Of a stretch of 64,000 bases of DNA, positions 1 to 64,000 are shown piece by piece. The position numbers and the translations under genes are program-made. Under the pieces are notes generated by a model. That model was not told where the DNA came from, did no database searches, and saw only the letters and a program-made list of their open reading frames with translations. Origin of the DNA: Schaalia sp. ORNL0103 (GTDB lineage: Bacteria; Actinomycetota; Actinomycetes; Actinomycetales; Actinomycetaceae). Numbering within the stretch: the stretch's first letter is position 1; every line of letters begins with the position of its first letter. The stretch is taken from the NCBI RefSeq assembly GCF_019429565.1, contig NZ_JAHXSA010000001.1:248001-312000 (forward strand). The letters are read 5' to 3'.

Positions 1-1
1 T

Positions 2-802
2 GCTGAGCCCGACGTCCTGTACTACAACCGTGAGATGTTTGAGAAGGCCGGCCTGCAGGCCCCCTCGACCTCCTACACGACTGAGCAGTTCCTCAAGGAC
101 GCCAAGGCGCTGACGGGGGATGGCAAGTACGGCATCGCCGTCAAGCCGCTCCTCCTGGGCAATGCCCCCGGTGACTTCGGTATCTCATTCGGCGGCCAGG
201 TTTCTGCGGACGGCAAGAACACCCTGACGGATCCCAAGTTCGTTGAGGGCGTCCAGTTCGCCTTCGACCTGGTCCACAAGGAGCAGGTCGCGGTTGCCCC
301 GAACGCTGCCGACAACGACGGCCCCGCGCAGACCGCCTTCACCTCCGGCACCGCCGCGATGATCGTGGACGGCCCGTGGATGTACGGCTCCTTCGAGAAG
401 GAGCTGGGCGATAAGCTCGGTGTCGCCGTCATCCCGACCCCCACGGGTCAGCCTCGTGCGGTTATCCAGGGTTCTGGCTTCGGCATCGCGAAGTCCTGCC
501 CGGACAAGCAGGCTGCCTTCGACGTCCTCAAGCAGCTGGTCACCCCCGAGGTCATCGGCACTGTCGCTGACAAGCAGGGCACCGTTCCCTCCGTTGAGTC
601 CGCGATGGACAAGTGGGCTGCCAACAAGCCCGCGGATACCGCCGCGGCCGTGCAGGCTCTGCTCGACAATGGCACCCCGCTGGTGACGACCACGACGTGG
701 AACCAGATCAACACGTCCTTCCAGCAGTACTCGCCTGAGGGCTTCCGCGGCACCAAGACCGCGCTGGATATCCTCACCGATCTGCAGAACTCCGCTGGCT
801 GA
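2..802 (+). CDS. Sugar ABC transporter substrate-binding protein (5' truncated)
   Basis: This is the C-terminal 266 residues of an extracellular family 1 solute-binding protein; the reading frame is open from the first bases of the window, so the true start and the lipoprotein signal lie upstream. Family members are about 400-430 residues, so roughly a third is missing. The visible part has typical features: GTAAMIVDGPWMYGSF near the middle and a hinge-like VIQGSGFGIAKSC further on. It should deliver a sugar or oligosaccharide to the two permeases that follow on the same strand. The alpha-fucosidase downstream suggests a fucosylated ligand, which is inference from context only. No ATPase gene follows; such systems often share one encoded elsewhere. 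Confidence 0.9.
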   Translation, partial: AEPDVLYYNREMFEKAGLQAPSTSYTTEQFLKDAKALTGDGKYGIAVKPLLLGNAPGDFGISFGGQVSADGKNTLTDPKFVEGVQFAFDLVHKEQVAVAPNAADNDGPAQTAFTSGTAAMIVDGPWMYGSFEKELGDKLGVAVIPTPTGQPRAVIQGSGFGIAKSCPDKQAAFDVLKQLVTPEVIGTVADKQGTVPSVESAMDKWAANKPADTAAAVQALLDNGTPLVTTTTWNQINTSFQQYSPEGFRGTKTALDILTDLQNSAG

Positions 803-817
803 TCCCAGCTCACCATG

Positions 818-854
818 AACGAGGCCGGGGCCGCTCGGTTCCCCGGCCTCGTTT
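818..854 (+). terminator. Intercistronic hairpin after the binding-protein gene
   Basis: A perfect 13-bp stem (818-830 with 841-853) with a 10-nt loop begins 15 nt after the stop codon and is followed by only a short T run. It may stabilise the 3' end of the binding-protein mRNA or partly terminate it, so that less permease than binding protein is made. Such hairpins are common at this place in sugar ABC operons. Confidence 0.6.
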
Positions 855-868
855 CGTGGGTTTCTTCC

Positions 869-882
869 CGTTAGCGCTAACG
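869..882. promoter_or_regulatory. LacI-family-type operator palindrome
   Basis: CGTTAGCGCTAACG is a perfect 14-bp palindrome with the central CG step typical of LacI-family operators. It lies between the binding-protein and permease genes, 57 bp before the first permease start. No LacI-type gene is in the window, so the regulator must lie elsewhere, possibly just upstream. Confidence 0.55.
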
Positions 883-939
883 ACGGCGTGAGCGGGACTG
901 CACAACCCACTGACACTCGACGAAAGGTGTGCAAAGCTC

Positions 940-1923
940 ATGAGCGTTGACACTGTGAAACCCGGCCGCGAGGCGCCCTCGGGCGCGGCTGGCGCGGGGG
1001 AGGCGAAGGCCTCCAAGCGCGGTAAAGACTCCGCGCGCGCTGAGGGTCGGCGCGGTGATGGACTGCGCGCCCTCATCTACCTCTCGCCCGGAATGACGGG
1101 CTTCCTTGTCTTCATCGTCCTGCCCCTGATCGCGTCCCTTGTGATCTCCTTCTACGACTGGTCGATCTTCGGCGGCGGCCGCTTCATCGGAGTGGAAAAC
1201 TACCGGCGCATGCTCAGCGGCGAGGACCCGGCGTTCTGGACGGTCATGCGCAACACCGTCGTGTTCGCCGCCTGCTACACGGCGCTGAACCTGGTGATCT
1301 CGATTGGCCTGAGCTACTGGCTCCAGCGCGTTCCCGAATGGCTCAGCCGCATCCTGCGCGTCATCTCCTTCATCCCGGTCGTCACGCCGATGGTCGGTAA
1401 CGCGCTGATCTGGCGCCTCATGCTCTCCGACAACGGCGTGGTCAACTCGGCCCTGGCCGTCTTCGGTATCGAACACATCCCCTTCCTGAACCACCCGGCT
1501 CTCGCGATGGGCTCGTTGCTCATGATGAGCCTGTGGCAGGGCCTGGGCTACAACATCGTCGTGCTGACGGCTGGCCTCAACGGCCTGAACACCTCGGTGC
1601 TCGAGGCCGCGACGATCGACGGCTGCAACGGCGTCCAGCGCTTCTTCAAGGTCGTCTTCCCGATGATTTCTCCGACCGTCTTCTTCTGCACGGTCATGAC
1701 GATCATCGGCGCCTTCAAGGTCTTCGCTCAGCCCTACTTCCTGACGCTGGGCGGCCCGGGCGAGGCGACCAACACGATCGTGCTGGCCCTGTACCGCAAC
1801 GGTTTCTCTTTCGACAAGCTCGGCTACGCGTCCGCGATGGCGTGGGTGCTCTTCGTGATTGTCATGACGGTGACGGCCCTGCAGTTCGCTGGCCAGAAGA
1901 AGTGGGTGAACTACGATGCATAA
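940..1923 (+). CDS. Sugar ABC transporter permease, MalF/UgpA type
   Basis: This 327-residue inner-membrane permease forms one half of the channel of a CUT1-type sugar importer. About 40 polar, lysine- and arginine-rich residues come first, then six predicted membrane helices from about residue 44. The cytoplasmic EAA loop that contacts the ATPase is visible from residue 222 (EAATIDGCN, then FP about ten residues on). The start ATG has a weak AAAGG 12 nt upstream. The end overlaps the next permease gene by 8 nt, so the two are probably translationally coupled. Confidence 0.92.
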   Translation: MSVDTVKPGREAPSGAAGAGEAKASKRGKDSARAEGRRGDGLRALIYLSPGMTGFLVFIVLPLIASLVISFYDWSIFGGGRFIGVENYRRMLSGEDPAFWTVMRNTVVFAACYTALNLVISIGLSYWLQRVPEWLSRILRVISFIPVVTPMVGNALIWRLMLSDNGVVNSALAVFGIEHIPFLNHPALAMGSLLMMSLWQGLGYNIVVLTAGLNGLNTSVLEAATIDGCNGVQRFFKVVFPMISPTVFFCTVMTIIGAFKVFAQPYFLTLGGPGEATNTIVLALYRNGFSFDKLGYASAMAWVLFVIVMTVTALQFAGQKKWVNYDA

Positions 1924-2737
1924 CAAGCGCGTATCAACGACGATTTCGGTCGTCCTCCTGGGGCTGATCGCGGTCGCGTTCCTCTTCCCCTTCGCGTGGA
2001 TGGTTGCGACCTCCCTCAAGCCCACGACCGAGGTCTTTAGCCTGAGCCCGACGGGTAGCCGAATCGCCTGGGACAACTATCCGTCGGCTCTTAACTCGAT
2101 TCCGTTTGGCCGAGTCGTCCTCAACTCGTTCATCGTGTCGCTGGCCGGTGCGGCCCTCGTGGTCGTCGTGTCGGTCCTGTCCGCCTACGCGTTCGCGCGC
2201 CTGCGCTTCAAGGGCCGCGATCACCTGTTCATGCTGTTCCTGGGAACGCTCGTCCTGCCCCAGGAAGTCCTCGTGATCCCGCTGTACATCGGCATGCAGC
2301 GCATGGGACTGATCAACTCCTACTTCGCCCTCATCGTGCCCTTCGCGTTCGGCGCGTTTGGCGCGTTCCTGATCCGTCAGTTCCTCATGTCCCTGCCCCT
2401 CGAGTTCGAGGAGGCGGCACGCATCGACGGCTGCAGCGACTGGCAGATCCTGACGAAGATCCTGCTGCCCCTGCTTAAGGCGCCGATCACCGTGGTTGGC
2501 GTGTTCGCGTTCATCGACTACTGGTCCGCGTTCCTGTGGCCCCTCATTGTGGTCAACGATTCGTCGCTGGCGACGATCCCCCTGGGTCTGCAGATGTTCT
2601 CGGGTGAGCGCGGCACGGACTGGGGTCCGCTGATGGCCGCGGTGACGATGACGACGATCCCGTCGATCCTGCTGGTCGTGTTCCTGCAGAAGCAGCTGGA
2701 AAAGGGCGTCACCCTGGGTGCCTTCGGAGGACGGTGA
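1916..2737 (+). CDS. Sugar ABC transporter permease, MalG/UgpE type
   Basis: This 273-residue protein is the second channel subunit of the CUT1 sugar importer. It has six predicted membrane helices, the LKP motif after helix 1 (residues 34-36) typical of MalG-type permeases, and an EAA loop from residue 166 (EEAARIDGCSDW). The C-terminus QLEKGVTLGAFGGR is characteristic of the family. The gene overlaps the upstream permease, and its stop lies just before the fucosidase start, so importer and glycosidase look like one operon. Confidence 0.92.
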   Translation: MHNKRVSTTISVVLLGLIAVAFLFPFAWMVATSLKPTTEVFSLSPTGSRIAWDNYPSALNSIPFGRVVLNSFIVSLAGAALVVVVSVLSAYAFARLRFKGRDHLFMLFLGTLVLPQEVLVIPLYIGMQRMGLINSYFALIVPFAFGAFGAFLIRQFLMSLPLEFEEAARIDGCSDWQILTKILLPLLKAPITVVGVFAFIDYWSAFLWPLIVVNDSSLATIPLGLQMFSGERGTDWGPLMAAVTMTTIPSILLVVFLQKQLEKGVTLGAFGGR

Positions 2738-2742
2738 CGAAC

Positions 2743-4122
2743 ATGAGTGAAACGATGACTGATACCGAGCGCTGGAGCGCGCTGGCGCGCCCGACCCCGC
2801 AGTGGTTCGAGGATGCCCCCCTGGGGATCTTCGTCCACTGGGGTCCCTACTCGGTGCCCGCGTGGGCCGAGGATCACGGCGAGCTGGGCGTCGAGGAAGA
2901 CTGGGAGGCTTGGTTCACCCACAATTCTTACGCGGAGTGGTACTTCAACACGATTCGTATTCCGGGGTCCCCGGCCGCGCAGCGCCACAAGGACCTGTAC
3001 GGGTCGGCTTCGTACGATGCGTTCTTGGACGCGTGGGACCCCGACGCGTGGGATCCGGCTGAGTGGATGCGCCTGTTCCACCGTGCCGGCGCCGGCTACG
3101 CGGTGCTGACGACCAAGCACCACGACGGCGTGACCCTGTGGGATGCCCCCGAGACGGGCACGCGCAACACGGTGCGCCGTGGACCGCGTACCGACCTCGT
3201 GGCGGGCTTCGCGGACGCCGCGCGCGACGAGGGCCTGCGGGTCGGCCTGTACTACTCGGGCGGCCTGGACTGGCACTACCGCCCCCACCGCCCGATCCTC
3301 TCCGAAGACGACTGCAAGGATCTATGCCGTCCCAAGGATGCGGAGTACGCGCGCTACTGCTTCGTGCACGTGCGCGACCTGATCGACCGCTACCAGCCCG
3401 ACGTCATCTGGAATGACATCGACTGGCCGGACGAGGGCAAGAACTTTGGCCCCCACGGCCTGGGTACGCTCTTTGAGTACTTCTATGCGGCGCGCCCCGA
3501 GGGCGTCACGAACGACCGCTACGGCGGTGTTCACGCGGACTACCTGACGAGCGAATACCAGCACATGGGCGACTCTGAGACGAGCGGCAAGCCGTGGGAG
3601 AACTGCCGAGGCGTCGGCCTGTCGTTTGGCTACAACCGCGCCGAGGGCGAGCACCAGTACCTCAGCGGCGCGGCCGCCGTCCGCCACCTGGTGGACGTGG
3701 TCTCGCGCGGCGGTCGCCTCCTGCTCAACGTGGGTCCGCGTGCCGACGGCACGATCCCGCGCGAGCAGCGCGAGTGCCTCGAGGGCCTGGGAGCCTGGAA
3801 TGACCTGTACGGATCGGAGCTGCGCGGCGTGCGTGCGCTGTCGGCCAACGACTTCGAGGCCGTCACCGCGCAGTCCTCGCAGGACGAGGCCTGGGTCCGC
3901 CTTCTCGTTCACGAGGACCACGTCGCCGTGGTGGCGGATGCGTCCGTCACGCAGGTGTCGGGTTTGCCCAGCGGATTCGACTACTCGCGTTCCACGATCC
4001 TCACGCCGGGCGCGGCGTGCTCGTGGGATGGGCGGAGTCTGACTGTGCAGGCGGGGGAGCAGCCTCCGAGCGATGCTCGCGGCGATGCCCTGCCGCTGGT
4101 CATCACCGCCCCACGGGTGTGA
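2743..4122 (+). CDS. Alpha-L-fucosidase, GH29 family
   Basis: The enzyme should release terminal alpha-L-fucose from oligosaccharides by a retaining mechanism. GH29 signatures are present: GIFVHWGPYSVPAW near residue 30, YAVLTTKHHDG ending near 129, and VIWNDIDW near 222-228, where Asp225 is the candidate nucleophile. No signal peptide is seen, so it acts in the cytoplasm on sugars brought in by the ABC importer. The chosen ATG (459 residues) lies 11 nt after GGAGGA. An in-frame GTG at 2734 overlaps the permease stop but is only 2 nt from that site. The substrate could also be another 6-deoxy or related glycan; the family call is firm. Confidence 0.9.
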   Translation: MSETMTDTERWSALARPTPQWFEDAPLGIFVHWGPYSVPAWAEDHGELGVEEDWEAWFTHNSYAEWYFNTIRIPGSPAAQRHKDLYGSASYDAFLDAWDPDAWDPAEWMRLFHRAGAGYAVLTTKHHDGVTLWDAPETGTRNTVRRGPRTDLVAGFADAARDEGLRVGLYYSGGLDWHYRPHRPILSEDDCKDLCRPKDAEYARYCFVHVRDLIDRYQPDVIWNDIDWPDEGKNFGPHGLGTLFEYFYAARPEGVTNDRYGGVHADYLTSEYQHMGDSETSGKPWENCRGVGLSFGYNRAEGEHQYLSGAAAVRHLVDVVSRGGRLLLNVGPRADGTIPREQRECLEGLGAWNDLYGSELRGVRALSANDFEAVTAQSSQDEAWVRLLVHEDHVAVVADASVTQVSGLPSGFDYSRSTILTPGAACSWDGRSLTVQAGEQPPSDARGDALPLVITAPRV

Positions 4123-4128
4123 GACGAG

Positions 4129-4170
4129 GTTGTCGGCGCGGGCCTTCAGGCTCGCGCCGACAACTTTTTT
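4129..4170 (+). terminator. Rho-independent terminator of the fucosidase operon
   Basis: A perfect 12-bp stem (4129-4140 with 4153-4164), a 12-nt loop and six T residues follow the fucosidase stop by 6 nt. It is one of the clearest terminators in the window. Confidence 0.88.
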
Positions 4171-4270
4171 ATGCGAGCAGCGGCACCGTTGCTGCGCGAG
4201 GGCGTCCCACGTGAGCGCCGTCAGCGTTGACAGATCCATCGAGGCCTTTCGTGGCTCGTACAGCGACAGA

Positions 4271-4301
4271 GGGGTGGAAGCGAACAAGTCGCTTCCACCC
4301 C
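4271..4301 (-). terminator. Stem-loop downstream of iolE
   Basis: GGGGTGGAAGCG and its exact complement form a 12-bp stem with a 7-nt loop, 43 bp past the iolE stop on the minus strand. No T run follows, so termination is likely but not certain. The rest of 4171-4343 shows no convincing gene. Confidence 0.55.
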
Positions 4302-4343
4302 CAGTTGATTCGCGCGGGAAGTTGAGGAACCGCGCGAAGCTGC

Positions 4344-5270
4344 TCACTGACCCAGCAGCGTGCCCTTTACGTAGTCACGCGCGATGTGCGCGTACTCGAG
4401 CGGAGGGGCGATCTTCGGATCCTGCTCGGCTTCAACCAGGATCCAGCCCTTGTAGCCGTGCTCAACGAGGAAGGCGTAGGGCTCGGTGAAATCGATGGTG
4501 CCGTCGCCGGGGACCGTGAACATGCCGGCGAGGAAGGAGTCGAGGAAGGAGCGCTTGGCCTCGCGGGACTCTTCCAGCTTGGAGGGGCGCACGTCCTTGA
4601 AATGCACGTGCTTGATGCGGTCGATCGCGCCGCGCAGTAGGCCCATGACGTCGCCATCGCCCACGAACGCGTGGCCGGTGTCGAAGAGCAGGGAAACCTT
4701 GTCCGGATCGGTCAGCTCGAGCAGGCGCAGCGTCTCATCCTTGGTCTGGACGACGGTGCCCAGGTGGTGGTGGTAGACCAGGTCAAGGCCGTACTCGTGG
4801 GCGATCTCGCCGAGCTTGTTCAGGCCCTCGGCCAGGACCGGCCACTCCTCGTCCTTGAGGACGGGCTTGTTCTCGAAGATGCAGATGTCGCGGATGCCCT
4901 GCACCGAGCCGGTCTGCTCGGAGACGACGACGCGGGTCGCGCCCAGGAACTGCAGGTACTCGCAGGTGGCGCGGAAGTCCGGGATGACGGCGTCGACGCC
5001 GTCGCGGACGATGAAGCTGGAGAACCACTGGGCGACGATCTTCAGGCCCGCGGCGTCGGCCTTCTCCTTCGTCTCTTCCTTCGAGGGGTACCAGCCGGCG
5101 ACCTCGGTGCCAGCGAAGCCGGCCTCGGCCAGGTCGTCGAACATGACGTCGATGGTGTTCCATTCGCCGACCTCGGGAATGTCGTCGTTACGCCACGCAA
5201 TCGGGTGCATGCCCCAGGTGATGCCATTCGGGTCCGAAATCGCGGTTGCGGGATCGTAGACGTGAGTCAT
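4344..5270 (-). CDS. iolE: Inosose dehydratase
   Basis: IolE removes water from scyllo-inosose (2-keto-myo-inositol) to give 3D-(3,5/4)-trihydroxycyclohexane-1,2-dione, the second step of inositol breakdown. The 308-residue product is a xylose-isomerase-like TIM barrel: NGITWGMHPIAWRND at the N-terminus, YHHHLGTVVQ in the middle with metal-site histidines, LLFDTGHAFVGDGD and KHVHFKDVR after it, and a final GWILVEAEQDP. The ATG at 5270 has AGGAGA 7 nt upstream and is preferred to the more distal in-frame start. An IolR-like operator lies 77 bp upstream. The gene is separated from iolG by a hairpin and has its own promoter region. Confidence 0.93.
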   Translation of the reverse strand: MTHVYDPATAISDPNGITWGMHPIAWRNDDIPEVGEWNTIDVMFDDLAEAGFAGTEVAGWYPSKEETKEKADAAGLKIVAQWFSSFIVRDGVDAVIPDFRATCEYLQFLGATRVVVSEQTGSVQGIRDICIFENKPVLKDEEWPVLAEGLNKLGEIAHEYGLDLVYHHHLGTVVQTKDETLRLLELTDPDKVSLLFDTGHAFVGDGDVMGLLRGAIDRIKHVHFKDVRPSKLEESREAKRSFLDSFLAGMFTVPGDGTIDFTEPYAFLVEHGYKGWILVEAEQDPKIAPPLEYAHIARDYVKGTLLGQ

Positions 5271-5346
5271 TGCAGCTCTCCTATGAGTCGCGGTAATAAG
5301 CATCGGCGAATTATGCCGGTGTCACTATTCTACTCAATCTCGTTTG

Positions 5347-5360
5347 ATTGTCCAGACAAA
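5347..5360. promoter_or_regulatory. Putative IolR operator upstream of iolE
   Basis: ATTGTCCAGACAAA is one member of a family of 14-bp palindromes found at promoters of this region. It differs from the published Corynebacterium IolR core KGWCHTRACA at one base. It lies in the 277-bp gap between iolE and iolG, upstream of iolE. Confidence 0.7.
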
Positions 5361-5500
5361 GATGGCGGCTTGGGAGATTTCTCAGGAGGGTTTGTCAGTG
5401 CTGAACGCACGCCCATACGTGGCTGTGGCTGGCGGGAATTGTCGCGGCGGTTCCCAAGGTGGTAACGCATGCTGTAAAGGTCAATGCACTGGATAAGACA

Positions 5501-5533
5501 ATCCCGGTGGGACGCGAGGCGTCCCACCGGGAT
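5501..5533 (-). terminator. Terminator hairpin after iolG
   Basis: A perfect 13-bp stem (5501-5513 with 5521-5533) with a 7-nt loop starts 14 bp past the iolG stop on the minus strand. Only a weak T-rich stretch follows. It separates the iolG transcript from iolE. Confidence 0.65.
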
Positions 5534-5547
5534 TATTCAGCCGAATG

Positions 5548-6537
5548 TCAGGCCAGCGACACGGGCTTGCCGGTCTTCGCCGACTCCGTGGCGGCCTCGG
5601 CCAGGCGCAGAGCCTCGATCGCATCGTCGATGGATGGCGTGGGCTTGGTGCCTGCGACGACCGCGTCGATGAACTCGGTCAGCTCAATGCGGTAGGCGTC
5701 CGCGTAACGCTGCAGGAAGAAGTCCAGGTACGGCTCGGCAGCATCCGTGACCTCGGCATTGGACAGGCGCACGGTGGTGGCGCGGATGTTGTCCGCGTTA
5801 AGCGTGCCCGTCGAACCCTGGGCCTCCAGGCGCTGGTCGTAGCCGGCCGAGCACTTGCGGTTGTTGACGATGGTCGCGACGACGCCGGCGGCGTTCTTCA
5901 GGGTGACCACGGCGGCGTCGAAGTCGCCGGCTTCCCTGATCTCCTCGTTGAAGTTCTGGCCGAAGGCGTGCACCTCGACGATGTCGCCCAGGAAGAAGCG
6001 GGCCATGTCGAAGTCGTGGATGGTCATGTCGCGGAAGATACCGCCGGAAACCTTCACGTACTCGGCCGGGGGAGCGGCAGGGTCACGCGAGATGATGAGC
6101 AGGTTCTCCAGATCGCCGATCTTTCCCTCTTCGAGCTGGGCGTGAACCGCGGCGAAGGAGGGGTCGAAGCGGCGGTTGAAGCCGAACATGACGGGCACGG
6201 ACACGGCGCCCAGCTCGTCGCGAGCGGCCTCGACGTCCTTCATGTCCAGCGCGATGGGCTTCTCGCACAGCACGGCCTTGCCGGCCTTGGCGGCGGCGAG
6301 CAGGTGGGGGATGTGCAGTGGCGTGGGAGAGCCGATAACGACGGCGTCGACGCCTTCGTCGGTGAAGACGGAATCAACGTCGGTCGTGTGACGGGCGCCG
6401 TAGACCTCGGCCAGCTTCTGCGCGGCGTCACCGAAAGGATCTGCGACGATGGCGAGGGTGGCGCCGGGGTGGGCGGCGATGGTCTTGGCGTGGACGTGGC
6501 CGATGCGACCGGCGCCGATGACGGCAATGTTAAGCAT
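5548..6537 (-). CDS. iolG: Inositol 2-dehydrogenase, Gfo/Idh/MocA family
   Basis: IolG oxidises myo-inositol to scyllo-inosose with NAD+, the first step of the pathway. The 329-residue protein has an N-terminal Rossmann fold (VIGAGRIGHVHAKTI at residues 5-19) and the family motif CEKPIALD, whose lysine is catalytic. A GGIFRDMTIHDFDMARFF stretch carries the conserved D...H pair used in catalysis. The start has only a weak AAGAAG ahead of it. It follows the transaldolase gene by 93 bp. Substrate specificity (myo-, scyllo- or chiro-inositol) cannot be read from sequence; the neighbouring iol genes support myo-inositol. Confidence 0.92.
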   Translation of the reverse strand: MLNIAVIGAGRIGHVHAKTIAAHPGATLAIVADPFGDAAQKLAEVYGARHTTDVDSVFTDEGVDAVVIGSPTPLHIPHLLAAAKAGKAVLCEKPIALDMKDVEAARDELGAVSVPVMFGFNRRFDPSFAAVHAQLEEGKIGDLENLLIISRDPAAPPAEYVKVSGGIFRDMTIHDFDMARFFLGDIVEVHAFGQNFNEEIREAGDFDAAVVTLKNAAGVVATIVNNRKCSAGYDQRLEAQGSTGTLNADNIRATTVRLSNAEVTDAAEPYLDFFLQRYADAYRIELTEFIDAVVAGTKPTPSIDDAIEALRLAEAATESAKTGKPVSLA

Positions 6538-6592
6538 CTTTGCTTCTTTCTAGGTGAGAGGGGGTGCTGGAGAGCAGAAAACCTTGACCGGT

Positions 6593-6623
6593 GGTGGCCC
6601 CACACGCGACGTGCGGGGCCACC
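6593..6623 (-). other. Stem-loop between transaldolase and iolG genes
   Basis: A 9-bp stem (6593-6601 with 6615-6623), extended inward by a CACG/CGTG pairing, sits just after the transaldolase stop. It could trim or stabilise the mRNA between the two genes, or partly terminate it. Confidence 0.5.
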
Positions 6624-6630
6624 GGGTGGA

Positions 6631-7707
6631 TCACGGAGCGGGCATAATGACGTCGCGCACCAGGGCGTCGAGGTCAGCGTCTGCCTGAAGGAAGCCGCGC
6701 AGGGTCTTCACGGTGGCGCCGAAGGTGTCGAACTCCTCCGGGGTCATGCCGTCGGGCTCGTAGGCGCGGACGAACTCGGGGATTGAGAGCAGCGTCTTCA
6801 TGATGTCCTCGCGCACCGGGATGTCCATGCGCTCTTCCACCTTGTAGTCCGAGTCGTTGATGAGCTTGGCCCACTTGAACGGCGGGGAGACGACGACGTC
6901 GCCGCCGACGAACTCGGACCAGTGCATGACGTTACGGAACGCTGCAGAGAGCATGCGGGCGCGCAGGCCGCGCTTGCGGAACTCCTGGTAGGCGCGCTTG
7001 AAGGCGGCAATGCCCGCCCACTCGAGGTGACCCGGATCCAGGAACATCTCGTCGCGCGCGGCGACCTCCTTGATCCAGTCGTCGAGGCGGCCCACCATGA
7101 GGGTGACGACCGGGCCCATCTGGGAGGTGTCCTTACCCTCGGCCTCGCGGCGCTTGAGGCCGCGCTCGATGGCCTCGCCCGTGGTGACGGCCTGTGCGAC
7201 GGAGAAGGAGACCGTCACATTGACGGACACGCCGCGGTAGGTGGCCTCTTCGATGGCCTCGATGCCCACCGAGGTGGCGGGGATCTTCACGATGATGTTC
7301 TTGGCGAGGTTGTGGAACTCCTCGGCCTGGTCGGCCAGAGCCTTGGCGGAGCGAGCCAGGCGCGGGTCCGTCTGCATAGACAGGCGACCGTTGCGGCCGT
7401 TCTCGGCCTCGAAAATGGGCTCGAGGAGCTTGGCGGCCTCGAGGGACAGCTCGCGCACGACCTGCCAGCCGATCTCGGACTCGGTGGCGTTGGGCATTTC
7501 CTTGGCGAGCTCCGCGATGCGGGGTAGCCACACGTCGCGACGCTGGTTGATGCAGGTGTAGGCGATGGTCGGGTTGCAGGTAGCACCAACGCCGCCGAAG
7601 GAGATGGACTGCGCCAGCTCACCCGGATCCGAGGAATCGTTCCACAGGGCGGTGGGGGTGTGACGCGCGGCGTCCAGAAGGGGGCCGGGGGTGTACTCGA
7701 TGGACAT
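6631..7707 (-). CDS. Transaldolase-family protein in the iol cluster
   Basis: This 358-residue class I aldolase-fold protein keeps the Schiff-base lysine (NIIVKIPAT, Lys141), the ATCNPTIAY substrate loop near residue 42 and SVNVTVSFSVAQAV near 161. It is longer than fructose-6-phosphate aldolases (about 220) and matches the longer transaldolase branch. It lies between the regulator and iolG and has its own promoter with a perfect IolR core. IolJ, which normally splits 2-deoxy-5-keto-gluconate 6-phosphate, is not in the window, so this protein may fill that role; that is inference. It may instead be a true transaldolase that rebalances sugar phosphates. The ATG is preferred to a GTG that overlaps the AAGGAG site. 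Confidence 0.85.
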   Translation of the reverse strand: MSIEYTPGPLLDAARHTPTALWNDSSDPGELAQSISFGGVGATCNPTIAYTCINQRRDVWLPRIAELAKEMPNATESEIGWQVVRELSLEAAKLLEPIFEAENGRNGRLSMQTDPRLARSAKALADQAEEFHNLAKNIIVKIPATSVGIEAIEEATYRGVSVNVTVSFSVAQAVTTGEAIERGLKRREAEGKDTSQMGPVVTLMVGRLDDWIKEVAARDEMFLDPGHLEWAGIAAFKRAYQEFRKRGLRARMLSAAFRNVMHWSEFVGGDVVVSPPFKWAKLINDSDYKVEERMDIPVREDIMKTLLSIPEFVRAYEPDGMTPEEFDTFGATVKTLRGFLQADADLDALVRDVIMPAP

Positions 7708-7757
7708 GGCGGGAAGCACTCCTTTGTGATTGCTTTCGACTTTCTCCGTCGGAAATA

Positions 7758-7786
7758 AGTCTACGGCGAGCGCTACTGCCTGTCAA
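7758..7786 (-). promoter_or_regulatory. Sigma-70-type promoter of the transaldolase gene
   Basis: Read on the minus strand, a perfect -35 TTGACA (7781-7786) and -10 TAGACT (7758-7763) are separated by exactly 17 bp. The start codon is about 50 nt downstream. Confidence 0.8.
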
Positions 7787-7789
7787 CAG

Positions 7790-7803
7790 TTTGTTAGGAC
7801 AAA
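7790..7803. promoter_or_regulatory. Putative IolR operator at the transaldolase promoter
   Basis: On the minus strand this reads TTTGTCCTAACAAA, a perfect match to the core KGWCHTRACA. It ends 3 bp upstream of the -35 box, a place where a bound repressor would block RNA polymerase. Confidence 0.8.
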
Positions 7804-7817
7804 GTGTCAATGCTTTG

Positions 7818-8585
7818 TCACTGTGCGAAAAGGCTGGCCTCGAAGGAGTATCGCGATGCTCGGTAGATGTGGTCGCCGTACTCCACGATGCGTCCCGAGG
7901 GGTCGTACGTCGTGCGCTGCGTCGTGAGCAGGGCCGCGCCGCGATGCTCGGACAGGAGCTTGGCTTCCTTCGTTGTCGCGCTGCGGGCGCCGATCACCTG
8001 GCGGGCCGAGGCCAGGGTGACCCCGCGCTCGCGCATGAGGTCGTAGAGGGAGCCGGACTCGAGCTCTTGCATGGTCGGCGCGATGTCCGTCGGGATGGCG
8101 TTGGTGAGCACGGCGATTGGCTCGTCGTTGGCAAAACGCGTGCGCTCGATGTGGACGATGAGGGTGCCCTCGGCGATCTTGAGAGCGTCGGCTTCCTGGG
8201 CGTTGGCTGGGCGCGCCTCGTAGCGCTGGATCGTCGTGTGGACCTTGTGGCCGGCGTCGACGAGGTCGCGCATGAGGGAGGTGAGCTCCATGGGGCGGTG
8301 GACGTGACGCGGGGACACGATTGTGCCGACGCCGCGACGGCGCGTGAGCAGGCCGCGATCGACCAGGCGCTGGAGCGCCTGTCGTGCAGTGGGGCGGGAG
8401 ACATGCAGTCGCGCAGCCATCGATAGTTCGTCCTCCAGGCGCGTGTCCGCAGGCAGGGCGCCGGAGTTGATGAGCTGTGCAATGGGCTCCGAAATCTGGA
8501 AGTACAGCGGCACGGGGGAGGAGCGATCCAGCGTGATGTCCGGAACGTAGGGGGTGTTCTCCGAGGCGGGCGATGCTTTGGACAT
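7818..8585 (-). CDS. iolR: GntR-family (HutC/UTRA) transcriptional regulator, iolR-like
   Basis: The 255-residue protein has a winged helix at about residues 20-90 (PLYFQISEPIAQLI, then VSRPTARQALQRLVDRGLLTRRRGVGT) and a C-terminal UTRA effector domain from about 105. GntR-type IolR of Corynebacterium glutamicum represses inositol genes; this gene sits inside the iol cluster, divergent from iolC, so the same role is likely. It probably binds the repeated 14-bp palindromes, including one in its own promoter region. The ATG at 8585 follows GAAGG by 6 nt; upstream in-frame starts would run through the intergenic region. The ligand, presumably an inositol metabolite, is not known. Confidence 0.88.
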   Translation of the reverse strand: MSKASPASENTPYVPDITLDRSSPVPLYFQISEPIAQLINSGALPADTRLEDELSMAARLHVSRPTARQALQRLVDRGLLTRRRGVGTIVSPRHVHRPMELTSLMRDLVDAGHKVHTTIQRYEARPANAQEADALKIAEGTLIVHIERTRFANDEPIAVLTNAIPTDIAPTMQELESGSLYDLMRERGVTLASARQVIGARSATTKEAKLLSEHRGAALLTTQRTTYDPSGRIVEYGDHIYRASRYSFEASLFAQ

Positions 8586-8775
8586 GTCAAACCTTCGTGT
8601 GTGGCGCGACAGCGGTGCTAAATATATAGGGTTACATAGTATCAGCGTTGATGTAAAGGGTGAGAGTGACGCGCTGAAATATATTGTATGGACAAAGTTT
8701 GACGATTGCCTGTCGATAGTGCATCCTTGGAACGTCAGGCTTGCGGGCGACCCCAATGGAGAGGAAGGACCAACG
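8586..8775. promoter_or_regulatory. Divergent control region between iolR and iolC
   Basis: This 190-bp AT-rich region drives both genes. Besides the IolR-like site at 8683-8696 it holds an inverted repeat TTACAT-N13-ATGTAA (8632-8656) and two copies of AAATATAT (8620-8627, 8677-8684). The stretch TATATT at 8680-8685 is a possible -10 for iolC and overlaps the operator. Clean -35 boxes cannot be assigned with confidence. Confidence 0.65.
8683..8696. promoter_or_regulatory. Putative IolR operator between iolR and iolC
   Basis: ATTGTATGGACAAA reads TTTGTCCATACAAT on the other strand. It keeps the TTGT/ACAA arms but departs from the strict core at two central bases. The site at 19649-19662 has the same central bases, so the two may form a weaker subclass. 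Confidence 0.65.
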
Positions 8776-9741
8776 ATGTCCCTTGAACGCCGCTATGTCG
8801 ACATTCTAACAATGGGTCGTTCTGGTATCGACATTTTTCCTCTCCAGGTCGGCGCCCATCTCGAAGACGTTGAGACCTTCGGAAAGTTCCTCGGTGGCAG
8901 CCCGACGAACGTCGCCGTCGCCGCCGCGCGCCTCGGGCACCGCGCCGGCGTCATCACCGGCGTGGGGGACGACCCCTTCGGCCGTTTCGTGACTCGAGAG
9001 CTGGAACGTCTCGGCGTCTCTTCCGACCATGTCGTCACCGTGCGCGACTTCCACACACCCGTGACCTTCGCCGAGCTTTTCCCGCCCGACTCCTTCCCGC
9101 TCTACTTCTATCGAGAACCCAGCGCCCCGGACCTGGAGCTGGGGGAGGACCAGGTGGATTGGAACGCCGTTGAGCGCGCCGGAATCTTCTGGTTCACCGT
9201 GACTGGCCTCTCGCGCGACTCCTCCTTCGGCCTGCACCTGCGCGCCCTCGATCACCGCGACCGTTCCAATGGCGTGACGATCCTCGACCTCGACTACCGC
9301 TCCAACCTGTGGAGCGGTATGGCCCAGGCGCGTTCGCGCGTCGCAGCCGTCCTGTCCCGCGTGGACGTCGCCGTCGGTAACCGCCAGGAATGCGAGATGG
9401 CCGTCGGCGTCTCCGATCCCGAAGGAGCGGCCGACGCCCTCCTCGAACGGGGCGTCAAGCTGGCGATCGTCAAGCAGGGGCCCAAGGGGACCCTCGCCAA
9501 GACCGCCGACGAGCGCGTGTGGGTCGACGCCTGGGACGTGGACGTCGTCAACGGCCTCGGCGCGGGGGATGCCTTTGGAGGCGCGCTCATCCATGGCCTC
9601 GTCGAAGGATGGGACCTCGAGCGCACAATCCGTTACGCCTCGGCCGCGGGAGCCTACGTGTGTTTGCACATCGAATGCTCGACAGCGATGCCCACGTGCG
9701 AGCAGCTGCACGCCTTTGTCGAAACGGGGGTCGTCCCGTAA
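8776..9741 (+). CDS. iolC: 5-dehydro-2-deoxygluconokinase
   Basis: IolC phosphorylates 2-deoxy-5-keto-D-gluconate with ATP. The 321-residue PfkB/ribokinase-family protein has the N-terminal signature GGSPTNVAVAAARLG, then GVGDDPFG, and the C-terminal NGLGAGDAFGGAL with the catalytic aspartate and anion hole. The ATG at 8776 has GGAAGGA 6 nt upstream; a longer frame through the divergent promoter region is not used. It leads the plus-strand iolC-iolB-iolD run. Confidence 0.93.
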   Translation: MSLERRYVDILTMGRSGIDIFPLQVGAHLEDVETFGKFLGGSPTNVAVAAARLGHRAGVITGVGDDPFGRFVTRELERLGVSSDHVVTVRDFHTPVTFAELFPPDSFPLYFYREPSAPDLELGEDQVDWNAVERAGIFWFTVTGLSRDSSFGLHLRALDHRDRSNGVTILDLDYRSNLWSGMAQARSRVAAVLSRVDVAVGNRQECEMAVGVSDPEGAADALLERGVKLAIVKQGPKGTLAKTADERVWVDAWDVDVVNGLGAGDAFGGALIHGLVEGWDLERTIRYASAAGAYVCLHIECSTAMPTCEQLHAFVETGVVP

Positions 9742-9814
9742 CCCACCCGACTCGCCCCAGCCTCGTCCCCTCTTTCATCCAGCGGCACCGATGCCCAACT
9801 TTCAGGAGACTACG

Positions 9815-10687
9815 ATGACTCTTCCCGATATTTACGTTCCCGCCGGCTCCTCCGGCCACGGCAATTTCACCGTCGACATTGATCCCCAGCGTGCCGGTTG
9901 GGCCTTCTCGGGCCTGCGCGTCCTCGTTCTTGAGGCCGGCGCCTCCCAGGTCGTCGAAACCGGCGAGGCTGAGCTCCTCGTCCTGCCCCTCGCCGGCGGC
10001 GCAACCGTCGAGGTCGACGGGCAGACCTTCGAGCTCGAGGGGCGCCGCAGCGTCTTCTCCGGCGTCACCGACTACCTGTACGTCGGACGCGGCAAGACCC
10101 TGACGATCACCTCCGCCCAGGGCGGCCGTTTCGCCTTCCCCTCCGCGATCGCCACCCGCGACATCCCCGTCGCCTACTACCCCAAGAGCCAGGTTCGCAT
10201 CGACCTGCGCGGCGCCGGCGACTGCTCGCGCCAGGTCAACAACTACTCCCTGGCCGTCGAGGGCGTCACCACCTCCCACCTGCTGGCCTGCGAGGTCATC
10301 ACCCCCGGCGGTAACTGGTCCTCCTACCCGGCCCACAAGCACGAGCAGGACTCCGAGGACGAGCGTGAGCTCGAGGAAATCTACTACTTCGAGATCGAAG
10401 ACGGCCCCGAGGGGTCCAAGGGCTTTGGCCTGCACCGCACCTACGGCAGCCCCGGCCGCCCGATCGACCTGTGCTGCGAGGTCCACGACGGCGACGTCGC
10501 CCTCGTGCCCCACGGCTACCACGGCCCCTGCGTCGCGGCCCCCGGCTACGACATGTACTACCTGAACGTCATGGCCGGCCCGAACGAGGACCTCGTGTGG
10601 CTCGCCCCCGACGATCCGGCGCACCACTGGATCCGCGCGACCTGGGAAAACCAGGAAGTAGACCCCCGCCTCCCCATGAACAAGTAA
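9815..10687 (+). CDS. iolB: 5-deoxy-glucuronate isomerase
   Basis: IolB converts 5-deoxy-D-glucuronate to 2-deoxy-5-keto-D-gluconate, the substrate of IolC. The 290-residue product is a double-cupin metal enzyme: WSSYPAHKHEQD and ELEEIYYFEIE supply the metal-site histidines and glutamate of the second cupin, followed by ALVPHGYHGPCVA and YYLNVMAGP. Its length matches the family. The ATG follows CAGGAGA by 6 nt. It lies 73 bp after iolC and 21 bp before iolD on the same strand, with no terminator between them. Confidence 0.94.
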   Translation: MTLPDIYVPAGSSGHGNFTVDIDPQRAGWAFSGLRVLVLEAGASQVVETGEAELLVLPLAGGATVEVDGQTFELEGRRSVFSGVTDYLYVGRGKTLTITSAQGGRFAFPSAIATRDIPVAYYPKSQVRIDLRGAGDCSRQVNNYSLAVEGVTTSHLLACEVITPGGNWSSYPAHKHEQDSEDERELEEIYYFEIEDGPEGSKGFGLHRTYGSPGRPIDLCCEVHDGDVALVPHGYHGPCVAAPGYDMYYLNVMAGPNEDLVWLAPDDPAHHWIRATWENQEVDPRLPMNK

Positions 10688-10708
10688 GAAAGCCCGAAAG
10701 GACTACCC

Positions 10709-12616
10709 ATGAGCAAAGAAGCCTACAAGGGAACCGTGCGCCTGACGGTCGCGCAGGCAATCATTCGCTTCCTGTCCAACCAGTACACCGAGCGCGACGG
10801 CGTCGAGCACCGCCTCATCGCGGGCGCCTTCGGTATTTTCGGCCACGGTAATGTCGCCGGCATCGGTCAGGCCCTGCTGCAGAACGAGATTGCGCCCGCC
10901 GAGGGCGAGAACCCGATGCCCTACATCATGCCCCGCAACGAGCAGGGTGCCGTCCACGCGGCCACGGCATTCGCCAAGACGACGAACCGCCTACAGACCT
11001 GGATGACGACCGCGTCGATTGGCCCCGGCTCGCTCAACATGGTCACGGGCGCCGCGACGGCGACGACCAACCGCCTGCCCGTCCTCATCTTCCCCTCCGA
11101 CCAGTTCGCGACCCGCATCCCGGACCCGGTCCTCCAGCAGCTCGAGGATCCGACCTCGCTCGACGTGACCGTCAATGACGCGTTCCGTCCCGTGTCGCGC
11201 TTCTTCGACCGCATCAACCGTCCCGAGCAGCTGATTCCCTCGCTGCTCAACGGCATGCGCGTCCTGACCGACCCGGCCGAAACCGGTGCCGTCACGATCG
11301 CTCTGCCTCAGGACGTTCAGGCCGAGGCCTACGACTGGCCGGTCGAGTTCTTCACCAAGCGCGTGTGGCACGTGCGCCGTCCCCCGGCCGAGCGTGCCGC
11401 CATCGAGCGCGCGGTCGCCAAGATCCGCGCCGCCAAGCGCCCCCTCATCATCGCCGGCGGCGGCGTCATCTACTCCGAGGCCTCGGAGGAGCTGCGCGCA
11501 TTCGCGGCCTCGACCGGTATCCCGGTCGCCGACACGCAGGCCGGTAAGGGTGCTATCAACTGCGATCACCCCTGCTCCGTGGGCGGCGTCGGCTCCACCG
11601 GCGGCGACTCGGGCAACCACCTCGCCGACAAGGCCGACCTGATCATCGGCGTGGGCACGCGCTACTCCGACTTCACCACGGCCTCGAAGACGCAGTTCAA
11701 GAATCCCGATGTCTCCTTCGTCAACATCAACATCACGCCCTTCGACGCCGCCAAGCAGAGCGCCGAGATGGTCGTGGCCGACGCGCGCGAGGCGCTCGTG
11801 GCGCTGACCGAGGAGCTGGCCGACTACCGCGTCGACGAGGCCTACACCGCCGAGATCGCCGCCGAGCGCGAGGCCTGGGCCGCCAAGGTCGAGCAGTGCT
11901 ACCACGTGGGCAACGCCCCGCTGCCCGCTCAGACCGAGGTCTTCGGCGCCCTCAACGAGCTGATGGGCGACGAGGACGTGGTCATCAACGCCGCCGGCTC
12001 GATGCCCGGCGACCTGCAGGCCCTGTGGCAGGCCAAGACCCCCGTCCAGTACCACGTCGAGTACGCATTCTCCTGCATGGGCTACGAGGTCCCGGCCGCC
12101 ATGGGCGTCAAGCTGGCGCGTCCGCAGTCCGAGGTCGTCTCGATCGTCGGCGACGGCACCTACCAGATGCTTCCGATGGAGCTGGCCACGGTTGCCCAGG
12201 AGGGCATCAAGGTCATCTACGTCCTGCTGCAGAACTACGGCTTCGCGTCGATCGGCGCCCTGTCCGAGTCGCGCGGCTCCCAGCGCTTCGGCACGAAGTA
12301 CCGCCAGCGTGGGACCGGCTCGCACCTGGAGGATACGGACACGATCGCTGGCGTGGACATAGCGGCGAACGCACGCTCGTGGGGCATCGACGTGCTCGAG
12401 GTCCACACGATCGAGGAGTTCAAGGAGGCCTACAAGACTGCCGCTGCCTCGGATCGCGCGACCATGATCCACATCGAGACCGACCTGATGGGCCCCAACC
12501 CGCCCGGATCCTCCTGGTGGGACGTGGCGATCTCGGAGGTGTCCGTGCTCGAGTCGACGCAGCGTGCGTACGAGGACTACCGCAGTGATCGCAAGCCGCA
12601 GCGTCACTACCTGTGA
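10709..12616 (+). CDS. iolD: 3D-(3,5/4)-trihydroxycyclohexane-1,2-dione acylhydrolase
   Basis: IolD is a thiamine-diphosphate enzyme that opens the ring of the diketone made by IolE to give 5-deoxy-glucuronate. The 635-residue protein has the three-domain layout of acetolactate-synthase-like enzymes. HAATAFAKTTNRLQ lies in the N-terminal Pyr domain, PLIIAGGGVIYSEA in the central domain, and the ThDP/Mg motif begins at GDGTYQMLPMEL in the C-terminal domain and ends at LLQNYGFASIG. The length is normal for IolD. It ends the iolC-iolB-iolD operon, followed by a strong hairpin. Confidence 0.95.
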   Translation: MSKEAYKGTVRLTVAQAIIRFLSNQYTERDGVEHRLIAGAFGIFGHGNVAGIGQALLQNEIAPAEGENPMPYIMPRNEQGAVHAATAFAKTTNRLQTWMTTASIGPGSLNMVTGAATATTNRLPVLIFPSDQFATRIPDPVLQQLEDPTSLDVTVNDAFRPVSRFFDRINRPEQLIPSLLNGMRVLTDPAETGAVTIALPQDVQAEAYDWPVEFFTKRVWHVRRPPAERAAIERAVAKIRAAKRPLIIAGGGVIYSEASEELRAFAASTGIPVADTQAGKGAINCDHPCSVGGVGSTGGDSGNHLADKADLIIGVGTRYSDFTTASKTQFKNPDVSFVNINITPFDAAKQSAEMVVADAREALVALTEELADYRVDEAYTAEIAAEREAWAAKVEQCYHVGNAPLPAQTEVFGALNELMGDEDVVINAAGSMPGDLQALWQAKTPVQYHVEYAFSCMGYEVPAAMGVKLARPQSEVVSIVGDGTYQMLPMELATVAQEGIKVIYVLLQNYGFASIGALSESRGSQRFGTKYRQRGTGSHLEDTDTIAGVDIAANARSWGIDVLEVHTIEEFKEAYKTAAASDRATMIHIETDLMGPNPPGSSWWDVAISEVSVLESTQRAYEDYRSDRKPQRHYL

Positions 12617-12632
12617 TGAGCTGAGTGTGTGA

Positions 12633-12664
12633 GGGGCGGCCCCGGAGAAATCCGGGGCCGCCCC
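12633..12664 (+). terminator. GAAA-loop terminator hairpin after iolD
   Basis: A perfect 14-bp GC-rich stem closed by a GAAA tetraloop starts 16 nt after the iolD stop. There is no T run, as is common for actinobacterial terminators. Confidence 0.7.
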
Positions 12665-12820
12665 GCTCACGTATGCCTCGGTGCGTGAGTAGCACCGGCG
12701 TGAAACGCCTCGTGAAACGCCTCTTGGAACGGCGCGTTGGCTGGGGCGGGGAGTTGTCGATGGGGCGTGTCCAATAGACGGGACAATTCGGTCCCTGTTT
12801 GCGCTGATGTTGCAGATGTC

Positions 12821-12863
12821 GCGACATAGGTCCTAGGAACATGCTACACTTTGTCCTAACAAA
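12821..12863 (+). promoter_or_regulatory. iolA promoter with overlapping IolR operator
   Basis: A -10 TACACT (12845-12850) follows a -35-like GCGACA (12821-12826) at 18 bp. The palindrome TTTGTCCTAACAAA (12850-12863), a perfect core match, overlaps the last base of the -10 and covers the probable start of transcription, so binding should block initiation. The rest of the 291-bp gap after iolD holds nothing clear. Confidence 0.75.
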
Positions 12864-12907
12864 GTTGTTTCGCCATTCGTGGATGAATGGGAAGAAAGGT
12901 AAAACCA

Positions 12908-14410
12908 ATGACAATCAACCTGTGGGTCAACGGCGAAGAGTACGTCGCTCACTCTGAGAAGACTATCGACATCGAAAACCCTGCCACCGGTAAGGTCGTC
13001 GACCAGCTCGCCCTGGCCGACAAGCATTGCCTCGACCACGTCGTCGAGATCGCCCGCAACGCGCAGAAGGAATGGGCTCGAACCGCCCTGGCCAAGCGCG
13101 TGGACATCATGTTCAAGTTCCGCCAGCTCGTCATCGATCACCAGGATGAGATCGCCGACGCCATCGTGCGCGAGGGTGGCAAGACCCACGGCGACGCCCT
13201 CGGCGAGATCGCCCGTGGCCGCGAGACCATCGACTTTGCGTGTGGCATCAACGCTGCCCTCAAGGGCGAGTTCACCGATCAGGCCTCGACCGGCGTGGAC
13301 GTGCACACCCTGCGTCAGCCCGTCGGTGTCGTCGCCGGCATCTGCCCCTTCAACTTCCCGGCCATGGTCCCCATGTGGATGCACCCGGTCGCCCTGGCCA
13401 CTGGCAACGCCTTCATCCTCAAGGTTGCCTCGACCGTTCCCAGCGCCTCGCTGATCATTGCTCGCCTCTACAAGGAGGCGGGCCTGCCCGACGGCCTGTT
13501 CAACGTCATCGCCGGCGATCGCCACCTGGTCACCGACATCCTCACTCACCCCGGCATTGATGCCATCTCCTTCGTTGGCTCCACCCCGGTCGCCCACATC
13601 GTGCAGGACACGGGCGTGGCCCACGGCAAGCGCGTCCAGGCTCTGGGTGGCGCAAACAATCACGCGATCGTCATGCCCGACGCGGACATCGAGTTCGCCG
13701 CGCAGCACATTAGCGCCGGCGCCTTCGGCGCTGCCGGCCAGCGCTGCATGGCCCTGCCCGTGATCGTTGCCGTCGGAGGCGTCGAGGAGAAGCTGGTTCC
13801 CGCGATCAAGGCTCGCGCTGAGAAGATCGTCGTCGGCCCCGGCACCGACCCGGCCTCTGAGATGGGTCCGGTCATCACCCGTTCCTCCCAGGAGCGCATC
13901 ACCAAGTGGATCGACGAGGCCGAGGCGAGGGGCGCGAACATCGTCCTCGACGGCCGTGGCTACCGCCCCGAGGGCGAGGAATACGCGGATGGCTTCTGGC
14001 TGGCCCCCACCATCATCGACGGTGTGGATCGCAACCTGAGCGTCTACTGCGAAGAGGTCTTCGGCCCGGTCCTGGTCGTCGTGCACGCTGACACCTACGA
14101 GGAAGCCATTGAGATCGTGAACTCCTCCGAGTTCGGCAACGGCTCCGCGATCTTCACCTCCGACGGTGACACGGCCCGCCACTTCGTCGTCGATGTCGAG
14201 GCCGGCATGGTCGGTGTCAATGTGCCGATCCCTGTTCCGGTCGCCTACTACTCCTTCGGTGGCTGGAAGGAGTCGCTGCTGGGCGACACCCACATTCACG
14301 GCCCCGAGGGCGTGCGCTTCTACACGAAGGCCAAGGTCGTCACGACCCGTTGGCCCAAGCGTGGTGAGAAGGTTGGTTACGTCGGCATGAGCTTCCCGAC
14401 GAACGGCTGA
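12908..14410 (+). CDS. iolA: Methylmalonate-semialdehyde dehydrogenase (CoA-acylating)
   Basis: IolA oxidises malonate semialdehyde to acetyl-CoA (and methylmalonate semialdehyde to propionyl-CoA) with NAD+ and CoA, the last iol step. The 500-residue aldehyde dehydrogenase shows GVVAGICPFNFPAMVPMW, the NAD-site segment ISFVGSTPVAHIV, LGGANNHAIVMPDAD, and the nucleophile cysteine in AAGQRCMALP, all typical of the MmsA branch. The ATG at 12908 lies 8 nt after a GAAAGG; an ATG 21 nt upstream is less well placed. It has its own IolR-type promoter, apart from iolCBD. Confidence 0.94.
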   Translation: MTINLWVNGEEYVAHSEKTIDIENPATGKVVDQLALADKHCLDHVVEIARNAQKEWARTALAKRVDIMFKFRQLVIDHQDEIADAIVREGGKTHGDALGEIARGRETIDFACGINAALKGEFTDQASTGVDVHTLRQPVGVVAGICPFNFPAMVPMWMHPVALATGNAFILKVASTVPSASLIIARLYKEAGLPDGLFNVIAGDRHLVTDILTHPGIDAISFVGSTPVAHIVQDTGVAHGKRVQALGGANNHAIVMPDADIEFAAQHISAGAFGAAGQRCMALPVIVAVGGVEEKLVPAIKARAEKIVVGPGTDPASEMGPVITRSSQERITKWIDEAEARGANIVLDGRGYRPEGEEYADGFWLAPTIIDGVDRNLSVYCEEVFGPVLVVVHADTYEEAIEIVNSSEFGNGSAIFTSDGDTARHFVVDVEAGMVGVNVPIPVPVAYYSFGGWKESLLGDTHIHGPEGVRFYTKAKVVTTRWPKRGEKVGYVGMSFPTNG

Positions 14411-14430
14411 GCTTGACAGTCTCCTTATGG

Positions 14431-14455
14431 GGGGTGGGCGCATTGCGTCCACCCC
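14431..14455 (+). terminator. Terminator hairpin after iolA
   Basis: A GGGGTGGGCG / CGTCCACCCC stem with one G-U pair and a short loop lies 20 nt past the iolA stop, followed by TCCTTTGT. Confidence 0.65.
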
Positions 14456-14470
14456 TCCTTTGTATGTGGC

Positions 14471-14484
14471 TTTGTCGTAACAAA
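14471..14484. promoter_or_regulatory. Putative IolR operator 1 of the inositol transporter
   Basis: TTTGTCGTAACAAA differs from the core by one base. It ends 17 bp upstream of the -35 box of the transporter promoter. Confidence 0.72.
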
Positions 14485-14501
14485 CTGTTTGGCAGCGCCG
14501 C

Positions 14502-14530
14502 TTGAAATCATGAATATAGCGCGTTAAACT
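14502..14530 (+). promoter_or_regulatory. Promoter of the inositol transporter gene
   Basis: A -35 TTGAAA (14502-14507) and -10 TAAACT (14525-14530) are spaced by 17 bp. The promoter lies between two IolR-like sites. Confidence 0.75.
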
Positions 14531-14566
14531 AAGTGAGTCAGCAAAGTTGCGATACTCGATCGAATG

Positions 14567-14580
14567 TTTGTTAAGTCAAA
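14567..14580. promoter_or_regulatory. Putative IolR operator 2 of the inositol transporter
   Basis: On the minus strand this reads TTTGACTTAACAAA, whose core TGACTTAACA matches the published consensus fully. It lies about 30 bp inside the predicted transcript and 96 bp from operator 1, near nine helical turns, a spacing that would allow looping. Confidence 0.72.
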
Positions 14581-14584
14581 CGCG

Positions 14585-14815
14585 AGATCTGCCAAATGCT
14601 TGACCGCTGCCGAAAGGGGGTAGTGGAGAGTGTGTGGCCAGTCGATGCACAGGGACGATGTCGTCAAGCAATCAGTGTCGAGATCCCAGCGATTCCACGA
14701 TCGTGGGCGAGGTATCCTCGCTCCCTGGGAGTGGGACTTGCTCAGCCGTTAGGCCGACCAGGGTGAAGCGCTCTTCATCCGTACAGCTCCAAAGAAGAAG
14801 CAATAGGAGAAACAC
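14585..14815 (+). other. Long 5' leader of the transporter mRNA
   Basis: From the promoter at 14502-14530 the leader is close to 280 nt. It holds a 12-bp palindrome CCACGATCGTGG (14695-14706) and a small GCGAGG/CCTCGC hairpin next to it (14707-14721). No known riboswitch fold and no convincing leader peptide were recognised. The ribosome site TAGGAGA precedes the start. Confidence 0.4.
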
Positions 14816-16432
14816 ATGTCAAACACTCTAACGATTGACGACTACACGCCCGATAAGGTGCGTGACCTCGTCGCGACCACCCCGGCCTCGGGCAAGAAGT
14901 GCTCCCTGGGCGCCATCGCGGCCGTCGCGACGCTTGGCTCGCTCCTCTTCGGCTACGATACCGGCGTCATCGCGGGCGCCCTGCCCTACATGTACATGCC
15001 CGGAAACGCCGGCGGCCTGCACATGACCACCTTCGAAGAGGGCTGGGTCGGTGGTCTGCTGTGCATCGGCGCCGCCGCCGGCGCCTTCTTTGGCGGTCGC
15101 CTCTCTGACCGCTACGGCCGCCGCCACAACATTACTCTGCTGGCCATCGTGTTCCTCTTCGGCGCCATCGGCTGTGCGATCGCCCCGAACATCTGGGTCC
15201 TGTACCTCGCTCGTGTCATCCTCGGCTTCGCCGTCGGTGGAGCCTCCGCGACCGTTCCCGTCTTCCTCGGCGAAACCGCGCCCAAGCGCCTGCGTGGCGT
15301 TCTGGTCGCCACCGACCAGATGATGATCGTCTTCGGCCAGTTCCTGGCCTTCTCCATGAACGCCGTCATCGCCCGCTGGCAGGGCGGCCCGACCGTCACG
15401 CTGACCGGTGACGCCGTGGACGCGTCTGGCCACGTGCTCGGCCAGGCTGGAACCTCCGTCGCGTGGGAGACAGTTAGCGCCGCCGTCAACATCGCCGAGG
15501 TCACCAGCGCCGGTAATGGCCTGACCTGGCGCTACATGCTGATCCTGTGCTCGCTGCCCGCCATCGCGCTGTGGGTCGGTATCCGCATGATGCCGGAGTC
15601 CTCCCGCTGGTACGCCGCGAACCTGCGCATCGTCGAGGCCATCGGCTCCCTCAAGCGCGTGCGTGACGAGAAGAAGGACGACGTCGCCGGCGAGCTCAAC
15701 GAGATGCTCGAGGTCCAGCGCGCTGAGTCCAAGCAGGAGAAGTGGTCGCTCTCCCAGATCCTCAAGGTTAAGTGGGCCCGCAAGCTCCTCTACATCGGTA
15801 TCATCCTGGGCATCGCCGACCAGCTGACCGGCATCAACACGGCCATGTACTACACGCCGAAGATCCTCAACGCTGCCGGCGTTCCCATGGAAGACGCCAT
15901 CACCCTGAATGTCGTCTCCGGTGGTATTTCCGCGATCGGCTCCGCCGTCGGCCTGTGGCTCGTCGCCCGCTTCGCTCGCCGCCACGTTGGCATGTACCAG
16001 GAGCTCGGCATCACGATCTCCCTGGCAGCACTGTCCGCTGTGTTCGCGATCTTCATCAGCCCCTACCTGGACGCAGATGGCAACATCTCCGGCGCCCCGA
16101 ACTTCGCCCCCTGGCTGGTTCTTGGCATCGTCTGCCTCTTCGTGTTCATCAAGCAGTCCGGCACCGTGACCTGGGTCCTCGTCTCCGAGATCTACCCGGC
16201 CGCCGTCCGCGGCAGTGCCCTCGGTATCGCGGTGGGCACCCTGTGGCTCGCCAATGCGCTGGTCTCCGTCATCTTCCCGCCGCTCATGGCGACCGTCGGT
16301 GGGGCAGGCACGTACGCGATCTTCGCGGCCATTAACTTCCTCTCCTTCCTCTTCTACTGGAAGGTCGTCCCCGAGACGAAGTTCCACTCGCTGGAGGAGC
16401 TGGAGCTGAAGTTCCAGAAGGATTACTCCTGA
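14816..16432 (+). CDS. iolT: MFS sugar porter, inositol transporter type
   Basis: This 538-residue, 12-helix member of the sugar porter family should import myo-inositol with protons. Signatures are clear: FGYDTGVIAGALPYM in helix 1, GGRLSDRYGRR (93-103) in the loop between helices 2 and 3, PESSRWYAANLR before the central loop, ADQLTGINTAMYYTP in helix 7 and PETKFHSLEELE near the C-terminus. A loop of about 45 residues between helices 5 and 6 is longer than usual. The gene is framed by two IolR-like sites, which supports inositol as substrate; other sugars cannot be excluded. Confidence 0.88.
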   Translation: MSNTLTIDDYTPDKVRDLVATTPASGKKCSLGAIAAVATLGSLLFGYDTGVIAGALPYMYMPGNAGGLHMTTFEEGWVGGLLCIGAAAGAFFGGRLSDRYGRRHNITLLAIVFLFGAIGCAIAPNIWVLYLARVILGFAVGGASATVPVFLGETAPKRLRGVLVATDQMMIVFGQFLAFSMNAVIARWQGGPTVTLTGDAVDASGHVLGQAGTSVAWETVSAAVNIAEVTSAGNGLTWRYMLILCSLPAIALWVGIRMMPESSRWYAANLRIVEAIGSLKRVRDEKKDDVAGELNEMLEVQRAESKQEKWSLSQILKVKWARKLLYIGIILGIADQLTGINTAMYYTPKILNAAGVPMEDAITLNVVSGGISAIGSAVGLWLVARFARRHVGMYQELGITISLAALSAVFAIFISPYLDADGNISGAPNFAPWLVLGIVCLFVFIKQSGTVTWVLVSEIYPAAVRGSALGIAVGTLWLANALVSVIFPPLMATVGGAGTYAIFAAINFLSFLFYWKVVPETKFHSLEELELKFQKDYS

Positions 16433-16455
16433 AACGCAGTGATCTGAACGCGTGA

Positions 16456-16488
16456 GCCCGGTGGGGCGGCTTGGCCGCCCCACCGGGC
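16456..16488 (+). terminator. Terminator hairpin after the inositol transporter
   Basis: A perfect 15-bp GC stem (16456-16470 with 16474-16488) with a 3-nt loop follows the stop by 23 nt. No T run is present. The next gene begins 30 bp later. Confidence 0.68.
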
Positions 16489-16518
16489 GCTCGCGTACCA
16501 TCGAGACGAGGAGAGGTG

Positions 16519-17865
16519 ATGGTAAGAGGTGCAACGCGCAACGCGAGCGGTGCGGCTCGTCCGCCGGTTGGTCGCGGTGAGGCACGTATGCGCGCATTCG
16601 CCTACCTGACGGGCATCACTATCGGTCTCATCGATGGCGTCCTGGCCATTCATGTCTGGTCTGCGGGTTTCGCCCACGCCATCGGCTTCTTCATTGCTGC
16701 CTTATCGCTCCCATCATTGCTGTCTGCGATCCTCACCCCGTCTCTGTCCGAGCACATCGGGCGCCGCATCCCGAATTGCGTGGGAGCCTTGACGCTCGCC
16801 GCGGGATCTCTCGTGATTGCCTCGACCTGCGCCGTCGCCGTGGGTGCTGGTGGAAGTGGGGTGGGCGTGGTTGTCGCCTACTGCATTGGATACGCCCTCC
16901 TCGGGCTGGGATATGGGGCCCTGTGGTCGCTGTTGCCTCGCATGGCGCACGAGCTGTCCCTGCGAGGTCACGCCCGCCTCGTGCCTCGTGCCAACTCCCT
17001 TCTTGGCGTCGGCGGGGGAGTGGGGATTGCCCTCGGCTTCGTGCACGGTGTGGGGCCGCTCCTGCCCTCCGTGACGCTCGTCGGCTTTTCTCTCGCCCTT
17101 CTTATCGCGGCCTCGCTCTTGCCCGAATCTCCCGCCTGGTACGCCTCCAAGGGGCGCGAGGTCGACGCCTTCCTGGCGCTCAAGTCTCTGCATGGTGCGC
17201 TCGAGGCCTCGGTCGAGATCGACCACGTGCGTCTCGACGCGGAGATGGCCCGCGAGCAGCACCCCCTGCACCTGCGCGACGTCGCCATCCCCCAGGTGCG
17301 CTCTGCGCTGGCGACGGCCCTCGCCCTTGTGTGTGTGCAGGAGGCGCCCCTCGTCGTTGCGGTCATCATCTTTACGCCGGCGTTGCTCGCCGGTGTGGGG
17401 GCGGACGGTTGGATGCAGTTGACCTTTGCTACTGGCGTTGTGCTCATCGCGTTGGCGACCCTGACCGCTGTCAGCCGCGTTGGCACCCACCGTTTTCTGC
17501 GCGCGTCGCTGGGGTCCGTGGGGGCTGTCCTGTCCTCGATGATTGGCGTCGCTGTCTTCTCTGTCAACGGGGAGATTGGCCCCGTTGCGATGCTGATCGT
17601 TGCCCTGCTCATGATGGCTGCGCAGCGCATCTGGATCTACCCTGCCTGTCACGGCGCGATAGATCCGCGTATTCCGCCGTGGCTCGTTACCTGGCAGCGC
17701 CAGGCAGTCATCACCCTCAACGTGGTGGCGCGCACCTTCGCGCTTATCCTGGGCGGCTTCACAGTCTTCCTTCCCGGCGGCGTGGCTCTCGGCGTCTACT
17801 TCGTCCTGCAGTGCATCGCCCTGATCCTTCTGTTGGTGCGCCTGCCTCACGAGTATGCGGAGTAG
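16519..17865 (+). CDS. Divergent MFS transporter-like protein
   Basis: This 448-residue membrane protein resembles sugar porters but has lost key positions. It keeps a short SEHIGRRIP instead of the full D-R-x-GRR loop motif, PESPAWYASKGR before a central cytoplasmic stretch, and about 12 hydrophobic segments. The usual helix 7 substrate motif is not recognisable. The ATG at 16519 lies 5 nt after AGGAG; a second ATG at 16588 would remove a charged leader. It lies directly after the inositol transporter and before the IolR-controlled dehydrogenase, so a role in inositol or related polyol transport or sensing is possible but unproven. No operator lies at its own 5' end. Confidence 0.7.
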   Translation: MVRGATRNASGAARPPVGRGEARMRAFAYLTGITIGLIDGVLAIHVWSAGFAHAIGFFIAALSLPSLLSAILTPSLSEHIGRRIPNCVGALTLAAGSLVIASTCAVAVGAGGSGVGVVVAYCIGYALLGLGYGALWSLLPRMAHELSLRGHARLVPRANSLLGVGGGVGIALGFVHGVGPLLPSVTLVGFSLALLIAASLLPESPAWYASKGREVDAFLALKSLHGALEASVEIDHVRLDAEMAREQHPLHLRDVAIPQVRSALATALALVCVQEAPLVVAVIIFTPALLAGVGADGWMQLTFATGVVLIALATLTAVSRVGTHRFLRASLGSVGAVLSSMIGVAVFSVNGEIGPVAMLIVALLMMAAQRIWIYPACHGAIDPRIPPWLVTWQRQAVITLNVVARTFALILGGFTVFLPGGVALGVYFVLQCIALILLLVRLPHEYAE

Positions 17866-17911
17866 GGGGCCTCGGCCTCGTCTATGTCAGGTCATCATCA
17901 GATATAGGTCA

Positions 17912-17947
17912 TTTGTCCTGACAAATGGTCTGCTCGTTGGCTATTAT
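17912..17947 (+). promoter_or_regulatory. Dehydrogenase promoter with IolR operator on the -35
   Basis: ATTTGTCCTGACAAAT (17911-17926) is a 16-bp inverted repeat with a perfect IolR core. It covers the -35 CTGACA (17918-17923), which is 18 bp from the -10 TATTAT (17942-17947). The start codon is about 56 nt downstream. Confidence 0.8.
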
Positions 17948-18003
17948 AAAGATGTCCGTGATCGATGAAGTACGCGGCATCCAACCACTACGAGGTGAAG
18001 CCC

Positions 18004-19146
18004 ATGAGCACCGAAACTCCCGTTATTCCCGACACTATGCGCGCGGCCGTCCTACGCGACTACGACAAGGGCCTCCAGGTCGAAACCATCCGCACGCCGC
18101 GCCCCAAGGCCGGTGAAGTCCTCATCAAGGTGACCGCGTGTGGCCTGTGTCACTCCGACCTCCATGTCATCGGAGGTGCCATTGCCTTCCCGCTGCCCGC
18201 CGTCCTCGGTCACGAGGTCGCTGGTGTCATCGTCGAGCTCGGCCCCGGCACTGAACACACCGGCCTCGAGGTTGGCCAGCAGGTCGCCGGCGGCTTCCTC
18301 ATGCCCTGTGGCCAGTGCCGCCACTGCGCCGCCGGCCGCGACGAGCTGTGTGAGCCCTTCTTCGAGCTCAACCGCCTCAAGGGTGTCCTCTATGACGGTA
18401 CGACCCGCCTGTACTCCCTCGATGGCGAACCCATCCAGATGTACTCGATGGGTGGCCTGGCCGAGTACTCGGTCGTCCCCGCGACCGCCCTGGCCCCCGT
18501 GCCTGAGGGTGTCGACCCGGTGTCGTCGGCGATCCTGGGCTGCGCCGCCATGACCGGCTACGGTGCCGTCCGACGCGGCGCCGACATCAAGTACGGTGAG
18601 ACCGTTGCCGTCGTCGCCGTGGGCGGCGTGGGCTCGAACATCGTGCAGATCGCCCGCGCCTTCGGGGCCTCCCAGGTTATCGCCATCGATGTCGCAGACG
18701 ACAAGCTCGAGGCCGTCAAGGCTTTCGGTGCGACCGCGACGATTAACTCCATGACCCAGGATGCCCGCGAAGAGGTCCTCAAGCTGACGAATGGTCGCGG
18801 CGTTGATGTCTCCTTCGAGGCTCTGGGCATTCCCTCCACGTGGAGCACCGCTCTTGACGTTCTCGCCGACGGCGGACGCATGGTGCCGATCGGCCTGGGT
18901 GCCGGCCGCCAGACCGCCGAGGTTGAGATCAACCGGACCGTGCGCCGCTCCCAGTCGATCCTCGGATCCTACGGCGCGCGCACGCGCCAGGACCTGCCGG
19001 CGGTCGTTGACCTGGCCGCGCGCGGCGTCATCAACTACGACGACCTGGTCACGCGCCGCTTCTCGCTCGACGAGGCGGCCGCCGGATACGAGGCACTGCG
19101 CAATCGCGCCGTCCAGGGTCGCGCTGTCGTCGACATGTCTCTGTGA
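18004..19146 (+). CDS. Zinc-dependent alcohol dehydrogenase, IolR-controlled
   Basis: This 380-residue medium-chain dehydrogenase has the catalytic zinc ligands in ACGLCHSD (Cys46) and GHE (His70-Glu71), the four-cysteine structural zinc loop CGQCRHCAAGRDELC (102-116), and a Rossmann motif VAVGGVGSN. It should oxidise an alcohol or polyol with NAD(P)+. The operator over its -35 box ties it to inositol metabolism, so the substrate may be an inositol isomer, a methylated inositol or an aldehyde side product; that is inference. The ATG follows GAGGTGAAG; an upstream in-frame start is less likely. Confidence 0.88.
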   Translation: MSTETPVIPDTMRAAVLRDYDKGLQVETIRTPRPKAGEVLIKVTACGLCHSDLHVIGGAIAFPLPAVLGHEVAGVIVELGPGTEHTGLEVGQQVAGGFLMPCGQCRHCAAGRDELCEPFFELNRLKGVLYDGTTRLYSLDGEPIQMYSMGGLAEYSVVPATALAPVPEGVDPVSSAILGCAAMTGYGAVRRGADIKYGETVAVVAVGGVGSNIVQIARAFGASQVIAIDVADDKLEAVKAFGATATINSMTQDAREEVLKLTNGRGVDVSFEALGIPSTWSTALDVLADGGRMVPIGLGAGRQTAEVEINRTVRRSQSILGSYGARTRQDLPAVVDLAARGVINYDDLVTRRFSLDEAAAGYEALRNRAVQGRAVVDMSL

Positions 19147-19166
19147 GACCTGACGGCGCATAGGGG

Positions 19167-19204
19167 CAGGCCCACTCACCCCGGGGTTCGGGGGAGTGGG
19201 CCTG
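19167..19204 (+). terminator. Terminator of the dehydrogenase gene
   Basis: CAGGCCCACTC and its exact complement (19194-19204) form an 11-bp stem with a further CCCC/GGGG pairing inside, followed by ACTTATTGTTTG. It starts 20 nt after the stop. Confidence 0.75.
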
Positions 19205-19250
19205 ACTTATTGTTTGTGGCGATCCGCGCGGGATCGATCTGACGTAAAGG

Positions 19251-19499
19251 TCAGCGCGTCATCATGTTGAGGATGCCGTACACGCCCACGAAGGCGGCGA
19301 CGGTCGTGATAATGATGGCGGAGCTGAGGATCACGGTCGAGGCCGTGGCGGCGCCGACGATGGCCATCGTGATGCCGGCAATGAAGACAGCGGTCAGTGC
19401 GAAGGCGAAGCTCAGATTGTTGGCGAGGGAGGTATCGGAGGCCTGCTCGGAACGGACGGACTGAGCGGCAATCGTGGTCTCGCGGACGAGGGTTTCCAT
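19251..19499 (-). CDS. Small two-helix membrane protein (82 aa)
   Basis: The product has a polar N-terminus of about 28 residues (many Glu, Ser, Gln) and two hydrophobic segments (about 29-50 and 54-76), ending in MMTR. No family was recognised. The ATG at 19499 follows AGGAGA closely. Upstream on the minus strand are a good promoter, an IolR-like operator touching the -35 and a structured leader of about 115 nt. It is therefore a candidate member of the inositol regulon. Possible roles include a helper of a transporter or a small stress protein; nothing in the sequence decides between them. Confidence 0.72.
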   Translation of the reverse strand: METLVRETTIAAQSVRSEQASDTSLANNLSFAFALTAVFIAGITMAIVGAATASTVILSSAIIITTVAAFVGVYGILNMMTR

Positions 19500-19500
19500 G

Positions 19501-19575
19501 GTGTCTCCTGGGTGTGATTGAAAGTCAATGTGTGTGGGAGACACGGATAAAGGCCGTGTGTGCCCACACGGCCTT
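19501..19575 (-). promoter_or_regulatory. Structured leader able to hide the ribosome site
   Basis: Directly before the 82-aa gene, GTGTCTCC pairs with GGAGACAC (19537-19544 with 19501-19508). The second arm contains the Shine-Dalgarno, so this 8-bp stem would block ribosome access; its 28-nt loop holds a small ATTGA/TCAAT hairpin. Just upstream is a perfect 11-bp hairpin with a 4-nt loop (19550-19575) followed by TTT on the minus strand, which looks like a weak terminator. Confidence 0.6.
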
Positions 19576-19620
19576 GTGAATTGAAGGGCGTCGAACCGCT
19601 GGGGCTCGTTCCTTCCGACG

Positions 19621-19662
19621 GGTATAAGCCTATTCGTCGCGCCGGTCAATTGTCCATACAAA
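19621..19662 (-). promoter_or_regulatory. Promoter and IolR-like operator of the 82-aa gene
   Basis: On the minus strand, -35 TTGACC (19644-19649) and -10 TATACC (19621-19626) are 17 bp apart. ATTGTCCATACAAA (19649-19662) abuts the -35. A nearby everted pair of half sites, GACAAA (19683-19688) and TTTGTC (19697-19702), may add to binding. Confidence 0.7.
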
Positions 19663-19834
19663 AACGAGTGAACTGTGGAATGGACAAAGGTCTTCATTTG
19701 TCAGTAATTCTAATGTCGGTCGGGCGCGTGACCTGCGAGTCTATGCCTGCCTGGCTGTCAGGGGGCAGGGCCAGGTGGTAGAAGCCGCCCGACTGGAGGG
19801 TGGCGTGAGGCCTGCTGGGGTGGAGGTGGCTGCG

Positions 19835-19937
19835 GTGCCGGTGGGCGGTGGCAGGGCCAGGGCGGGCCTCGAGATCGATCACTCCGAGCGGAGCTCGCGT
19901 GTGGCGATCTCGCGGGCGGGCCGCCGCCCACCGGCAC
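19835..19937. other. Nested inverted repeats, possible structured RNA
   Basis: In the 510-bp gap between 19499 and 20010 an outer 14-bp inverted repeat (19835-19848 with 19924-19937) encloses an 8-bp pair (CGAGATCG 19870-19877 with CGATCTCG 19905-19912), which encloses a CTCCG/CGGAG hairpin (19882-19893). The nested design could be a structured RNA or a large terminator after the glycosyltransferase at 20010. No convincing gene was found in this gap. Confidence 0.5.
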
Positions 19938-20009
19938 ACAGAGCAGCCATAGACAACAAGATGCGTGCTCGCGCCGCACGGAGGTCTGGTGGCGCGAGGA
20001 TGCGGGAAG

Positions 20010-21209
20010 TTAGCGCGCCACGGCCTCGTCGATGACGGAGGCGACCTCTCGGGCCACGGACTGCCACGTGAAATGCTCGCGCACGCGTGCGCCCACAGCC
20101 GCCGCGCAGGATGCGCGACGCACGGGGTCGGTGACGGCCTCGCGCAGGGCGGGGACGAGCGCGTCCGTGAGTTCGGCGGACGTGCGGCCGTCCACGATCC
20201 ACCCGAGGGCGGGAGAGGTGATGACCTCTTCGGTGCCGCCGCGAGGCGTCGCCACGATCGCGCAGTCGCCCAGGGCTGCTTCGAGGATCGAGGTGGGCAG
20301 GCCCTCGGGGTACATGGACGGGTAGACGAACACGTCGGAGCGGCGGTACAGGCTCATGACGGCGGGGAAGTCGAGTTTGCCCAGGAAGGACACGGCGGGG
20401 TCGGAGCCGTAGCGCTCGTGAAGCTCGTCCTCGATGGGACCAGAGCCGGCGACGGCAAGACGCAGAGGTACGTCGGGGAGTTCGGCGCGCAGGCGCGCGA
20501 AGGCGTCGAGGAGCGCGACGATGCCCTTCTCAGCGATGAGGCGGCCGGCGTAGGAGATGACGATTTCGGAGTCGGCACCGCCGCGTGGCCACTCGCGCTC
20601 GTAGCGGTCGTCAGCGACGGCCGTATCCTCTGGGGTGACCGCGTTGTACCACACGCCCGAGGCCTCGATCCCGAAGTGGCGCAGCCACTTGTTGCAGTTG
20701 CGCGACACCCCGTAGTAGGAGGTCACGTGCTTCTTGACGAAGTGGGTGAGGCCGTGCTCGTAAATGCCTCCGAAGAAGTCCAGCACCGGGTTGCCGACGC
20801 TCATGTGCGCGGTGCCGTGCTCGATGAGTGCGACGGGGCGGCCCAGGCGATGTGCGAGGCGTGCGCCGAGCAGGCTGGTGAGGTGGAAGCGCGTGTTGAC
20901 GATGTAGAAGTCGGCGTTCTCGGCCTCGACCGCGGCCATCGTCTCCTTGAAGCGCTCGTCGCGCTTGAAGAAGGGGTAGCGCTGCTTGAAGAGGCCCTTG
21001 GTGGGCAGGCGGTAGATGCGCAGGCCGTCCTTGTTCTCGAAACGAGGCAGGGACTCGTCGTGCAGTGACGTGACGATGAACAGGTCGTAGCCGAGGGCGC
21101 GCAGCTGCTCGCTCAAGCGATCCTGGTAGCGCTCGATCCCGCCCAGGTAGGGCAGGAAGAACTCCATGAAGATGCCGACCTTGACGGGGGAGTGGGGGCG
21201 ATCAGTCAT
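20010..21209 (-). CDS. Glycosyltransferase family 4
   Basis: The 399-residue GT-B enzyme should transfer a sugar from a nucleotide donor to a lipid-linked glycan at the cytoplasmic face. It shows FFLPYLGGIERYQDRLS at the N-terminus, EIVISYAGRLIAEKGI at the start of the donor-binding half, and the family motif MYPEGLPTSILEAALGDC with the conserved glutamates. The ATG at 21209 overlaps the flippase stop by 8 nt. It is the last gene of the minus-strand lic operon, so it probably helps build the polymer that receives phosphocholine. The sugar transferred is unknown. Confidence 0.85.
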   Translation of the reverse strand: MTDRPHSPVKVGIFMEFFLPYLGGIERYQDRLSEQLRALGYDLFIVTSLHDESLPRFENKDGLRIYRLPTKGLFKQRYPFFKRDERFKETMAAVEAENADFYIVNTRFHLTSLLGARLAHRLGRPVALIEHGTAHMSVGNPVLDFFGGIYEHGLTHFVKKHVTSYYGVSRNCNKWLRHFGIEASGVWYNAVTPEDTAVADDRYEREWPRGGADSEIVISYAGRLIAEKGIVALLDAFARLRAELPDVPLRLAVAGSGPIEDELHERYGSDPAVSFLGKLDFPAVMSLYRRSDVFVYPSMYPEGLPTSILEAALGDCAIVATPRGGTEEVITSPALGWIVDGRTSAELTDALVPALREAVTDPVRRASCAAAVGARVREHFTWQSVAREVASVIDEAVAR

Positions 21210-22551
21210 TGACGGGCTCCGTTTCGATGGTCGCGCGAGGGGCGGGGATGAGCATGAAGGCGACGAAGAGGATCGCGAGCAGCCCCATGGTGGCAGCATA
21301 AGCGAGCGAGGCGCCCATCATGGCGTGGGATTTCGTGAGCATCGGTGCGATCAGGTAGGCCGTCCCGCCGGCCACCGCGTAGGCGACCAGGACCGCGCGC
21401 AGTCGGCGCATCGTCGCGAGTGCGTAGTAGAGGATGACGCCGGCGGCGTTGAGTGCGCCCCCCAGGACGAGCACCATGAGCTCGCCGACGTAGCCCGATA
21501 CGTCTGTGCCGAACACGAGGGTGAGGAGCGGAGCGCCGATCACGTAGGTGACCGCGGCGACGACGACGAACGCTGCTGCGGTCGTCAGCAGGCCCTTGCG
21601 TACTATCGATAGGAACTCCTCGCGCTTGCCCTCCGCCCACCGCAGCGCCATGCGGGTAAGCAGCGGACGGAACACGAACAGCGACAGCATGTTGATCGCG
21701 ACCGCCGGCATGTAGATGATCGCGAAGACGCCCAGCTCCTCATCGCCGAGGCTCGCGTGGATCGCGAAGCGCGGCGCGTTCGCCAGGTACTGGTTGAGGA
21801 ACGCGGCGATGAACAGGGGCAGGCACTCCCACAGGATTCCCGCGATGCCTCGGAGATTGAACGAGGGGAGAAGCGGGAAGACGCCGCGCGCGGGCAGCCC
21901 GTAGGCCACCACGAGCACCACGCAGGTGACCGCGAACGTGATGAGTGTCGAGGTGAGCAGGTTCTGGGTGAACCAGTAGAGTCCCGACCACAGGAAGGTC
22001 GTCGTGAAAATGCGCGCGAAGCAGGCCTTGCCCGCGATGTCGAGGCGACCTGAACGCTGGAACTCCGAGTAATACACGTCCTCGAAGGCGTCGAAGATGC
22101 GCAGGAGAGCCATCGCTGCGATGACCGTGAACGCGGGGTAGGGGTCCTTCGTCGACGCGGTCCACGAGTGGTAGGCGATGAGGCCGACCATGACCAGGCA
22201 CGTCAGCAGGCGCGTCGACAGGTACGTGCCGAAGTCGAAGCGGCGACGCACGTCCGTCACGTGGAAGGTGCGCACCTCGTACAGGCCAACCGTCTGATAC
22301 TGCTGGCCGATCGCCAGCGCCAGCGTGAACAGACCGTACTGGGCGCGTGCGAAGGAGTCCGTGGCACCCGAGCGCATGATCGCCACGCCCATGATGACCA
22401 CGGCGAGGCTCGACATGAGGGAGGCTGCCGTGTTCCACAGGTAGTCGCGCCCCAGCTGGCCGCGCGACTCGAGGGCCTCCTCCGTGGCCTCGACCTGCGC
22501 ATCGCCGGAGTCGGGCGGCATGGACGAGGCCGTGGTGTCCTTCTCGCTCAC
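21202..22551 (-). CDS. Polysaccharide flippase, MATE-like (Wzx type)
   Basis: This 449-residue protein has a polar N-terminus of about 35 residues and 12-14 predicted membrane helices, as in Wzx and teichoic-acid repeat-unit flippases. RDYLWNTAASLMSSLAVVI marks the first helix, and FVFRPLLTRMALRWAEGKR lies after the middle. It should move a lipid-linked glycan across the membrane. Its start overlaps the end of the upstream licD gene by 4 nt and its end overlaps the glycosyltransferase, so all three are coupled. The family name is firm; the cargo is inferred from the operon. Confidence 0.82.
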   Translation of the reverse strand: MSEKDTTASSMPPDSGDAQVEATEEALESRGQLGRDYLWNTAASLMSSLAVVIMGVAIMRSGATDSFARAQYGLFTLALAIGQQYQTVGLYEVRTFHVTDVRRRFDFGTYLSTRLLTCLVMVGLIAYHSWTASTKDPYPAFTVIAAMALLRIFDAFEDVYYSEFQRSGRLDIAGKACFARIFTTTFLWSGLYWFTQNLLTSTLITFAVTCVVLVVAYGLPARGVFPLLPSFNLRGIAGILWECLPLFIAAFLNQYLANAPRFAIHASLGDEELGVFAIIYMPAVAINMLSLFVFRPLLTRMALRWAEGKREEFLSIVRKGLLTTAAAFVVVAAVTYVIGAPLLTLVFGTDVSGYVGELMVLVLGGALNAAGVILYYALATMRRLRAVLVAYAVAGGTAYLIAPMLTKSHAMMGASLAYAATMGLLAILFVAFMLIPAPRATIETEPVND

Positions 22552-23447
22552 GCGCCGGCCTCCTCGGGGGCCTCGGGCCCCGGATCGTTGGGGCCGAATA
22601 CGATGTGGAAGGGCTCGTGGGTGACACGATCCTCGGGGTCCGGAATGCGCATGTAATCCCCGTAGCCGCGCGTGAGTACGACGTCGTAAGCGGCGGGGAT
22701 GCGCACCGTGATGTCCTCGAAGGGAACGGAGCGTGCCGGGAAGAGCTCGGCCTCGGAGGCGCTCCAGCGACGCGGATCGCGCGTCGAAAAATCACCGAAC
22801 AAGATCGAGCCGTCGGCCGCCTTCTGCGGATTCTCGCGACCCTTGAGGGCGGCGCGTAGCCAACGGCAGTACAGCGAGGCCTCGTTGACGCGCAGCGCCC
22901 GCATGCCCCAGTGGGCGCAGGCCATCGCCGCGGAGGCAAGCTGGCGCGCGGGCGTGGGCAGCCCCGTTGGCGGGTTGGGGATGGAGCGCAGGAACATGAG
23001 GCGCGCCCAGAGCCACGTGCCGCGCGACTGGGCGCGGAAACGTGCCGGGTCATCGGCAATCTCATCGAGGACGAACAAGTCCACGCCGATCGGCATGCGG
23101 AAGGAGCGGTCCTTCGCGACCTTCGAGACGAACTCCGAGCCCTTCAAGCCCAGCACGCCGAAGCTGATCGGATAGTCAGGGTGAGTGGCGGGGGAGGCGA
23201 TGAAGAACTCGTCCCCAAGGAGAGCGGGGGCCTCGGCGATGAAACGTTCGTAATCCTCCCGCGGCATGCATACGTCCCCGTCGTCGTCCCACGGGATGAA
23301 GCCCTGGTGGCGCACAGCCCCGATCGCAGTTCCGCCGTAGGCGACGTAACGAATATCCAGGAGTGTACAGACGCGATCGATCTCGGCGAGGCACCGCTTG
23401 GTGACGCGCTGAATGGCTGCCAGGGTTGCGGGGTCTGCTGCGCTCAT
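22548..23447 (-). CDS. licD: LicD-family phosphocholine transferase (first of two)
   Basis: LicD proteins move phosphocholine from CDP-choline to a sugar of a surface glycan. The 299-residue product carries the family signature YGGTAIGAVRHQGFIPWDDD near residue 36, where the aspartates bind metal, here followed by GDVCMPREDYERF instead of the more common DIDV. The ATG at 23447 follows CGGAGAA; an in-frame start 57 nt upstream would overlap the second licD. It lies 31 bp after that gene. Two LicD proteins suggest two acceptor sites or two acceptor sugars, as in other bacteria with paired licD genes. Confidence 0.85.
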   Translation of the reverse strand: MSAADPATLAAIQRVTKRCLAEIDRVCTLLDIRYVAYGGTAIGAVRHQGFIPWDDDGDVCMPREDYERFIAEAPALLGDEFFIASPATHPDYPISFGVLGLKGSEFVSKVAKDRSFRMPIGVDLFVLDEIADDPARFRAQSRGTWLWARLMFLRSIPNPPTGLPTPARQLASAAMACAHWGMRALRVNEASLYCRWLRAALKGRENPQKAADGSILFGDFSTRDPRRWSASEAELFPARSVPFEDITVRIPAAYDVVLTRGYGDYMRIPDPEDRVTHEPFHIVFGPNDPGPEAPEEAGA

Positions 23448-23478
23448 CAGTTCTCCGATCGTTTCAGGGCCGTGAGGC

Positions 23479-24336
23479 TTACAAGCTGTCGGCGTAGGGG
23501 CCAAAGTCGATGACGGCGGCCTCGTGGTTGTAGCGCTGCTCCGGGGGAGGCAGCTGCATGTAGTCGCCGTATCCGCGGCGCAGCAGCGCGTCGTACTCGT
23601 TTTGGATCATGACCGTGATGTCTTCGAAGGGAACGTCGCGGGTGGGGAAAAACTCCTCCTCGCGCACGATCCAGTTCTGCGGGTCGCGCATCGTGAAGTC
23701 GGCGTACACGCCCGTGCCCGCGCCTTCGTAGCGGCGAACCGCGCGCTCCCAGCGCTCCTGCAGGCTGCGCGGCGTGGCCCGCACGGCCTTGAGGCCCAGG
23801 TGCGCGAGAGTCGTCGCCGAGAAGATCAGCGCTTTCTTCCACGCGGGGGTGTTGATCAGGTGCGGACGAGGCGTGCCCTGCAGGAACAGGAGGCGACCCC
23901 ACCACCACGACTGGCGCGACATCTCCTGGAAGGCCTTCTCGTCGTCCGGAATCTCATCCAGAGGCAGGATGTCCAAGAAGAAGGGCATCCGGTACTTCGA
24001 GTCCTTGTCCGCCTCGGGGATCAGCAGGGTTCCCGGCATGACCATCTTCGTGAACATGAAGGGGAAGTCCTCGCGCGTGCGCGTGTTGTCCAGGCGGAAA
24101 CGCTCATCCAGCAGCGCGGGCGCCTCTGCCAGGAAGCGCTCGTAGTCGGCGCGCGTCATCATCACGTCGATGTCGTCATCCCAGGGGATGAAGCCGCCGT
24201 GGCGGATCGCGCCAATCGCGGTGCCGCCGTAGATCGCATAGGACACTCCGATGCGGCGGCACACCCGGTCGAGCTCGGCCAGGATCAGCGTCAGGAGCTT
24301 TTGGACCTTGCGCAGGTCGGCGTCGGGCGTCGTCAT
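23479..24336 (-). CDS. licD: LicD-family phosphocholine transferase (second of two)
   Basis: The 285-residue protein has the canonical LicD motif YGGTAIGAIRHGGFIPWDDD followed by IDVMMTRADYERF. It is clearly a paralogue of the neighbouring LicD: both share FIAEAPALL/FLAEAPALL, a WWWGRLLFLQG or WLWARLMFLRS stretch, and an FEDITV..I...YD..L.RGYGDYM block near the C-terminus. The ATG at 24336 follows GGAGGA. It lies 56 bp downstream of the LicB-like gene. Acceptor specificity cannot be told from the sequence. Confidence 0.86.
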   Translation of the reverse strand: MTTPDADLRKVQKLLTLILAELDRVCRRIGVSYAIYGGTAIGAIRHGGFIPWDDDIDVMMTRADYERFLAEAPALLDERFRLDNTRTREDFPFMFTKMVMPGTLLIPEADKDSKYRMPFFLDILPLDEIPDDEKAFQEMSRQSWWWGRLLFLQGTPRPHLINTPAWKKALIFSATTLAHLGLKAVRATPRSLQERWERAVRRYEGAGTGVYADFTMRDPQNWIVREEEFFPTRDVPFEDITVMIQNEYDALLRRGYGDYMQLPPPEQRYNHEAAVIDFGPYADSL

Positions 24337-24392
24337 AAGTCCTCCGAATACGACTAAGCGGGTGGGCGCGCCTGCGCCCACCCGCCATTGTC

Positions 24393-25370
24393 TCACGCCT
24401 GGGAGCTCGTGACCTTCTCCGTTCGCTTGGGAAGCAGGTCACCCCAGTTGGAGGTGGCCGCCAGGACCGTGCCCACGAGGATCACGATGCAGCAGATGAC
24501 CTGCGTGAGCGTCGGAATCGTGTGCGGGGGGAACGCCAGGGCGAAGATGATCGCCCACGCCGAGTAGGAAATGTTCAGGGCCATGCCGCGCGAGGCGCCG
24601 ATCGCCGACAAAGCCTTGTAGTAGAAGAGGTACGAGGCCGTGCCCGCCAGGCCGGCCAGGGCCACCACGCCCGCGGACAGGTGGGCCAGCGAGTGGAGCG
24701 TGAAGCCAAAGACGCCGGCGATGGGCGCAACGATGAACAGGTACACGGCCGCCGAGGTCGTCTCGCGGATCTGGAGGGCCACCTCGTTATCCACGGCCTC
24801 GTCGCGCATGCCCCACGTGAGGATGACGGCCTCGGATCCCCAGCCGATCACGCACGCCAGCGCGCCGACGACGCCCAGGATCGCGTTGCCGCCCTCGATC
24901 GGCTCCGACGTCGCAGACCAGCCGGTCGCGACGATCGCGCCAAGCGCGACCAGGAGGGCCGCGATCTGGCGGGGCGCCATCCGCTCCTTCAAGAGAATGA
25001 AAGCCAGAAGGGTGCCCAGCGCCGGGTAGAACGTCGAAATAATCGCGGTGAGGCCGGGGCCGATGTTGTCGATCGCGATCAGGTAGCCGCTCATGCCGAT
25101 TGGGCCGCCCAGGAGCGCCGCCACGATCACCGACTTACCCGGGCGGGTGCGCAGCGCCTTCACGGTGTCCGTTAGGCGACCGCGCACACCCATGTAGACC
25201 AGCAGGATCAGCGCGCACGCGACGTCGTGCAGGACAGCCCCGGCGAGCGCTGACTGACCAAAGTCGAGGAACGGTGTCATGGCCAGCGCAATCGCCAGCA
25301 CTACCGTGTCGAGGCCCCACAGGGCACCCGAGAAGAAGCCGTAGCGCTTGCCTCCGTGCTGAGTTTTCAT
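24393..25370 (-). CDS. licB: EamA/DMT-family permease, LicB-like choline transporter
   Basis: The 325-residue protein has about ten membrane helices arranged as two EamA repeats, with GPGLTAIISTFYPALGTLLAFILLKERM closing the first half and SYSAWAIIFA in the second. LicB proteins of this fold import choline for the lic pathway. Its start overlaps the licCA stop by 4 nt (ATGA), so translation is coupled. The operon position between the LicC-LicA fusion and LicD is the main support for choline as substrate; the fold alone would allow many small molecules. Confidence 0.8.
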   Translation of the reverse strand: MKTQHGGKRYGFFSGALWGLDTVVLAIALAMTPFLDFGQSALAGAVLHDVACALILLVYMGVRGRLTDTVKALRTRPGKSVIVAALLGGPIGMSGYLIAIDNIGPGLTAIISTFYPALGTLLAFILLKERMAPRQIAALLVALGAIVATGWSATSEPIEGGNAILGVVGALACVIGWGSEAVILTWGMRDEAVDNEVALQIRETTSAAVYLFIVAPIAGVFGFTLHSLAHLSAGVVALAGLAGTASYLFYYKALSAIGASRGMALNISYSAWAIIFALAFPPHTIPTLTQVICCIVILVGTVLAATSNWGDLLPKRTEKVTSSQA

Positions 25371-27196
25371 GCCAGTTCACCTTCCGTCGAGATCTGAGTG
25401 CTTGAGGCTGCCTCGTAGGCTGCGAGCAGGGAATCGAGCGTGCGTGTCGCGTGCGAATAGTAGGTGTAGAGCCATTCGCCCACGTCGTCACCCTCGGCCT
25501 CCTTCACGAGGGCCCACACGTACCAGCACCAGCCGGCGAACACCTCGTAGGCGAAGAAGTGGCGCTCCTCGGCCTCGCTGGGCGCGTGACCCAGGTAGTA
25601 CTCGAGGGCGGCGGCCGCGCGCTCGCGGGTCATCTCCGGTGTGCACACGACCATCGTGCCGAAGTCGGCGGCCATGTCCGACATGCCCGCGTACTCCCAG
25701 TCGATGAGGCTGATCTTTCCGTCCTTGTCCACCAGGAAGTTCGGCGGGAAGAAGTCGTTGTGCGAGGGGACTTTATCGAAGCCGTCCGTGTCCGCGAAGG
25801 TCTTCAGCCGCAGGACCTTGTCGCGCAGCTCAAAGTATCCGGGCACGTCGATGGGACCAAAGGCCTTGAGGAGGCCCTCGTAGCGCAAGCCCTCGGTGAC
25901 AAAGTCGAAGGAGCGGTCCAGGATTCGACCGGAGGTGTGCAGCGCGCGGTCCATCTCCATGGCCGCCTTGAGCTCCTCGGGGCGGGTGACGTCCAGGTTG
26001 CGCACGTCGCGCACGAAGCGCGAGATCTTCCAGCCCGCCTCGGGGTCACCCGTGAGGAAGGTGTCGTCGATGCCGAGCTCGGCGGCCAGGCGCAGGCCAG
26101 CAAACTCCGCGCTGCGGTCCACGATCTTCTCCGTGCCGATGCCGGGGTGGCGGTAGACGTACTCGTCGTCTCCGACCGCGAAGTGGCACGACAGGTTCGT
26201 GATGCCCTGCTTGAGGGGGTAGAAGTCGCGGATGTCGGCCTGTGTGCAGCCCAGTGTGTCGACGATGTGGTCGAATACCTCGGAGTCCACGTTCTCCATG
26301 AACAGGGGGTCGAAGCTGCGCAGCTCGTCGACCGAGTCGAACTCGTGGATGACACCGTCCGGGTAGCGGCGGATCACCATGTCGAACGACTTGATGTGGT
26401 CGAGGTAGATGGACTCCCACAGCTTCGACACCGTTTCGGGCAGGTGATAGACCTGTTCGAGGATCTCGCGGAACTTCGCGGAGAAGACGCGGTCGAAGTA
26501 GACGTGGCCGAGCATGACCCACGCGTCGGCTCCGCCCACGGTTGCGCCCGTGATGCGGTCGCCCGGACCGGTCTTGATGCACCACTCGTCGGTGGGGCCC
26601 TCGACGTAGTTCGCCGAGTAGTAGGCCTTGTAGACGTAGGGCTCGAAGGGGTTCGTGGTGAAGTAATCGTCCGAGGAGCACACGTAGGTGTTGTCCAGGC
26701 GGTCCTTCACGAGCCAGAGGGACCCGTTGTTGTTGCGCGTGGAGTACTCGCGGTTGACGACGATGTCGACGCCGTACTTGTCGGCCAGGTAGAAGAAGTA
26801 TTCCTTCTTGTAGCCCACGACCAGCGCGATGTTCGTGATGCCGGCTTCGTGGAGCTGGCGGATCTGACGCTCGACGAGGATCTCTCCGCGCACCTTGAGC
26901 GTGCCCTTGGGGCGCTCGTAGCTGATGGGAGCGAAGCGCGAGGACAGGCCCGCGGCCATGATGACGGCGCCCGTGACGCGGTAGGGCTCGAGGGCCTCGC
27001 GGCCCGCATCGGTGATCGCGCGCTCGTCGATGTAGCCGGCGGCCTCGCACTCGCGGGTGGCGGTGTTGACGCGCCCCAGGCTCATGCCGGTGGCCTCCGA
27101 CAGTGCCCGCTGCGTGAGGGGGGAGTCGGCCTTGGCCAGTGCGTTCAGGATGTTGAATTGGGGCTCGCTGAGCGTGCCGACGTTGGTCGTGGGCAT
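25367..27196 (-). CDS. licCA: wHTH-LicC-LicA fusion: CTP:phosphocholine cytidylyltransferase and choline kinase
   Basis: This 609-residue protein joins three parts. Residues about 9-70 form a MarR-like winged helix (LTQRALSEATGMSLGRVNTA). Residues 75-300 are a nucleotidyltransferase with GAVIMAAGLSSRFAPIS, PKGTL and a metal-binding SSDDYF (174-179). Residues about 320-595 are a choline-kinase/APH fold with the catalytic loop HNDFFPPNF (479-487) and LIDWEYAG (497-504). It should turn choline into phosphocholine and then CDP-choline in one polypeptide. It leads the lic operon and has its own promoter. The winged helix may let the enzyme act on its own operon, or may be only structural. Confidence 0.86.
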   Translation of the reverse strand: MPTTNVGTLSEPQFNILNALAKADSPLTQRALSEATGMSLGRVNTATRECEAAGYIDERAITDAGREALEPYRVTGAVIMAAGLSSRFAPISYERPKGTLKVRGEILVERQIRQLHEAGITNIALVVGYKKEYFFYLADKYGVDIVVNREYSTRNNNGSLWLVKDRLDNTYVCSSDDYFTTNPFEPYVYKAYYSANYVEGPTDEWCIKTGPGDRITGATVGGADAWVMLGHVYFDRVFSAKFREILEQVYHLPETVSKLWESIYLDHIKSFDMVIRRYPDGVIHEFDSVDELRSFDPLFMENVDSEVFDHIVDTLGCTQADIRDFYPLKQGITNLSCHFAVGDDEYVYRHPGIGTEKIVDRSAEFAGLRLAAELGIDDTFLTGDPEAGWKISRFVRDVRNLDVTRPEELKAAMEMDRALHTSGRILDRSFDFVTEGLRYEGLLKAFGPIDVPGYFELRDKVLRLKTFADTDGFDKVPSHNDFFPPNFLVDKDGKISLIDWEYAGMSDMAADFGTMVVCTPEMTRERAAAALEYYLGHAPSEAEERHFFAYEVFAGWCWYVWALVKEAEGDDVGEWLYTYYSHATRTLDSLLAAYEAASSTQISTEGELA

Positions 27197-27242
27197 GCGA
27201 TCACCTTTCGTTCATGGAAGCCACTTGGGCGCTACATGTTCG

Positions 27243-27271
27243 AGCATAGCACTGTTAGGTGGATTTGTGAA
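27243..27271 (-). promoter_or_regulatory. Promoter of the lic operon
   Basis: On the minus strand, a -35 TTCACA (27266-27271) and a -10 TATGCT (27243-27248) are 17 bp apart, about 47 nt before the licCA start. The six-gene lic run that follows shows no internal terminator. Confidence 0.7.
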
Positions 27272-27290
27272 CGGTTTGGGTGTGAAGTGT

Positions 27291-28844
27291 CTATCGACGA
27301 GGCTCGGGCGCCTTTTCGGGGGAGCGTTGCCACAGGAAAACGGCCAGGCCAATCGCAAGCGCGCCAGCGACAGTGCCAAGGATCCATACGGCCATCGGTC
27401 CGATCGGAGCCGTTGGCCACCACCACTCGTTCCCCGCGCTGAGGTTCCGCGTCGACAGGTCGATGGGGTAGCCGTGCTGTGTACGCCCGAACGCGTAGCG
27501 CTCGATGACGAGGTAGAGAGCCCGGGCGTTAGTGAGCGCCCATGTCGCCGCCACGAGCCCCGTGCCCACGCGCCCAGCGATGCTGGTGGGGAGTCGGAAT
27601 TCCTCGCTGCCCACGCGCCGCCCCTCATCGTTCGCACGTGCGGGGGAGGGAGCCAGGAGCATGAGCAGGAATACCGCAAAGAGCGGCAGCATGTAGCGCG
27701 GCTGGTAGGTGAGCACGTTGTTGAAGTGTCCGCGCAGGCCAATCACCACGGGAACGCCCGTGATTGCACCGGCCACCGTGATCGCCGACAGAGCCTTGCG
27801 CCAGGACGGTGAGCGCAGCGACCAGCACAGGACGGCGACGACCACGACGGAGGCGCCGTAGGACACGGTGCCCTGGTAGGACACGTCGTTCCACCCCGGT
27901 CCCAGCAGGTGTCCGACGAAGCCGCGCAGGTAGTTGGGGAGTGAGGACACGTTGAGCCACGCGATGTGTTTGAGAGAGTATTCCGCCAGTTCGTTACCCG
28001 AACCCAGGTGCGAGGCAGCCACGTTCGTGCGCGCCATGACCCAGATGCCCACGACGGAGGCGACGCATGCCAGGGTTGCCTCGGGAATGATGCGCCTGCT
28101 GAGCGGTACCGCGAAGGCCAGGGCGACAGTGACGACGAAGAGGAAGAAGGCGCTGTCGCCGCGGGACGTGCACGCCAAGACCGCGCCGGCCAGGGCACAG
28201 GCGATCAGACCTACCCGGCGTGGCCCCACCGAACGGGTGGCGGCCAGTAGCCCAGCAGCAAATGCAAACGTGCCCGTCATTGCCCACGACGACGGGTTCA
28301 TGCCGGCGACGAAATAGAAGCCCATCGGCAGCCACGCAACCGTCACGGCGACGCTGATCGCGCGCTTCAGACCCGAATCAGCCAGTGCAATGATCGCGCC
28401 GATCAGGCCGATCGCCAGCAGCGTGTTCACGGTGCGCAATGCCAACACCGCGTGGCTCGTCGAGCGCTGCACGAACAGGTGAGCGAACTGGTAGTAACCC
28501 CAGGGGTAGTTGCCGTCGTCCCAGCGCAGGGTCGGCGCCAGCTCCTCGTCCGATGCGTTGAGGGCGCACAGAGCGGAATTGTCATGGTCGAAGGCGTAGC
28601 AGGTGACGTACTCCTTGGCCAGCGACTGTGGCACCATGACGGCCTTCTCGCCGTCCTTGGTGGAAATCTGGCAGCCCGTCTTGTCCACCGGGGGAGGGCA
28701 CCACATCGAACCGACGTGGAAGTCCTCGTCCGGGGAGGAGCCGACCGGGGACGCCACGACCCACGCCAGCGACGCCGCAACCACCGCGGCAACGAGGATG
28801 AGCACCGCGACGAGCGTACGGCGCTGCGGGGTGGACGTGGACAT
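27291..28844 (-). CDS. DUF2142 membrane protein, GT-C-like (first paralogue)
   Basis: This 517-residue protein has an N-terminal helix followed by a conserved outside segment (SSPDEDFHVGSMWCPPP and YPWGYYQFAHLF), and then about 10 further helices. DUF2142 proteins are found in cell-wall glycan clusters and are thought to resemble polyprenyl-phosphate-sugar-dependent GT-C glycosyltransferases; activity is not shown. The D-E-D after the first helix fits the acidic motif expected there. The ATG follows GAAGGAGG by 7 nt. A paralogue of exactly the same length lies at 42789-44342. Confidence 0.78.
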   Translation of the reverse strand: MSTSTPQRRTLVAVLILVAAVVAASLAWVVASPVGSSPDEDFHVGSMWCPPPVDKTGCQISTKDGEKAVMVPQSLAKEYVTCYAFDHDNSALCALNASDEELAPTLRWDDGNYPWGYYQFAHLFVQRSTSHAVLALRTVNTLLAIGLIGAIIALADSGLKRAISVAVTVAWLPMGFYFVAGMNPSSWAMTGTFAFAAGLLAATRSVGPRRVGLIACALAGAVLACTSRGDSAFFLFVVTVALAFAVPLSRRIIPEATLACVASVVGIWVMARTNVAASHLGSGNELAEYSLKHIAWLNVSSLPNYLRGFVGHLLGPGWNDVSYQGTVSYGASVVVVAVLCWSLRSPSWRKALSAITVAGAITGVPVVIGLRGHFNNVLTYQPRYMLPLFAVFLLMLLAPSPARANDEGRRVGSEEFRLPTSIAGRVGTGLVAATWALTNARALYLVIERYAFGRTQHGYPIDLSTRNLSAGNEWWWPTAPIGPMAVWILGTVAGALAIGLAVFLWQRSPEKAPEPRR

Positions 28845-28872
28845 GCGGCGGCCTCCTTCGGGCGCGGTCGAC

Positions 28873-30036
28873 TCAGGAATGGGCGGCGGCGCGGAATGCC
28901 TCGATGTGGACGGAAGCGGCGCGGGCCCACGTGAACTCGTCGGCGCGCGGAATCGCCGCCGCGCCCAGCGCCGCGCGGCGAGCAGGGTCATCCAGTAGCT
29001 CGGTGAGAGCGGAAGCAATCGAATCTGGGTCGATATCGCAGTAGGCGACGGCGTCGCCGCCAACCTCCGGCAGAGAAGTCAGTCGGGTCGTCAGCGTTGC
29101 TGCGCCGCAGCTCATCGCCTCCAGGACCGGTAGTCCGAAGCCCTCCGCGATCGAGGGGTAGGCCAAAATGACGCAGCCCGAGAGGAAACCGGGCAGGTCC
29201 TCGAGGGGCAGGTAGCCGGGGCGCAGGACCGTCAGGTGCTCGGGCACCGAGGCCAGAGCCGGGTCGATGTCCTCGTCCCACCCCTTGCCACCGGCCAGCA
29301 CGAGGGCCGGCGGATTCGGGCGGTCCGAGACGGCCTTCACCCAGCCGCGCACCAGGTTCGGCACGTTCTTGCGGGGCTCCAGCGTGCCCAGGAAGCCGAT
29401 GTAGTCGCGGCCCTCCAGACCCAGGGACGCCTTGACGCGCTCGCGCTCGGCGTCGGAGACAGGGTGGAAGATCGAACGATCCACGCCGTGGTAGGCGACG
29501 TAGAACTGCGAGGGGTCTCCGCCCGCGTACTTGATGGTCTCGTCGCGCGTTGCCAGAGAGGGCACCACGAGGGCGTCCGCGCGGCGGATCGCGCGACGAA
29601 TCGCCGCCGTGAAGAAGCGCTGCTTGAGGCGCGAGTGGGCCTGCGGGTGCGAGAAGAACGTCGCGTCGTGCAGCGTGATGACGACGGGCACGCCCGGGAA
29701 CTGCGGAGATGTGTAGTGCGGGGAGTGCAGGACGTCGGGACGGACCCTACGGATCAGCTTGGGAAGGCCCGTCTGCTCCCACGCCATGCGCGCGGGACGG
29801 GACTCGAAACGCTGCGAAATCGGGATAATGCGGGCCGAAGGCAGGCGTGTCGCGAAGTGCTCGGCGTCGCGCTCCTGGACCGCCATCGTCAGGTCCACGC
29901 CCTGCTCGACCAGCTCGGGCACCAGATCGTCCACGTAGCGGCCGACGCCGCCCAGGTCTGCGGGGATCGCGGTCCCATCCAGCAGGACGCGGATCGGATG
30001 CGAGTGAGAAACGAAGTGGGCCACGATCATCCCCAT
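28873..30036 (-). CDS. Glycosyltransferase family 4
   Basis: A 387-residue GT-B enzyme: RVLLDGTAIPADLGGVGRYV near the N-terminus, DVLHSPHYTSPQFPGVPVVI, then YIGFLGTLEPRKNVPNLV and the motif YPSIAEGFGLPVLEAMSCG with the donor-binding glutamates. It resembles mannosyl- and rhamnosyl-transferases of the WbaZ/MtfB kind. The start is uncertain between ATGs at 30036 and 30030; neither has a good ribosome site. It ends 28 bp before the DUF2142 gene and diverges from a related GT4 at 30136. Confidence 0.86.
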   Translation of the reverse strand: MGMIVAHFVSHSHPIRVLLDGTAIPADLGGVGRYVDDLVPELVEQGVDLTMAVQERDAEHFATRLPSARIIPISQRFESRPARMAWEQTGLPKLIRRVRPDVLHSPHYTSPQFPGVPVVITLHDATFFSHPQAHSRLKQRFFTAAIRRAIRRADALVVPSLATRDETIKYAGGDPSQFYVAYHGVDRSIFHPVSDAERERVKASLGLEGRDYIGFLGTLEPRKNVPNLVRGWVKAVSDRPNPPALVLAGGKGWDEDIDPALASVPEHLTVLRPGYLPLEDLPGFLSGCVILAYPSIAEGFGLPVLEAMSCGAATLTTRLTSLPEVGGDAVAYCDIDPDSIASALTELLDDPARRAALGAAAIPRADEFTWARAASVHIEAFRAAAHS

Positions 30037-30123
30037 TGGGTCGGGAGCAACAACTATTCCCCTTATCGTATGCCATTTTGCGCTCGCGGATACTTTTGTT
30101 ACCGCCCCCGCGCGCCCGTGAAC

Positions 30124-30129
30124 TACCCT
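30124..30129 (+). promoter_or_regulatory. TANNNT element at a probable leaderless start
   Basis: TACCCT ends 6 nt before the ATG at 30136, and no Shine-Dalgarno is present. This is the position expected when transcription starts at the start codon itself. Confidence 0.5.
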
Positions 30130-30135
30130 GGATGT

Positions 30136-31251
30136 ATGAGCGTCAACGTTGGAATGGTCGTCGAGCAAATGTGGCAGCCGGTGCCCGGAGGATCGGGCCG
30201 GTACATCGTCGAGGTCGCCGCTCGCCTGGCAGACCAGGGCGTGCGTGCTATCGGTATCGCCGCACGGCGCGGCGCGGGCGAGCCCACGCCGAACGAGGTG
30301 GGCCTGACCATCCCCGTGCTCAACTCGGCGCTGCCTCGCCGCGCCCTGTACGCCGCCTGGGATCGGCTGGGCACCCCCAGCGTCGACCGGATGCTCGGCG
30401 TCGGATCGGGCGGCGGAGCGGATGTCGTGCACGCGACCACGTGGGCGATCCCGCCGACCTCGCGCCCCCTGGCTGTCACAGTCCACGACGTCGCGTTCCT
30501 GCGCGACCCCGACCACTTCACGGCCCACGGCTCCGCGTACTTCCACCGCGCCCTCGAGATCACCAGGAAGCGCGCCGATGCCATCATCGTTCCGTCCCAG
30601 GCCACCGCCGACGACTGTATCGAAGCGGGCTTGGACGCCTCACGCATCACCGTCATCCCGCACGGCCTGAGCCACACTCCCGTCACCGACGCGCAGGTGG
30701 AGGAGTTCCGCTCCCGCCACGGACTCGAACGCCCCTACATCCTGTGGGTCGGCACCCGCGAGCCCCGCAAGAACCTGCCCACCCTGCTTGCGGCCTACGA
30801 GCAGATGCGTGGCACCGACCTCGACCTCGTCCTCGTGGGGCCCGCCGGATGGGGAAGCGACCCCACCGACGCGCCGCTTCCTGCCGGGCGCGTTCACGTC
30901 CTCGGACGCCTCGACGACACCGACCTGGCCTGCGCGTATGCGGGCGCCCGAGTCTTCACCTTCCCCTCGATCTGGGAGGGCTTCGGCCTGCCTGTCCTCG
31001 AGGCCATGGCGCACGGAACGCCCGTCGTGACCAGCGTGGACACCTGCATGGCGGAGATTACGGGCAGCGACGCCGGTCTCCTCGTGCCGGCCACCGACGC
31101 CTCGGCCCTGGCCGAGGCCCTCGAGGCTGCCGCCGGAAGCGAGCACGACCGGCTCGCCGCCGCCGGTATCGAGCGCGCCCACGACTACACGTGGGAGGCC
31201 TCCGCCGCCGCTCACGCCGCCATCTACGCGTCCCTGGCGGGTGACCGATGA
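30136..31251 (+). CDS. Glycosyltransferase family 4
   Basis: A 371-residue GT-B enzyme with GMVVEQMWQPVPGGSGRYIV at the N-terminus, VTVHDVAFLRDPDHF, ILWVGTREPRKNLPTLL and the EX7E-type motif FPSIWEGFGLPVLEAMAHG. It is related to the divergent GT4 at 28873-30036 and may add a neighbouring sugar of the same glycan. The stop overlaps the next gene (ATGA), so the two are translated together. The longer open frame upstream of the chosen ATG is antisense to the other GT4 and not used. Confidence 0.88.
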   Translation: MSVNVGMVVEQMWQPVPGGSGRYIVEVAARLADQGVRAIGIAARRGAGEPTPNEVGLTIPVLNSALPRRALYAAWDRLGTPSVDRMLGVGSGGGADVVHATTWAIPPTSRPLAVTVHDVAFLRDPDHFTAHGSAYFHRALEITRKRADAIIVPSQATADDCIEAGLDASRITVIPHGLSHTPVTDAQVEEFRSRHGLERPYILWVGTREPRKNLPTLLAAYEQMRGTDLDLVLVGPAGWGSDPTDAPLPAGRVHVLGRLDDTDLACAYAGARVFTFPSIWEGFGLPVLEAMAHGTPVVTSVDTCMAEITGSDAGLLVPATDASALAEALEAAAGSEHDRLAAAGIERAHDYTWEASAAAHAAIYASLAGDR

Positions 31252-32240
31252 GGGCGCGCAGCTGCAGGGTCATCCTCGTCAACTGGAAGAACGCGCCGCT
31301 CACCCTGCGCGCCGCCCACTCGATCGCCCCGCAGATGGGACAGGGGGACCACCTCGTCATCGTCGACAATGGATCCGACGACGACTCGCTCATCGTCCTG
31401 CGCAAGGGGCTCGACGAGCTGCGCGGCGCCGCCGATCCCGCGCGCGTCTCCCTCGTCAACGCCGGGACGAACGACGGCTTCGGCGCCGGTGTCATGGCAG
31501 GAGCGGCCGGCCTGAGCGAGGATGCCGTCGTCCTGCTTAACAACGACGCGACCGTGCGCGACGGATTCCTCGATGCGCTCCTGGAGCCCCTGGGCGAGGC
31601 CGTGGGCGCCACGACCGCGCTCATCCTCCTGACCGGCACCTGGCGTCCCTCCACCCCCTCCGACACGGAGTTCCTCGTTGCGCGCGACGGCAGCCGCTGG
31701 ACGCGCGTCGCCGACGGAGATAGCGGCGGGCAGGTTCTCATCAACTCCACCGGCAACGAGGTCGATCACGCCGGCAACGGCTATGACCGTTCCTGGCTGG
31801 ACCCCGCCAACTCCCCGCTGCCTGCCCCCGAGGTCTTCGGCCTGTGCGGCGGCGCATGTGCGATCGACGCCGACGCGTGGCGAGCTGTCGGGGGAGTGCG
31901 CACCGACCTGTTCATGTACTACGAGGACACCGACCTGTCCTACAAGCTGCGCGAGGCCGGGTACGAGGTGCGCTTCGTCGCCGGCGCCGTCGTCGACCAT
32001 GAGCACGCGGCCTCCTCGGGCACGTCCTCGCCCATGTTCCTGCGGGTCAACGCGCGCAACCGCATCATCGTCGCCGCCCAGCACGCCCCCTGGGGCGTTG
32101 TCGCGCGCGCCATCGCCCGCTCGATTGCTCGGGCGGTGCGCTCGGGCGGACGGGGACCGGTGGCCCGCGGAGTCCTCCAGGGGCTCCTCGCTCTGCCTCG
32201 CGCGCTGCGCCACCGCACCGCGCTGCGTCCCCGACGATAG
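31248..32240 (+). CDS. Glycosyltransferase family 2
   Basis: A 330-residue GT-A enzyme: VILVNWKNAPLTLRAAHSI, VIVDNGSDDDS for nucleotide binding, VVLLNNDATV as the DXD-like metal site, and LFMYYEDTDLSYKLREAGY with the ED of the catalytic base region. This is the rhamnosyltransferase-like subgroup (WbbL/RfbF). It overlaps the upstream GT4 gene by 4 nt and is followed by a hairpin. Confidence 0.87.
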   Translation: MRARSCRVILVNWKNAPLTLRAAHSIAPQMGQGDHLVIVDNGSDDDSLIVLRKGLDELRGAADPARVSLVNAGTNDGFGAGVMAGAAGLSEDAVVLLNNDATVRDGFLDALLEPLGEAVGATTALILLTGTWRPSTPSDTEFLVARDGSRWTRVADGDSGGQVLINSTGNEVDHAGNGYDRSWLDPANSPLPAPEVFGLCGGACAIDADAWRAVGGVRTDLFMYYEDTDLSYKLREAGYEVRFVAGAVVDHEHAASSGTSSPMFLRVNARNRIIVAAQHAPWGVVARAIARSIARAVRSGGRGPVARGVLQGLLALPRALRHRTALRPRR

Positions 32241-32247
32241 GGGAGTC

Positions 32248-32265
32248 GGCCTCGTGGACGAGGCC
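32248..32265 (+). terminator. Hairpin after the GT4-GT2 pair
   Basis: GGCCTCG and CGAGGCC form a perfect 7-bp stem with a 4-nt loop, 7 nt after the stop. It is short and lacks a T run, so termination may be partial. Confidence 0.45.
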
Positions 32266-32328
32266 GGGGCCTGCGGGTGCGTCACGGCACACAACGCGGG
32301 GCGGAGCTGCGTAGCGCCTACGCCTTGA

Positions 32329-32334
32329 TAGACT
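32329..32334 (+). promoter_or_regulatory. TANNNT element at a probable leaderless start
   Basis: TAGACT lies 7 nt before the ATG at 32342, and the sequence between has no ribosome binding site. Transcription probably begins at or next to the start codon. Confidence 0.6.
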
Positions 32335-32341
32335 GGCTGAC

Positions 32342-33193
32342 ATGGTGAAGACTGTCCTCGTTACCGGAGCCGGTGGCTACATTGGCCGCCACATTGTTCA
32401 CGCCCTGCTGGAGCGCGGCCTCGACGTCAGTGTCGTGGACTTCCGCCTCGACGGTGTCGACGAGCGCGCGCGCCGCATCGACACCCAGATTTTCAGCGGT
32501 GACGCTGATATTTACGACCAGCTCGGACGCCCGGACGTGGTCCTGCACCTCGCCTGGCGCGATGGCTTCGTGCATAACTCGCCGGCCCACATCGAGGACC
32601 TGCCCGCGCACTACCGCTTCATCGAGAACCTCCTCGAGGGTGGATGCACCCACCTGGCCGTCATGGGTTCCATGCACGAGGTCGGCTACTGGGAAGGCGC
32701 CATCGACGAGAACTCCGCGTGCAACCCCGCCTCCCTGTATGGCATCTCCAAGAACGCGCTGCGGCAGATCACGGAGCTTCTGACCACCAAGCACGGCGCG
32801 ACCATGCAGTGGCTGCGCGGCTACTACATCGTCGGAGACGACGCGCACGGCTCCTCGATCTTCTCCAAGCTCCTGGCCGCCGCCCAGGAAGGCAAGAAGA
32901 CCTTCCCCTTCACCACGGGCAAGAACCTCTACGACTTCATCTCCATCCAGGGCCTGGCCTACCAGATCGCCGCCGCCGTCTCCCAGGACGACGTCAACGG
33001 CATCATCAACATCTGCAGCGGTGAGCCCATGAGCCTCGCCGACCGTGTCGAAGCCTACATCCGCGAGAACGACCTGGACATCACCCTCGAATACGGGGCA
33101 TTCCCAGATCGTCCCTACGACTCGCCCGGCGTGTGGGGCGACGCCACGAAGATCCGCCAGATCCTGGCAGCCGTCGACGGGGCGGGGGAGTAA
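32342..33193 (+). CDS. NAD-dependent epimerase/dehydratase (extended SDR)
   Basis: A 283-residue short-chain dehydrogenase of the extended type with TGAGGYIG (8-15) for NAD binding, VVLHLAWRDG, and SLYGISKNALRQ carrying the YxxxK catalytic pair. It should alter a nucleotide-sugar for the glycan made by this cluster, for example by 4-epimerisation or 4-reduction. The exact substrate cannot be told. The next gene follows after 4 nt, so it opens a probable operon running to 39804. Confidence 0.83.
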   Translation: MVKTVLVTGAGGYIGRHIVHALLERGLDVSVVDFRLDGVDERARRIDTQIFSGDADIYDQLGRPDVVLHLAWRDGFVHNSPAHIEDLPAHYRFIENLLEGGCTHLAVMGSMHEVGYWEGAIDENSACNPASLYGISKNALRQITELLTTKHGATMQWLRGYYIVGDDAHGSSIFSKLLAAAQEGKKTFPFTTGKNLYDFISIQGLAYQIAAAVSQDDVNGIINICSGEPMSLADRVEAYIRENDLDITLEYGAFPDRPYDSPGVWGDATKIRQILAAVDGAGE

Positions 33194-33197
33194 GGCC

Positions 33198-35060
33198 GTG
33201 AAGCGCGCCGGTATTTTCCTGTTCTTCGATCCCCAGGGCCTCGTCGACGACTACATCGTGGAGTGCCTGACCTCGCTGCGCGAGTACCTCGACGAGATCC
33301 TCGTCGTCTCCAACTCTGCCCTGGACGACACCGCGCGCGAGCGCCTCCTCAAGGGCGCCACCGAGGTCTTCGAGCGCGAAAACACCGGCTTCGACGTGGG
33401 CGGCTACCGAGACGGCATCGCCCGCTTCGGCTGGGACCGCCTCGGCCAGATCGACGAGCTGATCCTCTTCAACTACACCTTCTTCGCGCCCGTCAACCCG
33501 TGGAAGAACCTCTTCGACCGCGTGGATGCCGCCGGAGCTGTGGACTTCTGGGGTATCACCGAACACGACGAGGTGCGCCCCCACCCCTTCCTGGCAGCCA
33601 CCCGCATGCCGCGCCACATCCAGTCTCACTGGATCGCCGTGCGCAACCCGCTGCTCAGCTCCCCGGACTTCCGCAAGTACTGGGACGAGATGCCCCCGAT
33701 CCGCTCCTACAACGACTCGATCCAGTGGCACGAGTCGCGCTTCACGGAGTACTTCGGCAACCTCGGCTACACGCACGTCGTGGCATACCCGCGCGAGGAC
33801 TACCCTTCGCGCAACCCCGTCTTCGACAACGCCTCGATGCTGCTCGCGGACGGCTGCCCGATCCTCAAGCGCCGCAATCTCTTCCACGACCCGCTCTACC
33901 TGGACCGCCACGCGATCATTGGCGCGGACATGCTGGAACTTGCGGAAAAGGCCGGCTACGACACCGACCTGATCCTCACGAACCTCGCGCGCACCTCGCG
34001 TCCGCGTGACCTCGTGACCAACGCGGGCCTGACGACCGTCATCTCCCCGCGCGCCGACCAGGCCACCCTGGACGCCGCCGCCTCCCTGAAGGTCCTCGCG
34101 GTCGCACACATCTTCTACGCCGACATGGCCGACGAGATCCTCGACCGCCTGAGCGTCCTGCCCGACGGCTACCACCTGGTGGCCACGACCTCGAACGAGG
34201 AGAACAAGGCTCTCATCGAGGCGCGCGCCCAGGAACGAGGCGTGGACGCCGACGTGCGCGTCGTGTCCTCCAACCGCGGCCGCGACATTGGCGCGTTCCT
34301 GGTGGATTGCAACGACGTGCTCACCTCCGGCGAGTACGACATCGTCGTGAAGATCCACTCCAAGAAGTCCGTCCAGGACGACTACAACGCCGCCCAGCTC
34401 TTCAAGGAGCACCTCTACGACAACCTGCTGGCCTCCTCCGATCACGTGGCCGGCATCCTCGCGGAGTTCGCGGCCCACCCGGGCCTGGGCATGGCGATTG
34501 CGCCCATGCCGCACATGGGCTACCCGACGATGGGCCACGCGTGGTTCGCGAACCGCGCCCCCGCCCGCGAGTTCGCCAAAAAGGTCGGCATCACCGTCCC
34601 CTTCGACGAGCACCAGCCGCTGGCCCCCTACGGCTCCATGTTCATCGCGCGCCCGGAGGCCCTGTCCCTGCTGACCGGTGCCGGCCTCGTCCCCGAGGAC
34701 TTCCCCGAAGAAGGCGGCTACAAGGACGGTTCCCTGGCGCACGTCATCGAGCGTCTCCTGTCCTACGCGGTCCTGTCGCGCGGCTACTACGTGCGCCCCG
34801 TCATGACCCCGAAGTGGGCGGGCGTGTACTACGGCTACCTGGAGTACAAGCTGGCAGCGACCTCGTCGATGATGCCCGCCTTCGCGATCGACCAGGTGCC
34901 CTTCCTCAAGGCGCGCATGGGCGCGGTCCCGAACCTGCTGGGTGCCGTCAAGACCAACATCATGGTGCGCACGCCTGGACTGGGTAACGCGCTCAAGCCG
35001 GCGTACCGCGCGGCTCGCGGCGCCGTCCATAAGATCCGATCCATGAAGGGTGAGCGATGA
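33198..35060 (+). CDS. RgpF-like rhamnan synthesis protein
   Basis: This 620-residue cytoplasmic protein belongs to the rhamnan synthesis F family, which takes part in making rhamnose-rich wall polysaccharides. Visible blocks are RAGIFLFFDPQGLVDDYI, NTGFDVGGYRDGI, WGITEH in the first half, and RGRDIGAFLV, VKIHSKKS, PYGSMFIARPEAL in the second. Two related halves suggest tandem glycosyltransferase-like domains. The GTG at 33198 has GGGGGAG 7 nt upstream; a start within the previous gene is less likely. Its end overlaps the acyltransferase start. Confidence 0.85.
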   Translation: MKRAGIFLFFDPQGLVDDYIVECLTSLREYLDEILVVSNSALDDTARERLLKGATEVFERENTGFDVGGYRDGIARFGWDRLGQIDELILFNYTFFAPVNPWKNLFDRVDAAGAVDFWGITEHDEVRPHPFLAATRMPRHIQSHWIAVRNPLLSSPDFRKYWDEMPPIRSYNDSIQWHESRFTEYFGNLGYTHVVAYPREDYPSRNPVFDNASMLLADGCPILKRRNLFHDPLYLDRHAIIGADMLELAEKAGYDTDLILTNLARTSRPRDLVTNAGLTTVISPRADQATLDAAASLKVLAVAHIFYADMADEILDRLSVLPDGYHLVATTSNEENKALIEARAQERGVDADVRVVSSNRGRDIGAFLVDCNDVLTSGEYDIVVKIHSKKSVQDDYNAAQLFKEHLYDNLLASSDHVAGILAEFAAHPGLGMAIAPMPHMGYPTMGHAWFANRAPAREFAKKVGITVPFDEHQPLAPYGSMFIARPEALSLLTGAGLVPEDFPEEGGYKDGSLAHVIERLLSYAVLSRGYYVRPVMTPKWAGVYYGYLEYKLAATSSMMPAFAIDQVPFLKARMGAVPNLLGAVKTNIMVRTPGLGNALKPAYRAARGAVHKIRSMKGER

Positions 35061-36328
35061 GCCTGGCCTCCACGATTCGGGCTGCGGCCCCCCACACGCC
35101 CCAGTCCGTCGCGCAGGCATTCAACTCCAGGTCCAACTCGATTGGGTTTTTGCGCTGGCTGATGGCCTTCATGGTCATCTTCTCGCACGCCGGACCGATT
35201 GCCGGTTTCTACGGCGGCGAGGACCTGGGCGTGCAGATCTCTAAGGAGCAGTCCATCGGTGGCGTCGCCGTCGCGGGTTTCTTCTTTTTCTCGGGATTCC
35301 TGATCACGCGCTCGCGCATGGGTCGCGCGACGATCTGGCGCTACATGTGGCGCCGCGTCCTGCGTATTTTCCCCGCATTCTGGGCCGCCCTGCTCTTCAC
35401 GGTCGGCATTCTCGCGCCGATCGCCTACTGGCACACCTTCCATAACATCTCCGGCTACCTGCACCCGGCCACCGAGTCGCCGCTCACGTACTTCGTGAAC
35501 AACATGTGGCTGAACCTGGGCCAGCGCAATATTGCCGGCATGGGCGAGAACCTGCCATACTTCATCCTGCACGGCGCGCGCGACTGGAACGGCTCGGCCT
35601 GGACGCTCATCTACGAGTTCAAGGCCTACATCCTGGTGGCGATCCTCGGCCTGTTCGGGGCGCTCGCGAACCGCAAGGTGGGCGGCGCCTTCGCCCTCGT
35701 GCTGATCGCCCTCAACGCCCTGCAGTGGATGGGTGCGGGCCAGGTCGCCAACGTCAACTACCTGCTGCGCGACCCCTACATGCTGATGTTCATGGGCCCC
35801 TTCGCTTTCGGCATGCTCTTCACGCTCTACGGCGACAAGATCCCCATGGACTCGCGCCTGGCGTGGGGTGGGCTGATCTTCGGCGTGCTCTCCTACGCGT
35901 CGGGCGGCTGGAACATTGTCGGTCAGTACGGCTTCCTGTACTTCCTCATGTACCTGGCGATTCGCCTGCCCCTGCAGAACTGGGAGAAGCACGGCGACCT
36001 GTCCTACGGCATCTACATCTACGCGTGGCCGATCATGGCGTTCGCCGCCTACTTCCACCTGCAGGATCGCGGCTGGATCGCCTACCACCTGACGGTCGTT
36101 GTAACCGTGCACATCCTGGCCTACCTGTCGTGGCACCTCATTGAGAAGCCCGCGATGAGCCTGAAGAACTACCTGCCCGGATGGATGGACAAGCTCATCG
36201 AGCACTTCCGTCCCACGTACGAGGCCGTGGCCCGCCGCATCGTCACGCCGGCCCTGTCCTCGACCAGGATCGCGACGGTCATGGAGGCCGAAGAAGCGGC
36301 CGCACGTACCGAGGAGGAGACCAAGTGA
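35057..36328 (+). CDS. Acyltransferase family 3 (OafA/NeuC-like O-acyltransferase)
   Basis: A 423-residue, roughly ten-helix membrane protein that should transfer an acyl group, usually acetyl, to sugars of a surface polymer. The N-terminus holds the motif NSIGFLRWLMAFMVIFSHAGPI with the key histidine, GGVAVAGFFFFSGFLITRS, and RVLRIFPAFWAALLF with the conserved Arg. The C-terminal YGIYIYAWPI is also typical. The gene overlaps its neighbours on both sides by 4 nt. The AlgX-like protein downstream may finish acyl transfer on the outside. Confidence 0.88.
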   Translation: MSLASTIRAAAPHTPQSVAQAFNSRSNSIGFLRWLMAFMVIFSHAGPIAGFYGGEDLGVQISKEQSIGGVAVAGFFFFSGFLITRSRMGRATIWRYMWRRVLRIFPAFWAALLFTVGILAPIAYWHTFHNISGYLHPATESPLTYFVNNMWLNLGQRNIAGMGENLPYFILHGARDWNGSAWTLIYEFKAYILVAILGLFGALANRKVGGAFALVLIALNALQWMGAGQVANVNYLLRDPYMLMFMGPFAFGMLFTLYGDKIPMDSRLAWGGLIFGVLSYASGGWNIVGQYGFLYFLMYLAIRLPLQNWEKHGDLSYGIYIYAWPIMAFAAYFHLQDRGWIAYHLTVVVTVHILAYLSWHLIEKPAMSLKNYLPGWMDKLIEHFRPTYEAVARRIVTPALSSTRIATVMEAEEAAARTEEETK

Positions 36329-37629
36329 GCGAGAAGAAGGCCGCCGGCCAGTTCAAGGAATCCGAGTCCGGTCTGCGCGACGTCTCCTTCGACGAGGGCG
36401 TTCCCGCCGGCTCGTGGAAGCGCCGCCTCCACTACGTGCCCCTCGCTGTCCTGCTTGCGGGAGCGTGCGCGGCCACCGGCGTGGGCACGTGGTACAAGGC
36501 CACCCATCCCGCTCCTCAGCCAGCTGCGGCACCCGCTGCCCAGGCCTCGTCCTTTGCGCGCACCACGCCCCAATCCCTGCCCGAGGTCTGTGCCCCCACC
36601 CCGCGCGCCGACGTGGGCCCGTGGACGCCTGGCGTCGCCGGCACTGCGGGCTACCTGCCCACGGACGCTGCCCAGGCCTCGTTCGAGCAGTCCATGACCG
36701 GCGTGACCACGTACGTTGAGGGCCGCGACGGCTATCTGTTCCTCTCCGACGTCTTCAACGCGAACTTCTCTCAGGCGCTGGGCCGCGTACGCCCCACCCC
36801 CGAGCAGGTGAGCGCGTGGGACCGCTACATGAGTGGCATCGAGACCACCGCGAACGAGCAGGGCGCGACCGCGCTCTTCATGCCTGCCCCGGCCACGTGG
36901 GACGTCTACTCCGACAAGCTGCCCCAGTGGGCGGACCCGCTGATGGGCACGACCTCCCTGGATCTCATGCGCTCGGCGCTGCCCACCCACGCGTGGGTGG
37001 ACGTGCGCGAGGGCCTGCGCGAGGCCCGCGAGGGGAGCGAGGCTCCGCTGTACTCGGCGGTCAACCCCCACTGGTCACCCTACGCCGCGCACGTCGCGTG
37101 GAACCAGACGTTGTCCTGCCTGGCCGCGGTGAACCCGCAGCTTGAGGGCCTGCCCTCCCTGACGCCGTCCGGCGTGAGCGGCGTGGACGCCCCCAACGAG
37201 TACGAGGCCCTGGGTGCCCCCGCCCAGACGGGGCCGTGGGCGGTGCCCACCTACGAGCAGGACCCGGGCAGCGTTCACCTCTTGCAGCTAGAGAGCCGTG
37301 ATGAGCTGGCCGACACCGCCGCGCGCTTGGCCGAGGTCACGGGTGCCCCCGAGGTGTCCCTGGCCAGCCCCGTCGACTTCCAGAACAAGCCGGCGCTCAC
37401 CTATAACCCGAACGGACGCGGCACCGCGCTCATCGTGCGTGACTCCCAGGGCAACAACCTGGGACCCGACGTGGCCGCCACCTTCGAATACACGATCCAG
37501 GTCGGCCACGCCCTCGACTCCGAGCAGCCGACGGACGTCGCCGCCCTCATCGATGCCTATAAGCCCAGCGTCGTGATCGTAGAGTTCACGCAGCGCTACC
37601 TCGCGCTCACGCCGGCCGCCGGTAAGTAG
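36325..37629 (+). CDS. AlgX/AlgJ-like SGNH-hydrolase-fold protein
   Basis: A 434-residue protein with one N-terminal membrane helix (about 38-55) and an outside domain. GRDGYLFLSDVFNANFSQ, MPAPATWDVYSDKLP and SAVNPHWSPYAAHVAW resemble the AlgX/AlgJ catalytic block, although the usual D-x-H-W is N-P-H-W here. Such proteins O-acetylate exported polysaccharides. The GTG at 36325 overlaps the acyltransferase stop (GTGA) and has GAGGAGGA 4 nt upstream. Pairing of a type-3 acyltransferase with an SGNH protein is a known arrangement. Whether the Asn change affects activity is unknown. Confidence 0.75.
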   Translation: MSEKKAAGQFKESESGLRDVSFDEGVPAGSWKRRLHYVPLAVLLAGACAATGVGTWYKATHPAPQPAAAPAAQASSFARTTPQSLPEVCAPTPRADVGPWTPGVAGTAGYLPTDAAQASFEQSMTGVTTYVEGRDGYLFLSDVFNANFSQALGRVRPTPEQVSAWDRYMSGIETTANEQGATALFMPAPATWDVYSDKLPQWADPLMGTTSLDLMRSALPTHAWVDVREGLREAREGSEAPLYSAVNPHWSPYAAHVAWNQTLSCLAAVNPQLEGLPSLTPSGVSGVDAPNEYEALGAPAQTGPWAVPTYEQDPGSVHLLQLESRDELADTAARLAEVTGAPEVSLASPVDFQNKPALTYNPNGRGTALIVRDSQGNNLGPDVAATFEYTIQVGHALDSEQPTDVAALIDAYKPSVVIVEFTQRYLALTPAAGK

Positions 37630-37669
37630 AATAGATTTCCTGACCACGACAGAAGCGATGGGAGTAGCC

Positions 37670-38512
37670 GTGTCTGAGACGAAACGGGTCATTGACCTGA
37701 CGATGCGCATGGCGCAGCGCTCGATCTCCTCGGAGTTCAAGGGCACCGCGCTCGGCCGCCTGTGGTCCTTCATCAACCCGATCGCCACGATCGCCGTGTA
37801 CGCGCTGATCTTCGGCGTCGTTTTCCGCGGCGAGGCCGACAAGGGCGCGAACTCGGGCCTGTCCTCCTTCGCGCTGTGGATCGGCGTGGGCGTCATCGCC
37901 TGGAACTTCATGTCGAGCGGCATTCAGCGCGGCATGGATTCCCTCGTGGGTAACTCCGGCCTGCTCACCAAGGTCTACTTCCCGCGTCAGGTTCTCATCT
38001 ACTCCTCGGTGCTGGCCCTGGCCTACGACTTTGCCTTCGAACTGGGCGTCATCATCCTCATCATGTGCATCGCCGGCGGCCCCGGCGTGCTGCTCATGAT
38101 CCCCGCTGTCATCGTCATCACGCTGCTCGCGATGCTCTTCGTGATCGGGATGGGCCTGATCCTGTCGGTTGCCTCGGTCTACTTCCGCGACATCTCGCAC
38201 CTGTGGCAGATCTTCAACCAAATCTGGATGTACGCCTCCGGCGTCGTCTTCTCGCTCTCGATGCTCAACAAGGTCCAGACCGACCTGGCGGCCAAGGGGT
38301 GGACCTGGGGAGGCGAGCCGCTCCCGATCGTCACGATCTTCCGTCTCAACCCCGCCGAGCTCTTCCTCGAGGCCTACCGCTCGACGCTGTACGGCTTCGC
38401 GATGCCGTCCTGGCAGGTGTGGCTCGGCTGCGCCGCCTGGGCCTTCGGCATCTTTGGCCTCGGCTCGCTGATCTTCCGCCGCTTCTCGGCACGAATCGTG
38501 GAGGAACTCTGA
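37670..38512 (+). CDS. wzm: ABC-2 type polysaccharide export permease (Wzm/TagG)
   Basis: The 280-residue permease has six predicted helices and the family motif FKGTALGRLWSFINPIA near the N-terminus and AELFLEAYRSTLYG near the C-terminus. With the ATPase that follows it should export a finished, lipid-linked polysaccharide. The GTG at 37670 has GGGAG 5 nt upstream and is preferred to an ATG 12 nt earlier. The stop overlaps the ATPase start by one base (TGATG). Confidence 0.88.
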   Translation: MSETKRVIDLTMRMAQRSISSEFKGTALGRLWSFINPIATIAVYALIFGVVFRGEADKGANSGLSSFALWIGVGVIAWNFMSSGIQRGMDSLVGNSGLLTKVYFPRQVLIYSSVLALAYDFAFELGVIILIMCIAGGPGVLLMIPAVIVITLLAMLFVIGMGLILSVASVYFRDISHLWQIFNQIWMYASGVVFSLSMLNKVQTDLAAKGWTWGGEPLPIVTIFRLNPAELFLEAYRSTLYGFAMPSWQVWLGCAAWAFGIFGLGSLIFRRFSARIVEEL

Positions 38513-39804
38513 TGACGAACGCGATTTCGGTGGAGGGCGTCTCCAAGCGCTTCCGCATCTACAAGAACCGCAACCAGTCCCTCAAGGGCGCGTTCCTGCA
38601 GCGGTCGCGCGCGCAGTTCGAGGAGTTCTGGGCTCTCGACGACGTCTCCTTCGAGATCCCGCAGGGCAAGACCTTCGGCCTGCTCGGACACAACGGTTCA
38701 GGCAAGTCGACGCTGCTTAAGTGCATCGCGAAGATCCTGACCCCGGACAGGGGAACGATCTCCTCGACGGGGCGCATGGCCGCCATGCTCGAGGTCGGCT
38801 CCGGCTTCCACCCCGAGCTGTCGGGCCGCGAGAACATCTACCTCAACGGCGCGATCCTGGGCATGAGCAAGAAGGAGATCGACTCCAAGCTGGATGCGAT
38901 CATCGACTTCTCCGGCGTCGAGCGCTTCATCGATCAGCCGGTGAAGAACTACTCCTCGGGCATGTACGTGCGCCTGGGCTTCTCCGTGTCCATCCACGTT
39001 GAGCCGGACATCCTCCTCGTTGACGAGGTCCTGGCCGTGGGCGACATGGAATTCCAGAACAAGTGCATGGACAAGTTCGCCCAGCTCAAGGACCAGGGGC
39101 GCACGGTCGTCGTCGTGTCCCACGGCCTCGAGCAGATGCGCACCTTCTGTGACCAGGCCGCCTGGCTGGATCACGGCACGCTCGTTGATGTGGGCGCGGC
39201 CGCCGAGGTCATCGACACCTACTCCGACGTCGCTCACCACGCCATCGAGGTCGAGGGTGGCGGCACGCGATTCGGTAGCGGCGAGGCCATGATCGAGCGC
39301 ATCGAGCTGCTGTCCGCGTCCGGTGAGCCCACGTCGCTCGTGTACCCGGGCGATCCCGTGCGCCTGCGCCTGCACTACCGCGCGAACGAGCGTATCGAGT
39401 CCCCGGTCTTTGGCGCCTCCATCGACACCCGCGAGGGCGTCTTCGTGTGGGGCCTGCACGGCATGGATGCCTGCTACGTGCCGACGTCGATCGAGCCTGG
39501 CACCGGTCACCTCGACATCGACATTCCGCGTCTGACTTTTAACCCGGGCGCATACACGATCTCCGCAGCTATCCAGAATCAGGACATGACCAGCGTCATC
39601 GATGCCCTGCAGAAGGCTCGCCGCTTCGACGTCCTGCCCGGACCGGGCATGGAGTCCGGCGGCCTGGTGAACCTGGGAGCGTCGTTCACGGACCTGACGC
39701 CCGCGCGCCCCATGCGCGACGTGCCCAGGCGTGGCGCCGCCGACTACGAGCACCTCGCGCGCATGCAGGCCCAGCAGGCCGACGCGCTTGAGAACGAGGA
39801 CTGA
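38512..39804 (+). CDS. wzt: ABC polysaccharide export ATPase with C-terminal glycan-binding domain (Wzt)
   Basis: The 430-residue protein has a Walker A GHNGSGKST, signature YSSGMYVRLGFS, Walker B ILLVDEVLAVGD and H-loop SHGLEQM in the first 230 residues. From about 250 a Wzt_C-like beta domain follows (IERIELLSASGEP, VYPGDPVRLRLHY, FVWGLHGMDACY, PGAYTISAAI). In O-antigen systems this domain recognises the modified end of the polymer before export. Its presence means the exported chain probably carries a specific cap or modification. It ends the operon; a strong terminator follows. Confidence 0.9.
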   Translation: MTNAISVEGVSKRFRIYKNRNQSLKGAFLQRSRAQFEEFWALDDVSFEIPQGKTFGLLGHNGSGKSTLLKCIAKILTPDRGTISSTGRMAAMLEVGSGFHPELSGRENIYLNGAILGMSKKEIDSKLDAIIDFSGVERFIDQPVKNYSSGMYVRLGFSVSIHVEPDILLVDEVLAVGDMEFQNKCMDKFAQLKDQGRTVVVVSHGLEQMRTFCDQAAWLDHGTLVDVGAAAEVIDTYSDVAHHAIEVEGGGTRFGSGEAMIERIELLSASGEPTSLVYPGDPVRLRLHYRANERIESPVFGASIDTREGVFVWGLHGMDACYVPTSIEPGTGHLDIDIPRLTFNPGAYTISAAIQNQDMTSVIDALQKARRFDVLPGPGMESGGLVNLGASFTDLTPARPMRDVPRRGAADYEHLARMQAQQADALENED

Positions 39805-39824
39805 CGGACGCAACGGCGTTCGAG

Positions 39825-39866
39825 GCCGGGGCCCAGCGGTGTGATGCCGCCGGGCCCCGGCTTTTT
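39825..39866 (+). terminator. Strong terminator after wzt
   Basis: GCCGGGGCCC pairs perfectly with GGGCCCCGGC (39852-39861), with an inner GCGG/CCGC stem and a 7-nt loop, followed by five T residues. Confidence 0.88.
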
Positions 39867-39954
39867 GTTGAGTGGGTGGCTCAAACGCGCCCACGCAGTG
39901 TGAGGAGTGTCCTACACTTATAGGAGAACTGTTTTCCAGCGACAAGGCACTGTC

Positions 39955-41679
39955 ATGGCATCGACGCCCACACTCGCCCGCCGCGCGCTCGCTCGCGCCC
40001 TCACCGCGGCCCTGGCCCTCGCGCTCATCGCCCTGCCCGCGCAGGCCCGCGCCGATGCAGGGGACGAGGCCACACCGCAGTCTGCAGCAGAGAGCTCCAC
40101 CGCGGCCCAGTCCGCCTCGCCCGCCGCGCCGTCGGCTTCGCCGAGCCCCGAGGCCAAGGACGCGTCCGAGCCCGCGACCCCCAGCGCGAGCGGGGAGGAC
40201 AGGGCGCCCAGTGCCTCGTCCGAGAGCGACGAACCCCCGACGATGGGCGCGCAGGACGAGACCGGACGGGGCACCTGGATGCGTGACTCGGTCGGCTGGT
40301 GGTGGCGGCGCGCCGACGGATCGTACCCGGCTGACCAGTGGGTGGGGATCGGGGGTAGCCGCTACTTCTTCTACGACAGTGGCTACATGGCCACCGGCTG
40401 GCTGCGCGACGGTGCCGACTGGTTCTTCCTGGCTCCGTCCGGAGCTCTCGTCGGTGGCTGGCTGCGCGACGGTGGACAGTGGTACTACCTGGATTCCGCC
40501 AGCGGTGTCATGCGTACGGGTATGACCGGCGTGGATGGCACGTGGTACTACCTGGACTCCTCGGGTGCGATGCGCACCGGCTGGGTACGCCTGGCCGACG
40601 GCTGGCATTACTTCGCGTCCAGCGGCGCCCAGCTGGGTGGCTGGCTGCGCGACGGGGGACAGTGGTATTACCTCGACCCGAACAGCGGAGTCATGCACAC
40701 CGGCATGACCGGCGTGGATGGCACGTGGTACTACCTGGACTCCTCGGGTGCGATGCGCACCGGCTGGGTACGCCTGGCCGACGGCTGGCATTACTTCGCG
40801 TCCAGCGGCGCCCAGCTGGGTGGCTGGGTGCGCGATGGGGGAGAGTGGTATTACCTCGACCCCGACACCGGCATCATGCGCACCGCGCCCCTGGAACTGA
40901 ACGGCCGCCGCTACGAGTTCGACTCCTCGGGAGCATGGCGCGGGTACGAGGCGCCGGCCGGCTACCTGCAGCCCACCGACCACATCACGGGCCTCGGGGA
41001 TGCGACCAACACGCTCACCTGGGGCATGAACGGCACCAAGGTGCGCATCGTCCAGGTACGCCTCGGCCTGTGGCATGCAAACAAACTCGCCTCCGTCGAC
41101 GCGCCCTTCGTCGCCGCCGTCAAAAACTTCCAGCAGCGTGCAGGCCTACCCGTCACCGGCGTCGTCGACAAGGCCACCTGGGATGCCATGGACACCGGCT
41201 ACCCCTGGACCGTCGACCAGTACCAGGCGACGCCCCTGCCCCTGACGGCCACGCGCTCCGAGCGCGTCGAGGCCATGATCGGGTACGCGTGGAACCAGAC
41301 CGGCTCCTCCTACACGTGGGGAGGGGCAGGCCCCTACGACCAGGGATTCGACTGCTCGGGCCTCGTCCTCCAATCCCTTTACTCTGCGGGCCTGGATCCC
41401 CAGCCCATCGACGTCATCAAGCACGCGTGGCCCTCCTACCGCACGTCGCAGGAGCTCTACGCGTACCCGCGCTTCCAGCACGTGCCCCTCGCCCAGCGCC
41501 AACGCGGCGACCTCATCTTCTACACGACGAGCGGCACCGTCACGCATGTCGCCATCTACCTGGGCGACGACATGATCGTCCACACCGACTGGATGGGGCG
41601 CCCGGCCCGCATGCAGCACATCACCGCCGGATACGGATGGGACCGCATGACGCCAGACGTCGTGCGCCCGCTGCCCTAG
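39955..41679 (+). CDS. Secreted NlpC/P60 hydrolase with choline-binding-type repeats
   Basis: A 574-residue secreted protein: signal peptide (RR at 9-10, hydrophobic core, ending QARA near 33), a Ser/Ala/Pro-rich linker to about 105, then CW_1-type repeats to about 335 (GWLRDGGQWYYLDSASG and similar), a peptidoglycan-binding domain (about 358-412), and an NlpC/P60 domain with DCSGLVLQSLY (Cys467) and THVAIYLG (His531). It should cut peptide stems of peptidoglycan. The repeats bind choline in pneumococcal proteins and glucan in others; the nearby lic operon favours choline. The ATG at 39955 is chosen for the signal peptide; a GTG at 39907 is possible. Confidence 0.86.
   Translation: MASTPTLARRALARALTAALALALIALPAQARADAGDEATPQSAAESSTAAQSASPAAPSASPSPEAKDASEPATPSASGEDRAPSASSESDEPPTMGAQDETGRGTWMRDSVGWWWRRADGSYPADQWVGIGGSRYFFYDSGYMATGWLRDGADWFFLAPSGALVGGWLRDGGQWYYLDSASGVMRTGMTGVDGTWYYLDSSGAMRTGWVRLADGWHYFASSGAQLGGWLRDGGQWYYLDPNSGVMHTGMTGVDGTWYYLDSSGAMRTGWVRLADGWHYFASSGAQLGGWVRDGGEWYYLDPDTGIMRTAPLELNGRRYEFDSSGAWRGYEAPAGYLQPTDHITGLGDATNTLTWGMNGTKVRIVQVRLGLWHANKLASVDAPFVAAVKNFQQRAGLPVTGVVDKATWDAMDTGYPWTVDQYQATPLPLTATRSERVEAMIGYAWNQTGSSYTWGGAGPYDQGFDCSGLVLQSLYSAGLDPQPIDVIKHAWPSYRTSQELYAYPRFQHVPLAQRQRGDLIFYTTSGTVTHVAIYLGDDMIVHTDWMGRPARMQHITAGYGWDRMTPDVVRPLP
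40519..40884 (+). repeat. Tandem 183-bp duplication within the repeat domain
   Basis: Two near-identical units, 40519-40701 and 40702-40884, encode 61 residues each, starting GMTGVDGTWYYLDSSG. Most differences lie in the last third. Each unit carries three cell-wall-binding repeats. The high DNA identity points to a recent duplication. Confidence 0.85.
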
Positions 41680-41693
41680 GACAGAAACAGAAT

Positions 41694-41727
41694 CGGGCCG
41701 GCCGTGGAGTGTTCCCCGGCCGGCCCG
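41694..41727. terminator. Bidirectional terminator between convergent genes
   Basis: CGGGCCGGCCG pairs perfectly with CGGCCGGCCCG (41717-41727). It lies between the hydrolase and the minus-strand GT2 and can serve both. Confidence 0.72.
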
Positions 41728-41748
41728 TCTGTCTGAGATAGGTGTTCC

Positions 41749-42792
41749 TCAGCGCCCCAGAAGGCGACGCAAGATGCGCTTGGGCAGGGATGCCGTGCGA
41801 CGCAGCGACTGCTGCAGGGACGAGCCGGCATCAAGCTGCTCGCGCAGGGCACTCACCTCTCCGCGCAGCTCATGCACCTGCTGGTGCAGGGCCGTCATCG
41901 TGTTGAGCATGTCGACGTGGACGAGATTCAACGACGAATGGAAACCCGAATCTACGCGCGCGAGTTCCTCGCGCATCCGTCGGTAGTACTCCGCCGACAG
42001 CAGCGCCTGGCCCAGGCGCGGGGATGAAGGATCCTCCGTCGCCAGCATGGCACGCAGGTAGCGGTCACGGATGTGCAGATTGTCCCACTTGTGCAGGTAC
42101 GCGTCCGTGACGACGGAATTGCCCAGCGAGGCATCCATTGTGTCGCGGTGGTGCCAGTAGGCCAGAGGCTCCCCATCGACGAAGCCGACCGGGGAGGCAG
42201 CCAGCAGACGCAGGTTGAAATCCCAGTCCGCCTGCGTCTGCAGGGACCCGTCCCAGTGACCCACGCGGTCCGCAACCTCACGGCGGATCAGCTGAGAGAT
42301 CGGGGGCGTGTAGTTCTCCACCATCATGTCCACGAGGGACAGGCCGTAGTTATCCGTCGACAGGACCTCGCGCTCGATCTCGATGCAGGTGCCGTCGGCG
42401 CGCACGCGCTCGCGGATGATCTCGCAGCGGGTGGCGACGCCGCCCGCCTCGGGGTGCTCGTCCAGGTAGGCGACTGTCTTCTTCAGGAAGTGCGGGTGCC
42501 AGGAGTCGTCATCGTCGTGGACCGCGTAGTAGCGGTTGTGTGACGCCGCCAGGCCCGACTCGAGCGCGGCCTCGCGGCCGTTCGAGACCTCGTTCGTGAC
42601 GATCGTGATCTTCGAACGCACGGCGCTCTTCTGCTTCTTGACGATCTCGCGAACCTCGGCCTCGTCGCCGGCGTCGTTGACGATGACGACCTCGTAGTCG
42701 TCGAAGGTCTGAGAAGCGATCGATGCGAGGGCACGGGTGAGCATCGCCGGGCGATTACGCGTGCGCACGACGACGGTGACTGTTGCGCTCAT
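41749..42792 (-). CDS. Glycosyltransferase family 2 with C-terminal coiled coil
   Basis: The 347-residue GT-A enzyme shows TVVVRTRNRPAMLTRALASI, VVIVNDAGDEA and YAVHDDDDSWHPHF, an extended DXD motif. LQTQADWDFNLRLLA carries the acidic pair of the acceptor region. After about residue 270 a heptad-like stretch (MTALHQQVHELRGEVSALREQL) may mediate assembly with other enzymes. The ATG follows AGGAAG. Its first 4 nt overlap the stop of the DUF2142 gene, so both are coupled. Confidence 0.85.
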   Translation of the reverse strand: MSATVTVVVRTRNRPAMLTRALASIASQTFDDYEVVIVNDAGDEAEVREIVKKQKSAVRSKITIVTNEVSNGREAALESGLAASHNRYYAVHDDDDSWHPHFLKKTVAYLDEHPEAGGVATRCEIIRERVRADGTCIEIEREVLSTDNYGLSLVDMMVENYTPPISQLIRREVADRVGHWDGSLQTQADWDFNLRLLAASPVGFVDGEPLAYWHHRDTMDASLGNSVVTDAYLHKWDNLHIRDRYLRAMLATEDPSSPRLGQALLSAEYYRRMREELARVDSGFHSSLNLVHVDMLNTMTALHQQVHELRGEVSALREQLDAGSSLQQSLRRTASLPKRILRRLLGR

Positions 42793-44342
42793 GCAGTTTC
42801 TTCCTCTTCGGTCTGAGTGGTCGAGGCAGGCGCCTCCACCTGGCGGTTCCGCAGCAGGTAGATGGCGCTCGCCAGGGCAAGTGCGTATCCCAGGGAGGCT
42901 AGGCCCCACAGGGCCATCGGGCTCAGCGGCATGTCGGCCCACCACCACTGGATGTCACCATTCAGGTTACCCGGTGCGATCCACCCCATGTGGCGGATCG
43001 ACAGCAGGCCTCGGACGTAGCGGGCAATCGTCGTGTGCATCGCAACCGCGTCGACAACGCTCAGGAAAAACACGAACATGACGATCTGGCCACGGGTTAT
43101 CGAAGACTTCTTGACGGCGCAGGAGAGCCAGATGAGTAGCCACGTGCCCAGCAGCGGCAGGGCATAGCGGGAGTGGTATCCGCCGAGGTTGGGGAAGGTC
43201 GGAGGGGTCGCGATCAGCAGCGGGATACCCGCCATCGCACCGAAGACGACGAAGGCGGCCAAGATCTTGCGCAGGCTCATCGTGCGTGCCCCGTAGAAGA
43301 GGACCGCGCCCAGGACGAGGAGGCCAAGGATCGTCGTGTAGCCCGGCAGAGGAGTGTCGCGCCAGCCGGGGCCGGAGTACAAACCGATGAAGCCCGCGAA
43401 GTACTCGGGCAGGTAGCGGATGTTCATGATCGCGACCTCGATGCGCTCGCGCAGGGTCACCGAGGCCTCGGACTGGGCGATGTGACCGGACTGGCCGGAG
43501 CTAAGCATGCACCAGATGCCGATGACGCTCAGGACGGACGCGATGCCGATTTCGGGTAGGTGGCGGCGGCGGGCTGCCAGGATGAGGACGCCGAGGGAGG
43601 CGACGAAGACGTAGAAGGCGGCGTCGCCTCGCGAGCCGTAGCACAGCAGGGAGGCCAGCGCGCCCACGCCGAGGAGCGTCCAGCGGCGCCACCCCTGTGC
43701 GTTCAGCGCTCCGTAGAGAGCCGCTCCGTAGGTGAAGACGCCCGTGATCGCCCACGAGGAGGGGTTGTTGGAGGCGATGAAGTACAGGCCCATTGGCGTC
43801 CACGCGACGAGCGCGGCCAGCGCGGTTGCGCGGCGCACCTCGCGGGTCGACAGCGCGCAGACGGCGCCGATCAGCACCATCGCAATGCCAACGTTGATCG
43901 AGCGCATGATCCACACGGAGTGCTCCACGTTGTGGCCCGCGAACAGATGGTGGAACTGGTAGAAGCCGTAGGGGTACTGGCCGTCGTTGTATCGGTACGA
44001 CGGGAACATCGTGTCGTCCGAGTAGTCATGGATGCACGCGTGCGATTTGTCGCTGCTGAAGGCCTCGCACTGCGCGTGGGAGGTGGTCACGGGGGCCATG
44101 ACGTAGAGATCGCCGTCGATCGTGGTTGTGTCGCAGCCAGTGGACTCGATGGGGCGCGGGCACCACGTGGAGACGAGGTGGTAGTCGTCGTCCGGAGAGG
44201 AACCCGGAGGAGAGGCGAAGATCCAGCCCGTGGCCACGGAGAGGATACCGAGGGCCAGGATGACGAAGGCCAGGGGCCGCGCTGCGGTAGAGACGAAACG
44301 ATCCCGCGCGGGAGCGAGGTGGTCGACGAGCGCACGTGCCAT
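42789..44342 (-). CDS. DUF2142 membrane protein, GT-C-like (second paralogue)
   Basis: A 517-residue protein with the same layout as the paralogue at 27291-28844: one helix, then SSPDDDYHLVSTWCPRP with the acidic triplet and YPYGFYQFHHLFAG, then about 10 helices, and WWWADMPLSPMALW near the C-terminus. A role in adding a sugar from a polyprenyl-phosphate donor on the outer face is inferred from DUF2142 context. The start may be this ATG or a TTG 12 nt upstream; neither has a clear ribosome site. Confidence 0.76.
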   Translation of the reverse strand: MARALVDHLAPARDRFVSTAARPLAFVILALGILSVATGWIFASPPGSSPDDDYHLVSTWCPRPIESTGCDTTTIDGDLYVMAPVTTSHAQCEAFSSDKSHACIHDYSDDTMFPSYRYNDGQYPYGFYQFHHLFAGHNVEHSVWIMRSINVGIAMVLIGAVCALSTREVRRATALAALVAWTPMGLYFIASNNPSSWAITGVFTYGAALYGALNAQGWRRWTLLGVGALASLLCYGSRGDAAFYVFVASLGVLILAARRRHLPEIGIASVLSVIGIWCMLSSGQSGHIAQSEASVTLRERIEVAIMNIRYLPEYFAGFIGLYSGPGWRDTPLPGYTTILGLLVLGAVLFYGARTMSLRKILAAFVVFGAMAGIPLLIATPPTFPNLGGYHSRYALPLLGTWLLIWLSCAVKKSSITRGQIVMFVFFLSVVDAVAMHTTIARYVRGLLSIRHMGWIAPGNLNGDIQWWWADMPLSPMALWGLASLGYALALASAIYLLRNRQVEAPASTTQTEEEETA

Positions 44343-44426
44343 GAAATGAGCCAATCTGTCCGGGATAGGTACGTCTAATGTACACGAGTCCGGGCGTGGC
44401 CCGGCGGGTGCGAGTCCGCCCAGAGG

Positions 44427-45020
44427 CTAGAAAACAACGGGCCAGTGAGGCATACAGGTCGTCAGCGTGGCGTGAGCGGTCGTGGCCTCGGCGAGGGCCT
44501 GCGTGTAGGCGGGGTTCACCTCGGGGTTCTCACCGCGCTTAAGGGCCTCCTCGGCTCCCTGCTGATCGGCGAACTCGGGGATCGCGCCGGAGTCGAGGGC
44601 CGCGTTACGCTCGACGTAGACCGCGAGGGCAGCGAGGGCCTGCTGGGAGGTCTCGTCCGTGGCCGCCTGAGTGAGGCGATCGGAGTAGTCGTTCTTGAAG
44701 GCGGCCGCGAAGGCCTCCCACGCGCGGTGACGCTCCTCTGCGTTCGTTTCCCCCGAGCGCTTGGCCGCCAGAGACCTGTAGGCCTGGCCGGTCTCGGAGC
44801 CGTTGAGCGCCTCTGTGAAGATCTCGTCCATGGTGGCGCATCCGGGGGAGGCCGCGTGCAGGGTCGGCATCGCCGAGCTCGACGGCTGGCCGGGGTCTCC
44901 CGCGGAAACGGAGGCCGCGGGCGTCGACTGAGCGCTCTGGGTGTCCTCGAGCATGGAGCACGAGGCCGTGGAAACAGCGCACAGGGCGAGCAGCGCGAGC
45001 GAGGGGACGAGGCGAGTCAC
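44427..45020 (-). CDS. Putative secreted or lipid-anchored protein
   Basis: The product, about 197 residues from the GTG at 45020, begins with a signal-peptide-like TRLVPSLALLALCAVSTASC; Cys21 could be a lipidated cysteine, though the residues before it are a weak lipobox. The rest is polar and helical, with a Ser/Pro-rich stretch and a repeated Ala/Glu-rich pattern. No family was recognised. A TTG at 45053 is another possible start. It lies upstream of the DUF2142-GT2 pair on the same strand, 84 bp away. Confidence 0.6.
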   Translation of the reverse strand: MTRLVPSLALLALCAVSTASCSMLEDTQSAQSTPAASVSAGDPGQPSSSAMPTLHAASPGCATMDEIFTEALNGSETGQAYRSLAAKRSGETNAEERHRAWEAFAAAFKNDYSDRLTQAATDETSQQALAALAVYVERNAALDSGAIPEFADQQGAEEALKRGENPEVNPAYTQALAEATTAHATLTTCMPHWPVVF

Positions 45021-45148
45021 GAGAGGTCCGTTTCTGTTGGGGGATGCTTCCAATCTATCAGCGCGTGCGGCCCTTCAGGGTACCTCCAGCGTGGCGAATA
45101 GTGACGTATCCGACGGGTAAGTGGAGGTCAGTGGCGAGGAATGCGTGA

Positions 45149-46234
<1,086 letters not shown>

Positions 46235-46238
46235 GTCC

Positions 46239-47213
46239 TTGGATCGCGTGACCCGAGACGAGGCCGTGCCTCGCCCCCGAGTCACCGTCCTCATGGCCAC
46301 CTACAACGGTATGGCCGAGGGCGGGGCGTGGCTCGACGAACAGGTGGACTCCGTGCTCGCCCAGGTGGGCGTGGACGTCCGTCTCGTCGTGTCCGACGAC
46401 GCGTCGAGCGACGGGACGCGTGCGCACTTGGAGGAGCGCGCCGCTGCCGACCCTCGGATCACTGTTCTGCCCCAGCGCGATGGTACGCCGGGCGTGACGG
46501 GCAACTTCCTGCACCTTTTTACGACGCATGCCCCCGACGGCTCCTACGTCGCCTTCACCGACCAGGATGACGTGTGGCACGAGGACAAGCTGAGTTCTCA
46601 GCTGGCCCTCATGGCCGATCGTGGGGCTGATGTCGTGTCATCGAACGTGACGTCCTTCCAGTGGCTGCCCGGCGGGGCGGTGGGGGAGCGCCGCCTCATT
46701 CGCAAGTCGCAGCCTCAGAGGGCCTGGGACTTTCTCTTTGAGGCCGCGGGTCCCGGCTCCACCTACGTCTTCAGTCCGAAGGCTCACGAGGCTCTCGTGC
46801 AGGTGTTGGACGGCCTCGACTACAGCGAGATTGGCGTGCATGACTGGTATGTCTACGCGCTGGCTCGCTCAATCGGCCTGATCTGGGTGATTGGCGAGGA
46901 GCCGACGCTTGAATACCGTCAGCATGGCGGCAATGTGCAGGGCGCGAACTCCGGCTCCGGGGCGCGCGACGCCCGCATGGCCAAGCTGCGGAACGGTTTT
47001 TATCGCAACCAGTTTATTCTGACTGCCCGCACCGCCCAGAAGGTCGGCACGTTCGACGAGCGCCGCGCGCGCCAGCTGTGCGCCATCCTGCGCGAGCTCG
47101 AGGGGCAGGGTGCCGCCTCGAGGCTGCGCTTCGCCCTGCGCTGGCGTCAGATCCGCCGCGACCGCATGGAGGGCCTCAAACTCGCTGCTGCGCGAGTCCT
47201 GGGCGTGTGGTGA
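46239..47213 (+). CDS. Glycosyltransferase family 2, rhamnosyltransferase-like
   Basis: A 324-residue GT-A enzyme: VTVLMATYNG, VVSDDASSDGT, AFTDQDDVWHEDKL (DXD region) and ALARSIGLIW. This subgroup often transfers rhamnose, which fits its place 4 nt after rmlB. The TTG at 46239 has AAGGA 10 nt upstream and a GTG at 46248 is possible. Its stop is only 4 bp from the stop of the convergent TIGR03089 gene. Confidence 0.83.
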   Translation: MDRVTRDEAVPRPRVTVLMATYNGMAEGGAWLDEQVDSVLAQVGVDVRLVVSDDASSDGTRAHLEERAAADPRITVLPQRDGTPGVTGNFLHLFTTHAPDGSYVAFTDQDDVWHEDKLSSQLALMADRGADVVSSNVTSFQWLPGGAVGERRLIRKSQPQRAWDFLFEAAGPGSTYVFSPKAHEALVQVLDGLDYSEIGVHDWYVYALARSIGLIWVIGEEPTLEYRQHGGNVQGANSGSGARDARMAKLRNGFYRNQFILTARTAQKVGTFDERRARQLCAILRELEGQGAASRLRFALRWRQIRRDRMEGLKLAAARVLGVW

Positions 47214-47217
47214 CCCT

Positions 47218-47949
47218 CTACCTCTGATAGGTGACGAGCCCGCCGTCCACGTCCTCCGTCGCCAGGATCTGCGTCAGCCTATCCGGCGAGACGGCGTGCG
47301 GATCAATGATGACGACAGAACGTCCCTGCATCCACTGATCCAAGACCTGGCCCGCACCCGTACGCGCATCCCACAGCAGCGCGACGCGGCTTCCCTGAAC
47401 CGGAGCCGACGGGCGGGTCCCAGCCAGTGCCTCGTCGCGGGCTTGGACGAGCAGCGGGGGAGTGTCGACGACGAGGGCATCCGGCTGCATGGCGATTTCC
47501 GCGAGGCCGTCGAGAGCTCCATCCAGGGGACCATCCCATGCGAACGACAGGTACTGCGCGGGTTGCGCGAGCACGTGCGCCCCGGCGCCCAGCGCGTCGG
47601 ATGCTTCGGAACCGAGAATATTCGTGACGAAAAGGTCTCCGGGGAGCGGACGTCGCGTATCGAGAACCTCCCATCCCATCGCCCGTGCTGCGATCTGCCA
47701 GAGGGTGTCCTGCCAGGGCTGAAGCGTCGTGTAGATACGTGTTGGTGTCGCTTCGCCCGTGCCGAACAGATCGGCCGCAAGTTCGTTTGTCAGGTAGTTC
47801 GCGATCTTCGCTAACCACCGGCTGACCACGGGTCCTCCCAGTTCAACCCGCTCCTGGCCGTATTGGGTGAGTGCTGGACCTGACCATCCGTTAATCACTG
47901 TGATACAGTGGGTGAGCCTGCTCATAGTTTCTAAGGACTTATTGTTCAT
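47218..47949 (-). CDS. TIGR03089-family protein
   Basis: The 243-residue protein resembles the N-terminal part of AMP-forming acyl-CoA synthetases (GPALTQYGQERVELGGPVVSRW, ANYLTNEL) but lacks the ATP-binding core and the C-terminal domain, as is normal for TIGR03089. Homologues lie near whiB2, wall-rhamnose and LCP genes in other actinobacteria, including Mycobacterium. No reaction is known. The start has no Shine-Dalgarno but has TATACT 7 nt ahead. Confidence 0.8.
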   Translation of the reverse strand: MNNKSLETMSRLTHCITVINGWSGPALTQYGQERVELGGPVVSRWLAKIANYLTNELAADLFGTGEATPTRIYTTLQPWQDTLWQIAARAMGWEVLDTRRPLPGDLFVTNILGSEASDALGAGAHVLAQPAQYLSFAWDGPLDGALDGLAEIAMQPDALVVDTPPLLVQARDEALAGTRPSAPVQGSRVALLWDARTGAGQVLDQWMQGRSVVIIDPHAVSPDRLTQILATEDVDGGLVTYQR

Positions 47950-47956
47950 GGTTTCA

Positions 47957-47962
47957 AGTATA
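47957..47962 (-). promoter_or_regulatory. TANNNT element at a probable leaderless start
   Basis: TATACT on the minus strand lies exactly 7 nt before the ATG at 47949, with TTGGGT 16 bp further upstream as a possible -35. The mRNA probably begins at the start codon. Confidence 0.62.
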
Positions 47963-48074
47963 TCGAAGGTCCCAAGCGACCCAAGTACTTAGTAACTGTG
48001 AAGTCCTTGAAATAGGGCACTGTTTTACCGATGGGTCAAGTGCTACGGAAAAGGTCTCAATATCGCGAAACGGC

Positions 48075-48103
48075 TTGACTTCCGACAACGACACGCGTGT
48101 AAT
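48075..48103 (+). promoter_or_regulatory. whiB2 promoter
   Basis: TTGACT (48075-48080) and TGTAAT (48098-48103) are 17 bp apart. A transcript from here has a 5' leader of about 30 nt ending in ATAAGGAG before the whiB2 ATG. The 191-bp divergent gap also holds AAGTACTT and several AT-rich runs of unknown use. Confidence 0.68.
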
Positions 48104-48140
48104 TCTCGTATTGATCGATTCGTTATAAGGAGCTCCCGCA

Positions 48141-48437
48141 ATGTGGAACATCTTCGGTGACGGACCCCTGGAGTGGTCCGAGGATGCCGACGCGGCGCAG
48201 TACGCCCGCATTGACGGCCCCCTTGCGTGGCAGCAGCACGCCCTGTGCGCGCAGACGGATCCTGAGGCGTTTTTCCCCGAAAAGGGTGGCTCCACTCGCG
48301 AGGCTAAGGCCGTTTGCCAGGCCTGCCAGGTGCGCGAAGAATGCCTGGAATACGCGCTGGCTAACGACGAGCGCTTTGGTATCTGGGGCGGCATGTCCGA
48401 GCGCGAGAGGCGGCGCTTGCGCCGTATGGCCGGTTGA
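48141..48437 (+). CDS. whiB2: WhiB2-family transcriptional regulator (WhmD type)
   Basis: A 98-residue iron-sulfur regulator with the four cluster cysteines at 36, 59, 62 and 68 (ALCAQTDPEAFFPEKGGST, then VCQACQVREEC), the GIWGG turn (80-84) and a basic C-terminus ERERRRLRRMAG. This arrangement marks the WhiB2/WhmD branch, needed for cell division and septation in mycobacteria. The ATG follows AAGGAG by 8 nt. Its stop overlaps the start of the giant glycosyltransferase gene (TTGA), so the regulator and that enzyme are translationally linked. Confidence 0.94.
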   Translation: MWNIFGDGPLEWSEDADAAQYARIDGPLAWQQHALCAQTDPEAFFPEKGGSTREAKAVCQACQVREECLEYALANDERFGIWGGMSERERRRLRRMAG

Positions 48438-51400
48438 GTCCGACGCAGCGTTCCGTCGGTGCGATCCTTGTCACAAGGGGGGAAGCGCCGCTGACCCAGT
48501 CCGTTTTGCGGGCCATCGAGAAGCAATCGGTGGCCCCGCATTCGTTGACCATCATTGACGTCGCAGGGCGCCACGTCACACCTTTCCCCGCTGATCGAGT
48601 TCCCGACGGTGCCGAGCTCGTGCGCGTCGGCCGCGCCCGCAACCTCGGCGACGCGATTCGTCGCGCCCACGCGCAGGGTGCCCGCTTTGCGTCGGAGCAG
48701 TGGTGGTGGATCCTGCACGAGGACAGCGCCCCCGAACCCGAGTGTCTTGACGAGCTCATCCAGACCGCCGCCGTCGGTAAGACCGTCGGAGCTGTCGGCG
48801 TCAAGCAGATGAGCTGGGACGGCAGCCGTCTCCTTGAACTCGGAATCTTTGCTACGGCCAGCGCCCGCCGACTCGAGCGTATTGGTGACGACGATATCGA
48901 CCAGGGCCAGCACGATGGCACGAGCGACGTCCTCGGCGTCGGCACCGCCGGTCTGTTCATCAGTGCCGAGGCCTACGAGGCAGTCGGCGGATTCGATCCC
49001 GCGCTCGGCCCCTTCGGTGATGGCCTCGACCTAGGGCGGCGCCTGCACCTGGCCGGATATCGCGTGATTGTGGCCCCCAAGGCGCGCGTGCGTCACGCCC
49101 GCGTCTCCCTCTACTCCGGCCTCGACGCCGCTTCGGACACGGACCACAGTGAACCGACCGGGGATGTCTCCGATGCCCTCGTCGACGGCAACGATGCGAC
49201 CGATGGATCGTTCCGCAAGCGCCGCTACGCCCAGATGTACAACTGGTGCAAGGCAGTGCCCGCCCTCATCCTGCCGTTCCTGGCGCTGTGGCTCATCGTG
49301 TGGAGCCCCGCCCGCGCCCTCGGACGCATCCTGACGGGCCGTGCCTCGCTGGCCCTGCCCGAAATCGGCGCCCTCGTCTCCCTGATTGGCGCGACCCCGC
49401 GCCTGCTGGCGGGGCGTGCACGCGCAGCTAAGTCGCGCCGCGTTCCCCGTTCGGCCCTGCGCGCGCTTGAGACGGCTCCCGCCCTGCTGCGCAAGGAACC
49501 CGCAGGCGTGGACGAAGATGAGCGCGGAGAGCGGATCGATCCGCTGGTTGTTGCCTCGATGCGGCGCTACCGCTTCCGCTCGGCATCAACTGCCCTGGGG
49601 CTCCTCATCCTGACTGCCGCCCTGGCACTCATGCAGTGGTGGGGGACGGCGGGGGGCCTCGTGGGTGGCGCGTGGGTGTCCCTGCCCTCCTCGTGGTCCG
49701 AGCTGTGGGCCGCCGCGTGGTCTGCGTGGATTCCGGGTGGTGACGGGTACGCCGGCGGGGCTGATCCGCTGACGATCCTCATGGCGATTCTCAGCGCTCC
49801 GTTTGTACCCATGGGCATCACCCCGGGAGCGATTGCTACCTTCCTGCTTGTCGCATCAACGCCGATCGCCGCGATGGTGGCATGGATTCCCTCGCGGGTG
49901 CTCGCCTCGTCGCTACGCGTCCGCTTCCTCGTGTCCCTTGCCTGGTCACTCGCCCCCTCCCTGCTCATGAGCGCCACGCACGGCGTTCTCGCAGCGACCC
50001 TCGCGCACGCGGCCCTGCCGGTCTTTGTTGCCTACTGTGTGGGTCAGCCGAAGCCTCTGCTGGTAGCCGGTGCCGGCGGCGTCGATGAGGCCCCGCTGCG
50101 TCCGCGTGGAGTCAACGGCGGATGCGCCGCTCTTGCCCTCGTCGTTCTGGCCTGCTGCGCTCCCTGGACACTCCCGCTGGGTGCGGGTGTGCTGGCGTGG
50201 CGGTCGCGTCGGTCTCTCCTCGTGGCACTGCCCGCCGTCGTCCTCCTCGTTCCCACCTACGTCTCGATCGTGGCGCGCCCCTCGGCATGGCCGGCGCTCG
50301 CCTCGACGAGCGGGGGAGTGCACGCCTACACGCGCGCCGACTCGTGGATGGCGATGCTCGGCATGCCCGCCGCGCCGTCAACGCCCCTCGAGGCTGCTGC
50401 CCTGGGCATTATCGGTGCCGGCGTGATTGCCGCCGCGGGCATTGCTCTCCTGCGCCTGCGTACTCGCTTCGCTGCGCTCGCCTTCTGCGGAGCCCTCGTG
50501 GCCGCGGCGGCCGGCTGGGCAGCCGCACAGATCGGCGTGGGAATCTCTGGGGCGTTCGTCGCTCACGCATGGACCTCCCCCGCGTTGTCCCTGTCTGTCG
50601 GTGCCCTGCTCGTGCTCGCCGCCCGATCTGGTTCGGGCAACGAAGATGAGGCCGAGGATGCTCGCCCCGCATGGGACGGCTCGCATCCCTTCACCGTGCG
50701 AGCGCTCGGCGCCCTGAGCGCGCTCGTTCTGCTAGGAGCAGGAGGAGGCGCGGCGGCCTCCGCCTTCGCCGCACGTGGCGACGCAGCGGACACCCCGACC
50801 TTCACGCTCGCGCAGCGCTCGACCGTTTCCCCGATGTCCTCGCCGATCGTCTCCGCTGTCGCCTCGCAGGCTCAGCGCTCGACGCGCGCGGGACGCATCC
50901 TCGTCCTCGACGGCGACCCCACGAACGGCACAGTCAACGCGTTCCTGTGGCGCGGTTCGGGCCCCTCCCTGACCGATGGGTCGCCGGCAACGCGCGCCCT
51001 CGCCCTCGCTCAGGCTCGCTCGGGCGCTGCGGAAGGAGTCCTGCGCGACCCCGCGACGTCGTCACTTGCTCAGGCGGCCTACACGCTCGTCGTCTACCCC
51101 GATGACGAGACCGTGGCGACCCTGGCCGCCCACGATATCGACACGATTCTGGTGCCCCTGGGCGCCAGCGGATCCCAGGCCCTGACCTCCGGACTCGACC
51201 GCGCCTCCGGCCTCGAAAAGGTCGGCGACACGAACTCGGGCACCGTCTGGCGTGTGCGCCCGGGCGGCGTGACCCCATCGCGCGTCCGCGTCGAGTCGGC
51301 GTCCGGCGTCACTACCCCGGTCGGCGGCAGCCAGCTCAGCGTCAGAGGAGACGTTGATGCGAGCGGCACCCTGATCCTCGCCGAGCGCGCCGACTCCGGA

Positions 51401-51598
51401 TGGCGCGCATCCGTCGACGGCACCGCCCTGGCCGCCACTGAAGCAGCCGACGGATGGTCTCAAGCCTTCGAGATGCCTACCGCAGGGCACCTGACGCTCA
51501 CTTACAGCGCGTGGTGGATCATCCCCTGGCGGATTGCCTCTGGCGTGTGCCTGGTCGTCGCCGCAGCAAGCGCCCTATCCGCGTGGAGGAAGAGATGA
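48434..51598 (+). CDS. Large membrane glycosyltransferase (GT2 domain plus many helices)
   Basis: A 1054-residue protein. Residues about 6-240 are a GT2 domain (SVGAILVTRGEAPLTQSVL, WWWILHEDSAPEPECLDELI with a DXD-like HEDSA, VGGFDPALGPFGDGLDLGRRL). From about 275 on there are many hydrophobic segments, and the C-terminal 250 residues are an outside beta-rich domain ending SGWRASVDGTALA and a final helix. Its closest relatives sit beside whiB2 in many actinobacteria. Arabinan/galactan or other wall polymer work is inferred. The TTG start overlaps the whiB2 stop; its end overlaps the DUF5719 gene by 4 nt. Confidence 0.83.
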   Translation: MSPTQRSVGAILVTRGEAPLTQSVLRAIEKQSVAPHSLTIIDVAGRHVTPFPADRVPDGAELVRVGRARNLGDAIRRAHAQGARFASEQWWWILHEDSAPEPECLDELIQTAAVGKTVGAVGVKQMSWDGSRLLELGIFATASARRLERIGDDDIDQGQHDGTSDVLGVGTAGLFISAEAYEAVGGFDPALGPFGDGLDLGRRLHLAGYRVIVAPKARVRHARVSLYSGLDAASDTDHSEPTGDVSDALVDGNDATDGSFRKRRYAQMYNWCKAVPALILPFLALWLIVWSPARALGRILTGRASLALPEIGALVSLIGATPRLLAGRARAAKSRRVPRSALRALETAPALLRKEPAGVDEDERGERIDPLVVASMRRYRFRSASTALGLLILTAALALMQWWGTAGGLVGGAWVSLPSSWSELWAAAWSAWIPGGDGYAGGADPLTILMAILSAPFVPMGITPGAIATFLLVASTPIAAMVAWIPSRVLASSLRVRFLVSLAWSLAPSLLMSATHGVLAATLAHAALPVFVAYCVGQPKPLLVAGAGGVDEAPLRPRGVNGGCAALALVVLACCAPWTLPLGAGVLAWRSRRSLLVALPAVVLLVPTYVSIVARPSAWPALASTSGGVHAYTRADSWMAMLGMPAAPSTPLEAAALGIIGAGVIAAAGIALLRLRTRFAALAFCGALVAAAAGWAAAQIGVGISGAFVAHAWTSPALSLSVGALLVLAARSGSGNEDEAEDARPAWDGSHPFTVRALGALSALVLLGAGGGAAASAFAARGDAADTPTFTLAQRSTVSPMSSPIVSAVASQAQRSTRAGRILVLDGDPTNGTVNAFLWRGSGPSLTDGSPATRALALAQARSGAAEGVLRDPATSSLAQAAYTLVVYPDDETVATLAAHDIDTILVPLGASGSQALTSGLDRASGLEKVGDTNSGTVWRVRPGGVTPSRVRVESASGVTTPVGGSQLSVRGDVDASGTLILAERADSGWRASVDGTALAATEAADGWSQAFEMPTAGHLTLTYSAWWIIPWRIASGVCLVVAAASALSAWRKR

Positions 51599-53139
51599 CG
51601 AAGCGCCCAGCCAACTCCCTGACCACCCTGATGGGAGCGGGGATCGCCGCTGCGGTTGTGGCCTCGGCGTCCATGTGGGTGTCGTCTGCTCCTGCCATGG
51701 TGGAAGGTACTGCGCAGAGCGCGCACCCCTCACAGGTCCAGCTCGCTTGCCCTTCCGGCATTGTCAATCCCTTTGAGACCACGAACGTCGCGGCGGGCAC
51801 CACCTGGTCCTCGCTGGCGACGGCTCCCGTATCTCCCGCACCCGCTTCTGTCACAGGGCAGGGCGGTGTCATCCCGACGGCCCTCACCCTCGCCGGTCAG
51901 GGCGGCGGTGAACTCGCCGGCCTCAGCGCCGTCGGCTGTGCGGCCGCTCGCACATCTCAGTGGATCGCGACCGGCGCGACCACCGCGGGTGCCGACATGG
52001 TCCTGATCCTGTCCAACCCCGGCCCCACAGCCTCGGTCGTCAGCATCGATGGGTACGGCGCGTCGGGGCCGCTCAACGCAGCGCCGCGTCAGGTGACAGT
52101 CCCCGCACGTTCCTCGGCCTCGGTGCTGCTCGCCGGATGGTTCCCCGACGAGAGCGCACTGGCCGTGCATGTGACCGCCGACGGGGGAGGGGTTGCCGCC
52201 TGGGCGCAGGCCTCCCTGATGAACGGTGAAATCCCGCAGGGCACCACCCTGGCGTCCGCGGTCGTGCCCGCAACCACGCAGACCGTCCTCGGCGTGGACC
52301 CGAAGGGAACCTCCCTGCTGCGCCTTGCCTCGCCGTCGGGAGATGCCCACGTGAGCGTCTCCGTCGCCGATTCGACCGGCGTGCACCCCTTGGCTGGAGG
52401 CGAGGCGACGGTCGCCGAAGGCACGACCCTCGACATGCCCCTCGACGGCGCGTCCAGCGACTCCAGTCCGATCACGCTCATCGTGACCTCCGATCGCGAG
52501 GTCGTGGCTCAGACGACGACAATCACCCTCGGTGCGCCGTGGGCGCAGCGAGCGAGTGCCTGGATCATGCGGTCCAACGCGACTCCCGCCACAGCCCTGA
52601 CTGAGGCGACTATTCCCGGCGCCACCCAGATTGAGGGCATGGGACGCCAGGTCCTCTCCACGACGCCGATCCGTGCCACTTCCCTGGCCACCAATTCGGG
52701 CGTCACCAACGTGCGTGCGAGCCTCCTGCTCTACGCACCCGCGGACGCCCAGGCCTCGTCGAATGATCAAGGCGTCGCCTCATCGGATGCCCCCAGTCCG
52801 AGCGCAACCCCTGACATCTGGGCCTCACCCTCGCCGAGCGGTGGGCAGTCCGGGACGAGCCAGTCCGGCGCCGATCAGGACCCACAGTCGAGCGGTACGT
52901 CTGCTTCCACACCCGGAGCGGTCGCCGTGCGCGTGGGCGGGCGCACCATCTACGTTGCACCCGGGATCCCCACCCTCGTGGACCTGCCTGACAACGGTGG
53001 AACCCTCAGCGCGGACTCTCCGATCCAGGCGGCTATCGTCGTCTCTGCGGACACAGCTGTGGGTCGCATGACCACGACGTGGAACGTGGGTACAGAAGGC
53101 ATCAGCGCCGTCAGCGGCGCCATCCGCACCACCAACTGA
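51595..53139 (+). CDS. DUF5719-family secreted protein
   Basis: A 514-residue protein with an N-terminal helix (MGAGIAAAVVASASMWVSSAP) that acts as signal or anchor, a long beta-rich body with repeated SVADSTGV/VTSDREVVA blocks, and a Ser/Gly/Pro/Gln-rich linker at about residues 385-440 before a short C-terminal domain. DUF5719 proteins accompany the large whiB2-linked glycosyltransferase, so the pair probably works together at the wall. The ATG follows GGAGGA, and the gene overlaps the upstream gene (ATGA). No catalytic motif is visible. Confidence 0.8.
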   Translation: MTKRPANSLTTLMGAGIAAAVVASASMWVSSAPAMVEGTAQSAHPSQVQLACPSGIVNPFETTNVAAGTTWSSLATAPVSPAPASVTGQGGVIPTALTLAGQGGGELAGLSAVGCAAARTSQWIATGATTAGADMVLILSNPGPTASVVSIDGYGASGPLNAAPRQVTVPARSSASVLLAGWFPDESALAVHVTADGGGVAAWAQASLMNGEIPQGTTLASAVVPATTQTVLGVDPKGTSLLRLASPSGDAHVSVSVADSTGVHPLAGGEATVAEGTTLDMPLDGASSDSSPITLIVTSDREVVAQTTTITLGAPWAQRASAWIMRSNATPATALTEATIPGATQIEGMGRQVLSTTPIRATSLATNSGVTNVRASLLLYAPADAQASSNDQGVASSDAPSPSATPDIWASPSPSGGQSGTSQSGADQDPQSSGTSASTPGAVAVRVGGRTIYVAPGIPTLVDLPDNGGTLSADSPIQAAIVVSADTAVGRMTTTWNVGTEGISAVSGAIRTTN

Positions 53140-53147
53140 AGCGCCGC

Positions 53148-53570
53148 TCAGTGCATCGCGTCGTCGATCTCGTCCGGCGGCAACGCCAGGATGTGGCTGA
53201 TGCGCTCGATCAATACCCTGCGCGTCATAACCGCGACCTCCTCCGGGGCGCACCGTAGCGTGATCGGCAGGCGATAGACGACGATACGATCGTGCAGACC
53301 GCGACGCCGATCCGCCGGGAAAATACGCGCGACGACGACGTTGTGAGACTCCCAGGGAGCAGGATTCGACGGGGGAACATCCTCGACCGCAAACTCGATC
53401 GTGGCCACCTGCGGCCATCGACGAATGAGCTCGGTGACGAGTTCGCCGACCATCAGATCGAAGTCCTCACGCCGCGTCCTCCACGCCGGAGTTCCCGGGA
53501 AAAATAGGGGACCGCGCGGACCGCGGCCGTGGCGGTCGCGACTCGAGACATGGCGGCGCGTAGGAAACAC
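53148..53570 (-). CDS. Degenerate metallopeptidase-family protein (Rv3259-like)
   Basis: The 140-residue protein matches the small metallopeptidase family found next to DUF3499 in actinobacteria: RDRHGRGPRGPLFFPGTPAWRTR at the N-terminus, then a conserved barrel core and VLIERISHILALPPDEID at the C-terminus. The zinc motif HExxH of the wider family is replaced by IERISH, so catalysis is doubtful. The GTG at 53570 gives a length close to Rv3259 and has TACCCT 6 nt upstream. Confidence 0.76.
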   Translation of the reverse strand: MFPTRRHVSSRDRHGRGPRGPLFFPGTPAWRTRREDFDLMVGELVTELIRRWPQVATIEFAVEDVPPSNPAPWESHNVVVARIFPADRRRGLHDRIVVYRLPITLRCAPEEVAVMTRRVLIERISHILALPPDEIDDAMH

Positions 53571-53576
53571 CCCCTC

Positions 53577-53632
53577 AGGGTAGGCGTATGGCGCGCCGAA
53601 GCGGGCGATACGGGCACAGAGTGTCGTACTCT
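53577..53632. promoter_or_regulatory. Divergent TANNNT elements for two leaderless starts
   Basis: The 69-bp gap between the two divergent genes holds TACCCT on the minus strand (53577-53582, 6 nt before the GTG at 53570) and TACTCT on the plus strand (53627-53632, 7 nt before the GTG at 53640). Confidence 0.6.
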
Positions 53633-53639
53633 TAGGGGC

Positions 53640-54092
53640 GTGATTGCCCAACGCCACTGCTCCAAGCCCGGCTGCTCCACGGTCGCTGTCGCCACTCTGA
53701 CCTACGACTACCGCGACTCGACGGTCGTTGTCGGCCCCCTCGCGACTGTCGCCGACCCTAACTCTTACGACCTGTGCGACGAACACGCGCACAACCTCAC
53801 CGCGCCGCTCGGCTGGCAGGTCGTGCGTTTGGCAACCACCTTCGAACCCGCTCCGCCCTCGGGGGATGACCTCGCGGCGCTCGTCGATGCCGTGCGCAGG
53901 GTCGCCCAGGAGGCGCAGGCAGCTCCGGCACCGCCTCAGGAGACCCGCAAGCCGACTACCGGACCGTTCGGGCCGGCGCGTTCCGTGGGGACCCCCGACA
54001 CCTCGAGCCCGCTCGATCCGTCGAGCCCCTACGCGCGACGCCGCGCCCAGTTCACCGTCGTCGACGGCACGGACACCGAGGACAACGACTAG
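53640..54092 (+). CDS. DUF3499-family protein
   Basis: A 150-residue protein with an N-terminal Cys-x5-Cys (CSKPGCS), the family core VATLTYDYRDSTVVVGPLAT, and YDLCDEHAHNLTAPLGWQVVRL, whose Cys and His could complete a metal site. The C-terminal 60 residues are Pro/Ser-rich and likely disordered. Function is unknown; it sits in the conserved whiB2 neighbourhood. Its stop lies 2 bp from the convergent RDD gene. Confidence 0.86.
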   Translation: MIAQRHCSKPGCSTVAVATLTYDYRDSTVVVGPLATVADPNSYDLCDEHAHNLTAPLGWQVVRLATTFEPAPPSGDDLAALVDAVRRVAQEAQAAPAPPQETRKPTTGPFGPARSVGTPDTSSPLDPSSPYARRRAQFTVVDGTDTEDND

Positions 54093-54094
54093 GG

Positions 54095-54925
54095 CTACAG
54101 GCCGAAACGAGCCTGCGTCGCCTCGTGGAAACGAGCCTGGCCTCGCGAGCGACGCTCAGCCTCCCGACCCCAGTCGCGATCCCTGCGGGCCACCAGCACG
54201 GCCGCAATCACAACCTCCGGGTGGAGGCCATCAGGGAGGGGAGTCTGCACGCGACGCGACAGACGCTGTGCGAGCGAGACGGCGACCTGTCCTCGAACGT
54301 CCGTCTTCAACGAGCGATTCGACTGCAGGAAGGCACGAGCCTCCGCGACGAGGGCATCGTCGAGGGGGAGGATCGTCGCTGTGCGTGCCCAGTCTTCGAG
54401 GCCCGGCGGCAGCACGAGCGGCGGGTAGAACACGGATGCGCCCTGCGAACACACCATCGTCCCGGCCGCCAGATCGCCCAGGCGCTTGCCTTTTGAACTC
54501 ATGATCTCCGCGAGTGCCGCGAGGCCACCGAAAGTCGCCCAGTTCTCCAGAATGCCCGTCGAGACGCGCACTGCGCTATGGCGGGCGGTGATCGCACCGC
54601 CGTCGTCGCGCACGACCCGCAGGTTAAATGCCCACTTCCCAAACGAACGCCCACGGGTCGCGATCTCGACGACCAGCGGCAGGAAGAACATCGTCGTCGA
54701 GAAGAAGCCGATGATGATCACGCGCTGGATCGACGGGGACGGCGAGGTAAACCTGACGGCCATGAGTAACAGCACGACCGTGCACATCAAGTACGTCGTC
54801 GCATCCATCACGGCGGCGGCGAAGCGCTCCGGAGGCGAGGCTGGCGTCACGTCCAGGGTGACTGCCTCGCCCGTGCGCACAAAGTCGTCTTGAATGGCGC
54901 TCGATTGACTGCGTTGCGTGCTCAT
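54095..54925 (-). CDS. RDD-family membrane protein
   Basis: The 276-residue protein has an RDD domain at about residues 25-160: ASPPERFAAAVMDATTYL with the Arg and Asp of the family, three hydrophobic segments, GRSFGKWAFNLRVVRDDG and GKRLGDLAAGTMV. A soluble C-terminal half of about 110 residues follows. RDD proteins are linked to transport or ion homeostasis in some bacteria; no function is proved for this branch. It diverges from the SpoIIM-like gene with only 18 bp between the starts. Confidence 0.85.
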   Translation of the reverse strand: MSTQRSQSSAIQDDFVRTGEAVTLDVTPASPPERFAAAVMDATTYLMCTVVLLLMAVRFTSPSPSIQRVIIIGFFSTTMFFLPLVVEIATRGRSFGKWAFNLRVVRDDGGAITARHSAVRVSTGILENWATFGGLAALAEIMSSKGKRLGDLAAGTMVCSQGASVFYPPLVLPPGLEDWARTATILPLDDALVAEARAFLQSNRSLKTDVRGQVAVSLAQRLSRRVQTPLPDGLHPEVVIAAVLVARRDRDWGREAERRSRGQARFHEATQARFGL

Positions 54926-54943
54926 ATATGACACGCTAGTCCA
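54926..54943. promoter_or_regulatory. 18-bp divergent promoter space with overlapping -10 elements
   Basis: TAGCGT on the minus strand (54933-54938) lies 7 nt before the RDD ATG. On the plus strand CACGCT (54932-54937) lies 6 nt before the SpoIIM-like ATG. Any -35 boxes would lie inside the opposite gene. Confidence 0.5.
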
Positions 54944-55936
54944 ATGGACATTGATGTGCTGCGGGTAAGTGGCGAAACGGAATGGAAACGGCTGGAACAG
55001 CTGACGCGCCAGCGCTCGCTGTCTGGCGACGAGATTGACGAATTCGACCGTCTCTACCGTTCGACCACAACGGATTTGGCGCGCGTTCGCACGCTCAACC
55101 CCGATCCCGACGTGATCGCGGAGCTGTCGCGCATCCTGTCCGCCGCGCGCGGGCGTCTCGCGGGCACCGGCGGCCTCTCCGGAACCGTTATCGCGCGTTT
55201 CTTCACGGTGTCCCTGCCGCTCACGCTCTACCGGATCCGTTGGGTGATCGTGGCCGTGATGGCAGCGTTCATTGCCATCGCCGGCGTCCAAGCGCACTAC
55301 CTGATGAGTCACCCGGACGTCATGAACGAGCTGGGTACCCCTGAGGAACTGAAGTACTATGCGCAGAGCGCGTTCGTTGAGTACTACCACCAGGACACGA
55401 ACGCGGAGTTTGGCCTGTCTGTGTGGGCCAACAATGCCTGGATCGCCCTGGTGGGCGTGGCCACGGGGATTACGGGCGTCTACCCGCTGAAGATCCTGTG
55501 GGAGAACGCCACGAGCATCGGCACCTCAACGGCCATCGTCTTTAGCTACGGCGGAGTCTGGCACTTCTTCCGTTTCATCCTGCCGCACGGACTTCCCGAG
55601 CTGACCGCCGTCTTCATCTCGATTGCGGCGGGCCTGCGCGTCTTCTGGTCGCTGCTCGTGCCGGGTCCGATGACGCGCTTCCAGGCTGTCGGACAGGCGG
55701 CTCGTAGCGCGATGACGGTCGCGGCGGGCTGTGCCATCCTCCTGGCCGGATCCGGCGTCCTGGAGGGCTTCGTGACGCCCTCCGACCTGCCTGACGCCGT
55801 CAAGATCACCCTCGGTGCTCTCATGACGGCCGCCGTGTGGGCATACATCCTCATCCTCGGGCGGCGCGCGCACCAGGCGGGCGGTAGCGCCGACGTCGGC
55901 ATTGACGCCGGCTACTACCAGCCCGTCTCGGGGTGA
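54944..55936 (+). CDS. Stage II sporulation protein M-like membrane protein
   Basis: A 330-residue protein with a soluble N-terminal helical part (about 90 residues) and five predicted membrane helices. TLYRIRWVIVAVMAAFIAIAG, NNAWIALVGVATGITGVYP and FRFILPHGLPELTAVFISIAAGLR are typical of the SpoIIM/DUF95 family. The organism does not sporulate as far as the window shows; in actinobacteria the protein accompanies DUF58, MoxR and RDD genes and probably acts at the envelope. Confidence 0.86.
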   Translation: MDIDVLRVSGETEWKRLEQLTRQRSLSGDEIDEFDRLYRSTTTDLARVRTLNPDPDVIAELSRILSAARGRLAGTGGLSGTVIARFFTVSLPLTLYRIRWVIVAVMAAFIAIAGVQAHYLMSHPDVMNELGTPEELKYYAQSAFVEYYHQDTNAEFGLSVWANNAWIALVGVATGITGVYPLKILWENATSIGTSTAIVFSYGGVWHFFRFILPHGLPELTAVFISIAAGLRVFWSLLVPGPMTRFQAVGQAARSAMTVAAGCAILLAGSGVLEGFVTPSDLPDAVKITLGALMTAAVWAYILILGRRAHQAGGSADVGIDAGYYQPVSG

Positions 55937-55976
55937 GGCTCTCACGCGGCGTCAACGCGCGCGAAGCAGGCCCGGC

Positions 55977-57308
55977 TCAGAGTCGGCCGCTCTTCTTGAG
56001 CTCGATGTAGCGGTCCGCGGTCCGGGCGGGAAGCAGACCCGCCGAGGCGCGCACGGTCAGAGCGCCGGCCAGGCGAGCGTCGGTGGCTCCCGCCTCGTCG
56101 GATCGCTCGGCGAGGGAAGCGGAGGCTGCAAGGAACACCTGCTCGGCGTCCTCGCGTCCTGCCCGAGCCCGGATTTCGTCCGGATCGGTTGCCGATGCAA
56201 CCAGCACCGTGTGGCGGTCGCTGAGACGCGCTAGCGCGTCGGTGAATTCGGTTTCCATGCCGGCCGGCGGAATCTTCGTTGCGATAACGACGAACGCGGA
56301 ATGATGAACGGTCTGCTCGACCGTGCTGACCATCTCCGACCAGTCGGTGACGTCCAGGCGGGGCGAAATATCCGTAAACGTGTGGGCCAGGGTCTCGATG
56401 ACCTTGGCTCCTCGCACGCCGGACACGCGTGCGCGGACAGCCGAGTCGAGGACGATGAGGTGCACCTTGTCGCCCGCACGGTCGGCCAGGGCAGCGAGAA
56501 GCAGGGCGGTTTCGATAGAGGAGTCGAGGCGCGGGGCGCGTCCCAGCGCGATAGAGTCGACCTCTTCGTGCTCTGGGGCTCCGAGCAGGGCCGAAGAGGC
56601 GCGCCCGCAGTCCACGACGATCACGACGTGGCGGTCGCGTTCGGGCCTCCACTGGCGCACCATCAGTTCCGTCGAACGCGCGGACGCGCGCCAGTCGATG
56701 TCGCGCGGATCGTCGCCCACGACGTAGGAGCGCAGGGAATCGAACTCGGTTCCCGCGCCGCGCAGCGTCGTCGGTGTGGTTCCTTCAAGCTCGTGGAGGC
56801 GGGCCAGGCGCGAGGGCAACAGGACGCGCGCCTTGAACTCGGGGAGCACCGACAGGGACAGGGGAGCGGACAGGCTCACCTGGCGCGCTCCCAGGTGCAG
56901 GGGACCCCACGAGCGAATCGTGACGACGTCGGCCTCGCGGGTGCCGCGCCGGGTCGGGGCGAGCACCGTGGAGACGCGCTCGGAGGTGCCCGGGCGCAGT
57001 CGCACTCGCTGGCGCACCGGCGACGGATCGAGCGAAGGGGGCCACGCGTCGCGCACATCCAGGTTCATGTGGCGCTTCGTCGTGTTTGTCAGCCGCAGGC
57101 GGGACTCGGTGGTCTGGTCAGCGCGAATCGGCCCGGTCACGTCACGGCTGAGACGCAGGGTGCGCGGGGAGGGCGCGGCGAAGGCATCGAGGAGGCACAC
57201 GGCCACGACGAGGCCACACCACGCCCACGCCAGAGCGCGGGACGGGGCGAAGGCGAGGGGAATAAGCCCGACCAGTACGAGGAGCGCGCTACGCGCTGAA
57301 ATCGCCAC
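55977..57308 (-). CDS. DUF58-family protein
   Basis: A 443-residue protein with two N-terminal helices (about residues 7-45), a beta-rich middle and a vWA-like C-terminal half. The DUF58 signature FDSLRSYVVGDDPRDIDWRA is clear, and VVIVDCG with later motifs suggests a partial MIDAS-type site. DUF58 and MoxR proteins act together in assembling or activating large complexes. The GTG at 57308 follows the MoxR stop by 7 nt with TGAGG ahead; an upstream GTG at 57347 would overlap MoxR. Confidence 0.85.
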   Translation of the reverse strand: MAISARSALLVLVGLIPLAFAPSRALAWAWCGLVVAVCLLDAFAAPSPRTLRLSRDVTGPIRADQTTESRLRLTNTTKRHMNLDVRDAWPPSLDPSPVRQRVRLRPGTSERVSTVLAPTRRGTREADVVTIRSWGPLHLGARQVSLSAPLSLSVLPEFKARVLLPSRLARLHELEGTTPTTLRGAGTEFDSLRSYVVGDDPRDIDWRASARSTELMVRQWRPERDRHVVIVVDCGRASSALLGAPEHEEVDSIALGRAPRLDSSIETALLLAALADRAGDKVHLIVLDSAVRARVSGVRGAKVIETLAHTFTDISPRLDVTDWSEMVSTVEQTVHHSAFVVIATKIPPAGMETEFTDALARLSDRHTVLVASATDPDEIRARAGREDAEQVFLAASASLAERSDEAGATDARLAGALTVRASAGLLPARTADRYIELKKSGRL

Positions 57309-57315
57309 GGGGGCC

Positions 57316-58459
<1,144 letters not shown>

Positions 58460-58467
<8 letters not shown>

Positions 58468-59611
58468 GGCGAATCTCCTTTTCGAGAGCGTCGAGGTCAT
58501 TGGCAAGGCGGATGAGCGCCTTTTCGGAGGTTGGGGGCGGACCCCACAGGAGGGCGGAGCAGCGCGAGGCGGGCAGGCCTCGCTGTTCCATCGCGTGAGT
58601 GAGGGCTTCCCGGTCGGCGGTGTGCGCAACGCCCAGGGCGGTCGCGATGCGCGAGGCCGTGGAGCTGCGCAGTGCCTGCGCGGCGTGCTCGTAGGCGCGC
58701 TGGGAACGCATGAGGCGGGCCTTGCCGATAAGCGTCTCGGAGGCCGGGACCTCGATGGGGAGGCGTTCGGAGGTGAGGGGGCCGAGCCTGCGACCACGCG
58801 CGAGGCCAGCCAGCAGGCAGGCGGCGATGACCATGAGGAACGCGGGCATGAGGTACGGGGATGTGAGCATCTCCTGCGTCGATGTGCCCGTCGGGGTATC
58901 GGTGCGCGTCGGCGAATACCATGCGACCTTCGGGGTCCGGCCGATCGCGTTGATTGCCAGCGCGGCATTTCCTCCCTCGGAGATCGCGCGGTTGCGCAGG
59001 CGCAGGGAGTCGGGGATCAGAGCGCGGAATCGGCCAGAGTCCGAGCGCTCGGCGTACGCGTAGTTCCTGCCGTCGTCGGAGAAACACAGATTCCATCCGT
59101 CGGTCGTGCCGGACAGTACGTAGTCCGAGGCCTGCAGATGCTGGGTACGGTCCGCAATGTCGGAGGTGCAGCCGGGGGTGAGCCACGTCTTGCTGCTGTA
59201 TTTGCGACTGGAACGCAAGCCCTGAAGGTAGACGGAGTATGACCCGTGATCCTCCTCGAGGCCCACGTAGACGACGTTCGTGCGCGTCTCGATAGCCTTC
59301 GCCATCTCCTCGGTCATACGCGACGGGAAAATAACGACGAGAGTTGTATTCTCGTCGACCGACGCCGCCTGCTGCGCGTTCACGTCACGCACGGAAATAC
59401 CGTGGTCGCCCAGCACCTGGGCGAGGGCGCGCGCCCCGTCGCCCCCCTTATTCCGAATACCGACGGGGGCGTTGTTGTACCCAGCCGTGGGCAGGATGGA
59501 CGCCGCGATCACTAACAGCAGCGAGAATACGACGATGATGATCATCGGACGTGCCGCGGCGAAGCGCTCGCGCGCCGTCGGAGTGACGACAGCGACCTGT
59601 GTGGCTTTCAC
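58460..59611 (-). CDS. DUF4350-family membrane protein
   Basis: A 383-residue protein with one N-terminal helix (PMIIIVVFSLLLVIAAS), a central domain (GARALAQVLGDHGISV is the DUF4350 signature, followed by VVIFPSRM), a second helix near residue 260 (LMPAFLMVIAACLLAGLARG) and a C-terminal helical tail. The GTG at 59611 follows GGAGGT by 7 nt and overlaps the DUF4129 stop (GTGA). It forms one operon with MoxR and DUF58. Confidence 0.85.
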
Positions 59612-60240
59612 GATGCCACCTCCGCATCGTGGCACGCGCGCAGGAGGTCCGGGGTGAAGCGGCGCAACGCCTCAACCTGATCGGATGAAACGCCGGAGCG
59701 GCCGTAGCGCACCTGGTCAAAGGCCTGTGCAAACTGATCGAGCTGGGGGCCGAACATGGGCGCGACTCGCGTCGCAGCGTGTGCCGCCTCGCGCGCCGTC
59801 AAGCCGGGCGTGGAAGTCACGACATCTTGAGCGTCCAGGCCCAAAACCATGAGACGGTACGCCCACACGTAGGCCAGGTCCCAGTCCTGGGCTGCCACGG
59901 CCTCGTCGAACGAGGCCTGAGCCTCCGTTTCGCTGGCCTCCTCCTCGAACACGGTCGGAGAGACGCGCTTGGCGAGGCGGATCGGGTTGAGGATAAGCGC
60001 AATGATGATTGCGGCGACCGCGATAATTCCCACGATCATAAAGATCAGGGAGACCGGGGGAGTGCCCTGCCCCTTCCAGGACAGGGCGTCCCAGAACCAG
60101 TCAATGAGCGACGCAACCCAGCGCGCGATGGGGTTGGGAACATTCGCGTACTCGCTGTGAGAGAGTTCCTCAACGATCCACTCGTGCGCCTCCCCCTCAT
60201 CGGGGGTCAGCGGAGCGTCGCAGGAGAGCAGGGTGATCAC
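59608..60240 (-). CDS. DUF4129-family membrane protein
   Basis: A 210-residue protein with one membrane helix (VSLIFMIVGIIAVAAIIIALI, about residues 63-85) and the cytoplasmic DUF4129 domain at the C-terminus (LTAREAAHAATRVAP, AFDQVRYGRSGVSSDQVEAL). The GTG start overlaps the previous gene's stop (GTGA). Gene order matches the conserved DUF4129-DUF4350-MoxR-DUF58 unit. Confidence 0.85.
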   Translation of the reverse strand: MITLLSCDAPLTPDEGEAHEWIVEELSHSEYANVPNPIARWVASLIDWFWDALSWKGQGTPPVSLIFMIVGIIAVAAIIIALILNPIRLAKRVSPTVFEEEASETEAQASFDEAVAAQDWDLAYVWAYRLMVLGLDAQDVVTSTPGLTAREAAHAATRVAPMFGPQLDQFAQAFDQVRYGRSGVSSDQVEALRRFTPDLLRACHDAEVAS

Positions 60241-61577
60241 TGCTGCTGTGCGCTTGCCTGGGCGAGGACCGCGGCGAAGTTCTCCTTACGGATGCGCAGA
60301 TCCGTGTACATGAGCGTCTCGAACGATGCAGAGAACGGCAGCAACAGCGAGGAGCCGAGCATAACGAAGAACATGGCGATGGCAGAGCCGATCGGGCTTG
60401 AGGGGTCGGACGTCGCCGCGAAGGAGACCAGGCCGCCGATGAGGCCGATGACGAATCCAATGAATCCGCCGATGAAGCCGACGACGAGGTTCAGCAGCAG
60501 GAAGCGGCCGAGAGTCGGCCAGAACTCACCCTTGACGAGCGACCAGGAACGCTTCAGCGAAGCGACGGGACCGATCTCCTCCAGCACCGCGCATATAGGA
60601 GCGAACAGCAGCTTGATCTGGAAGAAATAGATGAGGATAAAGACGGGGATAATAGCAGCGAAGGCGACAAGAACGAGCCACCACAAATCATCGTTGCCAC
60701 CCATCAATGCGGCGAGTGAGGCGAAGACGGCGACGATCCAGAGGACGACCGGGATCATTGTGATGACCGCGGTCAACGCAAAGGAGCCAAGGAGCGATCC
60801 GAGTCGCTTGCGCGTCATCGCCCACGCTTCGCTCAACGTCAGCTTCCTGCCGACCGTCATCTGGGAGACAGTCGAGGCCAGCAGGCCCGTGAGGATGCTC
60901 GTTCCCGCGAACGTGACGATCCATTGCACCAAGTTCGAAATCATTTGCAGGAGGAGAACGTTGGACCGATCCTCCAACGATTGCTGGAGTGCCTGGGGAT
61001 CGTAGTCAGTATTGGCGACGGACTCGTATCCGAGGCCCGAAAGCAGGATCGACACACTGGCAATGAGCGACACGAGCAGCATGATGACGACGGTGAAGCC
61101 GAAGAGAACCTTCGGGTTCGAACGGATTGCCTCGAAGGCGCCGCTGAACAGGTCACCGATCGTGAGAGGGCGCAAGGGGATGATGCCGGGCTTGGACTGC
61201 CACCCCCACCGGTTGGTGGTGGAGTAGCCGGATGCTCCGGGCTGGGCGTTGTAGCCAGGCTGTGCGCCATAAGTGGGCTGTGCGCCGTAGGTGGGGGCCT
61301 GGGGTGCGGTGTAGCCCGGCTGGGCTCCGTATCCCTGGGGGGCCTGGGGTGCGGTGTAGCCCGGCTGGGCTCCGTATCCCTGGGGGGCCTGGGGTGCGGT
61401 GTAGCCCGGCTGGGCTCCGTATCCCTGGGGGGCCTGGGGGGCCGTGTATCCCTGCTGAGCGCCGTAGCCCGGCTGGGCCCCGTAGCCCTGCTGGGGCGTC
61501 GGTGCGCCGGACTCGGGCTGCGGCGTCCATCCCTGGTAGGGGGCGGACGGATCGGGAGAGGTCCAGGGGGAGCTCAT
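60237..61577 (-). CDS. Multi-pass membrane protein with Gln/Gly/Tyr-rich N-terminal repeats
   Basis: A 446-residue protein. Residues 1-130 are low-complexity, with near-exact repeats of QGYGAQPGYTAPQAP. From about 135 (RPLTIGDLFSGAFEAIRSNP) a membrane region with about six helices begins, resembling glycerophosphoryl diester phosphodiesterase membrane-domain proteins, without a catalytic domain. It leads the operon that runs to DUF58. The ATG follows GGAGG. Its role may be membrane organisation; this is a guess. Confidence 0.8.
   Translation of the reverse strand: MSSPWTSPDPSAPYQGWTPQPESGAPTPQQGYGAQPGYGAQQGYTAPQAPQGYGAQPGYTAPQAPQGYGAQPGYTAPQAPQGYGAQPGYTAPQAPTYGAQPTYGAQPGYNAQPGASGYSTTNRWGWQSKPGIIPLRPLTIGDLFSGAFEAIRSNPKVLFGFTVVIMLLVSLIASVSILLSGLGYESVANTDYDPQALQQSLEDRSNVLLLQMISNLVQWIVTFAGTSILTGLLASTVSQMTVGRKLTLSEAWAMTRKRLGSLLGSFALTAVITMIPVVLWIVAVFASLAALMGGNDDLWWLVLVAFAAIIPVFILIYFFQIKLLFAPICAVLEEIGPVASLKRSWSLVKGEFWPTLGRFLLLNLVVGFIGGFIGFVIGLIGGLVSFAATSDPSSPIGSAIAMFFVMLGSSLLLPFSASFETLMYTDLRIRKENFAAVLAQASAQQQ
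61301..61435 (-). repeat. Three identical 45-bp tandem repeats
   Basis: Units at 61301-61345, 61346-61390 and 61391-61435 are exact copies, each coding 15 residues of the Gln/Gly/Tyr-rich N-terminus. Further degenerate copies flank them. The copy number probably varies between strains. Confidence 0.9.
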
Positions 61578-61689
61578 TGATGCCTCCGTGTTGATGGTGC
61601 TTCTACAGTGTCCATCCTGCCACATGCGCAACTTGCGCGAAACCTTATCTCGGGGAGAAATTGAGGGATGGCTGCGCGAGTCTCCTGCG

Positions 61690-61718
61690 TTCGTGACGAT
61701 TTCGTGACACTATCGTGA
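61690..61718. promoter_or_regulatory. Three direct repeats at the mtrA start, possible MtrA box
   Basis: TTCGTGAC (61690-61697), TTCGTGAC (61701-61708) and ATCGTGA (61712-61718) recur every 11 bp. OmpR-type regulators bind such tandem repeats. GTGAC is the complement of the GTCAC in MtrA motifs of mycobacteria. CACTAT at 61708-61713 lies 6 nt before the mtrA ATG and may be a -10. Confidence 0.55.
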
Positions 61719-61719
61719 T

Positions 61720-62403
61720 ATGAGTTCGCGCATCCTCGTCGTCGACGACGACGTCGCCCTGGCTGAGATGATCGGCATTGTCCTCCAGAACGAGGGCTAT
61801 GACGTCGTCTTCTGTGCCGACGGATCCGCTGCGTTGGCTCAATTTCAAGAGCACAATCCGGACCTGGTCCTCCTGGACGTCATGCTGCCCGGTATGGACG
61901 GCTTTGACGTGTGCCGCGCGATCCGTCGGGTTTCGGACGCTCCGATCGTTATGTTGACCGCCCGTTCCGATACCTCTGATGTCGTGACGGGTCTCGAGGC
62001 TGGTGCCGACGATTATGTTCCCAAGCCCTTCAAGCCCAAGGAACTCGTGGCTCGGGTGCGCGCGCGGCTGCGGGGCCGTGAGGAATCGCAGGCCGATGAG
62101 GGCCTGTCCCTCCAGGACCTGTCGATTGACGTTGCCGGCCACATCGTCAAGCGTGAGGGGCGCGTCATTGCGCTGACTCCTCTGGAATTCGATTTGCTGG
62201 TGACCCTGGCGCGCTCGCCGTGGAAGGTGTTCTCGCGCGAGGAACTCCTTGAGCAGGTGTGGGGCTACCGTCATGCCGCCGACACCAGGCTCGTCAACGT
62301 CCACGTGCAGCGCCTGCGCTCCAAGATCGAACGCGACCCGGAGCGTCCCGAGCTGGTCGTCACAGTCCGCGGGGTTGGGTACCGTGCCGGCGCAGGGGCG
62401 TAG
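61720..62403 (+). CDS. mtrA: Response regulator MtrA (OmpR family)
   Basis: A 227-residue regulator: receiver domain with the acidic pocket VVDDD, phosphorylated Asp53 in LVLLDVMLPG, MLTARSD and KPFKPKEL; then an OmpR-type winged helix ending RGVGYRAG. With MtrB it controls cell-wall metabolism, osmotic response and division in actinobacteria. No ribosome site precedes the ATG; the mRNA may be leaderless. Repeats upstream suggest autoregulation. It overlaps mtrB by 20 nt. Confidence 0.95.
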   Translation: MSSRILVVDDDVALAEMIGIVLQNEGYDVVFCADGSAALAQFQEHNPDLVLLDVMLPGMDGFDVCRAIRRVSDAPIVMLTARSDTSDVVTGLEAGADDYVPKPFKPKELVARVRARLRGREESQADEGLSLQDLSIDVAGHIVKREGRVIALTPLEFDLLVTLARSPWKVFSREELLEQVWGYRHAADTRLVNVHVQRLRSKIERDPERPELVVTVRGVGYRAGAGA

Positions 62404-64000
62404 GGACGCGCTCAAGGATCTGCTGCGTGCCGTCGCATCGTCGAGGCCGTGGTCCCTTCTCGCCTCCTCTCACCTCGCCAGTCGTATTCGGCATTCCCTG
62501 TCCGCCCGCATCGCCCTGGCGATTACGGTCGCCGCGCTCGTTATTCTCCTCGTTTTTGGGGTGATTATCGCCTCCCAGCTGCGCACCTCCATGTTCGAGA
62601 CGCGCAAGGATGCAATCCTGGCTGACGCGTCCCTGCGCTTTTCATCCGCGCAATCCGTGTTCTCCTCGTCCACGGCCTCTTCTCCCGCGCAGGTTCAGGA
62701 GTCCGCGCGCGGTGCGCTGGCATCGCTCAAGGCCTCGGCGGCCGGCGCGGGTGCGACGAACGTGGCGCTGCTGCGCTCGGAGGGAGCCGCGGCGTCGCTG
62801 CGTATCAACCAGATCGAGGATGAGCAGATGCGCGCGCTGATCACCCCGCAGATGCGCACCGCGGTCTCGGGCGGGGGCGCGCAGTGGCAGTCGGTTGGTA
62901 TCCGCTCGAGCGACTCCGACAAGGTGGTCCCCGGAATTCTCGTCGGCACTCAGGTGCAGCTGCCTCGCGCAGGCACGCACGAGCTCTACATTCTCTACTC
63001 GCTGTCCGCCGATCAGGCGCAGGTCGACGTGGTACTGCGGGTCCTCGTCCTTTCTGCGCTTCCCATCATCGTGGCCCTGCCGATAGGTGTGTTCGCGCTG
63101 CTGCATCGCCTCCTGCTGCCCGTGCGAGTCACCGCCCAAGCTGCGACGAAGGCCTCGAAGGGAGACCTCGATGTGCGCGTGGATGTGCATGGGGACGACG
63201 AGATGGCCGACCTCGGGCACGCTTTCAATGCGATGACCTCCTCGCTCCAGGACACGATCTCGCGCTACGACGAGCTCGCGAAGCTCCAGCAGCGCTTCGT
63301 CTCCGATGTCTCCCATGAGCTGCGCACCCCGCTGACGACGATCCGCATGGCGGAGGACATCGTGTGGGACAACCGGGACGAGCTGCCGGCCCACGCGCGT
63401 CGATCCGCCGAGCTCCTGCATGACCAGACCGAACGCATGGAGCAGATGCTCGCGGACCTGCTGGAGATCTCCCGCTACGACGCTGCCAGCGCCCTGCTGG
63501 ACGCCGAGGACCGCGACCTGCGACCGATCGTCCTGCGCGTCGTCGAAGGCTGCGCGGAGCTCGCGCAGCGACAGAACGTGCGCGTCGAGATCGTGGCACA
63601 GGGCAGAGTTGCGGCCGAGATTGATGAACGCCGTATCGAGCGCGTCATCCGTAACCTCGTCGTCAACGCGATCGAGCATGCCGACGGCACGCCCGTGACG
63701 ATCACGCTCGCCGCGACCGATACCGACGTCGCATGCCGCGTGCGCGACCGCGGGGTCGGCATGACTCAGGAGGTCGCCGACCACGTCTTTGATCGCTTCT
63801 ACCGCGCCGACACCGCCCGGGCCCGCACGACTGGCGGTACCGGCCTCGGCCTCGCGATCGCAACTGAGGACGTCGCCATCCACGGAGGACGCCTGCAGGC
63901 GTACGGAGAACCCGGTCGCGGCGCGTCCTTCCTCATGACGCTGCCCAAACGTGCCGGCGAAGAGATCGCCAGCCGCCCCCTTGCCCTGTGGGAGGAAGAA
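62384..64000 (+). CDS. mtrB: Sensor histidine kinase MtrB (3' truncated)
   Basis: The open frame runs to the last base of the window, giving 539 residues. Domains: helix 1 (about 43-65), an outside sensor domain, helix 2 (about 215-245), a HAMP segment with LPVRVTAQAATKASKGDLDVRV, the phospho-acceptor His311 in SDVSHELRTP, and an ATPase domain with RNLVVNAIEHA (N box), DRGVGM (G1) and GGTGLGLAI (G2). The GTG start overlaps mtrA and lies within a GGGG-rich context; other starts are possible. In relatives lpqB follows. Confidence 0.93.
   Translation, partial: MPAQGRRDALKDLLRAVASSRPWSLLASSHLASRIRHSLSARIALAITVAALVILLVFGVIIASQLRTSMFETRKDAILADASLRFSSAQSVFSSSTASSPAQVQESARGALASLKASAAGAGATNVALLRSEGAAASLRINQIEDEQMRALITPQMRTAVSGGGAQWQSVGIRSSDSDKVVPGILVGTQVQLPRAGTHELYILYSLSADQAQVDVVLRVLVLSALPIIVALPIGVFALLHRLLLPVRVTAQAATKASKGDLDVRVDVHGDDEMADLGHAFNAMTSSLQDTISRYDELAKLQQRFVSDVSHELRTPLTTIRMAEDIVWDNRDELPAHARRSAELLHDQTERMEQMLADLLEISRYDAASALLDAEDRDLRPIVLRVVEGCAELAQRQNVRVEIVAQGRVAAEIDERRIERVIRNLVVNAIEHADGTPVTITLAATDTDVACRVRDRGVGMTQEVADHVFDRFYRADTARARTTGGTGLGLAIATEDVAIHGGRLQAYGEPGRGASFLMTLPKRAGEEIASRPLALWEEE

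Follow-up and report, generated by a model that had tools for sequence, protein, structure and literature searches.

The repressors of inositol catabolism that carry the name IolR belong to several protein families. IolR of Bacillus subtilis is of the DeoR type, and for the GntR-type IolR of Corynebacterium glutamicum, the sequence KGWCHTRACA represents the core of the binding site—a string for which our literature search returned no match. The C. glutamicum regulator represses the genes of inositol transport and degradation (PMC9603128), and its binding at iolT1 is abolished by operator mutation (PMC5948850). For Sinorhizobium, the title of a study cited in the former paper describes an RpiR-like IolR (PMC9603128). 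The B. subtilis and Sinorhizobium regulators are thus functional analogues of the same name, as they repress inositol catabolism, but they belong to protein families other than the GntR/UTRA protein described here. We analyzed a 64-kb stretch of DNA (the window) of a Schaalia-type actinobacterium, in which a reading of the sequence alone had proposed an IolR regulon. Our analyses support this proposal, and we consider it very probable, from sequence and comparative evidence, that eight palindromes in the window are the operators of a GntR/UTRA repressor of the IolR type whose gene lies among them. The regulon is a well-delimited new example of the already known C. glutamicum-type GntR IolR regulons of actinobacteria.

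The gene cluster and its regulator

The cluster comprises the following genes:

4344 to 5270, minus strand: iolE, myo-inosose-2 dehydratase (TIGR04379, over cut-off)
5548 to 6537, minus strand: iolG, inositol 2-dehydrogenase (TIGR04380, over cut-off)
6631 to 7707, minus strand: transaldolase/F6P-aldolase family protein (tal; PF00923, below all NCBIfam transaldolase cut-offs)
7818 to 8585, minus strand: iolR, GntR-type (HutC subfamily) regulator of 255 aa (PF00392 and PF07702, over cut-off)
8776 to 9741, plus strand: iolC, 5-dehydro-2-deoxygluconokinase without fused aldolase domain (TIGR04382, over cut-off)
9794 to 10687, plus strand: iolB, 5-deoxy-glucuronate isomerase (TIGR04378, over cut-off)
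10709 to 12616, plus strand: iolD, trihydroxycyclohexane-1,2-dione acylhydrolase (TIGR04377, over cut-off)
12908 to 14410, plus strand: iolA, methylmalonate-semialdehyde dehydrogenase (TIGR01722, MMSDH, over cut-off)
14816 to 16432, plus strand: iolT-like sugar porter (TIGR00879, over cut-off)
16585 to 17865, plus strand: second MFS transporter (mfs2) without an operator of its own (PF00083)
17965 to 19146, plus strand: zinc-dependent alcohol dehydrogenase family protein (adh; PF08240, PF00107)
19251 to 19499, minus strand: 82-aa ORF without family match, which the sequence-only reading had taken for a small membrane protein

The cut-offs passed by iolE, iolG, iolC, iolB, and iolD are NCBIfam equivalog cut-offs, and iolA passed that of MMSDH. 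The transaldolase-like gene and iolG likely form one transcription unit.

The product of 7818–8585 consists of an N-terminal GntR helix-turn-helix (winged-helix) domain and a UTRA domain. Its gene is surrounded by iolE, iolG, iolC, iolB, iolD, and iolA, all of which are above curated cut-offs, and one candidate operator, at 8683, lies in its own promoter region. The closest solved structure is 2ra5, followed by YvoA, 2p19, and DasR. Chain 2p19, presumably a C. glutamicum protein and possibly its IolR, aligns with the UTRA domain at 91 bits. The HutC-subfamily regulators DasR and YvoA/NagR share the domain order and are clear sequence relatives, albeit less similar than 2ra5; they have amino-sugar ligands, and their binding sites differ. 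With IolR of C. glutamicum, the regulator has in common that it is a GntR family protein tied to iol genes, with predicted operators at iol and iolT promoters, whereas the transaldolase-like gene, adh, and the small ORF are predicted targets that set it apart.

The predicted operators

Eight palindromes had been noticed in the sequence, and we found each of them in its place, with 0–3 mismatches to TTTGTCCTAACAAA:

5347 to 5360, minus strand: predicted IolR operator, ATTGTCCAGACAAA on the plus strand, 77 bp upstream of iolE; score 21.6
7790 to 7803, minus strand: predicted IolR operator that matches the consensus perfectly and lies 83 bp ahead of the transaldolase-like gene; score 23.5
8683 to 8696, no strand assigned: predicted IolR operator between the divergent genes iolR and iolC; score 20.4
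12850 to 12863, plus strand: predicted IolR operator that matches the consensus perfectly and lies 45 bp ahead of iolA; score 23.5
14471 to 14484, plus strand: predicted upstream operator of the iolT pair; score 21.5
14567 to 14580, plus strand: predicted downstream operator of the iolT pair, 96 bp from 14471 start to start; score 20.3
17912 to 17925, plus strand: predicted IolR operator, the copy of highest symmetry, 39 bp ahead of the start of the zinc-dehydrogenase ORF; score 23.9
19649 to 19662, minus strand: predicted IolR operator that precedes the small ORF by about 150 bp; score 20.4

All eight are intergenic, and each heads a transcription unit of the inositol-catabolic cluster. When up to three mismatches to TTTGTCCTAACAAA were allowed, the 64-kb window contained nine strand matches, compared to a mean of 0.42 and a maximum of 2 in 100 shuffles, and none of the nine lies outside the eight sites listed above, which span 5.3 to 19.7 kb. 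The true signal is the longer dyad WTTGTC-N2-GACAAW rather than the short KGWCHTRACA: columns 2–5 and their mirror images carry about 1.7–2 bits each, and the flanks almost none. The dyad is compatible with the C. glutamicum core, as four of the eight sites (7790, 12850, 14567, and 17912) contain a full match, just as the sequence-only reading had it. A fifth match, at 17885–17894 on the minus strand, had been absent from that reading. Five matches compared to 1.5 expected are near chance, and KGWCHTRACA alone is therefore weak evidence.

We extended the analysis to the genome (2.35 Mb, four contigs) by two pattern searches, whose matches were then scored with the eight-site matrix. Exact copies of WTTGTNNNNACAAW occur at seven places, all inside the 14-kb iol cluster, and the eighth site, 14567, deviates from it by one mismatch. 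With one mismatch allowed, 45 places were found, compared to 26 for a reversed-pattern control. The top eight scores found in the genome (20.3–23.9) are those of the cluster sites, and the next best among the pattern-search matches is 18.7; since a site with two or more mismatches to the palindromic pattern cannot score above 20, no site of that rank should have been missed. A genome-wide frequency as high in coding as in upstream regions would have spoken against the regulon; the eight best sites that we found are all intergenic and all in the cluster. A matrix made from eight sites favors these same sites, and the independent comparative evidence therefore counts more.

Members of the regulon outside the cluster could not be substantiated, as the best outside sites (14–18.7) are scattered, either within coding sequence or ahead of unrelated genes, and follow no coherent theme. 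Judging by the translations, such candidates lie near genes for a metal-type binding protein, an alcohol dehydrogenase, a LutA-like protein, and others. A fucosidase/ABC operon was likewise rejected, as the one site close to its binding-protein gene is weak (score 13.2) and fuc has none in eight relatives.

Conservation across relatives

In 20 loci of the genus, we looked for sites with a score of 14 or more in the 300 bp that precede a gene. Such sites precede iolR in 19 of 20 loci, iolC in 14 of 14, the transaldolase-like gene in 13 of 13, iolE in 7 of 8, and iolA in 11 of 14, and they are absent upstream of the internal genes iolD (0 of 14) and iolB (0 of 13), and of fuc (0 of 8). Only 1% of shuffled iolR upstream regions attain this score. 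The sole genus genome without a site on the iolR side (G001) shows no further iol gene within the 20 kb that were examined. Genus loci and window together contain 51 places with scores of at least 20, compared to 0.05 for column-permuted matrices.

A dyad enumeration that does not use the matrix gave a corresponding result across the class: upstream of 49 iolR orthologues of about 42–53% identity, TGTC-N2-GACA is the commonest dyad, present in 23 of the 49 regions, and in loci from Streptomyces, Knoellia, and Luteipulveratus it lies in the iolR/iolG gap. Some class regulators of 42–53% identity (e.g., L129, L131, L147, L150, L162, and L163) have no good upstream site. In one genome of the genus (G007), iolA and iolT are located about 70 kb from iolR, yet there too iolA is preceded by one operator, at a distance of about 38 bp, and iolT by a pair. 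The 96-bp spacing of this pair is common to the window, to the close relative L085, and to the relocated iolT of G007 (L110). The proposal of an IolR regulon thus gains support from a motif that accompanies iolR orthologues class-wide and also the relocated iolA–iolT, and the comparison yields a model of the GntR-type IolR operator that applies across the class.

Conservation as targets is weaker for iolT and adh than for iolR, iolC, tal, iolA, and iolE, as several genus loci possess iolT or adh without an operator. The membership of adh and the small ORF is based on the window genome and L085, in which the 82-aa ORF and its operator are both present.

Promoter geometry and a model of regulation

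Between 4200 and 19900, we detected ten sigma-70-like promoters, compared to 1.6 in shuffles, and five of them lie on or adjoin operators, in agreement with the earlier remark that several palindromes overlap or abut a −35 or −10 element. Operators 5347 and 17912 contain the −35-like hexamers of TGGACA-N16-TAGAAT (TGGACA) and CTGACA-N18-TATTAT (CTGACA), respectively, and operator 8683 overlaps the −10-like hexamer (TATATT) of TCGTCA-N16-TATATT, the promoter on the iolR side. Operator 7790 is positioned 3 bp upstream of TTGACA-N17-TAGACT, and the iolT promoter TTGAAA-N17-TAAACT lies between operators 14471 and 14567, the former being 17 bp upstream. Two further arrangements were read by eye: operator 12850 and a TACACT −10-like hexamer share one base, the first of the former and the last of the latter, and operator 19649 abuts TTGACC-N17-TATACC.

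This geometry suits repression by occlusion. IolR, presumably as a dimer, would bind WTTGTCNNGACAAW and, when inositol is absent, would occupy positions on or beside the −35 and −10 elements of each iol transcription unit, so that RNA polymerase would be blocked. The units under such control would be iolE, tal-iolG, iolR and iolC-iolB-iolD, iolA, iolT-mfs2, adh, and the small ORF. Autoregulation of iolR is suggested by the site between iolR and iolC, and the two operators that flank the iolT promoter at a distance of 96 bp may act by looping. An inositol-derived ligand that binds the UTRA domain would then release IolR from the DNA. Apart from its targets, to which it is now mapped, this is an ordinary local catabolic on/off switch of a known kind, and for inositol use by human-associated Actinomycetaceae it provides a regulon that is defined by sequence and can be tested.

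The position of some operators could also be understood differently. Operators 7790 and 14471 are 3–17 bp upstream of the −35 element and not over it, and IolR could bind there as an activator and not as a repressor; as several other operators overlap promoter hexamers and a repressor role has been described for the C. glutamicum protein (PMC9603128), we regard activation at these two sites as very unlikely. Another possibility is that the palindromes belong to some other regulator, be it a further GntR/HutC protein or a global carbon regulator, and just happen to lie in this cluster. The genome does encode other GntR-type proteins, albeit of low similarity, but the genome-wide confinement of the sites to the iol cluster ill fits a global regulator, and their association with iolR orthologues class-wide, including their position before iolR in 19 of 20 genus loci, renders this very improbable. 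From these observations, we infer that the GntR protein itself is the binder.

Promoter regions in a GC-rich genome are AT-rich, and AT-rich palindromes could accumulate in them by chance; the weaker genome-wide matches (scores 14–19) that we inspected were indeed mostly intergenic. Such an origin is hardly conceivable in view of the excess of matches in the window and of high-scoring places over permuted matrices, of the operators that moved together with the relocated iolA–iolT, and of the class-wide dyad count and the genus upstream test, all of which contradict it.

The transaldolase-like gene

The freshest lead from this analysis is the transaldolase-like gene, an uncharacterized enzyme that is now tied to inositol catabolism, and it points to a possible gap-filling aldolase. 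The best transaldolase score of the 6631–7707 product is 128.9 bits, compared to a cut-off of 367 for NF002881, and the scores of other transaldolase families are also below their cut-offs. The Schiff-base Lys is retained in all transaldolase-like orthologues, and residue 112 is an invariant Gln where the aligned solved transaldolases have Glu. For transaldolase (EC 2.2.1.2), the product thus fails at the curated cut-off and at the pair of Lys and active-site Glu. We take Gln at this position to be a mark of the aldolase subfamily. The F6P aldolases are known as aldolases inside the transaldolase family (PMC3962226).

An aldolase is also what the strain otherwise seemingly lacks, and the transaldolase-like protein may supply it. 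The window genome encodes no Cgl0159-type protein, which in relatives sits between iolC and iolB, its iolC is unfused, and its single class II aldolase is presumably the glycolytic one. Cgl0159 is, as we assume, the usual actinobacterial aldolase for the pathway intermediate 2-deoxy-5-keto-gluconate 6-phosphate (DKGP). We tentatively propose, as a possibility somewhat short of even chances, that the IolR-controlled protein is a class I aldolase that cleaves DKGP to malonate semialdehyde and DHAP and takes the place of IolJ/Cgl0159 in genomes of the Schaalia odontolytica type. If true, the transaldolase fold would thereby gain a new enzyme function; our literature search for a transaldolase in inositol catabolism yielded nothing relevant. 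A strict replacement of Cgl0159 by tal does not hold: among 100 iolD-positive genomes, 77 have both, 12 only tal, 10 only Cgl0159, and 1 neither, a suggestive distribution without clear complementarity. The link of the gene to the pathway is seen in 200 Actinomycetaceae genomes, as it is present (E < 1e-100) in 89 of 100 iolD-positive genomes compared to 1 of 100 iolD-negative genomes, and this one genome (G018) has a decaying cluster in which the transaldolase-like copy carries an in-frame stop.

Persistence of iolR beside decayed iol clusters

In five loci (L086, L090, L091, L092 and L093, from genomes G023, G018, G020, G021 and G001, respectively), iol genes are broken or absent beside an intact gene for the GntR/UTRA regulator IolR, whose dN/dS in pairwise comparison with the close relative L085 is 0.05–0.13, and the putative operator of iolR itself is retained in four of the five. 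In these loci the repressor gene has outlasted the pathway.

Two public records also carry iolR: L030, titled Xylanimonas cellulosilytica 352_XCEL (100% identical to the window gene), and L031, titled Sanguibacter keddieii 250_SKED (97%). Both organism names look wrong, as the records apparently match G024 and G023 of the window's genus.

Predicted operators and neighbouring genes

Paired predicted operators at iolT, 96 bp start to start:
14471-14580, window
8715-8824, L085
2804-2913, L110 (relocated iolT of G007)

This spacing, common to three genomes and corresponding to about nine helical turns, suggests that a repression loop may form at iolT. At the alcohol dehydrogenase gene adh, a second, weak site is possibly present, as indicated by an additional match to the C. 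glutamicum IolR core:
17885-17894, minus strand, extra KGWCHTRACA match TGACCTGACA, 17 bp before operator 17912

The two copies of ATTGTCCTAACAAA in L113 of G010, a genome without iolD, lie within a tandemly duplicated gene and look like a coincidence within the repeat.

Alpha-L-fucosidase and ABC sugar transporter genes (35-4122) adjoin the iol cluster, and this neighbourhood recurs in several other genomes of the genus; no convincing IolR site was found at these genes, either there or in the genus loci inspected.

The transaldolase-family gene at 6631-7707 co-occurs closely with iolD across Actinomycetaceae, and its product has Gln where transaldolases have the active-site Glu. We consider this product a candidate for the otherwise missing DKGP (2-deoxy-5-keto-gluconate 6-phosphate) aldolase.
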